Part shown: positions 1 through 64,000 of the stretch, piece by piece | Numbering within the stretch: the first letter of the stretch is position 1 | Layout of the letters: each line of letters opens with the position of its first letter | Assembly: GCA_015143295.1 (NCBI GenBank) | Contig: CM026570.1 | Location: forward strand, 2,628,047-2,692,046 | Direction of reading: 5' to 3' | Source of the DNA: Tetracentron sinense | Taxonomy: Eukaryota > Streptophyta > Magnoliopsida > Trochodendrales > Trochodendraceae | Length of the DNA stretch: 64,000 bases | Notes under the pieces: generated by a model | What the model saw: only the letters and a program-made list of their open reading frames with translations | Told to the model about the DNA's origin: nothing | The model's database searches: none | Position numbers and translations under genes: made by a program

Positions 1-111
1 TTGGAGGATGTTGGAGATATGAAGAGAGGAAGATGGAGAGATGATGGTGGGAGAGGAGGGATCGGTTTTTGCAGTAGAGGAGTCGGTGGAGTCTTCAATA
101 TGGGAGGCCAT
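1..111 (-). CDS. Copia gag N-terminus (partial, runs off left edge)
   Basis: The minus strand opens with an ATG at 111-109 and stays open for 37 codons to the window edge. The product is Ser/Thr/Pro-rich and reaches an SLHISNIL segment, which resembles the start of Copia gag (compare the LNISNISQLVSIKL stretch in the intact element at 6698-11044). It lies about 80 bases inside the primer binding site at 190-201, as expected for the first codons of a Ty1/copia polyprotein. The rest of the element is outside the window, so intactness cannot be judged. Confidence 0.6.
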   Translation of the reverse strand, partial: MASHIEDSTDSSTAKTDPSSPTIISPSSSLHISNILQ

Positions 112-189
112 GAGAACTGACCAATAGAAGAGAGGAAAGCTGAATCAAAAGAAGAGAGGATGAAGCTCACGACTAGGATAGAGCTTGTG

Positions 190-201
190 GCTCTGATACC
201 A
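190..201 (-). promoter_or_regulatory. Copia primer binding site (initiator tRNA-Met type)
   Basis: On the minus strand this reads TGGTATCAGAGC, the standard plant Copia primer binding site complementary to initiator tRNA-Met. It fixes the element's orientation (minus) and places its 5' LTR to the right. Confidence 0.75.
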
Positions 202-212
202 TAAAAAATAAT

Positions 213-700
213 TGGAAAACTTGCATTCTCTCTTCCATTGATTTATATTTATAGATGTTACAAGTTCTATTATCATCCAAAGGAATACATAGTGAGAAAA
301 GGAAATATTACAATTTTGATACAATGAGAATATCTTCAAATCTTTGCTATGTTGGTAACTGGATATGTTTGGAGATCATTGGAGAATCTCCAAGAATAGA
401 AGGAGGGTGGCCACGATTGGAATTTCCTAGAATAGAAGGAGGGTGGTGGCCACGCTTAGCTGTTAATAATCTTCACAACGGTTAATAGGGGTCAAAAGGG
501 ACACATGTTGGCCTCTGGGTATGATTGAACTCTTTCCGAGTTCAATCACGATTGGCTGTGATTTTATACATATTAGAATATATAATAGGGCATAACCATA
601 GGGCAAGGGGACAACTGCTCCTATAAACAAGGAGAAACAATACCAGTAGGATATGTACAAAATGTATGGATGAAATGGTCCACAAACTAATTTGTCAAAA
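213..700 (-). mobile_element. 5' LTR region of a minus-strand Copia element (outer edge unresolved)
   Basis: Sequence to the right of the primer binding site should be the 5' LTR, probably beginning at the TG at 213 (CA on the element strand). The outer LTR end could not be fixed, so the right boundary is approximate. Inside is a short local duplication (about 394-455) of an AGAATAGAAGGAGGGTGG unit. The stretch at 475-540 resembles one arm of the GGTTAAG...GTCAAAAGGGACAC palindromic MITE family seen at 40871 and 52639. Confidence 0.4.
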
Positions 701-819
701 AAAGAATTCGAGGGCTCTAACCTGAACCCCCGTCCCTTAAATCGAATGTGCCCCCTACAATAAATTCACGGTTCCGCCCCTACGTGCACGCCCAACTAGT
801 TGCTTTTGAAATCACATGT

Positions 820-1545
820 AAGAGTGGTATTTTTGTCACCACAATAAAAATAATATAAAAATTAATTTTATAAATTTTCTAATTGAACAATTGCCATTAT
901 TTAGAATACATGTGAAGAGGGTTATTTTTGTCATTTTAAAAAATATATGTAAAGGATATTTTTGTCATTTCAAAAAATACATGTGAAAATGATTTTTTAT
1001 TTTAGAAAATATAAACAGAGGGGTATATCGCCATTTTCAAAAATACTTATGGAGATGAGTATTTTTATTATTTTGAAAACATAGGGGTATTATTGTCAAT
1101 TTGAAAATATATATAAAGAGTTATATTTTTTCATTTGAAAAATAGCACGTGGAGTAGTATTTTTGTCATTTTAAGAAATATATGTGAAGATGGGTAGTTT
1201 TGTCATTTTCTATCATTTTGAAAAATACTTGTGGAGAGGGATATTTATAATTTTTTAAAATATATTTGAAGATGGGTATCTTTGTCATTTTAGAAAATAC
1301 TTGTGAAAACGTGTATTTTATCATTTTAAAAAATATATGTAAAGAGGGTTATTATTGTCATTTGAAAAATATATTTGAAGATGAATATTTTTATCATTTT
1401 AAAAAATATACGTGAAGAGGGGTATTATTGTTATTTTAATAAATATATTTGAAGAGTTGTATTTCTTATTTTTGAAAAATGCACAAGAAGAGCTATTTTA
1501 TAATTTTAAGAAATATACGTGAAAGATGATATTTTTGACACTTTA
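820..1545. repeat. Degenerate minisatellite, about 37-42 bp unit
   Basis: A unit close to GTATTTTTGTCATTTT followed by GAAAAATATATGTGAAGAGG recurs about 16-18 times with substitutions and small indels. No coding potential is seen. The array lies roughly 1 kb upstream of the first peroxidase gene. Confidence 0.8.
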
Positions 1546-1960
1546 TATCATGCCCTCCTTTTTATCACCTACTAATTGTGGTTAAGATTCGCTCACCCCT
1601 ATAGTTCATCCATCTAGCTTTGGTTTTAGAAAATAAAATAAAAAATAATAATGTAATTAAGATTAACCATGATTAAAAAGGACACGGAACACTGCGGTCA
1701 GCTAGGAAGGGGTCTTCGTGGTCCCCTTCTAAGGACTCTTTAAAATAAGGGATAACAAATGAAACAAATGAGTTTTGTATTATGACCCAGTCGGATCTGG
1801 CCCAACTCAAACATAATCACCAATAACACGCAAAACCAAACCGGCCGTTCACATGTCCAAATCCAAACCCAAACCCGTGGAACAATGGGTGAGTGAAGTT
1901 GCCAGTTGCCAACTCTATATCTGATAGATGAAGTACCCTTAATTCGCAATAATCCTCTCT
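1546..1960. other. Intergenic sequence upstream of the peroxidase duplication unit
   Basis: No gene is seen. Around 1553-1680 there is weak similarity to the GGTTAAGATTC...CACCCCTA arm of the palindromic MITE family found elsewhere in the window. The duplicated peroxidase unit begins near 1965. Confidence 0.35.
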
Positions 1961-2325
1961 AATTAATTGAACTGGGTCACTATAATAAATGTTTATTAGC
2001 TAAGATGAGATGACTTGGTCACACTTGTGCATTGCATGGTTCTCCTCTACACTATAATCTTTGATTAAGTCTCTTACTCTTACTTCTCATTGCCAGTTGA
2101 CAATTTGCAGACATTAAAGAAAATGGGAATTTAAAAAGTAAACCGAAAAGATCAAAAGAAGTAAAGATTTTTATTTCAGGGAGGGTGATCAAAAAGATAG
2201 AATTGTTCAAAGTTAGACAGCATCAAGTTGCTGGTTAATTATTGCTTACAGCTGCACACGGTTTCATTTACAAAGTAAAACCCACCCTTCACTAGTCTTT
2301 GTATTTCTCTCTATGTTTCTCCATC

Positions 2326-2333
2326 TATAAATA
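2326..2333 (+). promoter_or_regulatory. TATA box of peroxidase copy 1
   Basis: TATAAATA lies 137 bases upstream of the ATG. The duplicate gene has TATATATA at the equivalent place (6254-6261). The surrounding promoter is alignable between the two copies from about 1965. Confidence 0.65.
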
Positions 2334-2469
2334 CTCAACTAGGATCCTTTGCTTCAACCCACCCATCTCCAGTTCTATCTGTCTATCTCCCTCAATAACA
2401 AAGCAGGCTGCCAATTAAGCTAGAAGATTGGGTTCCCTTGGTCTATCTCTTGCTCTTATATAAACCAAT

Positions 2470-3626
2470 ATGTCAAATTTTAGGGGTTGTAAGATTCAAA
2501 TGCCGACCCTGCTCTCTTGCTTGATTTTATTTTTGACTATATCCACTATGGTGTCGGTGTCATTGGCATCGGCATCTCTAAAAGTGGGCTTCTATCGATT
2601 AAACTGCCCTTCTGCAGAGATGATTGTGAGAAAAGCCGTAAACAAGGCGGTGTCTCAGAATCCTGGCATAGCTGCTGGACTCATTCGGATGCATTTTCAT
2701 GACTGTTTTGTTAGGGTACACACTTTAAACTTGGTCTCTGATCAATGGTTAATTTTCGGTTTCTATAAATATTGAGATGAGGACTAATATTGCTTGTTAC
2801 TGTGGTGGTGGCACTAATATAATCATGTCCTGTTGTATTATTTTTTCAGGGTTGCGATGCTTCAATCCTACTCGATTCAACACCAGGAAAAGAATCAGAG
2901 AAAGAACATCCTGCTAACAACCCAAGCTTGCGAGGCTTCGAGGTAATTGATGAGGCAAAGGCCCAAATTGAAGCTCTATGCCCCAAGACTGTATCATGCT
3001 CAGACATCCTTGCCTTTGCCGCTCGTGATAGTGCCTTCATGGCCGGAGGAATCAACTATGCTGTCCCGGCAGGGCGTCGTGATGGACGGGTATCTCTCAA
3101 AGATGAACCTACTCAAAACCTCCCACCTCCTTCATTTGATGCCAAGCAACTCAAGGACAACTTTGCACGTAAAGGGTTGTCTCTAGACGAAATGGTGACA
3201 CTCTCTGGGGCACACTCAATTGGAGTTTCACACTGTTCTTCCTTCTCAAATCGTCTATATTCCTTTAATGCCACTCACCCACAAGATCCTTCTATGGATC
3301 CCAATTATGTAACCTTCTTGAAAACCAAGTGTCCTCCACCATCAAGCAATGGAGATGGTGGAGACCCGACAGTGCCACTTGATATTATAACACCCAATAG
3401 GTTGGACAACAAATACTATAAGGATTTGGAGAACCATCGTGGCCTTTTGACATCAGACCAGACTCTCCTGAGCAGCCCCTCGACTGCATGGATGGTGAGG
3501 AATAATGCAAAACATTCTTCATCTTGGACTAACAAGTTTGCCGCAGCAATGATGCACATGGGTTCCATTGATGTTCTTACAGGCACCAAGGGAGAGATCA
3601 GGAAGAACTGTAGGATTGTGAATTAG
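2470..3626 (+). CDS. Class III (secretory) peroxidase, copy 1, intact
   Basis: Two exons, 2470-2715 and 2850-3626, joined in phase 0 across a 134-bp GT-AG intron, give a 340-residue heme peroxidase of normal class III length. Residues 1 to about 35 form a hydrophobic signal peptide ending near SLASA, so the product should enter the secretory pathway for the apoplast or vacuole. The distal site is visible as [12 protein letters not shown], with catalytic Arg about 73 and His about 77. The proximal heme-ligand His is about 204 in [12 protein letters not shown]. The [12 protein letters not shown] and PAGRRDG motifs are present. Family knowledge: these enzymes oxidise phenolics such as monolignols with hydrogen peroxide. 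The substrate cannot be predicted. The family often has three introns; only the intron before GCDAS remains. A near-identical tandem duplicate at 6390-12294 is disrupted, so this is the intact member of the pair. Confidence 0.93.
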
Positions 3627-3767
3627 GCTTTCCTAGCTTTACCACTACTGCAAATTCGGAATTGTTAGTATTCTAGCATTCTTTTGTTGTTTTTCCCTTC
3701 TTTATTGTCCTAATTCAAGTGTAAATTGATTTGGATAATTTATAAATTGAATGTTCAAACAGTCAAT
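3627..3767 (+). other. 3' region of peroxidase copy 1, ending at a duplication or insertion breakpoint
   Basis: This stretch aligns closely with 12295-12435 after copy 2 and includes a shared run ending GTTCAAACAGTC. Directly after it, copy 1 continues into Copia integrase sequence while copy 2 continues into unrelated sequence. The breakpoint is therefore at about 3766-3768. Confidence 0.65.
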
Positions 3768-5100
3768 GAACATGCACAAACTTGAGTTTCGCAAGTCACA
3801 AATTTCGTAATTTTCTAACTCGCCATGACTTATCTCATCAATTGTCTTGTCCCCATACACCTGAGCAAAATGGGACAGCTGAATGGAAACATCGCCATAT
3901 TGCGGAAACCAGACTCACCTTGCTTGCTAAAGCCCATATGCCACCTCAATACTGGGTTGAAGCTTTTCGCACGTCTGGATTTCTAATAAACCTTACCCAA
4001 TCGTGTTACTAATATGGTGTCCCCATGGGAAATACTATTTCACAAGCCCCCCAATTATATCTTCCTACGCATCTTTAGTTATGCTTGTTATCCGTGTTTA
4101 CGACCTTACAACGAGCACAAACTTGAGTTTCGATCTGTCAAGTGTGTTTTCTTGGGTTACAGTATTGATCAGAAAGAGTACCAAAGAGTACTGTTGTTTG
4201 AATTTATCAACTGGGTGTGTCTATCTTTCGCATCATGTCATCTTTGATGAAGGCAATTTTCCTTTTAATGATACTTTGAGTGAGGCCCCTCACACTTCAC
4301 CACGGAAACGTACTCACTCTGATGCATTGGGTCCACTAACTATTTGGCTTCCTTCCAAAGTTCCACCACTGTTACCACCAACACCCACGGTTGCTAATGT
4401 TCATCCTAGACATGCAAGTGCACAAAGTTGCACTCCATCAACTGACGATACAGCCCCACCATCTAACCCTCCAGCACATCTCGTATCCTTAAATCCATCA
4501 ATACCTAGTGCATCCAACCCACCCATCACTAGCATGTCCTCACCTCATGTCCCTCTCCACCCAGCCATCCCAAGTACATCCAATACACCTCCACACCATG
4601 CACCCTCAAATCCATCTGTTCTCGCCGACTCTGCCATACATTTTCAAAATCCCACTAACACACAACCCATCACCAACACCCATCCCATGCGCACCCGATC
4701 TAAAGATGACATATTCCAGCGCTGTGTACTATGCAGCACCCACCACCCTTTACCCATAGCTCTTGTTGCTACTCAAGGTCCAATTGAACCTACTTGTTTC
4801 TCCCAAGCATCTAAAAGTCAAGAATGGCGAGCAGCCATGTCAACAGAATTTATGGCGCTGCAAAAACAAGGTACTTGGTCACTAGTCCCATCATCCCATG
4901 CTAAGAATCTTGTTGGGTGCAAATGGGTATTCAAGATTAAACAGCGCTCTGATGGGTCTTTAGAACAATACAAAGCGAGGTTGGTGGCAAAAGGGTTTCA
5001 TTAACGGCCAGTTGTAAACTTCACAGAAACCTTTAGTTCGGTTGCTAAACCTACAACAATCCAGGTTGTTCTTGCTCTTGCCTGGAAATTGGCACCCTTA
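3768..5100 (+). pseudogene. Decayed Copia pol fragment (integrase C-terminus to start of reverse transcriptase)
   Basis: Translation in changing frames gives Copia integrase sequence (LSCPHTPEQNGTAEWKHRHI, then YWVEAF), the FLGYS and VIFDE segments of the integrase tail, a Pro/Ser-rich linker (about 4380-4690), and the start of the reverse transcriptase domain (GCKWVFKIKQ, YKARLVAKGF). Frameshifts and stops interrupt it (for example after LINLTQSCY and after AKGFH). It lacks gag, protease, catalytic reverse transcriptase, RNase H and recognisable LTRs, so it is a dead fragment. It separates the two peroxidase duplicates. Confidence 0.85.
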
Positions 5101-5570
5101 ACATTAACCATCATTGCTACACAAATGTAGATCCAATTATTAATGCCTATTAATTTTAATTTACTTATACATAATTTTTATTCACCAAGCAAGAACATTG
5201 AAATTTTTGTACTTCAAATCCATCTAGGTCTGTCCAATTTTTTTTAAACAAGGGTACCTTGCGGAGACAGCTTCTGTTTTGTTGTTATTATTATACTTGT
5301 TTTACTTTAATTTTATACTTATTTCTTTTTACTCTAAATAAATTCAATTGAATAATCTTTTGGGTTGACAATCAATAAAGAAAAAGATTCCCATTACTTG
5401 AATGCGAATTTCTCGTCCTGTGGCAGGGCAGGGTTAGGCCCTAGTCAATCCAAGCCCTTGAAAGCTAGGACATGGTTAGGTCTTGCCCTTAAATGACTTG
5501 GTCACTATTAGGCCTAGTCAATCAAGCCCTTGAAAGTTAGGACAGGTCTTGCACTTATAAGTAAGGGAGG
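5101..5570. repeat. Intergenic sequence with a local ~74-bp tandem duplication
   Basis: AT-rich sequence without genes. From about 5437 to 5570 a unit starting GGCC(C)TAGTCAATC(C)AAGCCC, containing GGTCTTGC, occurs twice with a spacing of about 74 bases. The second copy runs into the duplicated peroxidase upstream region. Confidence 0.55.
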
Positions 5571-5701
5571 GAGAAATGACTCGGTAACTATCATAAATGT
5601 TTATTAGTTAAGAAGAGACGTCTATGGGGTGAGAGAGTGAGAAATGACTTGGTCACACTTGCATTGCACGGTTCTCGTCCAGTCTAAAATCTTTGATTAA
5701 G

Positions 5702-5983
5702 GGCCCTGGCTTGTCTCTGGCGAAGCCAGAAAGGCTTATCTCGGGGTTCCATAGAATAGGTGACAAGTGGTGGGGAAGTCATTTCATCTTCTCCCCATTT
5801 TTTTGACTTCTCCCCATTTGATATCTCTCCCCCTTATTCTCACTCACTTATCGCCACATGTCTTCTTATGGGTGGAGAAGTCAAAATCATGGGGCCCACC
5901 ATTTTGACTTCTCCCCACTTGTCACCTATTCTATGGAACCCCGAGATAAGCCTTTCTGGCTTCGCCAGAGACAAGCCAAGGCC
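5702..5983. mobile_element. Mutator-like MITE in the promoter of peroxidase copy 2
   Basis: A 282-bp element with terminal inverted repeats of about 80 bp. Ends are GGCCCTGGCTTGTCTCTGGC and, inverted, GGCCTTGGCTTGTCTCTGGC. It is flanked by a perfect 9-bp target duplication TTGATTAAG (5693-5701 and 5984-5992). The equivalent promoter of peroxidase copy 1 near 2065-2075 lacks it, giving a natural empty site. Long inverted repeats and a 9-bp duplication point to the Mutator superfamily. It has no coding capacity, so it would be mobilised in trans. It lies about 410-690 bp upstream of the copy 2 ATG. A related copy in opposite internal orientation is at 27877. Confidence 0.88.
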
Positions 5984-6253
5984 TTGATTAAGTCTCTTAC
6001 TCATACTCCTCATTGCCAGTTGACATTTTGCAGACATTGCAGAAAATGGGAATTTAAAAAGTAAACCGAAAAGATCAAAAGAAGTAAAGAAGAATATATG
6101 AATTTTTTTTTTCATGGAAGGTGATCAAGAGATAGAACTGTTCAAAGTTAGACAGCTTCAAGTTGCTGGTTATTGCTTACAGGTTTACAGCTACACACGT
6201 TTTCATTTACAAAGTAAAACCAGTCTTTGTATTTCTCTCTATGTTTCTTCATC

Positions 6254-6261
6254 TATATATA
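6254..6261 (+). promoter_or_regulatory. TATA box of peroxidase copy 2
   Basis: TATATATA, 129 bases upstream of the copy 2 ATG at 6390. It aligns with TATAAATA of copy 1. The promoter therefore remains although the gene body is broken. Confidence 0.55.
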
Positions 6262-6484
6262 CTCTACTAGGATCCTTTGCTTCAACACACCCATCTCCTG
6301 ATCCAGTTCTCTTTGTCTATCTCTCTCAATAACTATTTCAATAGAAGATTGGTTAATTCCCTTGATCTATCTCTTGCTCTTATACCAATATGTCGAGCTT
6401 TTGGGGTTGTAAGATTCAAATGCCGACCCTGCTCTCTTGCTTGATTTTATTTTTCACTATATCCACAATGGCGTCGGTGTCATC

Positions 6485-6684
6485 TGTAAGATAACTTAGA
6501 GAGATGTGGCCGTGAAAACCTTGAGTGCCCTTTGAGGGTCTGCTCATAATATATATTGAAGAGATTGAGTTTACAGATAAGAGATAAGCATTAAGATAAG
6601 CTTACAGCAGAGAGTTGGTTACAGATTAGAGTCTATCTATACTAGGACTCTATCAGAGAGTTGGTTACAGATGGGACTCTATCA
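6485..6684 (-). repeat. 3' LTR of the intact Copia element
   Basis: 200 bp, beginning TGTAAGATAACTTAGAG and ending GGGACTCTATCA on the plus strand. One difference from its partner at 11044-11243. Confidence 0.97.
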
Positions 6685-6697
6685 TACCCCCTCAAAC

Positions 6698-9600
6698 TCA
6701 TGGTGGGCGAGCCATGAGTTTGCTTTGAAGAAACTGAAACTTTATCTTGGGAAGGCCTTTGGTGAAGATGTCAGCAATTTGCTGATGTGTGGAAACAAAT
6801 AGAACTCGAATGTCCCCCAAGATTACCCTTTCACGAATAAAGTGGTAATCAATTTCTATGTGTTTACTTCTGGCATGAAAAATTGGATTTGCCGCCATAT
6901 ACGTAGCACTGATATTATCACAATATAAGGTGGTCGGTGTCGAGAGAAATAACCCTAAATCTCGTAACAATGAGCGTATCCACAGAATGTCAGCAGTAGT
7001 GCTAGCGAGAGCTCGGTACTCAGCTTCAGCTGACGATCGAGATACAGTTGGTTGTTTCTTTGCACCCCAAGAAATTAAGTTGGAACCAATAAACACACAG
7101 TAGCCAGAAGTTGATCTTCTGTCATCCGGATTTCCAGCCCAATCCGCATCTGAGTATGCGGTAAGTTGGAAGGAAGAAATAGGGGATAGAAGTAGACCTT
7201 GATTAAGGGTTCCCTTGATATACCTTAAAATCCGTTTGGCAGCAATGAGATGATCTGAAGTGGGTTTGTGCATAAATAAGGAGACGTGATGAACAGCATA
7301 AGTTATATCAGGCCTTGTGAGGGTGAGATACTGTAAAGCGCCTACAAGTTGTCGATAGACAGTTGGATCATCCAAGGGTTGACCTTGTCTTACAGATAAC
7401 TTGGAACCAGAAGCCACAGGAGTCACAGATGGTTTGGCACCCGTCATGCCAAATTTGTCAAGAAGATCCAATGAATACTTTGTTTGGGTGAGAGAAAGAC
7501 CATCCTTGGTGGAAGAAGCTTCAATTCCAAGGAAGAAGTGAAGAGGCCCAAGGTCTTTCATTTCAAAGATGCGACTCAATTTGGATATGAAGGTAGTAAG
7601 CAAAATTCCAGCACTTCCGGTGAGAATGATGTCATCTACGTAAAGTAAGAGGACCATCATTCCTTGAGATGATTGGTAAATGAACATGTTGGAGTCTACT
7701 TTGCTGCAACGAAAACCAAACTCAAGTAGGTAGGTGCTGAATTTTTGAAACCAAGCCCGTGGAGCTTGCTTGAGGCCATATAGGGCTTTGTGCAACCGAC
7801 ATACATGAAGAGAGTGATTCTTGTCAATAAAGCCCGGAGGTTGTCGCATGTAAACTTCCTCATTGAGGTCACCATTGAGAAATGCATTTTTGACGTCGAG
7901 TTGCCGAATGGGCCAATGGTGGGTGACGGCAAGGGAGAGGACCATGCGAATAGTGGACGGCTTAACAACGGGACTGAATGTTTCACCATAATTGAGCCCA
8001 GCCTCTTGGTTGAATCCTTTAGCAACGAGACGGGCTTTGTACCGTTCAATGCGACCATCAGCGTGTTGTTTAACTCGAAATACCCACTTGCATCCAACGA
8101 CATTCATGGACGGCTTGTAAGGGACTAAGGACCATGTTTTGTTTTTGATCAAGGCGTTGAATTCTTCAACCATTGCTATCTTCCATTTTATATCCATTGA
8201 GGCTTGTGTAAAACATGATGGCACAGTTGGAATATGAGATTTAATGGCAAGCAAAGCAAGAGGGATTGGATGGCGAGAGCTAAAGCATTTTGGGGGGCCT
8301 GGTAACGTTCCATCCTTGGAACGAGTGTTCATGGCATGAGTGTTTATTGCAGGCTCGGGTTGAGTAGCAGGGGCTGAAGGCCCATCGTCATGGAGATCAA
8401 CAACCAAGTTGATAGCAGCAGCACCTGTGGGTAAAAATGGAACAGCAGAATCTGTTGAGGTGGCATTGTGTGATGGAGAAGCATTGGATGATGAAGATTC
8501 AGCTGCTATAGAGGATGGAGATGAACTAGTGGGTGTTGCAGCCAATGGACTATTGCTGGAATTATATAAAATTGCTGGAGCTGTGGTTAGTGGAATAGCT
8601 TGAGTGGAGGGCTGTTGCCGAGTTGGAGAACCAGCATGGATAAATCTGTAGCATGGAAAAGCTACTGTGTCTACAGATGAACCGCTTGGGCAATTGGAAG
8701 GAGTTGCACGGCTTGGGGCCTGAAATGGAAAAGAGTGCTCATCAAAGATAACATGCCGCGAGACATATACACGGCCAGTAATGGGATTCATACAACGATA
8801 TCCCTTGTGAAGGCTGCTATATCCCAAGAAAACACAATGAATGGACTTGGGACTAAGTTTATCATGGCGATAGGATCCCAAGAAGGGATAGCAGCTGCAG
8901 CCGAAGACCCGAAGGAAGGAGAAATCAGGTGATTGTCCATGAAGGATCTCATGAGGAGATTTGTGTTGATGAACCGCAGATGGGAGACGGTTGATTAAAA
9001 ACACTGCTGTTGATAAAGCCTCCAACCAATAGCATTTGGGCATGCTAGAATGAGCAAGAAGGGTGTTTGCCGTTTCAATGAGGTGTCGATGCTTTCGTTC
9101 GGCCACCCCGTTTTGTTCAGGTGTGTGAGGGCATGAGATCCTTTGGGTGATACCATTATTGTGGAGATAAATGGTAAACGCTGAACTGGTGAATTCACCC
9201 CCACCATCGCATTGCAAATGCTTCACTTTAGAACCAAATAAATTTTCAGCAATTTGACGAAATTTAATAAAGCATTCTAAGCTTTCAGATTTTTTTCTCA
9301 TGGGATAAATCCAAGTGAAGCGGCTAAAATCATCAATAAAGCTTATATAATACCGATAACCAGATGGACTTGGTACGGGTGAGGGACCCCAAACATCACT
9401 GTGAATGAGAAACAAAGGAGATGTAGAATCATGAATAACTTTATTAAATGGAAGTTTAGAGCTCTTTGAAATTTTACAATCTGAGCAAATAAACTTTTTA
9501 TTGCTTGGAAATAAAGGAAGACAATGATTTGAAACTAATCGAGATGTAACAGCATGAGATGGATGACCGAATCTCTGGTGCCAAACAGGAGCCGAAACTT

Positions 9601-11044
9601 TATTGCTGTAGAGAGCGACTTTGGGTGAAGAAGAGCAGCGACGAATTGGGTAGAGATTTCCATCAACCGGTCCTTCGAGGAGGAGCATCCCCGTTTTGAG
9701 ATCCTTAACACGAAAACCCCAAGGATAAAAGATGAACACACAATTATTTTCCCGAGTAAAATGAGCAACTGAGAGCAAATTTTTGGTGATATTAGGGACG
9801 AATAAAGTGTGACGGAGATGTAAAGTATTATGAAGAGAGGAAAGAGAGGCATTACCAACTTGAGTGATGGAAGCGGTAGAGCCATTACCAAGTTCAACAG
9901 AATCATTGCCCGAGTAGTCAGTGAGTTGATGGAGAAGGGTAGGATCATTGGTCATATGATGCGTAGCACCAGTATCCGGGTACCAATTTGGATCATACGA
10001 GTCTTGAGTGGTCATGGCTGCAAATGATTGAGGAAGAGAGTCTTCCTGGAAGACATAGTTGAAACGATGGCGGCATTGAAGGGCATGGTGACCTGGGCGA
10101 TCGCAAATTTGACAGATTGCTGGGGACCTATTGAGAGGAGAAGAACGACCCTGATTGAAGTTGGAGGAAGTGTAAGAGGGTCGACCATTGCCTCGGCTAG
10201 AACGGCCTTGAGAGGACTCACTATTGTTGCGGCCACGATTTGAGCTCTGAGAGAAGGAGCGATTGCCACGACCTCGAAACCTATTGCCATGATTGTTGTT
10301 TCGTGTGGTGTAGAGGGCAGTAGGCTGGGAATCTGTTCCAGCTAGAGGAGGATGAAGGTGAGCTAGCCGTTGTTCATGTTGAAGAAGGCGAGAACGCAAC
10401 TCCTCGAAGAAGATGGGTTCTAAGCGGTTTGTAATAGCCGTAATAAACGACTCATAGTCAGCAGGGAGGCCATGTAAAGTATGCTGAACCAGATCATCAT
10501 CAGATACGGGTTGTTGAATAGCCGCGAGTGAATCCGAGAGGCTTTTAATCTTGAGTAAGAACTCAGATATGGATGCAGTCCCTTTCTTGACTGTTTGAAG
10601 TTCGCCACGAAGGCGCATAGATTGAGCACAAGAGTGCTGGGAAAAAGTATCTTCCAGTGACTTCCATACAGCATAGGAGGAAGATAACCCAACCGTGTGG
10701 GCTAACACACTAGGGGTGAGGGTGGCATTTATCCAACTAAGGATAAATTGATCAGTCCGCCTCCAGGTATGGTATGCTGGATTTGGTTTGGCTCCAAGAA
10801 GTTGATCAGGTGATTTAATACTCCCATCTACATAACCAAAGAGATCCTGCGAGATGAGGATTGGTGTGATTTGGCTGCGCCGTAAGAGGAAATTCGAGCC
10901 ATCAAGTTTGATGGAAACCAATTGGCTGATGTTGGAGATGTTGAGAAGAACTGAAGAGGGAAAGACTTCGTCAGCAGAAGAGGGCGTATGTGGTTCAGTA
11001 GGAGTAGCCATTTCGGTGGTTTTGGATTTTGGTTCTGATACCAT
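6698..11044 (-). CDS. Copia gag-pol polyprotein, uninterrupted
   Basis: The open frame is 1,448 codons on the minus strand. In order it shows gag (UBN2-type), a CCHC zinc knuckle CQICDRPGHHALQC (about residue 312), the aspartic protease site YPDTGATHHM (about 355), integrase (HSDVWGPSPV about 546, CDGGGEF about 611, HTPEQNGVAERKHRH), reverse transcriptase (LDVKNAFLNGDL, then LLYVDDIILTG about 1135) and RNase H (AYSDADWAGNPDDRRSTSGY about 1297). This order (integrase before reverse transcriptase) defines Ty1/copia. No stops or frameshifts are seen. The first ATG overlaps the LTR end and primer binding site, so the real start is probably the ATG at 11011 (MATPTEPHTP). The product would assemble particles and copy the element into new sites. 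Confidence 0.96.
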   Translation of the reverse strand: MVSEPKSKTTEMATPTEPHTPSSADEVFPSSVLLNISNISQLVSIKLDGSNFLLRRSQITPILISQDLFGYVDGSIKSPDQLLGAKPNPAYHTWRRTDQFILSWINATLTPSVLAHTVGLSSSYAVWKSLEDTFSQHSCAQSMRLRGELQTVKKGTASISEFLLKIKSLSDSLAAIQQPVSDDDLVQHTLHGLPADYESFITAITNRLEPIFFEELRSRLLQHEQRLAHLHPPLAGTDSQPTALYTTRNNNHGNRFRGRGNRSFSQSSNRGRNNSESSQGRSSRGNGRPSYTSSNFNQGRSSPLNRSPAICQICDRPGHHALQCRHRFNYVFQEDSLPQSFAAMTTQDSYDPNWYPDTGATHHMTNDPTLLHQLTDYSGNDSVELGNGSTASITQVGNASLSSLHNTLHLRHTLFVPNITKNLLSVAHFTRENNCVFIFYPWGFRVKDLKTGMLLLEGPVDGNLYPIRRCSSSPKVALYSNKVSAPVWHQRFGHPSHAVTSRLVSNHCLPLFPSNKKFICSDCKISKSSKLPFNKVIHDSTSPLFLIHSDVWGPSPVPSPSGYRYYISFIDDFSRFTWIYPMRKKSESLECFIKFRQIAENLFGSKVKHLQCDGGGEFTSSAFTIYLHNNGITQRISCPHTPEQNGVAERKHRHLIETANTLLAHSSMPKCYWLEALSTAVFLINRLPSAVHQHKSPHEILHGQSPDFSFLRVFGCSCYPFLGSYRHDKLSPKSIHCVFLGYSSLHKGYRCMNPITGRVYVSRHVIFDEHSFPFQAPSRATPSNCPSGSSVDTVAFPCYRFIHAGSPTRQQPSTQAIPLTTAPAILYNSSNSPLAATPTSSSPSSIAAESSSSNASPSHNATSTDSAVPFLPTGAAAINLVVDLHDDGPSAPATQPEPAINTHAMNTRSKDGTLPGPPKCFSSRHPIPLALLAIKSHIPTVPSCFTQASMDIKWKIAMVEEFNALIKNKTWSLVPYKPSMNVVGCKWVFRVKQHADGRIERYKARLVAKGFNQEAGLNYGETFSPVVKPSTIRMVLSLAVTHHWPIRQLDVKNAFLNGDLNEEVYMRQPPGFIDKNHSLHVCRLHKALYGLKQAPRAWFQKFSTYLLEFGFRCSKVDSNMFIYQSSQGMMVLLLYVDDIILTGSAGILLTTFISKLSRIFEMKDLGPLHFFLGIEASSTKDGLSLTQTKYSLDLLDKFGMTGAKPSVTPVASGSKLSVRQGQPLDDPTVYRQLVGALQYLTLTRPDITYAVHHVSLFMHKPTSDHLIAAKRILRYIKGTLNQGLLLSPISSFQLTAYSDADWAGNPDDRRSTSGYCVFIGSNLISWGAKKQPTVSRSSAEAEYRALASTTADILWIRSLLRDLGLFLSTPTTLYCDNISATYMAANPIFHARSKHIEIDYHFIRERVILGDIRVLFVSTHQQIADIFTKGLPKIKFQFLQSKLMARPP
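11031..11043 (-). promoter_or_regulatory. Primer binding site of the intact Copia element
   Basis: TGGTATCAGAACC directly abuts the 5' LTR on the element strand, complementary to initiator tRNA-Met. The upstream A of the LTR end plus TG creates the first ATG of the long open frame. Confidence 0.85.
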
Positions 11045-11243
11045 GTAAGATAACTTAGAGAGATGTGGCCGTGAAAACCTTGAGTACCCTTTGAGGGTCT
11101 GCTCATAATATATATTGAAGAGATTGAGTTTACAGATAAGAGATAAGCATTAAGATAAGCTTACAGCAGAGAGTTGGTTACAGATTAGAGTCTATCTATA
11201 CTAGGACTCTATCAGAGAGTTGGTTACAGATGGGACTCTATCA
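11044..11243 (-). repeat. 5' LTR of the intact Copia element
   Basis: 200 bp, same ends as the partner at 6485-6684. It should carry the element promoter. Confidence 0.97.
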
Positions 11244-12294
11244 TCATCTGCATCTCTAAAAGTGGGCTTCTATGGATCAAACTGCCCTTCTGCGGAGATG
11301 ATTGTGCGAAAAGCTGTAAACAAGGTGGTGTCTCGCAATCCTGGCATAGCTGCAGGACTCATTCGGATGCATTTTCATGACTGTTTTGTTAGGGTACACA
11401 CTTTAGACTTGGTCTCTCAAAGCTTTTGGGTTTGTCTAAAGATTAGAGTTAAGAACTATTGTTACTGTGGTGGTGGTGCACTGGTACTAATCATGTTTCT
11501 GTTGTATTCTTTATCAGGGTTGCGATGCTTCAATCCTACTCGATTCAACACCAGGAAAAGAATCAGAGAAAGAACATCCTGCTAACAACCCAAGCTTGCG
11601 AGGCTTCGAGGTAATTGATGAGGCTAAGGCCCAAATTGAAGCTCTATGCCCCAAGACTGTCTCATGCTCAGACATCCTTGCCTTTGCCGCTCGTGATAGT
11701 GCCTTCATGGCCGGAGGAATCAACTATGCTGTCCCGGCAGGGCGTCGTGATGGACGGGTATCTCTCAAAGATGAACCTACTCAAAACCTCCCACCTCCTT
11801 CATTTGATGCCAAGCAACTCAAGGACAACTTTGCGCGTAAAGGGTTGTCTCTAGACGAAATGGTGACACTCTCTGGGGCACACTCAATTGGAGTTTCACA
11901 CTGTTCTTCCTTCTCAAATCGTCTCTATTCCTTTAATGCCACTCACCCACAAGATCCTTCTATGGATCCCAATTATGTAACCTTCTTGAAAACCAAGTGT
12001 CCTCCACCATCAAGCAATGGAGATGGCCGAGACCCGACAGTGCCACTCGATGTTCTAACACCCAATAGGTTGGACAACAAATACTATATGGGTTTGAAGA
12101 ACCATCGTGGCCTATTGACATCGGACCAGACTCTCCTGAGCAGCCCCTCGACCGCATGGATGGTGAGGAATAATGCAAAACATTCTTCTGCTTGGACCAA
12201 CAAGTTTGCAGCAGCAATGGTGCACATGGGTTCCATTGATGTTCTTACAGGCACCAAGGGTGAGATCAGGAAGAACTGTAGGATTGTGAATTAG

Positions 12295-12863
12295 GCTTTC
12301 CTAGCTTTACCACTACTGCAAACTCGGAATTGTTTGTATTCTTGCATTCTTTTGTTTTTTTTTTTTCCTTCTTTATTGTCCTAATTCAAGTGTAAATTGA
12401 TTTGGATAATTTATAAATTGAATGTTCAAACAGTCCCTGTAGAAGTGTGATAAAATGCAGGTTTTCATATTGAAGAAACCATTCAGAACAATATACCATT
12501 AATTTGATTCTTTAAACATGTAAACCATAGCCATATCCTATGAGGATCATTTTGTCGTCCACCAGGAGACAGCATGTCACTATACTCAATTACAATGCCA
12601 AAAATCTTGCAAGCATTGAAGACAACCCTCACCCTTTGAGGCTCAACGGCCCTTAAAAATACTCAAATCCGACGACTCTTGATTGGAGCTCCTGCAATGT
12701 TAGGCATTGTGACCGAGTGCATGATCACAAAGTTGGATCCAATATCGATTGTTTAGAGAGTTTATATCTTGAGATGATGTAATATTTATATAAACCCTCT
12801 ATGAGGTCATTGCAAATCATCCAAGAATGATCAATATTCAGTTTTTGTCAAGTAGGAGTTGTT
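12295..12863. other. 3' region of peroxidase copy 2 and unassigned flank before the CACTA element
   Basis: 12295-12435 is the duplicated 3' region. 12436-12863 has no recognisable gene. A stretch at 12602-12625 (AATCTTGCAAGCATTGAAGA core) recurs inside the neighbouring CACTA element at about 13120-13140. Confidence 0.45.
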
Positions 12864-12889
12864 CACTACAACAAAACACCCGCATAGCA

Positions 12890-13060
12890 ATGGAAAATTT
12901 CCGTGCTTAATATGACATTTCTGTGTCTAAAACTATTGGACACGGAAATAGTCACCGTGCCTAAACCGTGACAGTTGCTCTCGTCATTGATTCTATTAGA
13001 CACGGAAATAATTTTCCGTGTCTAATAATATTATTAGACACGGAATTATTTCCTTGTCTA
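12890..13060. repeat. CACTA subterminal repeats, left end
   Basis: Several copies of the motif GACACGGAAAT and its reverse complement lie close together (for example 12939-12949, 12999-13025 and 13033-13045). They match the right-end cluster at 23829-24080. Confidence 0.75.
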
Positions 13061-13729
13061 ATGATAATTATTCGTAAATGTAAAAACATATATGACGTCA
13101 CAATATTCGTAAATGTAAAAAATCTTGCAAGCATTGAAGACAATCCTACAATCGATTCAACCACCAGCCTCCAACCAAACTCCATCTCCTGTTCAACCAA
13201 AGAGCCAAAACAACAAGCAGTTTACCAACAGTGTAAGAAACTATATTAAGAAAAAGAAGTGTATATTATATAAAATTCATTGCCAATCTGACAGTATTTC
13301 CATTTTAATTAGGCAACCATAGTAAAGAAATGGGCAGAATAGCGAACCATCAGAGAGAAGATTTCTTTTAATCGGTGTCTTAGAAACATAATTCAACACA
13401 TGAAAAGCCATCAACAGTGTAAGAAAACAAATATCTATGGTCCATATATCCATAAATGGTAAAAAATGGGAAGCATGCATGCAAAGGATGGTTAGAAATT
13501 AGGCTTCCTTGACATGCATATTCTTCGAGTACTATCATTGGACATGAGGGCCTACTCTTGGCGTTTCAAATTTCCCATTTGTTTTTTTATTCCAAGTTTC
13601 AAATTTGAGGATGCATACTTACACAAGTTCAATATACTACCGTTCACTTAAAATTGTTTTAATGGAAGCAAAGGCATACCCTAAATGTGCGTGTCAGCAT
13701 AATATTACCTCATCTAAATCAAGCCGAGC

Positions 13730-13825
13730 TACTCAACAAACACTCTCATTGTCTACTAAATACTTATTAACAAACACCCCATCATTGTCTACTCAATATG
13801 TATTAACAAACACCTCCTCATTGTG
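13730..13825. repeat. Short ~35-bp tandem duplication inside the CACTA element
   Basis: The unit CATTGTCTACT(A/C)AATA followed by ATTAACAAACACC occurs twice. It has no recognised function. The rest of 13061-14480 contains no coding sequence I can support. Confidence 0.5.
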
Positions 13826-14482
13826 CCCATTTATAGAAAGAACCTCTAGTTGTAACAAATATACCTGTTTTGTTTTCTTCGAACCTTTGCACCCACAAAG
13901 ATGAGGTTGCCTAGATATGCCTTAGCCTCATCTATGAGACACTAAAGCTAGTCACAAAGGTGCCACAACTACATAAAATTAGATGTTATCTACTAAAACA
14001 TAAAGAACAAATATATACATATATATTTTTGTGTGTGTATATATACACACACATATATATGCGGCTAATATAATACTTTTTAATTGGAGAGATCCATATA
14101 TTTAACAAAGCACTGTCCAGTAGAGCTATGTGCTCATAGAACTATGAGTCTGTTGAATCCAAATGCTATCTTTCTAAAAAATGACACATCAATCAGTAGG
14201 ATATGAGCTCAAATATAATGAATGAAATAAATGACATGCCACTAGTGTCTTCTAATTATCATTGGTCAATCTAGAACACAAAAATATTATGATCAGCGGC
14301 CAGCCCAATTACAATAACATCTGGATTTCACAGTACAAGATACTGAGTCCAATCCTTCTCTCACATCCGAATAACATTCCACCAACAGGTTACAAAGTTC
14401 AACTAAGTTCATTTAGGACCTACCTAAGAGTACAAGAGCGAAATAGATTAAAGATGAAACAATTGGAGAGATCCCTTCTTAC

Positions 14483-14926
14483 CTGATCAATGTCAATCTT
14501 ATACGTGGTGACATGAGGGTATTTCTTACTCAACTCTTCTATAGTAGGAGTTATGAACCTGCCTACAAAAGATAAAACAATGGGACATTGATTCATTGAA
14601 TGATAAACGAATTCAAGCTATTTAACATTCATAGTTGAAAATCCAAATAAAACCCAATGAAAAAAAAAATTGTATTAAGAAAGCTACATGTTTAGGAGAA
14701 TCTTACAAGGTACACCATACTGCAGTGAAGTAGAAAATCGCAGACAATGGTTCATCTGAAAGAGAAAAAAATACATCAATGCCAGTAAAGATGTAAGCAA
14801 TCACAAGTTATCTACATATCAAAGGGAGTACCAATGGTATATTGAAAAAAACACCTTTACCTTGAACATTATTAATTGAACTATTGAACTGTTCTTCAGA
14901 CGTAATATAAACAATATTCGACGGAC
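14483..14926 (-). pseudogene. Captured thioredoxin o gene fragment (three exons) inside the CACTA element
   Basis: On the minus strand, three blocks each bounded by AG and GT are in consistent phase: 14926-14861 (PSNIVYITSEEQFNSSINNVQ), 14755-14707 (DEPLSAIFYFTAVWC) and 14562-14483 (RFITPTIEELSKKYPHVTTY, then KIDIDQ). Together they read as the N-terminal half of a thioredoxin fold, closest to plant thioredoxin o (mitochondrial or nuclear type), including the YFTA-WC-PCRFI-P active-site region. The first two introns keep canonical splice borders, so the source was genomic DNA, not cDNA. Two bases are missing in the Gly codon of the WCGPC active site, which shifts the frame. The transit peptide and C-terminal exons are absent. 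It is a transduplicated fragment, unlikely to make an active thioredoxin. Confidence 0.8.
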
Positions 14927-15524
14927 CTGAAATTAATTTAGCGACTTAGCACAGAATCTGACATTGGATTAAAAAAAAAATTAGCAAAAAACATTAAATG
15001 ACTATTACATAGGGTAACTACTATAGATTCTAAATCTAATCAACAACAAATATCCAACTGCCCTAGTAAAACAACATGTCTTATAGATTCTGAATCTAAT
15101 CAACAACAAATATACGTGTTAGTAACCTATACATATAAATCGAAATAAATTTATTTTTAACAGTTATAATGGCAATTGAAACTTTTATCTACCTGATCGG
15201 AACGTCAATATGTCAGGATGTTAAAGACATCCTATGAAAGGTTAAAATCAAAGTACACAATTAATCAACAGAAAATGCATACACATAATTAATTTTTGTC
15301 ATAATCTCTCAACAATATGAACAAAATAAAAGTGAAGTCTGGTGTAACTCTTCACATGCCAACCAAGCATGTGAAGAAAAATCTCTAATCAAGGGGGAAA
15401 TCGGAGGTCTGGGTGGCATTGTCATCATGAGTCGGGTGGAACTGGGATGGTCCCCCGGGGTAGGACTGGAATGTCCTGGACTGAGATGGTGTACTAGGGA
15501 AGGATGGGAATCCCCCAGTCTGGA
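14927..15524. other. CACTA interior without recognisable gene
   Basis: AT-rich sequence. Near 15020-15115 the segment TAGATTCT(A/G)AATCTAATCA, with the bases that follow, occurs twice. The G-rich stretch 15387-15525 directly abuts the transposase remnant and may be the far side of an internal deletion. Confidence 0.4.
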
Positions 15525-16741
15525 AGAACTCTGCTATCAGTCCACAGATCTAATAACTCATCTACAAGTGGTTGTAAATATACATCAATGTCATTACTAG
15601 GAGCACGAGGACTAGAAATAAGTAATGACTTCATCAAAAAAGGTTGCTTCATACACATCTAAGGCGACAAATTAAATGGAGTCAAAACAATAGGCCAAGT
15701 ACTGTGTGCGATGCTAAGGGTACCAAATGGATTAAAACCATCACTTGCTAACCCAACTCTAACATTGCCAAATTCTGCAGCAAATTCATGGTATCGTTTG
15801 TCAAGATGTCGCCAGGCTTCAAAGTTGGCTAAATGCCTTAGAACCCCATCTTGGGTGCGACCCTCTGCATGCCATCTCATGGAACCAGCTGTCTTGTCTA
15901 ACATGAAAAGTCTTTGAAGTTTGGGCTTTAATGGAAAATGATGTAAAACTTTTGCTAGAATTCTGTCTTCCTTCCTAGACGATGGCGTTATACAGGAGTC
16001 CGCAATCTTCTACTGTGAAATTCCACAAACGAAACATGCAATATCATTGACATTTTCCTTCCCGTATAACATGTAATCGTTTGGGCATGCATCAATCATA
16101 TTGTAATCAAGACCTAATTCTCCGATTATCTTTTTCGTTCAGTAGAAGGATGCAAGCAAAGTCTCACTCTCGGGAAGTGCCTCTTTCAGTAACTCAAGTA
16201 ACATCGTGAATGATTTGTCGCTCTATCCATTCAGACACTTAATGTTATATAATTAGACAATAAAAGACAGTTTACTAAATTTTTTACATGCGGGATACAA
16301 ATCTTGCTCGATATCTTCTACTAACTTATAGAATTTTGTGGCTTTTGCGTTGGGAGTCTCTCTTGTTTCACTTGGTCCCTCATCGACTGTCACTTTGTTT
16401 GCATGATTGGGCCTGAATGCTGCGTGCAACATCTGTTGCATATCATCTATTATAGGGTTATTCACGTCTCTCACCAATTGGGCAATTGAAGATCTAGGAT
16501 GCGGTCTTTTCCAGTGGAAAATCCACGTAGCCATGACATAATACTTATCGAATCCATCGTAAATCAAATGCTCGTACACACTGTGTCGTATCCAATAATA
16601 TCGATTACTACATTTTTTACAGGGACACTTGATAGTACTGTCAGGTTGTCGTGTCTGACTAAATGCAAAATCCAAGAAATTGTTCACACTCGTTATATAT
16701 ATATTACTTCATCTGTTTGCAGAAACCCAACTTTTATTCAT
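15525..16741 (-). pseudogene. CACTA tnp2-type transposase (TNPD) remnant
   Basis: Read on the minus strand, MNKSWVSANR at 16741 is followed after a stop by NNFLDFAF and CPCKKCSNRYYW, the transposase-associated Cys-rich domain at the start of plant TNPD proteins. Further on, with several in-frame stops, come LPESETLLASFY, KKIIGELGLDYNMIDACPND, RWHAEGRTQDGVLRH, VRVGLASDGFNPFGTLS, STWPIVLTPFNL and DIDVYLQPLVDEL, all standard landmarks of the tnp2 family. The protein breaks off near LLDLWTD at about 15525, so the remainder of the transposase is missing. Stops at several positions make it non-functional. Any movement would need transposase in trans. Confidence 0.88.
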
Positions 16742-18504
16742 AGTTACTTTATAAGCTCTCGCAATCACTAATAACAGAAGACAATATATACCTGTCATTA
16801 GTGAATGATACGGAAATGACATCGGAATAATTAGGGTAATGCATGCATGCACCATGATTATTGACTACTTATTGAGTGGGGTGTTTCTATCCCATTCAGG
16901 AATACATAATCCTCAAGAATCACTACCGCACGTGCTTTGTTTAATTTTAAAAAAATTTCGGTAGCATCTCCCCATGGCTCTCCAAGTACACAATTAAGAC
17001 AAGGGGCAGATGCATTCCTTGTCCAAATAGGTACCTAGAGAACAATAGGGATGACTGACGAAAATATTCCCAAAATTGAGTGTGCATGGGCGACTAACAC
17101 ATGCTTCGGGATTATGTATTCCCCAACTGTACACGGACAATTTAAGAATGATTTGGCAGACAAATACTCCTCTTGACATATAGGATAGATCAGTTGTTAG
17201 AGGCAATGTAGTCCACATAGGAACTACACATCGTAATCTATAACGAATCCGTCGATAGTGATGGTAAGAGAGACACTTATCCGACAATGATTCTTGAACG
17301 GGAGATCTAAGTTTCAATGCATGCACATTCACAATGACCTTGAAGAATGCAGGAATCATTATGGGTCTTACAGTTGAATTTCTCATAACTGTAAAATTAT
17401 AATCAACAGAAATCCTATCAATAATCTAAACCAACCTACATTCATGATCAATATAAAATTATAATAATCGATATTAGGCAATGAACATAATATTTAGCAA
17501 AAATAAAAATAAACATAGCATGTTCAATACACTTGAGACAAACAAGAACACAACTAACCTTAACGAGATAGTAGTAATTATCCATAAACATAGCAAAGGA
17601 ATTTATGCTACTTTTGTTGTCCTGCATGTTTTCAATTGGTTGGTGACCATAAAATAAGCTAGACTCATAACCACATCATAAAAGTGGGGGGGGGGGAATC
17701 CCCACCCCACTTTGCAAAATCCATTCCACATATCCACAACTATAAGTTAACTTAAATCCACCATTTAAGTTAAATGATCGATACTATTTTGACTATGTGA
17801 ATGATAGATAATCTCATATATCAAATACCCCGTGCAATATTAGACACGAAAAAAGACATAATTTTTTTTTTTAATATTATAAATTAGACTTTATTATCTT
17901 ATATTTTTTTTTGCTAAATATCATTTTATAATTCAAACATGAAAAAGTATAGAATAGGGATACATGCAAATAAGTTATTAAACTAAGTTACTAACCTATG
18001 ACAAACTATAGAGAGCCATTTTAGTTTTAATTAATTTAGATTTTGAGAACCTAAGAATATCAGTTAATTTGAAAAGCAAATAGAAGTCTGAGTTTTGATT
18101 CTTACCAAAAGTTTTAAATATTTACTCACACTAAAAAAATCAAATACCACAATTAACTTTGCTCTTGTTGAAATAATATGACACTCTAAACCCAACATTG
18201 AGATTTGCTAACGTGACTTCCCGGAATGTGACTTTGTGTATATCTAACCACAATTTTCAGACATCCTGATAGAAATGAAAATCAACAAATTTGAAATAAA
18301 ACAGGAGAATGAAAGTAATTTAAAATAGATAATCAATATGGGCATGCATAACACAACATGACATTGAAATGTAATATAAAACAACAATTCAAAACTAAAG
18401 TACCCAAAATGAATTGAATAGACAAATCTATAAAAAACAAAAAAATTATACATTGTCTAATGATAATATTGGGAACCATCCATTGTTGCGGAAAATTATG
18501 AATA
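16742..18504. other. CACTA interior, 5' of the transposase remnant
   Basis: A minus-strand open stretch of 130 codons (17386-16994) lies here but resembles no family I recognise. A poly-G run (about 17684-17697) next to CCCCACCCC forms a small inverted repeat. One more GACACGAAA subterminal-like motif is at about 17845. No gene is supported. Confidence 0.4.
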
Positions 18505-18509
18505 AGTAA

Positions 18510-20608
18510 TGTCGCGCCCCAAAATCCCACCTAACTTAATGTGAGACCTTGGCCTGTGACTTAAAACATTAATTCCATAACTTCTTGTCCTACAACATTT
18601 AAGGCAATTCTAAAAACATTGACCTAAAAAATTTTCTCTTCAAATAAATGCTAATCAAATCTAATATTTGAAATAAATACTAAGACATCATAATTAATTA
18701 AAATCTTCCTCTATAAATCCCTAATCATAAATTCAAACTAACTATAAATCCAAAATTAGTCTATTACAAGGTCTAAAATTCAAAATCTAAAATACTAGTG
18801 ATCTAATGTCTAGAGTATGACCAGCAATCCAAATTCCATTCTCCATCAGGGTAATCACCTGTTGGCTCTTCCTTCTCCTCCTCGTACTCTTCCTCCTCCC
18901 AATGTCTTGGAGCACCAGTATCAAAACTATAACTTGCCGACAACAACAGTCATCGGCTGAGTAACAAGTTACCCAGCGTATATACAAAATCCTATCTAAC
19001 AATATAACGATATTTAATATGAACATGGTTTAAGATTTCAACATAACATGTACACATATAACAATTCAGAATGCGGAAGCATAATTAAATTTCAATTCTT
19101 ACACATGATCACTTGTGCTTATTTCTCTTGTTTATCTTACTTATTTTCTTGTCCGTGAATTTATCCAACAACATACGAATGCAATAACTTAATATAACTC
19201 TACCCCATATATTGGGTAGAGACTAACATATACCCTACTTTCCGAGGTACCATACAATATACACATTATCCGGTGTATACGGCTTGTCTACACATTATCC
19301 GGTGTATACGGCTTGTCTACACATTCGCCGGTGTATACGACTAGTCTTGCCTTGATCATAGGCCTATGGGTACTCGGTCAGTGCAAAACTCAATCATGCA
19401 TAATGCTTGTGTCCTTGTGTACTTGCATAATACTTGTCATCTTGTTTCTTATTATCATACTTGTTCATGTCCAATTTCGTGAATAAGTGCGAGTGAAATA
19501 ACGATAATTATAAATCATTCACAATTTAAACATGTAGAAATTCTCATAATTGATCAACATAAAATATGGGTTTATCAAGTTTTCGACAACAAAGATAGGG
19601 ACAATGTAATTCATCATGTCTCAAGTTCCAATACATAATTTAATTAAATTAATATCTCAAAACCCTAGTTTATAAAATACTATAATTTCAAAACAACATG
19701 GAATCACTCCATCAAATTTAACCATCATCACTTCCTCCATTCTTCATCACACAATAAACCACAAGATCATTCTATTTCCTCTTATTGATATAATAATTAA
19801 ATCACAAGAACATCTTTAACATCATCAGTATCTTTCGCAAGGAAATCATAAATTTAAACTCTCTAAACATCATATATAATTCCTATGAGGAAATCATGAT
19901 CTAAAGCATTCTCAAAATCATCATATATATTTTCCATAAGAAGATCATGATTAAAACACTCTTTCTAAAGTCATATATATTTTTCATACGAAATCATAAT
20001 TTAAAAACATCACATGTATGCTTAATTTTGCTTGTTCTTGCTTTAGATTTATCACTTTCATAATTTTATATCAACATCACTATATTGAAAGGAAGGAAGT
20101 TATATTTACCTCTCATGATCGTTTCTCTACGATCACGCGCTTGCGAATGGGGTTGATCTACACTTTTTCGCCATTTCTTATTGAAAAGCCTTTAATCTCC
20201 CATCTTGGATCTCTCAAAAATCTCTTCTCTCACTCTCTTTTAGGTCTACAAAGCTTTAGAGACCTTTCAAAACCCTCAACCCACGACTAAAAGGGGTATA
20301 TATAGTGTTGGGAGCCCTACGGACTCCACAAAAGAGAGATCGCGCAAATCCGCTGTCGAACGGTGTTTTGGGCGATCGATCGCCGGCGATTTTTTTTTTT
20401 TAAAACTCTTTTGCTACTTTTTGATTTTCTTTCTTTTCATGCAATTTAACCTCAAAACGACTTGAATTTAGCGTTTTATTTGGGTTTTAAAATCACTACA
20501 TTTCGCATTAAATTTATAGGCTTAAAAACATTAAACAATTAAACACATGTTTTCACAGCATTTAATAAAGTTCACAAACATTAAGAATAATAAATTCGGG
20601 TCTCTACA
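18510..20608 (-). mobile_element. Solo LTR (about 2.1 kb) of a long-LTR retrotransposon, minus strand
   Basis: On the minus strand it begins TGTAGAGACCCG and ends GGGGCGCGACA, and it is flanked by a perfect 5-bp target duplication AGTAA (18505-18509 and 20609-20613). No primer binding site, polypurine tract or polyprotein is present, so it is a solo LTR left by LTR-LTR recombination. A TATATATA promoter signal is near 20292-20305. A 29-bp unit around GGTGTATACGGCTTGTC is repeated three times (19261-19346). LTR ends and a TACTCAGCC block match the solo LTR at 21155. The long LTRs suggest a Ty3/gypsy chromovirus of the Del/Tekay type, which is inference. Confidence 0.85.
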
Positions 20609-20929
20609 AGTAAATTATTTGAAACACATAATTTATTCTTTTAAGGACTCATAGTTTTATGTAGAGGGCTTATTATTTAATTTAAAAAAAATCATGATTG
20701 GGCTAGTAATTAGGGTTTCTAATCAACAACTATTTTTTAGCTTAAATGAAATGAAATCATACAAACAACAATCCTACAAATATTGGTCAAACAAATCCAC
20801 TAGTTCATCAGGGAAAAAAAAAGTAAGAACATAAAAATTAATACATACCTAGCAAACAAGGGTCTGAGTGGCGTGGAGTTTGTGGCGCTGATGAACTTGC
20901 ACAGAGTCTAAGTGAGTTAGATAACATAG

Positions 20930-21108
20930 AGAAAGAGAGAAATTAGAGCAGAGAAAAAGATAGAGAGAGAGAGAGAGCTCGGTAGAGAGAGACAGAGAGA
21001 GAGAGGTCAGTAGAGAGGGAGAGCGTGAGAAACAGAGACAGTAGAGGGATAGAGAGAGAAGGAGAGCTCGGTAGAGAGAGAGTAAGAGAGACAAAGACAG
21101 AGAGAGGA

Positions 21109-21154
<46 letters not shown>
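20930..21154. repeat. GA-rich microsatellite tract
   Basis: A long imperfect GA array with interspersed GGTAGAGAG units, becoming a pure (GA)n run at about 21115-21154. The second solo LTR begins directly at its right edge. Confidence 0.9.
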
Positions 21155-21156
<2 letters not shown>

Positions 21157-21639
21157 TAGAGACCCGAATCGTTTTCATGTTTTTATTTCATTGTGTTAAG
21201 GGTATTTTAGTCCTTGTGATGTTTGATGTTTATTGTTTTTTTTTATGCCTAATTATTGTGGTGTAAACTAAGCTTAATCAACTTGTAACGGAGGGACGTC
21301 ATATCACACCCTAAACTTTAGGAAGCTCTAGTTTTAGCACCGTTTACTGGAATTGAGTGATTCTTGAACCATTAGAAAGGTGTTGGAACCCTCTTCGAAG
21401 TTCATGTTTAATGTTTTTCCTTATTTTGAGTTTAAGCCAAGTCAATGGTGGGTTTTATTTAATGGAAATGCAGATCAGTCAACTTTGGGGATAATTTAGT
21501 CTATTAATTAAGTGGAAATTAGAAATTCTAAAATGCCAGAAATGTTCGTTTTCGAAAGACGAATCCAACGCAAGTTGAATCGTCAAAATCCGTCGAACGA
21601 GTCAAAAGTTATGGCCAAAACAGTAAAGTGAGTCGAAAC

Positions 21640-21832
21640 AGAGCACCAATCGCTCGGTCAGAAGCAGCGATCGATCGGTCCAAAACCGATCGATCGGTAT
21701 CTATCGACTGGTCCAGAATTTTGTATGGGGAAAATTTCCAGAGAGTGCTTTTTTGACCGATCGACCGGTCAAGAGAACCGATCGCTCGGTTGAGAACCGA
21801 TCGCTCGGTCATAACCACCGATCGCTCGGTCC
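21640..21832. repeat. Array of GATCG(A/C)(T/C)(C/G)GGT palindromic motifs in the solo LTR
   Basis: At least nine copies of the decamer core CGATCG(A/C)(T/C)CGGT or its complement, several being the palindrome ACCGATCGATCGGT, within about 190 bp upstream of the LTR TATA signal. Confidence 0.75.
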
Positions 21833-22794
21833 TTCGTGTTTTTGCAGAATTTTAGTAAGGGTTTTTTGGTCTTTTGTTCTCAGACCTTGGGGCTATAAAT
21901 AGGGGGTCCTACTCGAAATATTAAATACTCTACCTATTTCTAACCTAATTTGGCAAAAAGGGGAAGAAACCCTAGGGTTTTGAGAGAGGGTTTTCTTGGA
22001 GAAGGAGGAGATTGATAGGAGATTGCAAGAAAAGTTTGGGAAGCTTCTCCAAATCGTTTCGGGAGCGTTTTGAATCCAAGGGAAGGATTTCTAAGGTCGA
22101 TATACTATCCTAATCAACTTTATTTTAAGGTTTTGTGAATGTTAAGATGCTAGGAATGGTAGAAATAGATGTTTGATGCATTTTCCCTAATTTTCTAAGA
22201 AGCAAGCTAATTATGGATGGATATGTGGATTGGAAATGTGGGTTAAATGTGGATAGAATGTATGGAGGATGCGAAATGTATGGAGGATGGGATTAATTTG
22301 TGGATGTGGATGAATATATGGATTGTATGGATGGAATTATGATTTGATGAATGCATGAAAATGTAGAAAAACAATGGATTCATATTATGTGTACTCAAGG
22401 TGTTTGTGAAAATGTCTGTGAGAATAAATGCTATGATACTTTTATGAAATGGTGGTAAATGGATTATAAATGATGTTAAGAATTATGATAAGAAATATAT
22501 ATGTGATTGTTTGTTAAGTATACTTAATTACTTGCATGGGAATTGATAGTCGGGAAGGTAAGAACTTAGAGGAACATCTCTCAAACCGGGAATTCTCTAA
22601 CTATTTGGTATGGGACATATAGTGGAGTTTCCATGGTGGGAGATCGGAATCTAAGCAATTACCAACTCGAATGTTAATTTCGACACTTAAGTACACAAGC
22701 ACGTGTATGTTAAGATAAGAGTCTCACAAGTCACACATGTGGACCACAAGCATGAGCATGACATATGTATGACATTCTGAATAAGCATAAGCAT

Positions 22795-22925
22795 GACATG
22801 GTCTGTATCCGCCAAGAACGGCATGTCAACCTGATTCTTAGACATGGTCCGTATCCGCCAAGAACGACATGTCAACCATATGATTTCTAAGGCATGGTCC
22901 GTATCCGCCAAGAACGGCATGTCTC
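22795..22925 (+). repeat. Threefold tandem repeat in the solo LTR
   Basis: The unit CATGGTC(C/T)GTATCCGCCA, followed by AGAACGGCATGTC, occurs three times with 50-60 bp spacing. Confidence 0.8.
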
Positions 22926-23688
22926 ATTACTGTGTGATCTGAATAAGTGCATAAGCATAAACATCTCACAAGCACGTGGTCTCATAAGCATAAGCAACTC
23001 ATAAGTGTATTGTCTTCCAAGTCTAAGATTCTCACAAGTACACGAGTCAAGGTGATGATATGATGTATATGCGCACACGTTCTTCCGCACTCTGATTATG
23101 TTATTATGCTATTGGATATGTTTTTGACTAAGTACAGGTATATCATTATTGTTGATTGGATTTTATATACACTGAGTACCTTTGTACTCAGCCGGATTTT
23201 GTCTTGGCAGGTATAGAGCAGGAGTACACGGCAGAGCCGTGGGTTGAGGAGACTTACCTCGAGAAAGGAGGTGAAGGTGAGCCTTCTGAGGAGGGAGCCG
23301 GAGACTTGGGCGGCTACACCTCTTAGTTTTTATTTCATTTGATTGAGAGAGTTGTATTGGACTTGAGTAGATGTTGCTCAGTAGACTTTTATGGTTGTGT
23401 ATCAGACTTTTTGGATTTAGTAGTCGTAATTGTTGACTATAGACTCGTGTTATTTAGTTGGTTTGGGTTATATATATCGGAAATTTTATTACTCTCATTT
23501 TTGAAGACTCGTGTAGTAGCCTTGTATGCATGGTTTTAAGCAGGTTTAAGTAATGTGGCGATTCCAAAGTCCTATTTTAGCCTTGTAGGATTTTGGGGTC
23601 GTTACATAGAGACTTACAATGGTGGTCGGAGCTGGTCGGCTGCGGTGATCAGAGCAGGTCGGCGGCGGTGGTCTGGCCTGGTCGGAGA

Positions 23689-23689
<1 letters not shown>

Positions 23690-23723
<34 letters not shown>

Positions 23724-23741
23724 GCTCTAAAGAACAATTTT

Positions 23742-23772
<31 letters not shown>

Positions 23773-23778
23773 GGGAGG
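23690..23778. repeat. (GA)n, poly-T and poly-G run
   Basis: A (GA)n stretch of about 28 bases is followed, after about 20 bases, by a T run of about 14 and a near-pure G run of more than 20. The exact length is likely unreliable in any assembly. Confidence 0.85.
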
Positions 23779-23828
23779 GGAAGCCGATAGGTTTCGCGGG
23801 TTAGGAATCAAAAAATTAATACGATAGT

Positions 23829-24080
23829 ATTAGATACGGAAATATTTCCGTGTCTAATGATCATTTATATTAGACACGGAAATTTTCCGTCACTAACACC
23901 AACATCCGTGTCTAATACTATTAGACACGAAAAATCTACCGTCTCTAATAATAAATGTATTAATCATAAAATTGATATAAATCTTGGAATAAAAATTAGA
24001 TACGGAATCTTAGCGACGGAAAACTTTCCGTGTCTATAAATAGGTAGTAGACACAGAAAACTTTCCGTGTCTATAATTCC
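23829..24080. repeat. CACTA subterminal repeats, right end
   Basis: At least eight copies of TTAGA(C/T)ACGGAAA or TTTCCGTGTCTA in both orientations, matching the left-end cluster and ending 28 bases before the CACTA terminus. Confidence 0.8.
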
Positions 24081-24108
24081 ATTGCTATATGGTAGATTTC
24101 TTGTAGTG

Positions 24109-26780
24109 ACATTGTTCCCCCCCTCCCCCCCAAAACCACAACAGAAGCTTATATAGAAAAGGATATATAGACAATGATAAGTATAGATATCCAAACTAAT
24201 CTAGACATAATCTCGTTAGATATCCAACCTAATATATACTAATCATATAAGATTATCCATGGGATACTGTGTCTCTTAGATATTTCATTATTATTCTCCT
24301 AATGTAATATTTTCCTCATATATACAAAGTTCACCTCTTTACACTGTTGGAGCTTCAATAGATGGTTGAGCCATTGAAGAAGTTGTAGGTTGCCGGGGTG
24401 ACCCAATTCAGAAACTGGTCTGAGTTGCATGGAAGTCATGGGGAGTTTGTCTACGTAGTCTGTCTGCATGGTACAATGTAAATCGAAGTGGACCACTAAG
24501 TGTTACAATTTACGTAAGGATCTGCATCAGTACTGGTTGTTTCACTGTTGCCCGAAAGCCAAGATTTCGCCATGTTAGTAACCACCGTGGTGATCATATT
24601 ACGGAAGTAGAGCAGCCCCTTTTGTGGGCTAGCCACTGCTGGTCCATTCCAATGATTTTTATTTTTTATTTTGTTAAAGATAATTATGAACAGGAGCTCT
24701 GGTTAATTGAAGAGAAAAAAGCAAGTGTATAGATTTGAATTTGAAATAGATTATGATGAAGTAGTTCGATTTAATTAGGATTAGATTTGATAGAATTTCT
24801 ACTTTAAGATGATGTAATATCTATATTAACTCGTTAAATTGAGCAAAATTCATGATGTCCAAACTTAGATTGGCAAACCGCCGCATACCTCAATGCTTCA
24901 AACGATGGCTTCGGCTTTTACGCCTCAAGAAACGAAAACGAAAACGAGGAAAAGAAGGGATTGTCTGCTTGAAGGGCTGCCATGCATGGTGGAACTGAGA
25001 TTGATGTAGAGAGTCTTGGGTGGAGGCATGATTTTTTTTTTGTGGTAATTGGGTGGAGGCATGATTGAAGTGGTATATGTGGAGGATAGTTATGTTGGGG
25101 ATACCCCGCACCAAACGTTCCGCACCATTTCGGTAGTTCTAGTATAGAGATTTGAATTCCATTTCTATACATGTATGCTTTAGCCCTTAGTTTAACTAAC
25201 TAATTGATGATGGTGCATGCGCTATAGAAGCTCGAAGGAGGCCTATTGATCCATAATGGCAATGCCCGTCTAGGACCGTCATTCTGGCCCTCCAATGAGG
25301 GTACCCCTGACCCAGCCTAGAGTTACCAAACACCTGTACTATACTCGTATAGTACATGTATAATACTTTTAGGGGGTTCATCGTTTAAAACTGTCTATTT
25401 TTATCATGTTACGCATTATACCCGTATCGACATATAATATCCATTTAATACTCAAATTACATATTATACGTATACAATATGCATATTTTTATCGAATTAA
25501 ACGCATATTCTGTATTAAATGATTGTTATTAGTTAATATCATAATATTTATTTATAATCATTAATTATTTTTTAATTTTCCTGTTCTTTTATCATGTTTT
25601 TGCCATATAACACCCGTATTTTTTAAACAGATCATTATTGTATTATACCTGTACTTGATAATTGGCCCCAACCCAACTATGCCAAAAAAAAAAAAGTGAG
25701 TCTTTTTTTTTTTTCATATAGCTTGCATGACTTTTTGGGCCAAAAAATTTAGGCCTGATAACATGAGGGCAGTGCTCATACTATATACCCTCCCTTTGAC
25801 CTATTTTTATTCCTTTTTCCAATTTGATTTAAAACAAATCCTTAAACGTCATGACATTTTTTTTTTAAATCTTCTTTCAAGCCCAAGCCAGCCCCCTTAT
25901 AGTAGAGTTGGGCCTGGGCAATACAAGACCTCAGAGGGCATGGGCCGGACCTTACAAGTGAGAGGTAGGTTCGATGCGTCGTAAATCAAACAGTCATTCC
26001 CTGAGGCTGACCTAATATACACTCGAAAAAGACCTAAGGAAACCACTGTTTGTGAGTGCATAGCATCACAGGTTTGGCCCGGAATCCAGTCCCGTGACGG
26101 GGTGCGTGGTTGAAATCTTAACCATTTACTAACTTGGAACAATTGAACCAATAATAACCCTGCCGACTAGAGAGTGGCAAAAAAAAGAAAAAGAACTATG
26201 GAATACACTTACACTTGGGCAGCACTTTGGTGTTACCAATCACTCCCTGCTTGGAGTGAGTGACACGATCTAAGCTTTGATTTCTCTAAATAGATCCCTG
26301 ACCAAGCAATGGACGACAGATGAGTGAGTTAGATGAAGTTTCATGTTGCACCATGCTACCTAATACCACCTGACACGCAAAAAATGAATGAGTTAAATGA
26401 GAATTAAATAAAGTTAGTTGGGATTCAGAAAACATAATAAATTCATATTAAAATCATCAGAGGAATCGTTGGCGGCCCATCAGCCACCTAACTCATCTAG
26501 ATTGGGTTGATTTTATCTTCTGCCCCTGATATCTCCGAAATTCCAAATATGTCCCTTTTTTTCAAGACTGCCATGCACAAGAAGTCATAATCCGAAACAT
26601 AGGGGATAGGATTGACATTACAATGCAGGACTAGGATGGCAAGTTGGCACCAAAGTCAAAAGTTCTTGAGGGCAGATTGAATGACTGACACATCTCTAAT
26701 CATTCTAAAAATGGCGAACACATCCTTGAAGGATCAGCCACCACTCCCTCATCCTTTTGCCATGCAGTAGAGCTTTATGA
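24109..26780. other. Intergenic region right of the CACTA element
   Basis: AT-rich. A minus-strand stretch at 24650-24502 reads without stops as LYFRNMITTVVTNMAKSW, then LSGNSETTSTDADPY, and ends at a stop. It looks like a terminal exon remnant but I do not recognise it. Around 25900-26160 is sequence of the kind found in decayed retrotransposons (CCCGTGACGGGGT, GGTTGAAATCTTAACC). No complete gene is supported. Confidence 0.4.
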
Positions 26781-26854
26781 GCATTTGTGGCATTTTATTG
26801 CTCTCTCTGTAAACACTGTCATGGAGAGAGAGAGAGTGAGAAAGAGAATTTCAC

Positions 26855-26862
26855 TATAAATA
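26855..26862 (+). promoter_or_regulatory. TATA box of the glycine-rich protein gene
   Basis: TATAAATA 28-40 bases before the two candidate ATGs. This spacing implies a very short leader and argues against any start upstream of the TATA box. Confidence 0.6.
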
Positions 26863-26882
26863 GCCAATATTTGTATACTCTT

Positions 26883-27569
26883 ATGAGAAGAGAAATGGCA
26901 TGTAGTAAGCTTAGACTCTTGCTAGCCATGGTGCTAGTAATGGTTGCAACAATACATGGGGAAGAAGGGAAAGAGGTGGCTACAAAGAAAACAATGAAGG
27001 GGCTGGATGAAAAGAAGGTAGAAGATACTAAACAAACCCAAACCATTGGATTATTGCCTGGTGGAGCGGGCCTGATACCGGGCTTGGGTGGTGGAAACCT
27101 ACCTACCTTTGGTGGGGGTCGGCCCAATATTGGCAATTGGGGACGTGGAGGCAACAACAATGGTGGTGGTACGGGTCCTGGGCTAGGTAGTGGTGGGTAT
27201 GGCAATGGTCAGCCTGGTTATGGGCCGGGTTATCGTCGAGGTGGTTCAGGTTATGGTCCTGGATATGGGCGTGGTGGGCCTGGTTATGATCCTGGCTATG
27301 GGCGTGGCAGATCTAGAAATGGGCCTGGTTATGGACGTGGTGGATCTGGTTATGATCCTGGCTATGGGCGTGGTGGATCAGGAAATGGGCCTGGGTTTGG
27401 GGGTGGTGGATCTGATTATGGACCTGGGTATGGTAGTCCTGGTGATGGATCTGATGGTGGAGATGATCCAGGAGATGATGGGGATGGGTTTGGACCGGGC
27501 TTCGGAGGAAGTGGGACATTTCCGGTTGGTCCTGGTGGTGGAATTGGGGGAGGTAATAACCCCCCTTGA
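26883..27569 (+). CDS. Secreted glycine-rich protein
   Basis: An intronless frame with candidate ATGs at 26883 and 26895. The second gives MACSKLRLLLAMVLVMVATIHG, a good signal peptide, and a 224-residue precursor. After the signal, a charged segment rich in Lys, Glu and Thr (EEGKEVATKKTMKG) precedes a long Gly-rich part: GLLPGGAG, then about eight imperfect copies of a GPGYGRGGSG-type unit rich in Gly, Tyr, Pro and Arg, ending GGIGGGNNPP. This architecture fits plant glycine-rich structural cell-wall proteins; Tyr residues in such repeats can be cross-linked by peroxidases (family knowledge). No RNA-binding or cold-shock domain is present. Repeat number may vary between alleles. Confidence 0.8.
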   Translation: MRREMACSKLRLLLAMVLVMVATIHGEEGKEVATKKTMKGLDEKKVEDTKQTQTIGLLPGGAGLIPGLGGGNLPTFGGGRPNIGNWGRGGNNNGGGTGPGLGSGGYGNGQPGYGPGYRRGGSGYGPGYGRGGPGYDPGYGRGRSRNGPGYGRGGSGYDPGYGRGGSGNGPGFGGGGSDYGPGYGSPGDGSDGGDDPGDDGDGFGPGFGGSGTFPVGPGGGIGGGNNPP

Positions 27570-27876
27570 CTGATTCCCCTAGTGGTTTGAGCTTTTGGCG
27601 TTGTCTTTATTTCGTAGTTTGTGTTGTATATGTGGAATTGGGCTTCTCTATATGGGCCTCTAGTAGTAGGTTTGTAGTAATGTAATCTATTTATTCATGT
27701 TTTGGGCTCCTTTGCAATGAATTATATTTTAAGTTTGGGCATAGTTTCTTTGGAGAGGCCCACTGGCAATGGACAAATGGCAGGTGATGTGGAATCCTAA
27801 AGTCTCCACTCCTTGCCACATCACTCTATGCTCACTTGGCGTCTTTAAGCCTTATAGTTTTCCTTCACATCGAAAA

Positions 27877-28172
27877 GGCCTTGGATTGTCTCTGGCGAAG
27901 CCAGAAAGGGCTTATCTTGGGGTTCCATAGAAATTAGAATAGGGGACAGGTGGTGGAGAAGTCAAAATCCTGGGCCCATAATTTTGACTTCTCCACACAT
28001 AATAAGACATGTGGCAATAAGTGTGTGAGAATAAGGGGGAGAGATATCAAGTGGGGAGAAGTCAAAATCATGGGGAGAAAATGAAATGACTTCTCCCCAT
28101 TGTTATGCTAACTATCGCACAATGTATGGAACCCCGAGATCAGTTTTTGGCTTCGCCAAGACAATCCAAGGC
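27877..28172. mobile_element. Second copy of the Mutator-like MITE family
   Basis: About 296 bp with ends GGCCTTGGATTGTCTCTGGC and, inverted, a near match at the right edge. Internal sequence matches the element at 5702-5983 in the opposite orientation (TGACTTCTCC, GGGGGAGAGATATCAA, GGTTCCATAG near the ends). A clean target duplication is not visible; flanks share only GAAAAG-like sequence. It lies about 300 bp downstream of the glycine-rich protein gene. Confidence 0.75.
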
Positions 28173-29060
28173 GCCGTAGAAAAGGGATTCTTTTCAGACC
28201 ATTTTTCTATGATATTTCCAAAATTTAGTGGTTGGAGGTCACATGGCTGTGTTAAAGGGGAACAATATGATTAGGAGGGAAAGGTAGGGCTTAGATCTTA
28301 CCAAGCCCGGCCTCATCTACAACGATTTGGCCCTAGCTCTCGGATGGGCTTAAAATGGCTAGGCCGAAGCCTTATCCTCAAGGGCGAGAGAAGGGCTAGG
28401 GCCTAAAAGGAGTATGTTTATTTTTCCTACACCGCCATCGGATACCAACATGAAATCAACCTCATCCTTTCTTCTTCTTTTTTTGCTGTCTTCCGATGCA
28501 AGTCAAAGAGTAGTGCCACATTATAGTATATATGAGCAATGCTAGGTCCAATTTCTGGTAGTCTACTCTCCCCTATTTTTATATAAAAAGACAAAATAGT
28601 ATGAGACTTTTTTTTAGGTCTCACCACATTTGTTTTGTCTTCTTCTTTAATATTAGTAAAAACTTTGGAGTGGACAACCGGAAGTGGACGTAGCATTTGC
28701 TCTAGCATGTATAAACTGAAATTATGATCTCTCTCTCCTTCTTCAACACTCAAAGGACTTGAGGTGATGGTTGAGACTCTACACCAATCTCCAGTATGCC
28801 TTATTCATACTAGATAATTCTTCTTAAATCACAAAAAAATACAAAATAAATGAATTAATCCTCATAAATACCTAATCCTCCCCTCTGGTCAAACCCTTTT
28901 ATAGCACGTATCAGTGAGTATATATGAAATTGTAAGAAAAAGCACATGTAAATGGAAATGCAATGAAGGCAACTCACATGAAATGTTTACTTAAGTGTCA
29001 TTTTCTTGGTAGGTGGGGGTTCATCATATATTCCAAAACTCTTAAAAGACCATCAATAAC
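28173..29060. other. Intergenic region, no gene seen
   Basis: No supported coding sequence. The segment at about 28945-28985 (AATGGAAATGCAATGAAGGC) resembles 30290-30330, a weak dispersed repeat. Confidence 0.35.
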
Positions 29061-29065
29061 ACCAA

Positions 29066-29163
29066 GGGACCACCCTAATCTAATTTTCTATTAGAGACAA
29101 GTCCTCTATGTTAGGCATACTTTTAAAAAAGCCTCCCAGAAAAGGAAAACAAGGTATTATAAG
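29066..29163 (+). promoter_or_regulatory. Upstream block and TATA-like signal of small secreted peptide gene 1
   Basis: GGGACCACCCTA at 29066, followed within about 40 bases by ACAAGTCC, is also found upstream of the paralogous gene at 32268-32312. A TATA-like ATTATAAG lies at 29156-29163. Confidence 0.45.
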
Positions 29164-29225
29164 ATAGCTGAGGATGGCAAGCCATGTAACAAAATAGAGT
29201 GTGAAGGAGAGATAGAGTGGTTAAG

Positions 29226-29495
29226 ATGGAGAGAGTTCCTAAGGTGTTGCTCGTCCTTACCATCTTTCTTGTGATCTTCCTGTCGGGTTCCGAAGGAGGA
29301 AGAAGCATCAGGGGCAAGGTGAAGGTTAACCAGCCTCAGAACTTCTTTGGAGGTTTTGGGGGGTCCTTCCCAAGTCCAGGGTTTGGTGTTGGGTTTGGTT
29401 TCGGACCTTCGGGCTTTTGCTCCATCCCCGGATTTGGATGTGTCCGTATTCGACCCTCTAATCCAGGTGGATCGCCCCGTGGGGGCTTGCCGTGA
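29226..29495 (+). CDS. Small secreted peptide precursor 1 (GSEGGR family)
   Basis: An intronless 89-residue frame from the ATG at 29226. Residues 1 to about 23 form a strong signal peptide (VPKVLLVLTIFLVIFLSGSEG), followed by GGRSIRGK and a Gly/Phe/Pro-rich tail (GGFGGSFPSPGFGVGFGFG) with two Cys in GFCSIPGFGC, ending NPGGSPRGGLP. The GSEGGR(S/A)I junction and signal peptide resemble the gene at 32570. The function is unknown. The size, secretion signal and short basic junction fit a secreted peptide or small cell-wall protein. Confidence 0.65.
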   Translation: MERVPKVLLVLTIFLVIFLSGSEGGRSIRGKVKVNQPQNFFGGFGGSFPSPGFGVGFGFGPSGFCSIPGFGCVRIRPSNPGGSPRGGLP

Positions 29496-31300
29496 TAAGA
29501 TATGATTGTCGATTGGGTTTCTGGTTTAGTTGTCCAAGTTAGGAGTGTTTCATTTCAGTGAACGTTAGGGTTTTACTTGTTTAAAGTTAATTACTTTATT
29601 GATTAATGTGTTTGATTTGAGCTTAGTAGTGTCAGTAGCAGAAACAGTTCAAATGTAAGTCCTATGGTCTTAGGGAGTTGAGTCTATATACAAATATGGT
29701 CTATCTTTTGTTGTTCTTGTTTTTATTTCTATTATGTTAACGTGATGGTATGTTGCATTTCTAAGATGTATTCTTTTTTGCTTTAAGTTGGGTTGGAAGA
29801 CATCATTTAGGGGTCCCATCTAGGAGAGATGCCAGAAAAACTACACCCATACACCTTGTATGGTCGATGGGTTAATGGGTTCCTCAATCGAAAGCGTTTA
29901 AACGGGAATATTTTTAACAATACTATGTTGTTACGTACACATGATAGTGGGGTTCATGTTAGGGGAAAGCTATATGTATATTTTAGGCATCATTTATCTA
30001 CGTTAGGACGGGACGGTTAGTACGCAACTTTTACCCTCGGTGGGATTGGATTCCCCGACCTCCCTCCATCACACCCTTACCATTCACACGCAAGAGGCGC
30101 CGGGGGGGAGCTACCTAATATAAAGTTGGGTCCACAACATGTACTGCCATTCTAGTTTAAGGCCATATCTCATTTTGTCGAAATTATAATTTATTTATGG
30201 AAACTTTTGTTACATTTATAGGCTTGCCAAGAGTAGACTTGCCATTCCACTAGGGTGTTGTCCAATAACGGATGACACGGCCCCTTGTAAATGGCAATGC
30301 ATTGAAGACAATTCACATGATGCCACACTCACAGCTAAGATCCCATTAAGACGTTCATAAACTCCACATCAATGGCCATCAAAACATTTCCACGTGGGGC
30401 TGTTAATGGGTGGGCTGGGTCTGTCCAAGTGCAACCCTCATTTATAAGGACCCTGTTCAAGCCCTTGAAGTGCTTAAATTGCCTTAGCCCATGCTCTACC
30501 CTCAAGGTCTACCATGACCGGGGCTTGAAAGAAGATGAAGAAAAAATTTATTGTCTAGTGATCTTTTTTTTATTCTAAACCATCACTAGCTATCGATTTT
30601 ACATCAACCCTCATCGTTTATTTGGGCTTAGGATTGGCAATGCAACCCAAAGAGAGTATAACATACAATCTTTGCATGTATGTTACCTATTAGAAGAGTA
30701 TCCAATTTGAAATATTTTACATCAACTACTCTAAGAAAAGAGTCAAGTAAGTTTGACACTTGAAGTACTCATCCCATGCCAACACCAAGTTAATAGTATA
30801 GCAACCCAGATATATTGCAATATTTGAAGATGATCTATTTCTTCTGTGTGAAATTCACCTACCCCATATATTTTATCATCTACGAAAAATCAAATAAATA
30901 GTCATTAGAATATATAATATTAATGTGTAATTGACGAATAACAAGGAAGTCGTTACGATTGAATCCTTGCATGATATATCCAATGCACATGTCTCATTGA
31001 AGTTGTTACACAATATTCTTCTAATTAGAAATGTAATACGAGATTCAATATATTATTAACATGTAATTCATGAATATATATAACATTGACATTGATAAGG
31101 ATTTTTTTAATTAAAAAAAAAACGTGAAAATGAAGGGTCCATTGTAGTCCTTATGTAGGAGGTGAGGTAATGAAGTTTTTTTTTTGGAAGTGTGAGGTAA
31201 TGAAGTTACTACCTCACCCCATTTGTAGTTGTTGAAAGATGTATAATGTTAACTTTATATAAATATTAGTTGGCGATGCTCGGGCTAATATATTTAGACC
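29496..31300. other. Intergenic region, no gene seen
   Basis: 3' sequence of the peptide gene followed by AT-rich DNA. A short open stretch at 29829-30020 has no recognisable content. Confidence 0.4.
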
Positions 31301-31990
31301 AGCCCTTGGAGAAAACCCCCATTGTAGAACACCTCATGAGAGATTCTTTTGATAAAATCCGACAGAAACCCAAGAAGAAGAGATCAATTGATTAGGGTTT
31401 GGAAAAATCCAAGAAGAAGAGATAAACTAATCAAATGATTAGACTGTGAAAATCCAAGAAGAAGAGATCAAATGATTAGGGCATCGCAGAGAAAAACAAA
31501 AAGAAACCCCAAGAATTATATAGAAAGGGTTTCAATTCTTATATATTGATTCAGGGTTTCTAATGGAAGGACTTGCAAGGAAATATAAAAGATATGAGAA
31601 CACTTTTTTGAAAATGCCCCTCATATATTCTTTTTTATAACTTTTCTGAGCCCTCGGAGAAAACCCCAATTGTAGAACACCTCATGAGATATTATTTTGA
31701 TGGAACCCGACAGAAATCCAAGAAGAAGAGATCAATTGATTAGGCTTTGGAAAAATCCCAGAATAATAGATAAACTGATCAATTTATTAGACTTTGTGAA
31801 AATCGAAGAATAAGAGATAAAATGATTAGGGTATTGTAGAGAAAAACAAAAAGAAACCCCCAAGAACTATGTAGAACGGGTTTCAGTTTTTTTGATATTG
31901 ATTCAGGGTTTATACTGGAAGGACATCCAAGGAAATATAATAAAAGATATGAGAATACTTTTTTGAACATGCCCCTCATATATTCTCTTT
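31301..31990. repeat. Two tandem copies of a 348-bp unit
   Basis: Copy 1 starts at 31301 (AGCCCTTGGAGAAAACCCC) and copy 2 at 31649 (AGCCCTCGGAGAAAACCCC). They align throughout, including GATTCAGGGTTT and GCCCCTCATATATTCT near the end. Inside each unit a shorter CCAAGAAGAAGAGAT(C/A)AA motif is itself repeated two or three times. Confidence 0.85.
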
Positions 31991-32260
31991 TATATAAGGT
32001 TAAGCTTATATAAATATATATATATATTGTATTATATATATAGTGTAAGGGCTGGTCTGATCTGGGCTGGGCTGGGCTGTAAAGAGTGTTACCCAAGCTA
32101 GGCTCTCATGTCAGCAGGTTAATAGGTGAAAAAAACCTAAATTTAATTTGTGGGCCTGGCCGGGCTGAATACCCTCGTTGAAAGATAGGGTCTTATTCCC
32201 AAATGAGGAAAATAGAAACCAAAGAACAGCCACTACTAATTACTAAAAACATATTCTTGA
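31991..32260. other. AT-rich spacer with TA microsatellite
   Basis: It contains (TA)n at about 32012-32042 and a GGGCT-repeat (CTGGGCTGGGCTGGGCTG) at about 32058-32078. No gene is seen. Confidence 0.4.
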
Positions 32261-32511
32261 ATCTTGAGGGACCACCCTATACTGATTTCTTATTACATAC
32301 AATACAAGTCCGTCAGACAGAAATTACTATCATTTCCCAAATAAGAAAACAAAAGTTGCTTTCATGCATAAAAAAAATTGTGAATTTTGCTAGGCCCACT
32401 CTCCCTCTGCAGAAGGCAAGAAGAGCACCCTAATTTATTTGACATTTCCCGAAAAAAAACAAGGGTGAAATAGTGCAAACGAGGGGATTTAGTCCTGACC
32501 CGAAACTTTGT

Positions 32512-32520
32512 TATAAAAAG
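32512..32520 (+). promoter_or_regulatory. TATA box of small secreted peptide gene 2
   Basis: TATAAAAAG, 58 bases before the ATG. The shared GGGACCACCCTAT block lies further upstream at 32268. Confidence 0.6.
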
Positions 32521-32569
32521 GGTGCTTTGCCAAACTTCTATCCCTGCAGCAACAAGGAAGAAGAGAGAA

Positions 32570-32806
32570 ATGGCGATGAAGAATATTACTATGGTGTTGC
32601 TGGTTACTGTGTTCCTTTTTGCTATCGTTGCAGGTTCTGAAGGAGGACGAGCTATTCCAATCAAGGGGATAGCTGACCATCCTCTCTTTAAAGCTAATGC
32701 CCTTGGAAGTCAGGCCAGTGCCGATGCCGGCGCCGGCGCCGTCCATGATCTTGCTGCTGGCCCCAGAGACATCATCGTTTCCGAACCAGTGGGCGCATTT
32801 CCGTGA
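32570..32806 (+). CDS. Small secreted peptide precursor 2 (GSEGGR family)
   Basis: A 78-residue intronless frame. The start is the ATG at 32570, chosen because it follows the TATA box at normal spacing and begins the signal peptide (MAMKNITMVLLVTVFLFAIV). The signal is followed by AGSEGGRAIPIKGI, an Ala/Gly/Asp-rich middle (SADAGAGAVHDLAAGP) and the tail RDIIVSEPVGAFP. There are no Cys. It shares the hydrophobic leader and GSEGGR(A/S)I with the gene at 29226, but the rest differs, like families in which only the leader and a processing site are kept. The function is unknown. Confidence 0.65.
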   Translation: MAMKNITMVLLVTVFLFAIVAGSEGGRAIPIKGIADHPLFKANALGSQASADAGAGAVHDLAAGPRDIIVSEPVGAFP

Positions 32807-34700
32807 TCAAATAGTGCTTGTTGCTTTAATTGGTGTTTATGTTGGGGTGCTTTAAATTTACCTTTTTCTCACTTCATGTGGGGGTTTCTGAATAGTAGCT
32901 AGAGTTGTTTCTGTTCTGCGATATATGTGTGTGTTGTGATGTTGCTAGTGCTTTGAGTGGGGTTTAGGGTTTGTTTGTGTGGGCTTTATAATGGTTTAGC
33001 AGTCTACTTTGAAATAGGTTTGGTGTTTCGCTTTCTCTCCCTAATGATCAACTGGCAACGTTCTGATTTTTCTTTTTTTTTCTTTTAAGTTTGAAGGCAA
33101 ATACTAGTGGTAATTATCGCCCGCAATTCAAATCGCCCTATAACATGATACATGTATCTTGTTAAAGCATAGTAATTGTTGCTAACAGATCAGAAACACG
33201 TACAGTATCATGTATTCATGTTGTGGGTGGAGACTTGAACAGTGCGCGATTGACCAGCATGATGAAATGGTGTTATGGTAGTGTGGAGTAGTAGTAGAGG
33301 TTGGTTTGTGGATGGCAGCAGTATCATCGACCATACATAATCTACCATCTGGTCCAATCAAACTTACTATTACAAAGGTGGGTCCAATTAGTTGCTGGTG
33401 AAAATTAATGAACACGACTGAATGCTCATAATCATCTAGTCTATACCTTTGGTTTAAAGAGTAAAATAGCAGAGAAAACTGTTGAGAAGATTGGAGGGTT
33501 AGAATGATACAATCATGTTAACTGCTTTAGCCATAGAGTTAATTAGCGGACCTCAGGGTCCTCTTGCAAGCTGACCTCTCCAATCAATTTTTAACACATT
33601 GGGAAAATATTGGGAAAGAGAAAAGGACAGGCAATAAAATACAATCCTTAATGCCACGTGTCTCTTGACAAATGGGTAAGAGGAACCTAAGGTCCGTTTA
33701 CCATTTTACTCAGCGAAATTATCGTCCCCTTCATGTTGTGTACGGTCTCTTTGGATTCGAGATCAACAGCGAACACGAAATCGAAGTATCTCACAATCAT
33801 GTACTACAACCCAACCAATTGCGATTGAAATAGAAGAGACCCCAGTACTTGGGAGAGATCGTAATATAGCCAATTGCCATTGAAGTCGAAGAGATTTCAA
33901 TCGCATCCATAAGTCAACACGTGTGTTTTTTATCTTTTATTAATTGTGGTAAAGATTCATTAACTCATGGGCTGAGCAATATAATTTTAATTAAAAAAAA
34001 AATATTAACCCGATCAAAAATTCTTAACCAAAATTAAATATTTTTAAAAAACACCCAAATTATATCTATTTGGTTCGGATTTCCTGGGATGATTTAATCG
34101 CTTAAAATCGTTTTCCTTGAAACCGGGTAACATAATCGCATTTGGATGGGTTTTCCGAATCGGTTTGGATGCCATCGATTTGGGTAAAAACCGGTTTGTA
34201 TCAAATCAGCAAAAGGGGTGATTTCTAACGGGAGAAATCAGTTGCTTTATACCGATTGTGCGGACTGATTTTTGACAAAGTTACCGATTCGTAAACGACC
34301 CCCACCCCCAAACTCGATCTTGCAGCTCTGCAACCAACATTTGATCTCAAATCTACAACCAACCATCTCGAATCTGGTACTGATCTTCACCTTCTTCTTC
34401 TTCTTCTTCTTCCACTGTGGGTTTCTAATTTGGGGTTTTTTCCTTCATTTTTTTCTTTCTTTCTTCTTGTTCTTGTATTGTATCATTTCTTCTTGTTTTT
34501 GTATTTCCAAGCAAATCTCGAATCATATAAGAAAAACCCTACTAATTTTACCAAGCAAATTTGAAATCTTATCTCGAATCAAATGAGAGAAATCTCTTCT
34601 TCCATTAAAGAATAGGATGGATTTGAAACAACAATCCATGGATGTTAAAAACCCTCGATGGCAAAAGACACTTGATTTAGTGAACACAATACAGTATTTT
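32807..34700. other. Intergenic region, no gene seen
   Basis: No supported gene. CT-rich stretches at 34380-34500 could be leader-like sequence but lead into no convincing coding exon. Confidence 0.4.
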
Positions 34701-34730
34701 TGTTGAGGAATTTTGCCAAACACCGTACGT

Positions 34731-34965
34731 TGAAATGGGGTTTTGTATTTTTTGGGGTTTTGTTTGTTTGCTTTGGCATGTAAAATCTGAAATGAGGTTT
34801 CGTATTTTTTGGGGTTTTGTTTGTTTGCTTTGGAATGTAAAATCTGAAAAGTTATAACAGAACATCCGATAATTTCATCATCAGAAGTTCTTTTTGCTTC
34901 GCCAAACACTTTACGCTGAAATGGGGTTTTGTTTGTTTGCTTTGACATGTAAAAGCTGCTTGCTA
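34731..34965. repeat. ~57-bp tandem repeat (two full and one partial copy)
   Basis: The unit TGAAATG(G/A)GGTTT(T/C)GTATT, followed by TTTTGGGGTTTTGTTTGTTTG and CTTTGGCATGTAAAATC, occurs at 34731 and 34788. A partial copy is near 34918, preceded by a second TT(T/C)GCCAAACAC segment. No coding role. Confidence 0.75.
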
Positions 34966-35430
34966 CTGTTTTTTTTTTCCTTCTTAATTTGAGCCATGTT
35001 GAGATGGATCTTGCTAAAGATTGTTATTAAAGATCTGGGTTTGTAATTTAGTCAAATTGTTACTGGAATTTGGAATTAGTTTTGGGTCTTTTTGTGAACA
35101 CCCCATTTTTACACCCTTTAATCCCATTTTTTTTTTAATTATTTAATTTATAATTTTAATTTTAAGTGTTACTTTATTTTATATTTTTATTATTTGAGGG
35201 TCAAAGTTTTGGATCCGAGAGAGAGAGAGAGAATAAAACCCATGTTTACTACCCGTGTACAAAGACCCAAGACCATCCCCTAAAGCCCCAGGAGACCCAA
35301 GTCCAATGTTTTCCATGAGCACAGGGCAAGCCTGAAGTCTTCATATTCGAAATCCTATCCACAAACCCTATTTTAAACCCCCAAAATCGAAGTCTAAGGC
35401 CTTTAGGCCTAAGCCCGTGATTCAAGTGAT

Positions 35431-35450
35431 TAAGCCCTAAAAGCCCAATA
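35431..35450 (+). promoter_or_regulatory. Site II / telo-box-like promoter element of the PAC4 gene
   Basis: TAAGCCCTAAAAGCCCAATA combines a short telo-box-like AGCCCTAA with an AAGCCCA (site II, TGGGCT in reverse) just upstream of the probable 5'UTR. Such pairs are common in plant housekeeping promoters, for example ribosomal and proteasome genes. This is an assignment by motif only. Confidence 0.4.
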
Positions 35451-35469
35451 CCACTGACCAAGTTCCATT

Positions 35470-38400
35470 CTCAGAGAACAGCAATCCCTTCTCTTCTTCG
35501 CCAGATTTCTCTCTCCCTCCATTATTTGTCCCTTCCGGCGACGCCCACACCAGCTCGGTAGCATCGTAGCTCCATCCCTCATCCATCTCCGGCGGCATTA
35601 GTTCGATTCACGCCGGCGGCCACGCGCAGCACTTCTCCATTGCTATATCCCGATCTCTCCAGCTGAATCCTCTCTCCGGCGAGCTCAGATCACCACCGGT
35701 AATAGCCTTTTGATCTTCTTCTTCGAACCAGTCGCTATCAATCTCTGTCCAGCATCATCTTCGACCTCCATCTCCGGCGATCAGGTAATTCCTACTCTCT
35801 TCTTTCTAAATCTGTTTCCCCTTTGATCACTATCTCAGTAGACTCGGGTGATTCTCGACTCAGCTCGTGTTTTATTTAGAAAAGCTTGGATCAATCTCTC
35901 TGTTTCTATCGCCATTAGAGGTAAGCGATTTGCCATCTCTCTGTAAAAGTTTCTGCATATTTGTTAAGATTCATAGGTAGCGTTTGGCAAGTCTAAAAAA
36001 TAAACCTTGTTGTCCGAATTTAATCGGAGATATTTAAAAATTAGACCGTTTCGTTCATTGTCCAGTATCTAATTTGAGTTTAGGCATTTTACCTCATATT
36101 CAATTATTCAATTATTAGGGGATTTCATATCTTTTTTCAATGAGAAGCTTTACCTCATTCTTTGAGCCACTTTTGCATCTGGGTCTTCTGGATTTCCTTC
36201 TATTTCATCAGTTTTTCCCATTGCATCAAGGTACCTCATTTGCTCTGATAGCATTCTTCTATTTCACCCTTTTGATTTGATATTCTCAGTACCCCTTATT
36301 CTATTTCCCATCTTCTTGCCTGGCAAGTGTTTGTAGAAATGCCAAAATGGTGTTAAGCATTGTTTGGACGAAGACCTCTTTAGCTTTTAACATTACAATG
36401 AAAACACAAAGCAAAAACTCAGCATGCCTTAGATATGCTATTCTTGTTGTGGAATTGTTTTCTTTTTCAATAGTGATTTATATATATTGTTATTTTGTTA
36501 AATGGAGATTTGGTTGCAGAGTTATAGGGCTGAGTGTCCATTAGATATATGTTTTTTTTTTTGCATGGTGGACTGATTTTTTTCTTGTTTGGCTTTAGTT
36601 GATTCACGAGCTGAATATAGAGTGGGAAGAAACACAATTGCCCTTCTTTTAAGCTGTGATTTGTATAGTTTACCAAACAGACTTTTACAAATCAGAGTTT
36701 TTTCTTCTCTGCAAAACAGTGACCTTACGAAACAGAATTGGGTCTATTTCGATCAGATTGTAATTTTTTGGGTCTGTTTAGAATAGCTCTTATTAGATCA
36801 GATAAGACCGATAAGACTTGCCAAGTGAACTGTAAGCTGAACTAACTACTAAGTAGATGCATAACATAAACCCCAGAAAAACTTAATATCTAGCAGGAGC
36901 TCCTGAAAATTTCCAAACTATTTTCACTTCTCTTAGTGATTTCGTTGAAATGATTTGAGATTCATTTCATAGTGTGAATCGTGCAATGGCTTCGGGAGAG
37001 TTGGACGGACATGTATCTGATGGTTCCCTCATGACTTCCAAATTCCCCAAAGGAAAGGAATCGTGTGATGTTCGTATAGCTTGTCCAGAAAATGGAGAAA
37101 GCTCTTCCAATGAAAGTTCAGCGGTCGACTACAACGATTGTGGCGTGCATATCACATGCTTTACGGAGGTTGTGAATGATGTTACGCTCCATTTTCAGAT
37201 CATACGGCTTGAGAAACAGGTGATCTTCTATCTTGTGGTGTTGAGTTGTTGGCTCTATCGTTATTAGTTTGATAGTAATGATATTCTTGTAGCTATTCTA
37301 GATAAATGACACATACAAATTGAAAGTTTCGTAGCTTTGATACCATTTGTTGGACCCATTGTTTAACTTCGCCAGCTGAGAATTATTTCCTCGTTTATCT
37401 ATTTTGTTGGATCCATTGTTTGAGTTCGCCGACCAAGGATTATTCACTCGGGCATCTATTTGGGTTTTGGACAATGTGTTCAAGCACTTTAGTTAATGGT
37501 ATAATCATAACCATAGCACAATATCTGTGATCATAAACTCTCAACCTCTTGTTGTCTGATTCATTCCGATACATGGGGTTGCTTCAATCAATAGAAACCT
37601 CAAATGTGTGCAACTGTGCATTACCGAGTGCTAATGAGGTTAGGAACTTTGATAAAATTCAAGCTCGTGTTTTTGTCTGTTTATTCAATTTACCTAGGAC
37701 TTTTTGAGGAGTTTCAATGAGATAATTAACTAGATTCCAGGAAAGGAAATGTCATGGAAAAATGGTTATTCAGAATTGGTTCTCAAAGTTGAAATGTTGT
37801 GGGCTCAAACATCCATTACTGGAATTCAGGACCTTACATCAGTTTTTACTTCAATTCAATTGAAGGTATTTTTATTAGTGTAGTTCAATATCAGTAATAG
37901 TGATCTCTCTACCTGTTGTTGGATCCTTGAATGTGGCCTGTGGGAGACGGTGTTGCTTTTAAAAAAATAGCAACCTCATGCATTCTTTACTTAGTATTAG
38001 AGAGGCTAGGAACCTGATGTGGTCAAATTTATTTCTTTAGGATTACGAGATTATTCAATTTGGGTTAAGAAATATTTTAGGAGTGTCAATGAACTATGCT
38101 ACTGGAGTAGGGTGTGTCATGGAGAGATGGTTCTTCTTCTTTGTGTTAATTTTATTTACTCTTTTAATTTAATGTTGGGTGTAGATATACGCATGGATTG
38201 GATGCAACTCAGCCAAATTTGGACATTTATATGCAGCTACGCATGCTCGACCTGTAAGTTGTTGGCTTTATTACCAATTTGCTTTCTTGAAATGTTGTTT
38301 CTGTTGATTTTTGAGCTTGCTATTTGATGGCTCCAATCAGAGCAATACAGTGGGCGTTACTTCTATACTTGGAGGGGCCTCTGATAACACAGGGTCAAGC

Positions 38401-38779
38401 ATTGCTCGCCGATTAGGTAAAATTTTATTTTTCATACTATTATATCACATATTCTCTCAACTCACTATCTGATGCACTACCCTTCTATTCAGTGTTGAAG
38501 ACTGGTCGCAGCATAATTTTGGCTTGCAATATTCCCAAGAACAGTCCCCTGCTTGAGGTTAATCGTGATCTCTGTCTGTCTCTCTTCCTCAGTATGCACG
38601 CATACACACACAGTGTTACGACTATCCATTGTACTATGTTGATCCTTTGAATGTTTGTATGTAGCTATTGATGGTATGGTTTTGCTTTTCAGGCAGATGC
38701 AGAGAAGAAGCTAGTGCAGAAGCTAACAAGTCTTGGATACACAAGACCGATATCTCGAGGAGCACCCATTGCGCAATAG
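35470..38779 (+). CDS. PAC4: Proteasome assembly chaperone 4
   Basis: Coding exons are 36986-37219, 38185-38253, 38341-38416, 38493-38557 and 38693-38779. All have GT-AG borders and consistent phase, giving 176 residues. A 5'UTR exon probably ends at 35784 (GATCAG|GTAATT), with a 5'UTR intron to 36972; the UTR start is approximate. After a poorly conserved N-terminus the PAC4 core reads CFTEVVNDVTLHFQIIRLEK, IYAWIGCNSAKFGHLYAAT, VGVTSILGGASDNTGSSIAR, ILACNIPKNSPLLEADAEKK and LVQKLTSLGYTRP, which matches the plant PAC4/PSMG4 family over its whole length. Family knowledge: PAC3-PAC4 heterodimers help assemble the alpha ring of the 20S proteasome. The CDS start is the ATG at 36986, since no ATG precedes it in the exon. 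Confidence 0.92.
37347..37463. repeat. 58-bp tandem duplication in PAC4 intron
   Basis: The unit TGTTGGA(C/T)CCATTGTTT, continuing ACTTCGCC, occurs twice in the intron between the first two coding exons. Confidence 0.65.
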
Positions 38780-40870
38780 AGTTGTGGCCACAGTAATATA
38801 TCATATAAAAGGTGTTTCCCTCCCGTCAGCGGTTCCATTTGCAGCACTGTTGTATGCACTACTGTCAAAATAACACCAGTTGGCTGACTTGTGCACCATG
38901 TTAATGGATAGTGTGCAGCCAACCTAAAAGTTGAACACCAGATTTTGGATTATGCCCATACAAGAGGCGTTTTAATGTAATGCAAGCACCAAATCTAGAT
39001 ACGGTAGGGGGGTGAGTTGTTCTATTTACCTTATCGAAATATTGGGGAAGTATACCTTAAGCATCACCATGCTTGGATATTATGAACTTGGTTTTTTTTT
39101 GTGTGGATAATTATTCTTATGGTTTGCGATTAGAATGGTCAAAAATTATGTTATTAGTAGATTCTTTTTCATCATATTCTTTTTGTAGTTTCATGTGTAA
39201 CAAATTATGTTGGAAAATCGACTCGACAAAGGAAAAACCATGTAGTGGTGAATGAGAAATTGACCCGACAAAGATACCCGTTGTGCGACCCGATTGACCC
39301 GATGAAATTTGACCCGAACCAATCTGGGCCTGGGTTTACCCATTTTGATCTATTCTTTAAATGAGTTTTCTGTTGGTGTTTCAAATTTCAAATAACTGCT
39401 TTATTTTTCCATTTTGTGTCTCTTCTGAACAACCATCTCTGTTCGAACAGACACAAGAAAGTCTATAGAGTAGACCTCTATTCTTGCATTCAAATGATCG
39501 TTTTTTTTTTTTTGTTTTTTTTTTTTTAATCTCTATTTTTTGTATTGTTATTGGTTCGAATACAAACATTGGTCGATTCATTGGGTTCCATAGCTTGAAG
39601 TGTTGCATCTTCAGAACTAAAATCCGTTGTCTTGGGAAATGATTACTCGTCAACCTTGAACACCGAGAGAAAGTAAATTTGTCTTAAGGAAACTGTGATT
39701 CACAGGGTTCGGAATTGTTGTTTATTTCCAATTTATGTTCTGTTTGTTCACAATACAAATAAAGTGAGTTGTTTATTTCTTGTTTCAGTTTCCTTATTGC
39801 TTTTATTGATACATCTAATTAATTATTTTTTGATTAATTAGAACTACAAATTAAACTTATTATAATATGTTAAAATGTGGTATCTAAACACCACCTAAAT
39901 GATTCAAGTATTAATTGGATTTGCTCCTGTTTGCCCGAACTTGGTCTTTCAGATCAGGTCTTAAAATCCAAGTAATGATTTCTACTTTCACTAGTCAGAA
40001 CAGAATCAGGTCATTAATGAGAACAGAACCAGGTCGACACTCTGGCCCAATTTAGGTCCGATCCATTCATTTCTGGAACTCTAATTGGTAAAACTCCGCA
40101 ATTTGTTGGATGAACCATGATTCGGCATCAAGTGAGGTATCATGTCAACCAAGTAGATTTGTGCGAAAACCATCTAAGAATGGGGGTGTGATCAACTTAT
40201 TCGCGAATAAAATTAACAATCAACCATCCATAACTAATGAACTATTATGAACTCATGGTACAATGGGTCTGAAACAAATCAAAATGTAATAGAAGTAATG
40301 ACCAATAATGTAGCTTTTCGACCAGGTATTTCCCACCAGGAATCCCTTCTCTGGGTCATTAGTAAGTTCTTCCAACCCCGGGAAGCAATGCTTGCCCCAT
40401 CGGTTGTGTGTGCAGTTCACCACAACTTTGAGCCGGGTTCAAGTCTTGAGAGGGTGTGATGTTGAAATATTCACCCGTATCACTAACCTTGAATAGATAC
40501 TAACCTTACTAACTGAGGTTGACAAAAAAAAGAAAGAAACCCATCTTGTTTACAATTCGATGAGGGAAATCTTCTACGGAGGTCAAGATGATCACTAGCA
40601 TGGGTTCAAGGTGAGTTTGGCATAGGTGAAAAAAACTACCAAAAAGTTGGTTTTAACTTCCTTCCGCAGAGATGCAGTTATGAAAAGCTTACTCTTGGGC
40701 CGTAGTAATTCATGCCTTGTGCTTGGTCTTTCCCTCTTCAATTGTGGGCCTTCCAAGTGGTGGACCACCCCCAACTTTGGATTGCCCATTAAGTCAAATC
40801 AGGGTGTTTGGCAGCACCTAATAAGATCATTCTCCGTTTTCTAATTCTTTTTGACTCGTAATCTTCTCAA
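38780..40870. other. Intergenic region after PAC4, no gene seen
   Basis: 3'UTR of PAC4, then AT-rich DNA with fragments typical of old retroelements (GACCCGA repeats at 39250-39330; a CCCCGGGAAGC / TTGAGCCGGGTTCAAG stretch at 40370-40450). No supported coding sequence. Confidence 0.4.
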
Positions 40871-41197
40871 GTTATAACCGGTTTTTGGCAAAACCGGTTA
40901 CGCCCCTGTGGTCACCAGGTCTCCCTTTTTACACTCCTTAACTGGGGTTAAGATTCACTTACCCCTAGGGTTCACCCACCTATCTTTGGTTTTTAGAAAA
41001 AAATATTTTTAAAAAATGAATCCTAGGAATTGGTAAATTTTAACCACAGTTAACAAAATTTTGTATTTTTTTTATAAAAAAAAAGATAGGTCAGTGAACC
41101 CTAGAGGTGATTGAATCTTAACCACTGTTAAGATGTGTCAAAAGGGACATGAGGCCACCTCAGGCGTGTAACCGGTTTTAACAAAACCGGTTACAAC
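40871..41197. mobile_element. Palindromic MITE of the AACCGG family
   Basis: About 327 bp whose two halves are imperfect inverted repeats. Ends read GTTATAACCGGTTTTTGGCA and, inverted, GTTGTAACCGGTTTTGTTAA. Arms share GGTTAAGATTCA and CCCTAGGGTTCACC with AT-rich sequence at the centre. The terminal AACCGGTTTT...AAAACCGGTT is itself a small palindrome. Related copies are at 52639 and, as a half element, near 49993-50110. Confidence 0.75.
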
Positions 41198-42060
41198 TGG
41201 AGAAGACTACGTCCCTTATTTTTTTGTTCCGGTGATAATTGAGTTGGTTAGTCGGTCAGTACGTGTCAAGTAATTCCCTAATTTATTTGGAATTTACCTT
41301 CTTTAAAGTCGATTTAGGACCTCCTTTTTTATTAGGGCAATTGTCACCGTTCCCCCTTGAGAGCCAGGTGTCGTCCCCTACATGTTCGGTATGGAGATAG
41401 TGTATTTGAAAATGGCACAGGATTCTCTCGAGTTGGAACCCTAGAGGTCGCCACGTGTCTCCTTTGACACCCCTTAACCATGGGTAAGGTTCACCCAACC
41501 CTAGGGTTCACTCACCCATCCTTGGTTTTTTTTTTTTTATTAACTATTATTTTTAAATTAAAAAAACTGTTTTAAGAGTTTTTTAATATTAAAAATATTT
41601 TTTTAATTTAAAAATAATAATTAATAAATAAAAAAAAACCAAGGATGGGTTAGTGAACCCTAGGGGTGGGTGAACCTTACCCATGGTTAAGGGGTGTCAA
41701 AGGAGACACGTGGCAACCTCTAGGGGTTCAACTCGAGAGGATCCTGAGCCTTGAAAATAATACCCCTTATGGTCATGTTAAGGTAGATTACAGGATGATC
41801 TTATTCTAGTTACGTACTACCTGAACTATTTTTTCAGAAAAAATGGAAACGGAAAACACTAACTTCAAAAAAATAATCCGCTCCCCATGGCACCCTACAA
41901 AAATTAAGATTAAAAATATTAACCACAGTTAAAATGGATACTGGGAATTTTATGGGGTGGGAGTCGTGGGACACGCTCCTCGTGGCACCCCCAAGAGGAG
42001 CGAATTAGTGCTCTAATAAGATTCCCGGGGTGTAGCATCGTGGCCGTAAACCAGAAGGTG
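41198..42060. repeat. Dispersed repeat, copy A (pair with 50110-50600), carrying a MITE insertion
   Basis: The sequence from GGAGAAGA(C/A)(T/A) near 41198 to CCCGGGGTGTAGC near 42034 aligns closely, in direct orientation, with about 50112-50585. The only large difference is the extra 345 bp at 41414-41758. No coding sequence is seen, so this is probably a non-autonomous transposon or a small segmental duplication. Confidence 0.75.
41414..41750. mobile_element. Foldback MITE, 337 bp, with empty site visible at the paralogous repeat
   Basis: Ends are GGCACAGGATTCTCTCGAGT and, inverted, GGCTCAGGATCCTCTCGAGT. The arms continue through GAGGTCGCCACGTGTCTCC and CCTTAACCATGGGTAAGGTT to an AT-rich centre, so almost the whole element folds on itself. 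The 8-bp target duplication is TTGAAAAT (41406-41413 and 41751-41758). Copy B of the surrounding repeat at about 50310-50330 has the uninterrupted site. The internal arms match the element at 52639-52994 although the outer ends differ. Confidence 0.88.
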
Positions 42061-44380
42061 TCATGTCGATTCCTAGGCTCCCCTCAATATTGGATTGTAT
42101 GAGATGCAGGTATTCCTTATGCAGCACGTAGGCTAGTTTAAGGCTCAGGATTAAAAAAAAATTAAATTATTGAGGGGATCATTGATCTATAATAAGATAC
42201 CCTCAATATTTGAACCATAGGATCAACTACGGCGGTCAAACTAAAATATGTCCCGAAATATACTTACTTTTAACAATTTTACCTGATAGGGTTTAAAGGG
42301 TAGTTTCGACTGACCAAAAAAGTGTGAAAAGTCTAATATGTCCTTTCGTAAGATTTTAGTCATTTTCACGCAAAATGATGTAGAAAGTCTATTATGCCCC
42401 TTTCACGTACTCTTTTAAAGGTCTCTTTTGCTCCTTCGATTATCAGTCTCTCCGAGCAAAATAAAGATGAAAAGTCTGTTATACCTCTAATATGATCATT
42501 GAAAACTCTTCCATGTCCCTGAATTTGGTTAGGGAAAAGTCTCTTATGCCCGACCATGGACAAGATCTGGCTTGTCCCGGAGTTTCATACTCGGGCATAG
42601 CCTCTTTAATTAACTGACGTGTGGGGGTGTTCGTAATAGTAAGGTATGATACATGTGTGGCATACGTTGCATTAGATGGTACACGCAAACCTTCTTGGGG
42701 ACACGTGGCCTATTTAATATCAGCATCCTGTGGTAATATTCACTCACCACATATGGATCGTGCACCTGCCCTTGTTATATATTTTTTAAAAATAAAAACC
42801 TTGGATATGATTCACTCACTCATGTGGTTAAAGTTTGTTGTTATTTTTTTCTTTAAACTGCACGCGTAGATAATAACCCTAGGGGTTAGTTAACGTAACC
42901 AAAGTTAATTTGTATTGAAGGGATCCGGCTCCTCTGCTCGAATATGTGTGCTGAGATTTTGCTTGGGTTAAAACCCAAGCATGACACGTCATCAAGGAAA
43001 AATCCAATGGCCCAGTTTTTGTTTGAGGCATTGAGTCATACACCCAAAAAACAAAGTGCCAAATTTTCTCCGATTCTCTACTCTCCCTCACATTCAAATC
43101 TCAAGTCCTATTCTGGCAAACCAAAGAGACCATTCTGGCTTCTGACGACGAACCCATCCCGGCGAAGCACCACACTCCCTTTCTTTCGAAAACCCCCAAC
43201 TATTTTAACGAAGAAGAAAAAAAGATCTCCACCAGCGAAATTCTCAGATAGAGGGACAGTAATGGTAGTGGTAGCTCAAAAAAGAAGACTAGAAAGCTAA
43301 GTGTAGATAAAGATTAGAGAAGGGAAATGGTCTATTCGACCTTATATTATTTTATTTTTTTTAATTTGGGGTTTCTTCATTTCTTTTATTGTATGTCATA
43401 TTATTTTGAAAGAAGACGTAATAGAGCTGGAAAAGAAAGGGCAACTTCTCGACATCAAGGTTAGATTTGTTAGAAACTATCTCCTTCCATTGGACAAGGC
43501 CCAGCAACGACTTAATATTTGTACTTAATGAGAAGAAATATGTGATTACCTCCACCGCTTGCTAGACGATAATGGCTGCACTGCTTGTGGGGTTATCCTT
43601 TATTATGGGTTCTATCCAAATGCTTAAGCTCTACAACATTCCCTATTGGGTATATTTAGTTTTTTAAATGTTAATTGTATCTGGACCTCTACCTTTTTAC
43701 CTAATTGGAAGTCCAATAAGAAGCACGAAACAGGACCATTATGTTAATGACAAAGGACATTGTCTACTACCAGACCGACCCTCATTTATATTGTTTCATT
43801 TATGCAATCCAATTGTGCAGTTATGGTGTGTCTGTTATAACAATCTTAGGCCTTTTTCATTTGTGCAATCCAAATGCAGATAGGCAATCATGGCCTGTTC
43901 ACAAAGCTTAAAATCCTTGATCATGCATGTTCACATCACACGCAAATGATATCATAAGGTTCTTCCCATCCGGTCCAAACAATAAATAATTTTCTGAAAA
44001 ACCTTTGTGATGTACAAAGGATCAGTAAGAGTCCTGATAATTCCAATATCTCAATTCGGAAGGCAATACTTGATGTGGTTCAAGGTTGTATATATGAAAA
44101 CCCCATTGTCATCCCAGCCACCACTCTTTACATGGATTTGTCTCATGAATGGTACTTTGAAGCACAAATTTCTTGCTGGTGATAATTAAATCATGTTTAC
44201 TAAGCAAAGCAATAGACTCAATGTCATTCAACAAAACAACATATCTAATAAACGGGATTTGTAGATCCCTAAGAACAAATCTCTATTGAAGATCAAAGAT
44301 CATCAAAGATGACAACCCTATCTTTAGATGTTTGTATAGTTTTGACAAAATGTAAGTGTTGTACCAGCCCCGGCTTCACA
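42061..44380. other. Intergenic region, no gene seen
   Basis: Several open stretches (for example 42944-43300) are present but have no recognisable family content, splice context or codon signature that would justify a gene call. Confidence 0.35.
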
Positions 44381-44382
44381 TC

Positions 44383-45065
44383 CTATCCTGTTCTTCTTTT
44401 TCTCTTCTCAACCCTATGTGGGTTCTTATGATCATCATGCTCCACGGCTGGTGTGTGCTCACATGTAGCACCCTCTGTGGGTGCATTTGACAGGAGCTCA
44501 GACCGACCATTGGTTCCATACACAGTCCGAGTCTGCATAACAAACATCTGATTTATAGTTCGGCATTTAACTGTTTTAACAATATCTAAGTTTAACATGC
44601 AAAAAGATTCAGAAGAGTGTTACCTGCGTGATGCTGTTAACAAAGTTCTCTATGTTATGCATTGCTGCTAGAGTCTCGTTTGCAATTGTTTCCTCAGCTA
44701 CAGTTCTTTCGAGAAGCTTTTGTACGGTATCTTTAAGATAGCGAATCTCGCCTTCAAACACCGTGATCCTTGTTGCAAGATCTTCCAGCCTACGACCCTG
44801 TAATAATGGAGTAAAAAGAGGAGGATTGTTAATTGGGTGATGAAGTAATTGTACAACCTATAAACAACATTTTAGTTACCCTTATTTCATTCTCATAATA
44901 TCCAACTGTGGTTTTATGCTGGGGCTGACTAGTACCACAATGTGATTCCCCCCGTCTTCTCCTCCAATGAGAAATCGTTCAACTTTCATTCGAATTTTCA
45001 ACAGACACTGAGTTGGTGCGTGCCAGAGCTACATAACTAGCTTCCCTTGTTACGTGATCAGAGTC
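44383..45065 (-). pseudogene. Unrecognised three-exon gene fragment with coiled coil and basic tail
   Basis: On the minus strand, blocks 45065-44880, 44797-44624 and 44532-44383 are each bounded by AG/GT and join in phase 0. The first (DSDHVTREASYVALARTNSV...) contains one in-frame TGA, then continues TISHWRRRRGESHCGTSQPQ. The second (GRRLEDLATRITVFEGEIRY, LKDTVQKLLERTVAEETIAN) is a clear heptad coiled coil. The third (TRTVYGTNGRSELLSNAPTE ... NPHRVEKRKRRTG) ends in a basic, NLS-like tail and a stop. Exon organisation suggests a real or captured gene. The stop in the first block suggests decay unless the splice model is different there. The family is not recognised; a transposon-encoded protein is possible. 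Confidence 0.5.
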
Positions 45066-45387
45066 CTATGTTAAGCACCAATGAGTACGTACGTTAGCAC
45101 GGTTTTCAAGTTTTGGTCTATACATACCAAACGAACAAGGTCAATCAAAATAATTTTAAACGAATTATAAGACTGCAAATATAGAATTGATTTTCTACTA
45201 AGTTGGCCTCCTTTGAAGTCTTACATTAAGCATGCAAATCAAAGTTGGGGAAGAATTCGCTAATTAAAGGTATTTTAAAACTATGCAAACACATATAAAT
45301 ATTATTATTTATTTTTAAAATAAATATATAAAATTTTGAAATTTCACGAAATTTTGATAAAATATTATTTTTTCTCTGTCCCCGGTA

Positions 45388-45769
45388 ATGTCGTTGTTGT
45401 CTTTGACGTTCTCTTCTCTTCTCCAAGAGAAGCATAAGAACAACAACAACAACAAAAGCAGAGGCAAATCGAACATTTCAAAGGTTTTTCACTACACATT
45501 CGCTTCTCCAGTAAGAAACAATGCTTCTTCTTCTTATTCGGGTGGTACATCAACAATCCCTAAACGTGCGCCTCCGCCTAAAAAGCACTGCCACTGGAAG
45601 GAAGGATAATTTCCTGGGATCTTAGACGTATCTCTGTTGAGCCCTCGAGAACACCGATAAAGAACGTCAAGAAGAAGATTGGCAAAAAGAACAATGTCAA
45701 GGCTTGTGTGAACATTGTTACCGAAGTTTTGTCTGAGTTAATTCAGAAAAATCAATGGAGGAAGCCCTA
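45388..45769 (+). pseudogene. Possible frameshifted hypothetical ORF pair
   Basis: An ATG-initiated frame (45388-45609) with Asn-rich and Ser-rich segments and the sequence GGTSTIPKRAPPPKKHCHWK is followed, after one frame change, by an open stretch to 45769 reading DLRRISVEPSRTPIKNVKKK, then ACVNIVTEVLSELIQKNQWR. The second part looks coding by composition. No family is recognised. It may be one decayed gene fragment or chance. Confidence 0.3.
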
Positions 45770-45779
45770 GCGGTACAAT

Positions 45780-46334
45780 TTAAAATCTTCTAATTTGTTT
45801 TTTCTTTTCTCAAAATATAACTATTAGTATTATCTCATGTTTTTTTCTTTACTTTGTATGTATATGAGATTCATATTTGCTAGCATTTGATTTTAAAAAA
45901 TTTATAAACTTGTGATTTGATACACATAAAATAATTGTTCAATCACTCAATCCTTTTTTTTTTTTTTTTTTTAAGAACTCGGGGTGTCCCCAATCCTTTG
46001 GGCTAGGACTAATAACAATCATAATGATCAAACGGCCTAGGTTGATTCTAATCAAACGGCCAAGGATGAGAAAGAGCATTCCAATCATACACAGTTATGC
46101 ACACCTCATGTATTGATGTGTACAATTCATTCAAAACCTTATTTAGTTAGAAAAGATTTTCTCAAATCTTTCTAATCTAGAATTTTGTATACTTACCTCT
46201 TATCCCATGATTCTTTTGGAGAGTTTCCTTAATCAAGGAATCTCTTGATTGTAACTGATGTAATCCTTTATATATATGAAAGTTACCCTCCTCATCACTT
46301 ACGTTAAGAGTGAGAATCCATCTTGTGTTTTCAC
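45780..46334. other. Intergenic DNA passing into a Copia 5' LTR (outer edge unresolved)
   Basis: A poly-T run at about 45953-45972. From roughly 46090 onward the sequence is probably the 5' LTR of the decayed plus-strand Copia element, because it leads, apart from the hAT insertion, straight into the primer binding site at 47312. Confidence 0.4.
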
Positions 46335-47294
46335 CAGTGTTGTCAGAACCGGACCAGACCGGCCGGTCGAACCTGGAACCGACCCCCTCGCCGGTTCCCA
46401 AAACCCTCAAAACCGACTGGAATTCAAAATCGGTCATTTGCCGTCGAACCGTGATAACCGGCCGGTTGAATCGGGAACCATTGGAACCGGTGGAACCGGC
46501 AACCGGTTACCATAACCGGTTGGTACCGTCGAATGACCCAGTTTTCGGCGCCCTTTACTTTTTCCGGCCAGTTTGGCCGGCCAAATGCCCGGAAAATTTT
46601 TAAAAAATTCTTTAAAACTAGGGTTTTGCTTGCCTTAGGTAGGAAAGGAAAAAATAAATTAGATTTCCAAATCTCTAATAATCTCTTCACAGAAGTTATG
46701 GATTCAACTCCTACTCTTCTTCCTCTCAAAATTTCCAAATCGAACTTGATTTCTTGTGGGGTTGGGGATTTTTCGTCGACGAAGACACCTCTACTACCTT
46801 GGAGCATTTTCGTTAGGTGGAGATAAAAGATCTGGGTCCCAACACCATCTCTTATCTTGTTTCCTCCGACGGGCTTTGATTTCTAGCCATTGTTCAATCC
46901 TCATTCTCCGATACCACCTCTTTTATGCGAAATAGGTTGCTTGGAAAGTAAAGTACGACCTGGACTCTTTTTTTTTTTTTTGTAACTTATGATAATTGAT
47001 TACTTGTGGGAGAAGTTTTTTTCAAAAGATAATGATGCTTCATGCTCAGTCAATGTCAATGTCAGAACCAAACAAGTACATTTTGAAACAAAGTCTGTAC
47101 TCTCCTTTTCTTCACTCAAGTGAACACCAAAGAGGATTTTGACCAATTGATCTATCATTTATAACTCGTTTGGGCTTAAAAAAAAGTTTTGGGAGGATTT
47201 GCTGGTGAACCGGTCCGACCGACCAGTTGAACCGGTGGAACCGGGAACCGGTCCTCTAGCCGGTTCGACAACCGGTCCAATTCTGAAAACAATG
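46335..47294. mobile_element. Non-autonomous hAT element inserted in a Copia LTR
   Basis: A 960-bp element with ends CAGTGTTGTCAGAACCGGAC and, inverted, CATTGTTTTCAGAATTGGAC, and a perfect 8-bp target duplication GTTTTCAC (46327-46334 and 47295-47302). CA(G)TG ends and an 8-bp duplication are diagnostic of the hAT superfamily. Both subterminal regions are dense in CCGG and AACCGG(T) motifs. No transposase is encoded. Joining the flanks restores continuous LTR sequence directly before the primer binding site. Confidence 0.88.
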
Positions 47295-47311
47295 GTTTTC
47301 ACAAGCTTTTA

Positions 47312-47323
47312 TGGTATCAGAGC
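47312..47323 (+). promoter_or_regulatory. Primer binding site of the decayed plus-strand Copia element
   Basis: TGGTATCAGAGC, the same tRNA-Met-type site as at 190-201 on the other strand. The gag ATG follows at 47350. Confidence 0.8.
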
Positions 47324-47349
47324 TATTAGGTGAGAGAAGAGAATTTTCA

Positions 47350-49055
47350 ATGGCTTCTTCCACCTTGAAATATCCTTATCCATCGGCCCTCAATGTCGCC
47401 AACTTTGTGTCACTGAAACTGACACATTCGAACTATTCACTATGGAAGACCTAGTTTCTTGGACTCATTGAGAGCCAGAATCTCTCCGGATTCATCAATG
47501 GGGAGTGCGCAATGCCATCCCAGACCATCTCAGTTCCAGATGCTGAAACCATTGGAGGGAGAAAAGATGACATCAATCTTGATTTCCTGCAATGGAGGTA
47601 ATCTGATAAACTTTTGCGTGGGTGGATCATGGGCACCCTAATTGAGAAGGTACTTGGACTTGTTGTTGGACTTGAATCATCCACAGGGGTATGGAATACC
47701 CTTGCAAATACTCATGCTCAAAGCACAACTGAACATGAGTATTCCTTATTACAACAACTCCAATTTATGCGACGGGATAATTTTCCGTCCTTGAATGAAT
47801 ATTTGAGAAATTTCAAACTTAGATGTGATGATCTAAGTGCCATTGGCAGCCCCATGCCTGATAAGAACAAATCCATTTGGCTATTGAATATACTTGGACC
47901 TAAGTATGACTCCTTTGCTACAGTCATGTTGAAACCCCCGACTCCCTTATATATGGATCTTGTTCCGTTGTTGCAGAGCTTTAACAACCTACATTCTAAT
48001 TCAGTTAAGCATAATATGGCTTTTTTTGGCCAAAGATCTGGGAACAAAAATTTCAAAAATTATAGGGGACGTCCAGGACAGTTTCATGGCCAATATCGTG
48101 GTGGTCAAAACCAAAATTATCAAACCCAGAATTTTGGGGGGCAAAACACATTTTCTTCTCAGGGAAGAGGGTTTCATCAAACCCAGACTACCAACCGAGC
48201 CGGAGGTAATTCTTCAAAAAATAAAACCTCCCATCAATCTAATCTTGGACAAGATGGACGATTTGTTAATATTTGCTAGATTTGCGGGAAGAATGGCCAC
48301 ATGGATCTGAAGTGCTGGAGTAGATTCCTTCAAGGCAAATGACATTCCAGAAGCACTTCCTACAATGACCATTACAGAAAATCAAGATGAAGATTGGTTT
48401 ACAGACACTGGGGCTACGGCCCACATGACAGGGGATCCAGGTAAACTCTATAATTCTACACCTTATTCTGGCAATGACTCTGTCATGGTGGGGAATGATG
48501 AAATGTTATCAATCTCCCAAATTGGTAATTCTTCATTAAATATGGGGTCTCACTCACTACGATTAAGGAATGTTTTATTAGTTTCTGCTATGAAAAAGAA
48601 TTTATTGTTTATTAGTCAGTTTACCAATGATCACCCTTATAATTTTGAATTCTCTTCTACTGGATTTGTGATAAAGGACAGGAAAACAGGAAGGGTGATC
48701 ACAGAGGGGACTAGAAAATGTGATTTGTATGCCTTAGGAAGACAACCGGAGGCACATTTTTCGACAAGATTTAAGAAAGTTGATGAGGAAGTGTGGCACA
48801 AACGCCTCGGACACTCGCAGTCTTCAGTTGTGAACTTTCTTGAAAATAAAGGGATGATCAATGTGTCAACATGGAATAAACGCATTTCAATTTGTGAGAG
48901 TTGCCAATTAGGAAAATTGTCTAAACTACCTTTTATTAATTTTACAATGCTAGCACTGTTTTATTTGAGAAAATTCATTGTGATTTATAGGGCCCATCAC
49001 CCGTTATCTCTTCGCAACGGTTTCAATATTATGCTTGCTTTGTTGATGATGGGAA
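47350..49055 (+). pseudogene. Decayed Copia gag-pol (gag, protease, start of integrase)
   Basis: It starts MASSTLKYPYPSALNVANFV with an early stop after SNYSLWKT. It continues with the gag core (STTEHEYSLLQQLQFMRRDN, IGSPMPDKNKSIWLLNILGP), a Gly/Asn/Gln-rich tail, a remnant zinc knuckle after a stop (CGKNGHMDLKCW), the protease site WFTDTGATAHMTGD and the integrase zinc region (WHKRLGH...CESCQLGKLSKLPF). The coding sequence ends at FVDDG near 49050, where it meets unrelated sequence. Integrase catalytic core, reverse transcriptase and RNase H are missing. Confidence 0.88.
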
Positions 49056-49063
49056 AGTAGTGG

Positions 49064-49790
49064 TAATTTTCATATCCTCATCCTTCTTGTCATTTGATTC
49101 TTCTTTACTATCCAGAATTTCAACACTTTTTTTTATCAGGATCAGCAATGACAATATCTTCTGATATTTCTGAAATCTTGGCTTGATCACAAGCTTTTGA
49201 TTCAAAAGACGGAATAGAGGGTTCCATCATGATATCTTCATCTAAAAGATTTACTTCATCCTTTCTTACTTCAGTTTCTGAATCAGTTTTCTCAAAAGGA
49301 ATTTGTTCTATAATAAATATAATTGTGATTTAGTTATGTACTGATATAGTACGATCTAGACAATTTTTGGTAAATAATGATTATGATGTTAAAATCATGG
49401 TTAACTATCTATTAGGAAAAATACCTGTGCCAAAGCATTCAGAAACAAATTCAAGGGAAGATTCCATCCTGATATGAACGTCTTCTGCTGGAACGGGTGA
49501 AGAAGCAAAAGCTGACTCTTACACCGAAGGAATTGAGATGTTAATACCCTCATTGGTATCTCCACCGATGGTGTCTTCATAAATAACTTCTTCATTAACA
49601 GCTTCTTCATCAATGATTTCTTCATCATGATCTTCACGGATGGATTCTTCGTCAACACTTTCTTCCTTAATGTCCACCACAAAAGTTTCCTCAAAAACAT
49701 GTTCTTCAAAGCCTTCATCAATAGTTGGAGCATCATCAAAGTTTGATGCTGAAGAATCAGAAGACCAGCAGATTCTTCTTTTGTAATATC
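49064..49790 (-). pseudogene. Acidic-protein gene fragment, two exons, unrecognised
   Basis: On the minus strand one block (about 49790-49430) reads KRYYKRRICWSSDSSASNFD, then EEHVFEETFVVDIKEESVDE and further Glu/Asp-rich repeats (DEEIIDEEAVNEEVIYEDTI), a stop, then ESAFASSPVPAEDVHIRMES, and ends at a GT near 49429. After a short gap an AG at about 49309 opens a second acidic block (EQIPFEKTDSETEVRKDEVN, LLDEDIMMEPSIPSFES). This is frameshifted at a poly-A run near 49134, after which VEILDSKEESNDKKDE follows. The exon-intron layout suggests a host gene fragment or a transposon-captured one. A 145-bp MITE at 49800 truncates its 5' side. Confidence 0.5.
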
Positions 49791-49799
49791 TCTTAACCT

Positions 49800-49944
49800 A
49801 GGAAGCACGGATACTTTGAAAATGGAAACGTATCGTATCGCCGTACCCGTATCGTCGTATCGGATACGGTATTTCTAAGGTAAAACTTAGCTGTTTTCAT
49901 AATTTCTGCCGTATCGCCCGTATCGCCGTATCGGTGCTTCCTAG
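49800..49944. mobile_element. Short MITE (145 bp) with 10-bp target duplication
   Basis: Ends AGGAAGCACGG and CGGTGCTTCCTAG are inverted. The flanks carry CTCTTAACCT on both sides (49790-49799 and 49945-49954). The interior repeats CGTATCG in both orientations. Such a duplication size suggests a Mutator-like origin, although the exact ends are uncertain by one or two bases. Confidence 0.7.
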
Positions 49945-49992
49945 CTCTTAACCTTCTAGAAGATCTAGGTCCGTTTACACCATTCTTAAACC

Positions 49993-50620
49993 AAAGATAG
50001 GTGGGTGAATCCTAAGGTTGACTGAACCTTAACAACGGTTAAGATCTGTCAAAAGGGACATGTGGCCACCTCAAGCGTGTAACTGGTTTTGACAAAAACC
50101 GGTCACAATTGGAGAAGAATGCGTCCTTTTTTTTTGTTCGGGTGATAATTGAGTTAGTTAGTCGGTCAGTACGTGTCAAGTAATCCCCTAATTTATTTAG
50201 AATTTACCTTCTTTAAAGTCGGTTTAGGACCTCCTTTTTTATTAGGGCAAATTGTCACTGTTTCTCCTTGAGAGGCAGGTGCCCTCCCCTACTTGTCCAG
50301 TATGGAGAGTATATTTCAAAATAATACCCCTTATGGTCATGTTAAGGTAGATTACGGGATGATCTTATTCTAATTACGTACTACCAGAACTATTTTTTCA
50401 GAAAAAATGGAAACTGAAACACTGATTTCAAAAAAACAAATTCGCTCCCCATGGCACCCTACAAAAATTAAGATTAAAAATATTAACCACGGTTAAAAAG
50501 GATACTGGGGAATTTTATGGTGTGGGACACGCTCCTCGCGGCAGCCCCAAGAGGAGCAGATTAGTGCGATTCCCGGGGTGTAGCCCGGTGGCCATAGGAC
50601 GAATCGTAAACCCGGAAGGA
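49993..50620. repeat. Half palindromic MITE plus dispersed repeat copy B
   Basis: 49993-50110 is the right half only of the AACCGG palindromic family (ACCAAAGATAGGTGGGTGAA ... AAACCGGTCACAATTGG). 50112-50585 is the direct-repeat partner of 41198-42055 without the 41414 MITE. Confidence 0.7.
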
Positions 50621-51008
50621 GTTGGGATCTTATTCGTTACTTGTTAGCATCAGTGTCACTATCATCTCAAATTTTCTTACAAAGAACAGTAGAGCATTTC
50701 CTGACCCGATTTTTACGGTTCGGGTTAATGTTTTTGACCCTATAAACGAACCAAATTTTGTTTTGTTCAACTTCAACCCCATTTTGTAATCGGCTTTAGG
50801 TTGAGCTCCACAGACCCGGTTGAGCTCCCGACCCGATTGGTTGGAAGGATTTTTAAACAGCCAACAAAGAACAGAAATCTCACGTTTGAAATTAGAAAGA
50901 GAGAGATTTTCTAATTAGATATTAGTCTCACTAATTAGAAACTATTCTTCCATTTTATTTCTATTAAAGAGCCTCAGTTCTATGATCACAAATCTCAAGA
51001 ACTGAAAC
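50621..51008. other. Upstream region of the MADS-box gene
   Basis: No other gene. GACCCG and GGTTCGGGTT segments (50700-50850) look like old transposon sequence. No clear TATA box was identified. Confidence 0.35.
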
Positions 51009-51695
51009 ATGGGTCGTTCTGGAGTTACATTCATGAAGAGAAAGAAAGGTCTGAAGAAGAAAACCTTCGAATTGGCGACCTTGTGTGACATCGAAGCTTG
51101 CATGGTTTCTTTCGGGCCTAACGGAGAGCTCGATACATGGCCAGAGAATTCAAATGAAGCCAAAGCCATTCTCAAACGCTATAAAGATCTAAGCAAGGAA
51201 GAACAAGAGAAGCGAAATCTGGGTCTGTCAAACTATTTAGAAGAAAAGAAAGAGAAATTGGAAGAAGAACTAAATCGAAGGCGCAAAGAGAATTCTAGTT
51301 TGGCGTACCCAGCATGGGATGATCGCCTGGACGAGTTATCGAACGAGTCATTGAGAGAACTCGGAAATCTTTTGCAGTCTAAGTTGGTGAAGATAAGAGA
51401 GAGGGTAGAGTACTTAGTTAAGGTGAATAATCAAAGCAATGTGAAAGGGAAAGGAATTGAAAATTTTGAGATGGTTAGAGAATTTCATCAACCATCACTT
51501 CCTCTTGTACCCATCACTGAAAAACTTGACAATCCGGTGATGTTCGAATCCCATTCTCAGCCAGTACTGCCTCTTAGGACCATTTTGCCGGCGCCATTGC
51601 TGCCCCAGTGGCTGCAAGGGCTCGTGTTTCAGCCTCAGACATATGAGGTGGATGATGGGTTCTTCAACTACTGCCTTCAAGGATATAGAGTTTAA
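51009..51695 (+). CDS. Type I (M-type) MADS-box transcription factor
   Basis: An intronless 228-residue frame, as is usual for type I MADS genes. The N-terminus MGRSGVTFMKRKKGLKKKTF, followed by ELATLCDIEACMVSFGPNGE and LDTWPE, is the DNA-binding MADS domain. About 10 residues of the usual start (the basic arm before TF-KRKKGL) are missing or replaced, so DNA binding may be altered. Next comes a Lys/Glu-rich helical segment (KRYKDLSKEEQEKRNL ... KKEKLEEELNRRRKEN), probably for dimerisation. The C-terminus is Pro/Leu-rich (PVLPLRTILPAPLLPQWLQG). GPNGE followed by TWPE favours the M-beta or M-gamma branch; the branch is not resolved. Family knowledge: such genes act mostly in gametophyte, endosperm or seed development. 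Confidence 0.82.
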   Translation: MGRSGVTFMKRKKGLKKKTFELATLCDIEACMVSFGPNGELDTWPENSNEAKAILKRYKDLSKEEQEKRNLGLSNYLEEKKEKLEEELNRRRKENSSLAYPAWDDRLDELSNESLRELGNLLQSKLVKIRERVEYLVKVNNQSNVKGKGIENFEMVREFHQPSLPLVPITEKLDNPVMFESHSQPVLPLRTILPAPLLPQWLQGLVFQPQTYEVDDGFFNYCLQGYRV

Positions 51696-52638
51696 ACACA
51701 GTCAAGGTGGGTTTTGGAATCAGTTGGTGTTTGATTTCACTTTAATTAATTAATGGGATATTTTGTTTTCTCTAAGTAATTGCAGTTTAGGCTTATTCTT
51801 TATTCGTTCTTTAAGTTTGTGGGCAATCCCCCAATTTTGTAAGCATTAAACGGGTGTATTTTATTACTTTGATTGTGACAGAGGGATTGTAAGTAATTGG
51901 AAGACTTTACTACTAAGAAAGAAAAAGGGTTTTCTATTTTTATTTTTCTTTTTTATTTGAGAGAAAGAAATACAAAGCTTGGTTCATGAGTCAGGATCAT
52001 GGATTGCACGACTGTTCTCTTCAGGTGGTGTGTGGATGTAAGGTTAAGACTAAACCTAACAAGGCTGTTAATTCGTAATTACAAAACTAGCACTGCCCGG
52101 TCAAGGCATCTTTTGGATTGCTCTGATCAACCGGAGCTCCTGTGTAATGTCTTTCACAAATGGGTTCCTTGTTTCTACTCGGACTTCTGCCTTTTTTTTG
52201 CGCTATATTTCTCGTAGTGAAAGCATAGCGCGCTTATGAAGCTCAAATAACTTTTTTTCCCAAACAGGAGATAGGTACGAAGGGGAGTGTTAGCTGCACT
52301 ATCCCCCTGTTGCATGATTTAGAGAAGAGTACAATACGGGAGAGTGGGATAACAAAATCCAAGGTAAGAAAAATTTCCAAGAAAAAACAAAATTAAAATG
52401 AGTGTTTCCAGTTTGAGAATGGCTGGCAAAATCCTTGGCAAGAAAAAATTTCAAAAAAATAAAGATTTTTAATTTTTTTTTAAAATTATTCTAAGAGTTA
52501 AAACTTGTTAACCAAAGTCAAAACTGCTCATTGAGTGCAATTGAAGTCTCTCGTGTTCAATCACAATTGGACTGGATCGGGACTCAATGCAGAAATGGTA
52601 TTAGCATGCCAAACTTAAAAGGTGCCAAATCATCTCCA
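51696..52638. other. 3' side of the MADS gene and spacer, no gene seen
   Basis: Presumed 3'UTR followed by AT-rich sequence with no supported coding region. Confidence 0.35.
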
Positions 52639-52994
52639 GTGATAACCGGATGTGGTACATCCGGTTATCACCCCTAGAGGTCTCCACGTGTCTCCTTTGA
52701 CACCCCTTAACCGTGGGTAAGGTTCACCCACCCCTAGGGTTCACCCAACTATTTTTGGTTTTTTTTTTTAAATATTAATTCTATTTTTAAAATTAAAAAA
52801 CTGTTTTTAAAGTTTTTTTAATATTAAAAACCATTTTTTAATTTTAAAAATAGAATTAATATTTAAAAAAAAAACCAAAAATAGGTGGGTGAACCCTAGG
52901 GGTGGGTGAACCTTACCCACGGTTAAGGGGTGTCAAATGAGACACGTGGCGACCTCTAGGGGTGTTAACCGGATGTACCACATCCGGTTATCAC
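52639..52994. mobile_element. Near-perfect palindromic MITE, about 356 bp
   Basis: The whole element is an inverted repeat: AGTGATAACCGGATGTGGTA at the left matches the reverse complement of the right end, and the arms run through CCCCTAGAGGT(C)(T/G)CC, ACGTGTCTCCTTTGACACCC, CTTAACCGTGGGTAAGG and CACCCCTAGGGTTCACCCA to a T-rich/A-rich centre. Each terminus also folds on itself (AACCGGATG...CATCCGGTT). A transcript through it would form a long hairpin. Confidence 0.88.
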
Positions 52995-54266
52995 TTGTTG
53001 ACGTGTCCAAGCGAAAAAGCCCTCGTCGCATCTCCTTTTCCGCTCCGATATGACAATATTACCCTTAGGTTAACGCTTCTATTATAAAGTTTTTAAAACT
53101 TGGGATGGATCTTCTCAAGTTGGTGCCAGTGAGTACACGCTTATGCATGCAAATCATGCCTTGGTTGTGTGTGTAAGGGGTTAGGTGGCACCTTCAGAAA
53201 TTGGGTGTTGGCAGTCTCCTCGGGAGGACCATCTAGAGAAGATCCCAAGTCGTTTTAAAAATGTTGACGTGCCACATTTAATGTCACGTAACCACTAGGG
53301 TTTTCACCCTTTTGCAACGGCCTTCTAGTTGAGCCTTTTTTCAGTGGATCCTTGATCTCCACTATGGTTGCACTAGGGTTAGCTTCACATTGAATAGTGA
53401 GAGTGTCCTTTGTTAGATGTGGTATACTGGCTCACGGTTTAGGACTCGTTTGGTAGGTCATTTCTATTTCAAACAAATCTAACTAAAATAGATATGTGAC
53501 AAAAAAATTTATAAGAAATGAATCTATACACAGTAAAATCGTTTGACAATGCACAATAATTATAAAACTTTGTTGTAAAACTGGATTTGGTAACATCATT
53601 TTAATGTACGGGCAAGTGAGGTCATTTTTAAACTACAACAACAATAATAATAATAATAATAATAAAGTAGTAGTAGTACAAAACGATAGAAAAATATTAA
53701 AAGTCTCAATTTTGTTAGTTTATCCGGAATAGATGTGTATTTCTTTTTCAAAAATCATCAAAACTTGAATTTATATTTTATATATATTTTGTCCTTGTAT
53801 TTTATTTTTCTATAATAAATAGACACGTTATCAAACGGTCTAAAACATTAAACAAAAAAAAAAAAAAAAAAGACTACCTTGCAATAGATGTAAAGACAAG
53901 TAGCCCAAAGTTTAAACTTTAAACATTCCAAAAGACACATTAGCCATCCTGCCTTAATATGGGCTTTGGCTACCCAGCCTATCCTATCAGGTTCGAAACC
54001 CGACCCACGTCCAACCCTGATCCTGATCAAACTCTTGATCAGGGATATTCTGATTTCTGGATGTTATACTGAAATAACAACTTTACTATCCCGACCTTTT
54101 TGTAATTTTCAAAACAAGTCTCTAGAAAGAGTTCTTCTTCTTCTTCTCAGATCCTTCCTTCCTCTCGATTCTCCTATTCCCGACTCCCAAATACTCTCTA
54201 AATATCCAAGATCCTCTTCAAGCTCTGGTTTTCGATTTTGATTTGATCTTTGAATCTAAGCGAGAC
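52995..54266. other. Spacer before the HEL2-like gene
   Basis: No gene is seen. A (TAA)n microsatellite lies at about 53640-53665 and poly-A at 53853-53871. From about 54080 the CT-rich sequence is probably promoter and 5'UTR of the following gene. Confidence 0.4.
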
Positions 54267-57200
54267 ATGGACGATAGCTGTGCTGTCTGCGCCGAGGCTC
54301 TCGAATGGGTCGCGTACGGACCTTGTGGCCATCGCGAGGTCTGCTCGACCTGTGTTGCCCGTCTTCGATTCATATGTGACGATCGCCGATGCTGCCTCTG
54401 CAAGACCGAATGCAACATCGTCTTTGTCACAAAGGTTAGGGTATTCAGCATTCGCTTTTTTCATTTCTGCAATTATTGAATTCGATACTTTGTATGGCAC
54501 ATTAATATGCGATGTAGGGCTTTTCATGATACATTGTTTGATTCGTGTCTTTTTAGCGTGATTGATAGAATTATTGGATCTGTAATATGTGCCTCTTTCG
54601 AGTTTTATGTTTTATCTGTATTATTTTCGTTTTTACGATGAAATCTGTTAGAAATCTATTGAGGATTCGGAGATTGTTCTTAATCTGATTTTTTTTTTTC
54701 AGTTTATTTTATATTTTTATCTATTGGCTTTGCTGTGAAAAGCAATTCAAGGATTTAGTTTCTGTGATGTTTAATCTACTGCTAGAAAACAACACTGGGA
54801 TCGATGTTTAGTATTATTCACATTTAGTTTGCTGAGTAGTTAGGTTTAATTCAAATGCATCTTTTTCATTTCAATATGTACATTACTTACGACTGTTTCC
54901 ATTGTTGTTATCGTCTTCGTTATTTAGAATGAATTTATTTTTTTGTTATTCTTTTTAGGCTTTAGGAGATTATACGAGGATTATAAACGACTTTTCAGTA
55001 TTCCCATCGGATCCAACGGATGGTAAAGCAGGGCCCTACTGGTATCACGAGGATACACAAGCATACTTTGATGATTTGGACCACTACAAAATGGTCAAGG
55101 CAATGTGTAGGCTTTCATGCAGTGTCTGCGACAAGATAGAGGAGCCAGGGAATGAAGCCTCAAAGAGAAAGGGAAAGTTTAGGAACATTGAACAGTTGAA
55201 GAGTCATCTATTCCACCGGCATAGGTTGTCTATGTGCAGCCTATGTTTAGAAGGAAGGAAGGTAACATCCATTTACGTAATAAATTTAAATATTATGTCT
55301 GTGGACTTGTTCTGTGTTTTCCTCACCATTGAACTGGGTGATGTGTGAGCTCTTTTGGGTGTTTGGATGCATGTTATTTTCTGATGCAATATTTTACACA
55401 ACATGTTTATGCAAAATGTGCAAAGTAAAACGATTTCTCCATGAGAAAGTTTTTTCATGATCAAGATATGGATTGTTTTGTACATTTAAAGATGATACTT
55501 GTGGGTTGCATTCACAAGGGTTAAAATTGAGGTTTAGTGGGTTCTTGTCCAATGCATTCTTTTGCATTTTAGCACATGAAGCATTTTTCCAGGTTGCGGT
55601 GCCGAGTAATATTAAATTGTTGCATTTTGCTACCAACTCTAAACTCATAAAATCTGTCAAAACGCGGCATCTGGATGTACTTTTATCTTGCTCTATGTTC
55701 ATTCTATATAATGATCTGTTAGATCCAGGGGCACACAAGAACACTTTGGAGGTGTTTGGATGTAGGTTGTTGTGATGGATAAGCTCTTGTGATGGATAAT
55801 AGAAAAGCATCTTTAAAAGAATACCCTTATCCAGAACGAAGGTATATAAAAGTGTAAAAATATTCCTTTCCAAGGATAGACATTTCATATCCCTTAATCC
55901 CTGCAAACCAAAGAGCAATTATTTTCCTTATTTCATCAGTCAAACATAGAGCTTTGCCCGGATCTCAATGCTCCCCCTACTTGTCATATAGAAATACTGA
56001 CATAAGGTACTGCAGATTCATATTGTTTCTTTGTATGTGATAAGATCATGGTTCACAAACTTGAAAACTCGACTCAACTCGAAAGTTAGCCGGGTCGTGT
56101 AACTCGGAATAATCGGAAAAAACTCGACTCGGTTTAACTCGGAATAATCGGAAAAAACTCGACTCGGTTTAACTCGGAATACATGTGTAATATATATATA
56201 CCAATTAGGCAATTACCAATTTCTTGGCATTTTATTCAATATTAAACCACAAATAACTTGCAAAAGTTGGGTTAAAGAGCCCAAAGTAAGCTAGTTTTGC
56301 AGCCTCAAAATTAAAAATCAGGTTTAGCAGAACCTATGGTAGGTTTGGTTTTGCAGCCCCCAAAAAATATGATGTAAAAACAGTGTGAGTTTAGGTTTAA
56401 AAAAAATAAAAATGATAAAAATATCCTTTTGTGACTCGACCTAGTCGGGCGAGTCGAAAAACTCGACTTGACTCGATCGAGTTACCCGAGTAACTCGCTG
56501 AATAGTTTTTCCTCCGAGTTTTAAGGCGACTCACCTTGAAATTCTATCAAGTTGAGTAACTCAGTCGAGTTACTCGGGTGACTCGCCGAGTTTTTGAACT
56601 ATGGATAAGATCACATCAACAAACTTCACAAGCAGGAGTACTCATCTCTGCAAGAAACCTTTGTAAACTAAACGTGGCATGCTGATTAATTTGTATAATA
56701 TAATTTTTTTTGCATTTACAATTATCAGGTAAAATTGTTGTGTTATTTGTGTTTCAAGAAAGAATATTCCCCCCTTTGATGATCAAGAGAAACAGTGAGA
56801 AAGAATACATAAACAAACTGTCATATAATTTTCTAGATAGGTTTATGCTGTGGACCTTGAGTGGATAACACCAGCAAGGTTTTAAATTTTTGGGTTTTGG
56901 TATAAACTTTGGTGCCAATAGAAGTTTATGTAAGCCTATAAAAACATCAAAATAGAACTAAGGAATCATTATGTATAATTTGTACACCATAGGAAACATG
57001 CACTGAAGTTTCAGGAAATTATAACCTAGGCATTAATGCCCACTTGAGACACATTTTATAACCTAAAACAACTATTTAGATTATGAAAAACAAGATCAAT
57101 AGCAAGTGACAAGTTGCAGCCCATGCTTGATGCTCTTAAAGATTTACACAATACATGATCAACAACCGTGACCATTAGGTAATGCATAAAAAACATAATA

Positions 57201-60200
57201 AGGTCACATCATATGAATCATAATACTCAAAGGTCATACTTGCATAAAGTTATGATGCGGCTCAAAATATCATTTATTTTTCTATTTATAAATCATTTCC
57301 AGTTACTATATTATTATTTGTATATGTCAAATATCAAATATGCTTTATTTTATCAATTTATTGGTTTCATGATTTGTTGGAATTTTATAGTGTCGATTTA
57401 ATTTTTTTACAAAATATATTCTCTTATTTTATCTATATACTCATTTTTTGCTATTTTATTTAAATTTTATAAGTATTTTGTATTTTATTTACAAAAATAT
57501 GCTAAAAAATCAATTAATTCATTGAACTCCACAGTCAAATTGTTGAAAATGTTATGTAAGGGGTTACCAATTACTTTTTGATGTATCACTATCTATTGCA
57601 TATTTGCATTATGCATAATTTATGAGGCGCACGCCTCACGCATTGAGGCTCGCTTTATGCCCAAGGCATGTGCTTCATACATTTACCAAAATAGGGTCTT
57701 AGCCCCATAAACTTAAAATTTATATTTTCCCTTTACTACTTTTCATTTTTTTCTTTTACTTTAATTATTTTTTCGGGTGATTCAGTGTAATTGTCTGTTA
57801 TAATCCAAGATCCGCCATATGAATTGATGAACATTATTTATCTTTCAATGTGTATATGAACAAAAATGTGAATTTTAATTGTAGCATTTGCTTACCTCTC
57901 AAATTTTTAATTTATTATGTGAGATGGTTAAATCATTATCTAAAACTTCCTTAAAATTTTTCTCACTTAAATTTTTTCTCACTTCTAATTAATTTTTTTT
58001 ATTTAGAAGATGGAGTGTGAGGCTTACTTCTCATGCCTTAGGAGCATAGTAACAAAGTTCTTTGATTTTTCAACAAGTCCCGAATAATTCGTGACTTTTT
58101 TGTTGAACGATTAATTCCTGAACTATTCAACAATTTCAAAAAGTAGCGAATTAAACACGAATTATTCAAAACTTTTTGAAAAAGTCCTGAATATGTATAT
58201 CTAATATATGAAATACGTTTGTTTATAATTTTCATAATTAATAATGTTATTTAATATTTTTTCATGCCTTGTTTGATTTTTTTCAAAATTTGCCAAATTT
58301 TCTTCGATTTGTTTCATACATGAATAATCCAATCCCGACTGGGTTACTATGGTTGGTATCATGTTACTTTCTCTTTATAATTATTAAATTAATTTTTTTA
58401 ATATATCCGTTTTGCGACAACAATGGTAGTTTCTTTGTGAGATCCTTCTACCAATCTTTGCGTATAGGCCATAGTCTTCTTTTCCCTCACAAGTCTGTGT
58501 GGAGTTTCAGTTTTCCATCAAAGGTATCCTTCTTTCTTTGGAGGACAATGCGAAACAAGATTCTCACTTGTGATCATTTAAAGAGAAGATGGTGGAGGCT
58601 GTCAAACCATTATTTTATGTGCCTCTAAGAAGAGGAAATGGTGGATCATCTGCTGTTATATTGTTCTTTTGTCACTGAGATTTGGAGCCATTTCCTGTCC
58701 TTTCTTGAGATCTCTTAGGTTTGTTCTCGTACCTTCTAAGACACCTTATCTTGTTGGGCCTCAATAAAGGAGATGTGATTGACCCATGGTCTATATTTAA
58801 TTCTTTCTGTGGCTATAGCTTGGTCGTTGTAGAGAGAACAGAATCACAGTCTTTGATGGAGTTGCATCTCCTGTGGATCGAGTTTGATCTAGGACTTGAT
58901 TGCTTCTCCTAGATTGGTCCTCAGTCAAGGAGGGTGGAGAGTTGCCTTCGAGGGCCTTGAGTTTAGGCTAAGTTCTGATATTGGCAATGATTAGGGTTGG
59001 GATTGTGTTTCTTCATTTCCCCCTACTTTTGTAGCATAGTTTAGCATTTATTAGCTTGTTATTTCTCTGCAATCACTTCCTTGTGATCCCTTTCTGTTTT
59101 ATTTCTTTCTTTGATCAATATATTTTGTGTTACCAATAAAAAAAAATATTGTGCGAATGGTAGTGCTATGGGAATTTTACATTCCCAACATATTTTTTAA
59201 ATTTATCCTTGAAGCAAGGACACGTTGGGGTTTCCAATCCTTTGATCTTAATTTATTTCTATCACTTTTCAGTTATTGAGCAAACCACTCTTGTGAAAAA
59301 TTTTGAAAGACAAGGGCAAGAGGTGAGGCACTAGGACCTACATATGCATAATGCATGAGGCTTGATCCTCGCGCTCCCTCATTTTTGTTAATAAAAATAA
59401 TTACAAATGAGAAAATTGCAGCAAGATTCAAAAAAGTAACAAAAAATTTATATATATATATATATATATTTCATAAGAAGCATGTATGCCTTGAGGTGTG
59501 CATTATGTCGAAGCGTGCACTTAACACTTCATTAAATACAATTAATGAAGTGTTAGTTCAAACAAATGCGTGGAGAAAAGTTTTTTTTAATCTCAATTAT
59601 GTGACTAGAACCCTATCTTGGTTAATGTATGAGGTGCACGCTTCGACATAATGCACACCTCAAGGCATGAGTACGTGCTTCTTATGAGCCTCACACTTTT
59701 GAGGCATGAGCCTATGAGATTTTTGAGCCTACATTGAGATGAAGCATTTTCCTTGATAGATTACAAGATAACCAAAACATTAGAAGTTATCCACCTATGT
59801 TGCATTGATTCTTTAAGACAACAAGCATGTCTTGTTTCGAAATGTGTGGACATGAACATGCCTCGTACGACTTTTGTGACTCATATAAGAAGAAACTGTG
59901 CATTTTGGCCATGGCCACAGCCACATACACTAAGGTGATTGCTACCCATAAACTTTTAGTGTTTATTATATGAAAAAACATACAAGTGTTTATGATTAGC
60001 ATAAATTCAACCTTTATTTTCGAACTCTCGTCATCAGAAAAGAGAAGCCTATGAGAGGAAGAAGTACGATCCATTTGTTTTCAATAGAAAAAAACAGAGA
60101 AAGAAAAAAAGGAATCACCAATTCCTATATGAGAAAAGAAAGGGGAGAGAGAGAGAGGAATAAGGGTATCAACGCGCTGAATACAGGCTACAAAAATCTC

Positions 60201-62851
60201 TTTTAGATTAATCATCTTTGAGATTAGCATTAAAATTTAGAATATATATGTTCATTATATTATTAGTTTATTTACTTAAATTTATGTCTTATTTATATTT
60301 TTTTTTTTGATGAATTGTAATTTCTAATACATTCCTAAGTGTTTTTTGCAATAACTTTGCTTTCATCTGTAATTTCTTTTCTTTTTAATCTTATAGTATT
60401 ATTCATATAAAATTAAAGTACAATAACTAATATAAAAAGAATCCTTCAATGTCCTTGATATATTTTTTTTTTTGGGAGTTCATCGTGTCTAACATCCTGT
60501 ATTCGAGTCCGAGACCAATACCCATGCTTGTGTTGGTGCAACTTAATTACCCACTAATAGATTACAAGATAACCAAATATTAGAAAGCAACCGCTAATTA
60601 CACAATCATATAAGAAACTGATCACTGTTATCACACTTTTCTGGCTAGAACCCTATTTTGGTTAATGTATGAGCCTATGAGGTGCATGCTAAGACAATTC
60701 GCACCTCAGGGCATGAAGTGCACGCTTTGAGGTGTGAGCCTATGGGGTGTTTGAGCCTCTAACATTGAAATGAGGCATTTTCCTTGATAGATTACAAGAT
60801 AACCAAATTATTAGAAGTTACCTACCTATGTTGCGTAGGCATGTCCCTTGTCGAAACGTGTGGGCGCGAACACGTCTTGGACATGATTGTTGTGACTTAT
60901 TAGAAGAATTTGACATCTTGGAAGTTGAGAATATAGTTTTCTTGTAGCCATGTGATATAGTGGGGTTCTTAGTTGCTGTTTTCTCCTTTTCCCTTTTTCT
61001 TTCTCAGTTTACTTTTTGTGAACCTTGCTCTGTATTGTGCTCTATATCTCTTTATATATATATACCAACACAATCGCAACCCATAAATGTTTAGTATTTA
61101 TTATAAAAAAGATATATAACTGTCTATAACTAGCATAAATTTCAACAAAATTTTCTAATTCTCATCATCAGAAAAGAAAAGCCGGTAGAGAAAGAGGGGA
61201 AACCCACAATCTATTTGTTTTCAATAGAGAAAGAGAACAAAGAAAGAATATAAGAAATTACCATCCCTATAACCAAAAAGAGAAAAAAAGAGTGTCAACG
61301 GATTGAATTCAGGTTTGAGATTAGCATTAACATTTAGAATTAATATATGTTTATTATTTTATTAGTTTATTTGCTTTAATTCATATCTTATCTATATTTT
61401 TTTGATGAATTGTAATTTGTAAGACATTACTAAGTATTGTTTGCATTAATTTTGCTTTTATATATAATTTGTTTTATTTTTAATCTTATAGTATTATTCA
61501 TATAACATTCAAAATAATTTTTTCAAAAATCCTTGTGTCCTTGAATTTTGTTTTTGGGGGTTCACCGTGTTCGACACAGACACGTAGATTGCAAGATAAC
61601 CAAATATTTTAAACTAATCACTAACCACACATGAAACTAACCACTAATTATTTAATCACATAAAAAACTAACCACTATTATCACACATTTTTTACACACG
61701 TACACTTTAAGAATGGAACTTATTACTGCCGAAGTTGGCCCTGATTTGTTTAGGCTCTAGTTATAAACTTGACTATGGAGACAGTCCTAGGTTAATATGT
61801 TTGACTTTATTAATCTTGGATGTACTTATTTTGTTGTCAGATATTTGTGTTCTGGACAACTCTTATCTTTTATTTTCTTGTGGGGGAATAAGATGATCTA
61901 GAAGCAAATCCCTTTTTCGCTGCTTCACTAGAAATTATTCTTTCATTTGGAAGCAATATATATATATATATATATATTTCCCCCTTTTTTAATAGCCTCT
62001 CTAACTTAAGAATTGTTTATCAGATATTCATTTGTGAACAAAAGCTATATACTAGAGCACAGTTGAATCAACATATAAACACAGGTGACTCAGAGGTGGA
62101 TGGCAGTGAGAGTGAAAGAGGTGGTTTCATGGGGCATCCTATGTGTGAGTTCTGCAGAAACCCATTCTATGGGGATAATGAGCTGTACTCGCATATGTCC
62201 ACAGAACATTATACTTGTCATATTTGCCAGAGGTAAACTTTGTTTTCTGTTAACAAGAATGATACTATGCTTTGATTTTGCAATTCAATAGTGCTAAAGC
62301 CCACATAATACCCATTTATTCTGTTCAATGCAGGTCGCATCCGGGACAATACGAATACTATAAGAATTATGATGATTTGGAGGCAAGATATTTTCAGTCT
62401 TCTTGCATGATAATGTCCTCTCTTTTCATCTGTTTTTTGGTTCATAAATTGACATCATAGGTGTCTGTCACAGATCCATTTCCGGCGAGATCATTTCCTA
62501 TGCGAGGATGAGGCCTGCCTTGCCAAAAAGTTCATTGTTTTCACATCTGAATCTGAAATGAAGGTGACTTCTCAGTGTGCATAAATATGGTGTATGAGTT
62601 CTTTATCATTGTATTATGTGGCGTTTGTTAAGGTTGTCTAAATTGTATGACTTTGGATGGTAACGATATTGTTTTCCATTCCCCTTCCTCTATTGTGGAC
62701 TATTTCCAGTTAATTATTTCTCTTTTATTCTTTTAGAGGCATAATGCTATAGAACACGGAGGGCACATGTCTCGTTCCAAACGTAATGCTGTTCTTCAGG
62801 TGTGTATGATCTTTCTAAATTTTGGTCATGTTTCAGAGGATTTAGTCCTGA

Positions 62852-62912
<61 letters not shown>

Positions 62913-64000
62913 TATATTGCATCTTTTTGGTTCATCAATTGGTAAATACCCTCATTGCATGTAGCTGTTTCGTAGTTAAGTTCTGCGCTTACACTTTAAT
63001 ATTTTGCATTTTGTTTTTCCTTGGTTGGTGTTGTGACCATAGTCGTGTGCTACTCCACTTTTCTTTTTCTGCATCCAGATACCAACTAGCTTCAGATTTC
63101 GACGAAATAATGAGCAAGATCGTCGTCGTGGAAGGGGACGGGGATTCCATCCTGATTCTTCTGACAATCAACTTTTATTGGCCATTCAAGCCAGTTTTGA
63201 GACAGCAAATGCAGATAGCACAATTCATGATCTGCCATCCAACGCACAAGTGGTTTCTGATCATGGAGAGATGTCTGAAATTGATGCAATTGTAGGCCCC
63301 TTTGAATCATTAGGTACTACAGATTCTGAGCCGTCCTTGAGATACCGTCAGGCCCTGGGGCAAAATTCAATGAATGCACCTCTGGCAGAGTCCTCCTTTC
63401 CTCCACTCCCCATGGCACCAAGCAGTCAACAGAAACTCAAACATGACTCAGAGCGGTTGGCTAAGAACACAATGGCTGCCCGCCTTCGCCGCAGTAACAA
63501 AGGAACTGTAACTGTCCTTAATTCAGCTCAGGCTTGGCCAGCAACAAGTCGACCTGTATCATCATCTAGTAGTTCTGCCCAGTCTAGGTGTATAACAAAT
63601 TATGGTCTTGTATCATCATCTAGTTCATCCAGTTCTAACCAGAGTAAGCCGGCAACAGCTAATGGACCTGCACCATCTAGTTATGCGAGTTCTACTCAGG
63701 CTAGACCTGCAACTGTTCATGGAGTTGTATCTGCAAGTTCTTCAAGTTCTTTGTGGAGTTCGAGTAGCACTAGTACGGTCAGCCATTCCACATCAGCTCC
63801 TAACCTTGTTGACAGTGGATTTTTTGGCACTACCTTTTCTAATTTTCCTCCTGTTTCTGCAATACAAAAGAACAAGTTACCCACAAGTAGCCAGTCTTCT
63901 CTGAAAGTGGAAGATGTTCGCACTGCAAACAAGTCTTTGGTGGAAAGGATCCGTGCTGCTCTAGAATTTGATGAGGACAAATTCGCTGCTTTCAAAGAAA
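54267..64000 (+). CDS. HEL2: HEL2/ZNF598-like RING E3 ubiquitin ligase (partial, runs off right edge)
   Basis: Exons are 54267-54434, 54959-55261, 62024-62232, 62334-62382, 62474-62563, 62737-62799 and 63079 to the window end, all in consistent phase, giving at least 601 residues. The start is the first ATG before the RING (MDDSCAVCAEALEWVAYGPC, then GHREVCSTCVARLRF), a C3HC4 RING at about residues 5-47. Then come the family signature ALGDYTRIINDFSVFPSDPT, Cys/His pairs of several C2H2-type fingers (SCSVCDKIEE, HLFHRHRLSMCSLC, GHPMCEFCRNPFYGDNELYS, TEHYTCHICQR, HFRRDHFLCEDEACLAKKF, RHNAIEHGGHMSRSKRNAVL), an RG-rich patch, a Ser-rich low-complexity region and a C-terminal helix (KSLVERIRAALEFDEDKFAA). 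Family knowledge: HEL2/ZNF598 ubiquitinates collided 40S subunits in ribosome quality control. Confidence 0.92.
56047..56603. mobile_element. hAT-like MITE in HEL2 intron
   Basis: 557 bp, ends CATGGTTCACAAACTTGAAA and, inverted, CATAGTTCAAAAACTCGG, with an 8-bp target duplication GATAAGAT (56039-56046 and 56604-56611). The interior is dominated by ACTCG and CGAGT motifs, including a 38-bp unit around GACTCGGTTTAACTCGGAAT repeated in tandem at 56097-56180. No coding capacity. Confidence 0.82.
58415..59147 (+). mobile_element. 5'-truncated LINE (non-LTR retrotransposon) tail
   Basis: Translation gives DNNGSFFVRSFYQSLRIGHS, LLFPHKSVWSFSFPSKVSFF, LWRTMRNKILTCDHLKRRWW and, after a stop, EEEMVDHLLLYCSFVTEIWS. 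This is the zinc-binding reverse transcriptase C-terminal domain (zf-RVT) of plant LINEs. The 3' end finishes in TGTTACCAATAAAAAAAAA at 59147, a typical LINE tail. The 5' part is missing, as is usual after incomplete reverse transcription. Confidence 0.8.
59472..59687. repeat. Foldback (inverted repeat) with ~50-bp arms
   Basis: The left arm 59472-59520 (ATGCCTTGAGGTGTGCATTA, then TGTCGAAGCGTGCAC) matches the reverse complement of 59634-59687 with few differences. A second small inverted repeat AACACTTCATTAA...TTAATGAAGTGTT lies between the arms at 59523-59554. Confidence 0.85.
59603..61686. repeat. Tandem duplication, about 1.04-kb unit, in HEL2 intron
   Basis: Copy A (about 59603-60636) and copy B (about 60643-61686) both begin G(A/G)CTAGAACCCTAT(C/T)TTGGTT and end near ACTATTATCACAC-like sequence. 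They share GATAGATTACAAGATAACCA, TCATCAGAAAAGA(G/A)AAGCC and CTATTTGTTTTCAATAGA. They are diverged by many substitutions and indels, so the event is not recent. Confidence 0.8.
62383..62473 (+). other. GC-AG intron in the HEL2-like gene
   Basis: The exon ends NYDDLE with GAG|GCAAGA and the next exon opens CAG|ATCCATTTCCGG (IHFRRD). The family sequence YDDLE-IHFRRDH is continuous across this junction, and no GT is available at the right place. A GC donor is therefore the only fit. Confidence 0.75.
62855..62912. repeat. (CT)n(TA)n microsatellite in HEL2 intron
   Basis: About 34 bases of CT repeat followed by about 24 of TA repeat, between exons 6 and 7. Confidence 0.9.

Follow-up and report, generated by a model that had tools for sequence, protein, structure and literature searches.

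The capture of host gene fragments by CACTA transposons is already known. In soybean, Tgm-Express1 is described as a CACTA element with five host gene fragments that are spliced into chimeric transcripts (PMC1947982), and in Chenopodium, CACTA elements are reported to hold captured AP2 and Neprosin fragments (PMC8978399). In the 64-kb stretch of Tetracentron sinense DNA analysed here (the window, C20:2628047-2692046), a thioredoxin o case is found that is new and unusually completely documented; no published report of a CACTA element with a captured thioredoxin o, or any captured thioredoxin, was found in the literature searched. A decayed transposon of the CACTA (En/Spm) type occupies the locus and carries a host gene piece acquired by transduplication. 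The preferred reading, to which a probability of roughly 0.93 is attached, is that the thioredoxin o piece was captured once in what is now a decayed CACTA element, by repair, and then spread as cargo.

The window element resembles Tgm-Express1, as the latter is described, in its CACTA-type ends and in keeping host fragments as exons with their introns, but it holds one identified gene fragment and a tnp2 remnant, is known from DNA sequence alone, and has a mapped parent and six mapped sisters (PMC1947982). With the Pack-CACTA, or Pack-TYPE, elements it shares host coding DNA lying between CACTA terminal repeats, with the parent elsewhere (PMC8903248). Pack-TYPE elements are, however, described as non-autonomous (PMC8903248), whereas the window family keeps transposase remnants, in some copies as larger ORF pieces, and its tnp2 remnant places the window element outside a strict definition of Pack-TYPE (Pack-CACTA), which allows no transposase similarity. 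The Chenopodium elements, as reported, likewise contain short host gene fragments, one of which is common to the elements of three species (PMC8978399). Those fragments precede the first ORF, in the 5' part of the element (PMC8978399), whereas the window cargo lies 3' of the transposase remnant.

The element occupies positions 12864..24108 of the window (11,245 bp, on the minus strand in transposase sense), and is bounded by a left terminal inverted repeat, CACTACAACAAA..., at 12864..12895 on the plus strand, and a right one, CACTACAAGAAA..., at 24077..24108 on the minus strand. The terminal arms (12863-12895 and 24077-24109) are 82% complementary, and the ends at 12864 and, inverted, at 24108 have zero mismatches to CACTACWASAAA. 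Subterminal repeats of the GACACGGAAA type, in both orientations, lie at 12887..13063 on the left, and the same motif recurs in repeats at 23824..24085 on the right. Within the 64-kb window, the motif TAGACACGGAAA, taken in both orientations, occurs only beside the ends 12864 and 24108, a confinement which indicates that the two ends belong to one family. However, the 3-bp flanks, GTT and ACA, differ, and the insertion signature is therefore absent at the window locus. An earlier sequence-only reading, in which a CACTA element had been proposed here, is thus borne out by the mismatch-free ends and the common subterminal motif, but not by a matching 3-bp target site duplication in the window copy. 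The possibility it had raised against itself, that the ends come from two unrelated elements, runs against these common subterminal repeats and against sister copies C10 and C19, which are built alike and sit between matched duplications.

In the surroundings of the element, the intervals 2061-3764 and 5984-12435 are presumably tandem class III peroxidase copies, as read from ORFs at 2823-3626 and 11491-12294. The second copy is interrupted by a Copia-type-looking element at 6485-11244, the 201-bp end repeats of which are 100% identical, implying a recent insertion. A further ORF, at 51006-51695, encodes what we take to be a type I MADS-box-like protein.

The captured segment of the thioredoxin o gene lies at 13878..15049 on the minus strand and corresponds to C3:5013102-5014250 in the parent (89.6% over 1192 aligned columns). 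It includes three exons, all on the minus strand, that equate to parent exon 2 (14861..14926, 66 nt), exon 3 (14707..14755, 49 nt, from which 2 nt of the WCGPC codons are missing) and exon 4 (14483..14562, 80 nt), and the intervening introns are 105 and 144 nt long. The splice borders that the sequence-only reading had called intact are AG/GT at six out of six positions. Its thioredoxin o-like identification also holds, the joined exon translation having Arabidopsis Trx o1 (4e-17) and Trx o2 (3e-16) as its top PDB matches, with the next thioredoxin at 3e-5; 34 of 60 residues are identical to Trx o1 when the damaged motif is excluded. Arabidopsis thioredoxins o1 and o2 (PDB 6g61, 6g62) are the closest solved relatives of the fragment and of its parent. 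Compared with these proteins, the window fragment has no leader and no intact WCGPC, and it lacks the C-terminal 47 residues; a search with this part of Trx o1 found nothing convincing across the 64-kb window (best E 0.60).

The claim of matching exon phases stands only in part. The first and second captured exons fit in phase and the second and third do not, with the WCGPC codons of the middle exon being 2 nt shorter in the window than in the parent and in all six sister copies (C6, C20b, C10, C24, C12 and C19). Because of this loss, use of the normal acceptor shifts the frame and leads to an early stop, while an alternative AG 4 nt downstream leaves the frame open with GPC missing; the redox site is gone from the predicted product of either acceptor. 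Judged on its sequence, the window copy is no functional thioredoxin o gene, the C-terminal half being absent and the WCGPC codons damaged.

A complete thioredoxin o gene with the same introns, the parent that the earlier reading had suggested looking for, is present on contig C3, at C3:5012874-5034744. Its six exons (C3:5012874-5013066, C3:5013203-5013268, C3:5013369-5013419, C3:5013566-5013645, C3:5015884-5015928 and C3:5034646-5034744) encode a protein of 177 aa with an intact WCGPC and the stop in place. The best PDB match of this protein is Trx o1 (7e-46 over the mature part), and it aligns to positions 3 to 102 of 103 of the Pfam Thioredoxin profile; the leader we take to be mitochondrial, from its composition and family. 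The C-terminal exons were sought by a protein search with the Trx o1 stretch, which gave matches 21 and 36 kb past the C3 exon matches, and exon 5 was picked from AG...GT candidates ranked by their match to Trx o1/o2. The candidate ranked first scored 39 (start 5015887) or 37 (start 5015884), followed by a next place at 22, and exon 5 accordingly has two candidate acceptors, 5015884 and 5015887. A second copy of the last exon, open and stop-terminated, lies 15 kb past the first, at C3:5049933-5050031 (L046), and is either a partial duplication or an alternative last exon. Descent from another thioredoxin was considered and rejected: a thioredoxin protein search of the genome yielded 27 matches (48 of 48 candidates scored), and at the eight best other loci among these (L023-L030) the best stretches are 27-54% identical to the parent protein and were read as other thioredoxin types.

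The genome searched comprises 1.16 Gb in 1479 contigs, and the fragment has at least nine matches in it, namely the window, C3 and six other loci, with C20b represented by two pieces (all nine first-look candidates were scored). The cargo is present in at least seven CACTA copies: the window, C6, C20b, C10, C24, C12 and C19. The search for further copies with the same cargo, also suggested by the sequence-only reading, thus returned six besides the window. When 20 kb were examined around each of the seven non-window loci, left-end or left subterminal sequence was found to be common to the window and the six sister loci, with C3 lacking it. A tnp2 stretch is common to the window, C6, C20b, C10, C24 and C12, and is absent in C19 and C3. 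Both ends are in view in four of the seven copies (window, C6, C10 and C19), and the cargo lies between the ends in all four; two of these four have matched 3-bp target duplications (CAA in C10, AAT in C19), and the 3-bp flanks of C6, TGT/GTG, are unmatched. For the remaining copies, the left end of C24 is mutated, C12 shows a left end only within its 20 kb, and C20b has subterminal sequence only.

The junctions of the cargo speak to the number of captures. One edge falls at C3:5013102 in all three copies that retain that side (window, C6 and C20b), the other at C3:5014249-5014250 in all four that retain it (window, C6, C20b and C12), and both edges have been lost from C10, C24 and C19. In addition, all seven copies have 12 nt in common for which the parent has no counterpart. 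Separate capture by each copy is ruled out by the common surviving junctions together with this common 12-nt difference, and the simplest account would be a single capture followed by spread. What was captured is a continuous 1,149-bp genomic stretch that runs from within intron 1 to within intron 4 and takes in exons 2-4 and the introns between them. The presence of introns shows that the template was DNA, as the sequence-only reading had argued from the retention of host introns that are now seen to be those of the parent in the same genome. A 32-nt repeat, its units 60 bp apart, spans the 5' edge of the captured segment (window 15022-15113), and is possibly a trace of slippage during capture.

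The transposase of the window copy is represented by a tnp2 remnant at 15533..16708, on the minus strand and hence, as had been claimed, on the same strand as the exons. It matches Transpos_assoc (1e-16) and the first half of Transposase_21 (1e-40, profile positions 1-105 of 213), and is interrupted by several stops; in sister copy C12, the Transposase_21 match reaches 4e-76. Next to it, at 15340..15540 on the minus strand, is the 3' tail of the presumed second ORF of the element, which has a homologous ORF in C20b. In C20b this second, TnpA-like ORF matches Transposase_24 at 8e-5, under the family cut-off, and the window tail matched no family in the profile search. The longest of the stop-free stretches in the sister elements is 307 aa, and among these stretches, introns left aside, no open full-length transposase was seen.

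The window copy is a deletion derivative carrying two nested LTR-like inserts. Compared with C6, ~4.9 kb are missing at a junction at 15533..15538, a part of the transposase region that the window copy would have lost later, and a second deletion of ~0.6 kb lies near 13108. At this second deletion, a 36-nt stretch at 13112..13147 (plus strand) resembles the element's own left flank outside the element, matching 12594-12629 at 33 of 36 positions, as against 24 for the best control among 1000 36-mers drawn from the element. The stretch is read as a probable templated filler copied from the flank, which suggests that repair at the window element can copy nearby host DNA into the element. The nested inserts, both of the TG...CA type and both absent in C6 and C19, lie at 18510..20608, with a 5-bp duplication (AGTAA), and at 21155..23606, where the flanking 5-mers are alike at four of five positions. 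A stretch related to the latter insert is found in inverted orientation near the C10 locus, outside the C10 element. To look for further host genes in the right-hand half of the element, 10 of 31 listed ORFs of at least 55 aa were scanned, and none gave a match at a family cut-off. The sequence at 13519-13876, beside the cargo, has several similar stretches on C13 (between 5.6 and 7.6 Mb), local duplicates among them, and is perhaps another dispersed piece acquired by the element; inspection by eye of one such stretch, L051, revealed no obvious gene, and we do not propose a second capture at this place.

Other members of the CACTA family, for which the genome gave at least 71 matches with 40 of 196 candidates scored, bear on how the cargo came to lie where it does. 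Four of them (L049, L050, L052 and L053) have no thioredoxin within the stretch examined; they resemble the window from ~15044-15048 rightward, with other sequence in place of the cargo. To the left of the junction, L049, L050 and L053 have a further 145-170 bp in common, L052 only ~35 bp of it, and the stretch common to L049, L050 and L053 was not found by blastn in the window or in C6. As this stretch is missing from the window and C6, the host DNA seems to have replaced native sequence rather than simply been inserted, a reading that rests on four relatives, one with only ~35 bp. No pre-capture ancestor was found among the family members compared. The events may thus have begun with a break or excision gap inside an ancestral element, repaired by template switching with the thioredoxin gene as template, so that the piece would have been copied in once, in place of native sequence. 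The cargo would then have been carried along as the element multiplied, and the window copy would subsequently have acquired its two LTR-like inserts and lost 2 nt from the active-site codons. The repair mechanism itself is inferred from the junctions.

The cargo might instead have been enclosed by the route described for Arabidopsis Pack-CACTA elements in a review (PMC13317346), and for other Pack-TYPE elements in a further account (PMC8903248), whereby two related elements flank the exons and aberrant excision fuses them around host DNA. Such a fusion is unlikely here: TAGACACGGAAA is found in the window at the two outer ends and is absent at the cargo edges, the cargo is internal and adjoins a transposase remnant and an ORF tail, and the 70 kb scanned around the parent contained neither a CACTA-end pattern nor GACACGGAAA, while two tnp2 pieces found no counterpart there by tblastn. 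Repair is preferred over fusion on these grounds, and the short repeat across one cargo edge and the flank-matching filler are both more repair-like. That C3 is a further copy of the element is rejected, since exons 1, 5 and 6 lie outside the captured segment and no element remnants were found in the same 70 kb. That the exons of the window instead belong to a native thioredoxin gene, whole or partial, with CACTA elements inserted in or beside it, would agree with the lack of a matching target duplication in the window copy but is hardly credible, given that the C-terminal 47 residues of Trx o1 are not convincingly found in the window, that pieces of the same segment are carried by six other CACTA copies, and that the complete gene is on C3. 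A native gene split by the element is refuted by the C-terminal part having no convincing match in the window and by the full gene on C3, and a complete gene extending from these exons beyond the CACTA boundaries, the outcome the sequence-only reading had named as fatal to it, did not appear.

A different question is whether the cargo has been retained for a function, with small RNAs or a chimeric product regulating the parent thioredoxin gene. Of the 177 21-mers in the spliced exons 2-4 of the parent, 71 are perfect in the window copy and 86 in any copy, and captured sequences of maize Helitrons, Pack-MULEs and Sirevirus elements are described as siRNA reservoirs, CACTA elements being unnamed in the corresponding part of that review (PMC13317346). 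Sequence identity of this kind makes small-RNA action on the parent no more than a possibility, and the cargo is damaged in all seven copies while the parent is intact. The window copy has the 2-nt loss in the middle exon, C6 has an altered GT donor of the middle exon, C20b has a stop in the first exon together with a LINE-like insert (~15-bp duplication, poly-A), C10, C24 and C12 are each short of 1 nt in the middle exon and of most of the first, and in C19 the first exon is deleted. The LINE-like insert of C20b (L011, L012) is ~6.3 kb long and lies inside captured exon 2, and C10, C24 and C12 break directly beside the spot of this insert. Summed over the seven copies, differences to the parent number 88 in 1153 exon columns and 259 in 3934 intron columns; at the codon level, 74 differences change the residue, two of them to a stop, and 6 are synonymous, with many counted more than once because of common descent. 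Exons thus diverge about as fast as introns, with no sign of exon retention, and a regulatory role seems quite improbable. With the window copy broken, a protein role is also unlikely, and most likely no working thioredoxin is made from it. At most, the exons of the fragment could become part of a read-through transcript, or small RNAs matching the parent could arise from it, and its effect is most likely that of passive cargo.

The parent, junctions defined nearly to the base, seven copies, and relatives with other sequence at the same place together make a good natural record of host-DNA uptake. The locus also carries a warning for annotation, in that three clean-looking exons, which could pass for those of a real gene, belong to a dead fragment, the complete mitochondrial-type gene being on another contig. 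With regard to the family as a whole, an exon past the junction in L050 (C22:1065001-1066200) matches AtFKBP42, or TWISTED DWARF1 (TWD1), at 4e-20. The FKBP42-like peptide occurs at eight places in the genome (nine of nine candidates scored), three of them with stops, and two of these places, on C22 and at C13:11189544, lie ~235 bp from matches to the CACTA family of the window; no parent of the exon was identified among the eight. Thioredoxin o thus does not seem to be the only host gene that the family has taken up in this region. Tentatively, and with the odds somewhat against it, the region that extends from the second-ORF tail to the left terminal region may be a recurrent landing place for host DNA, with the thioredoxin o piece in one lineage, the FKBP42/TWD1-like exon in another, and the later flank filler of the window copy nearby. 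If this is true, break repair would have brought host DNA into the family time and again.
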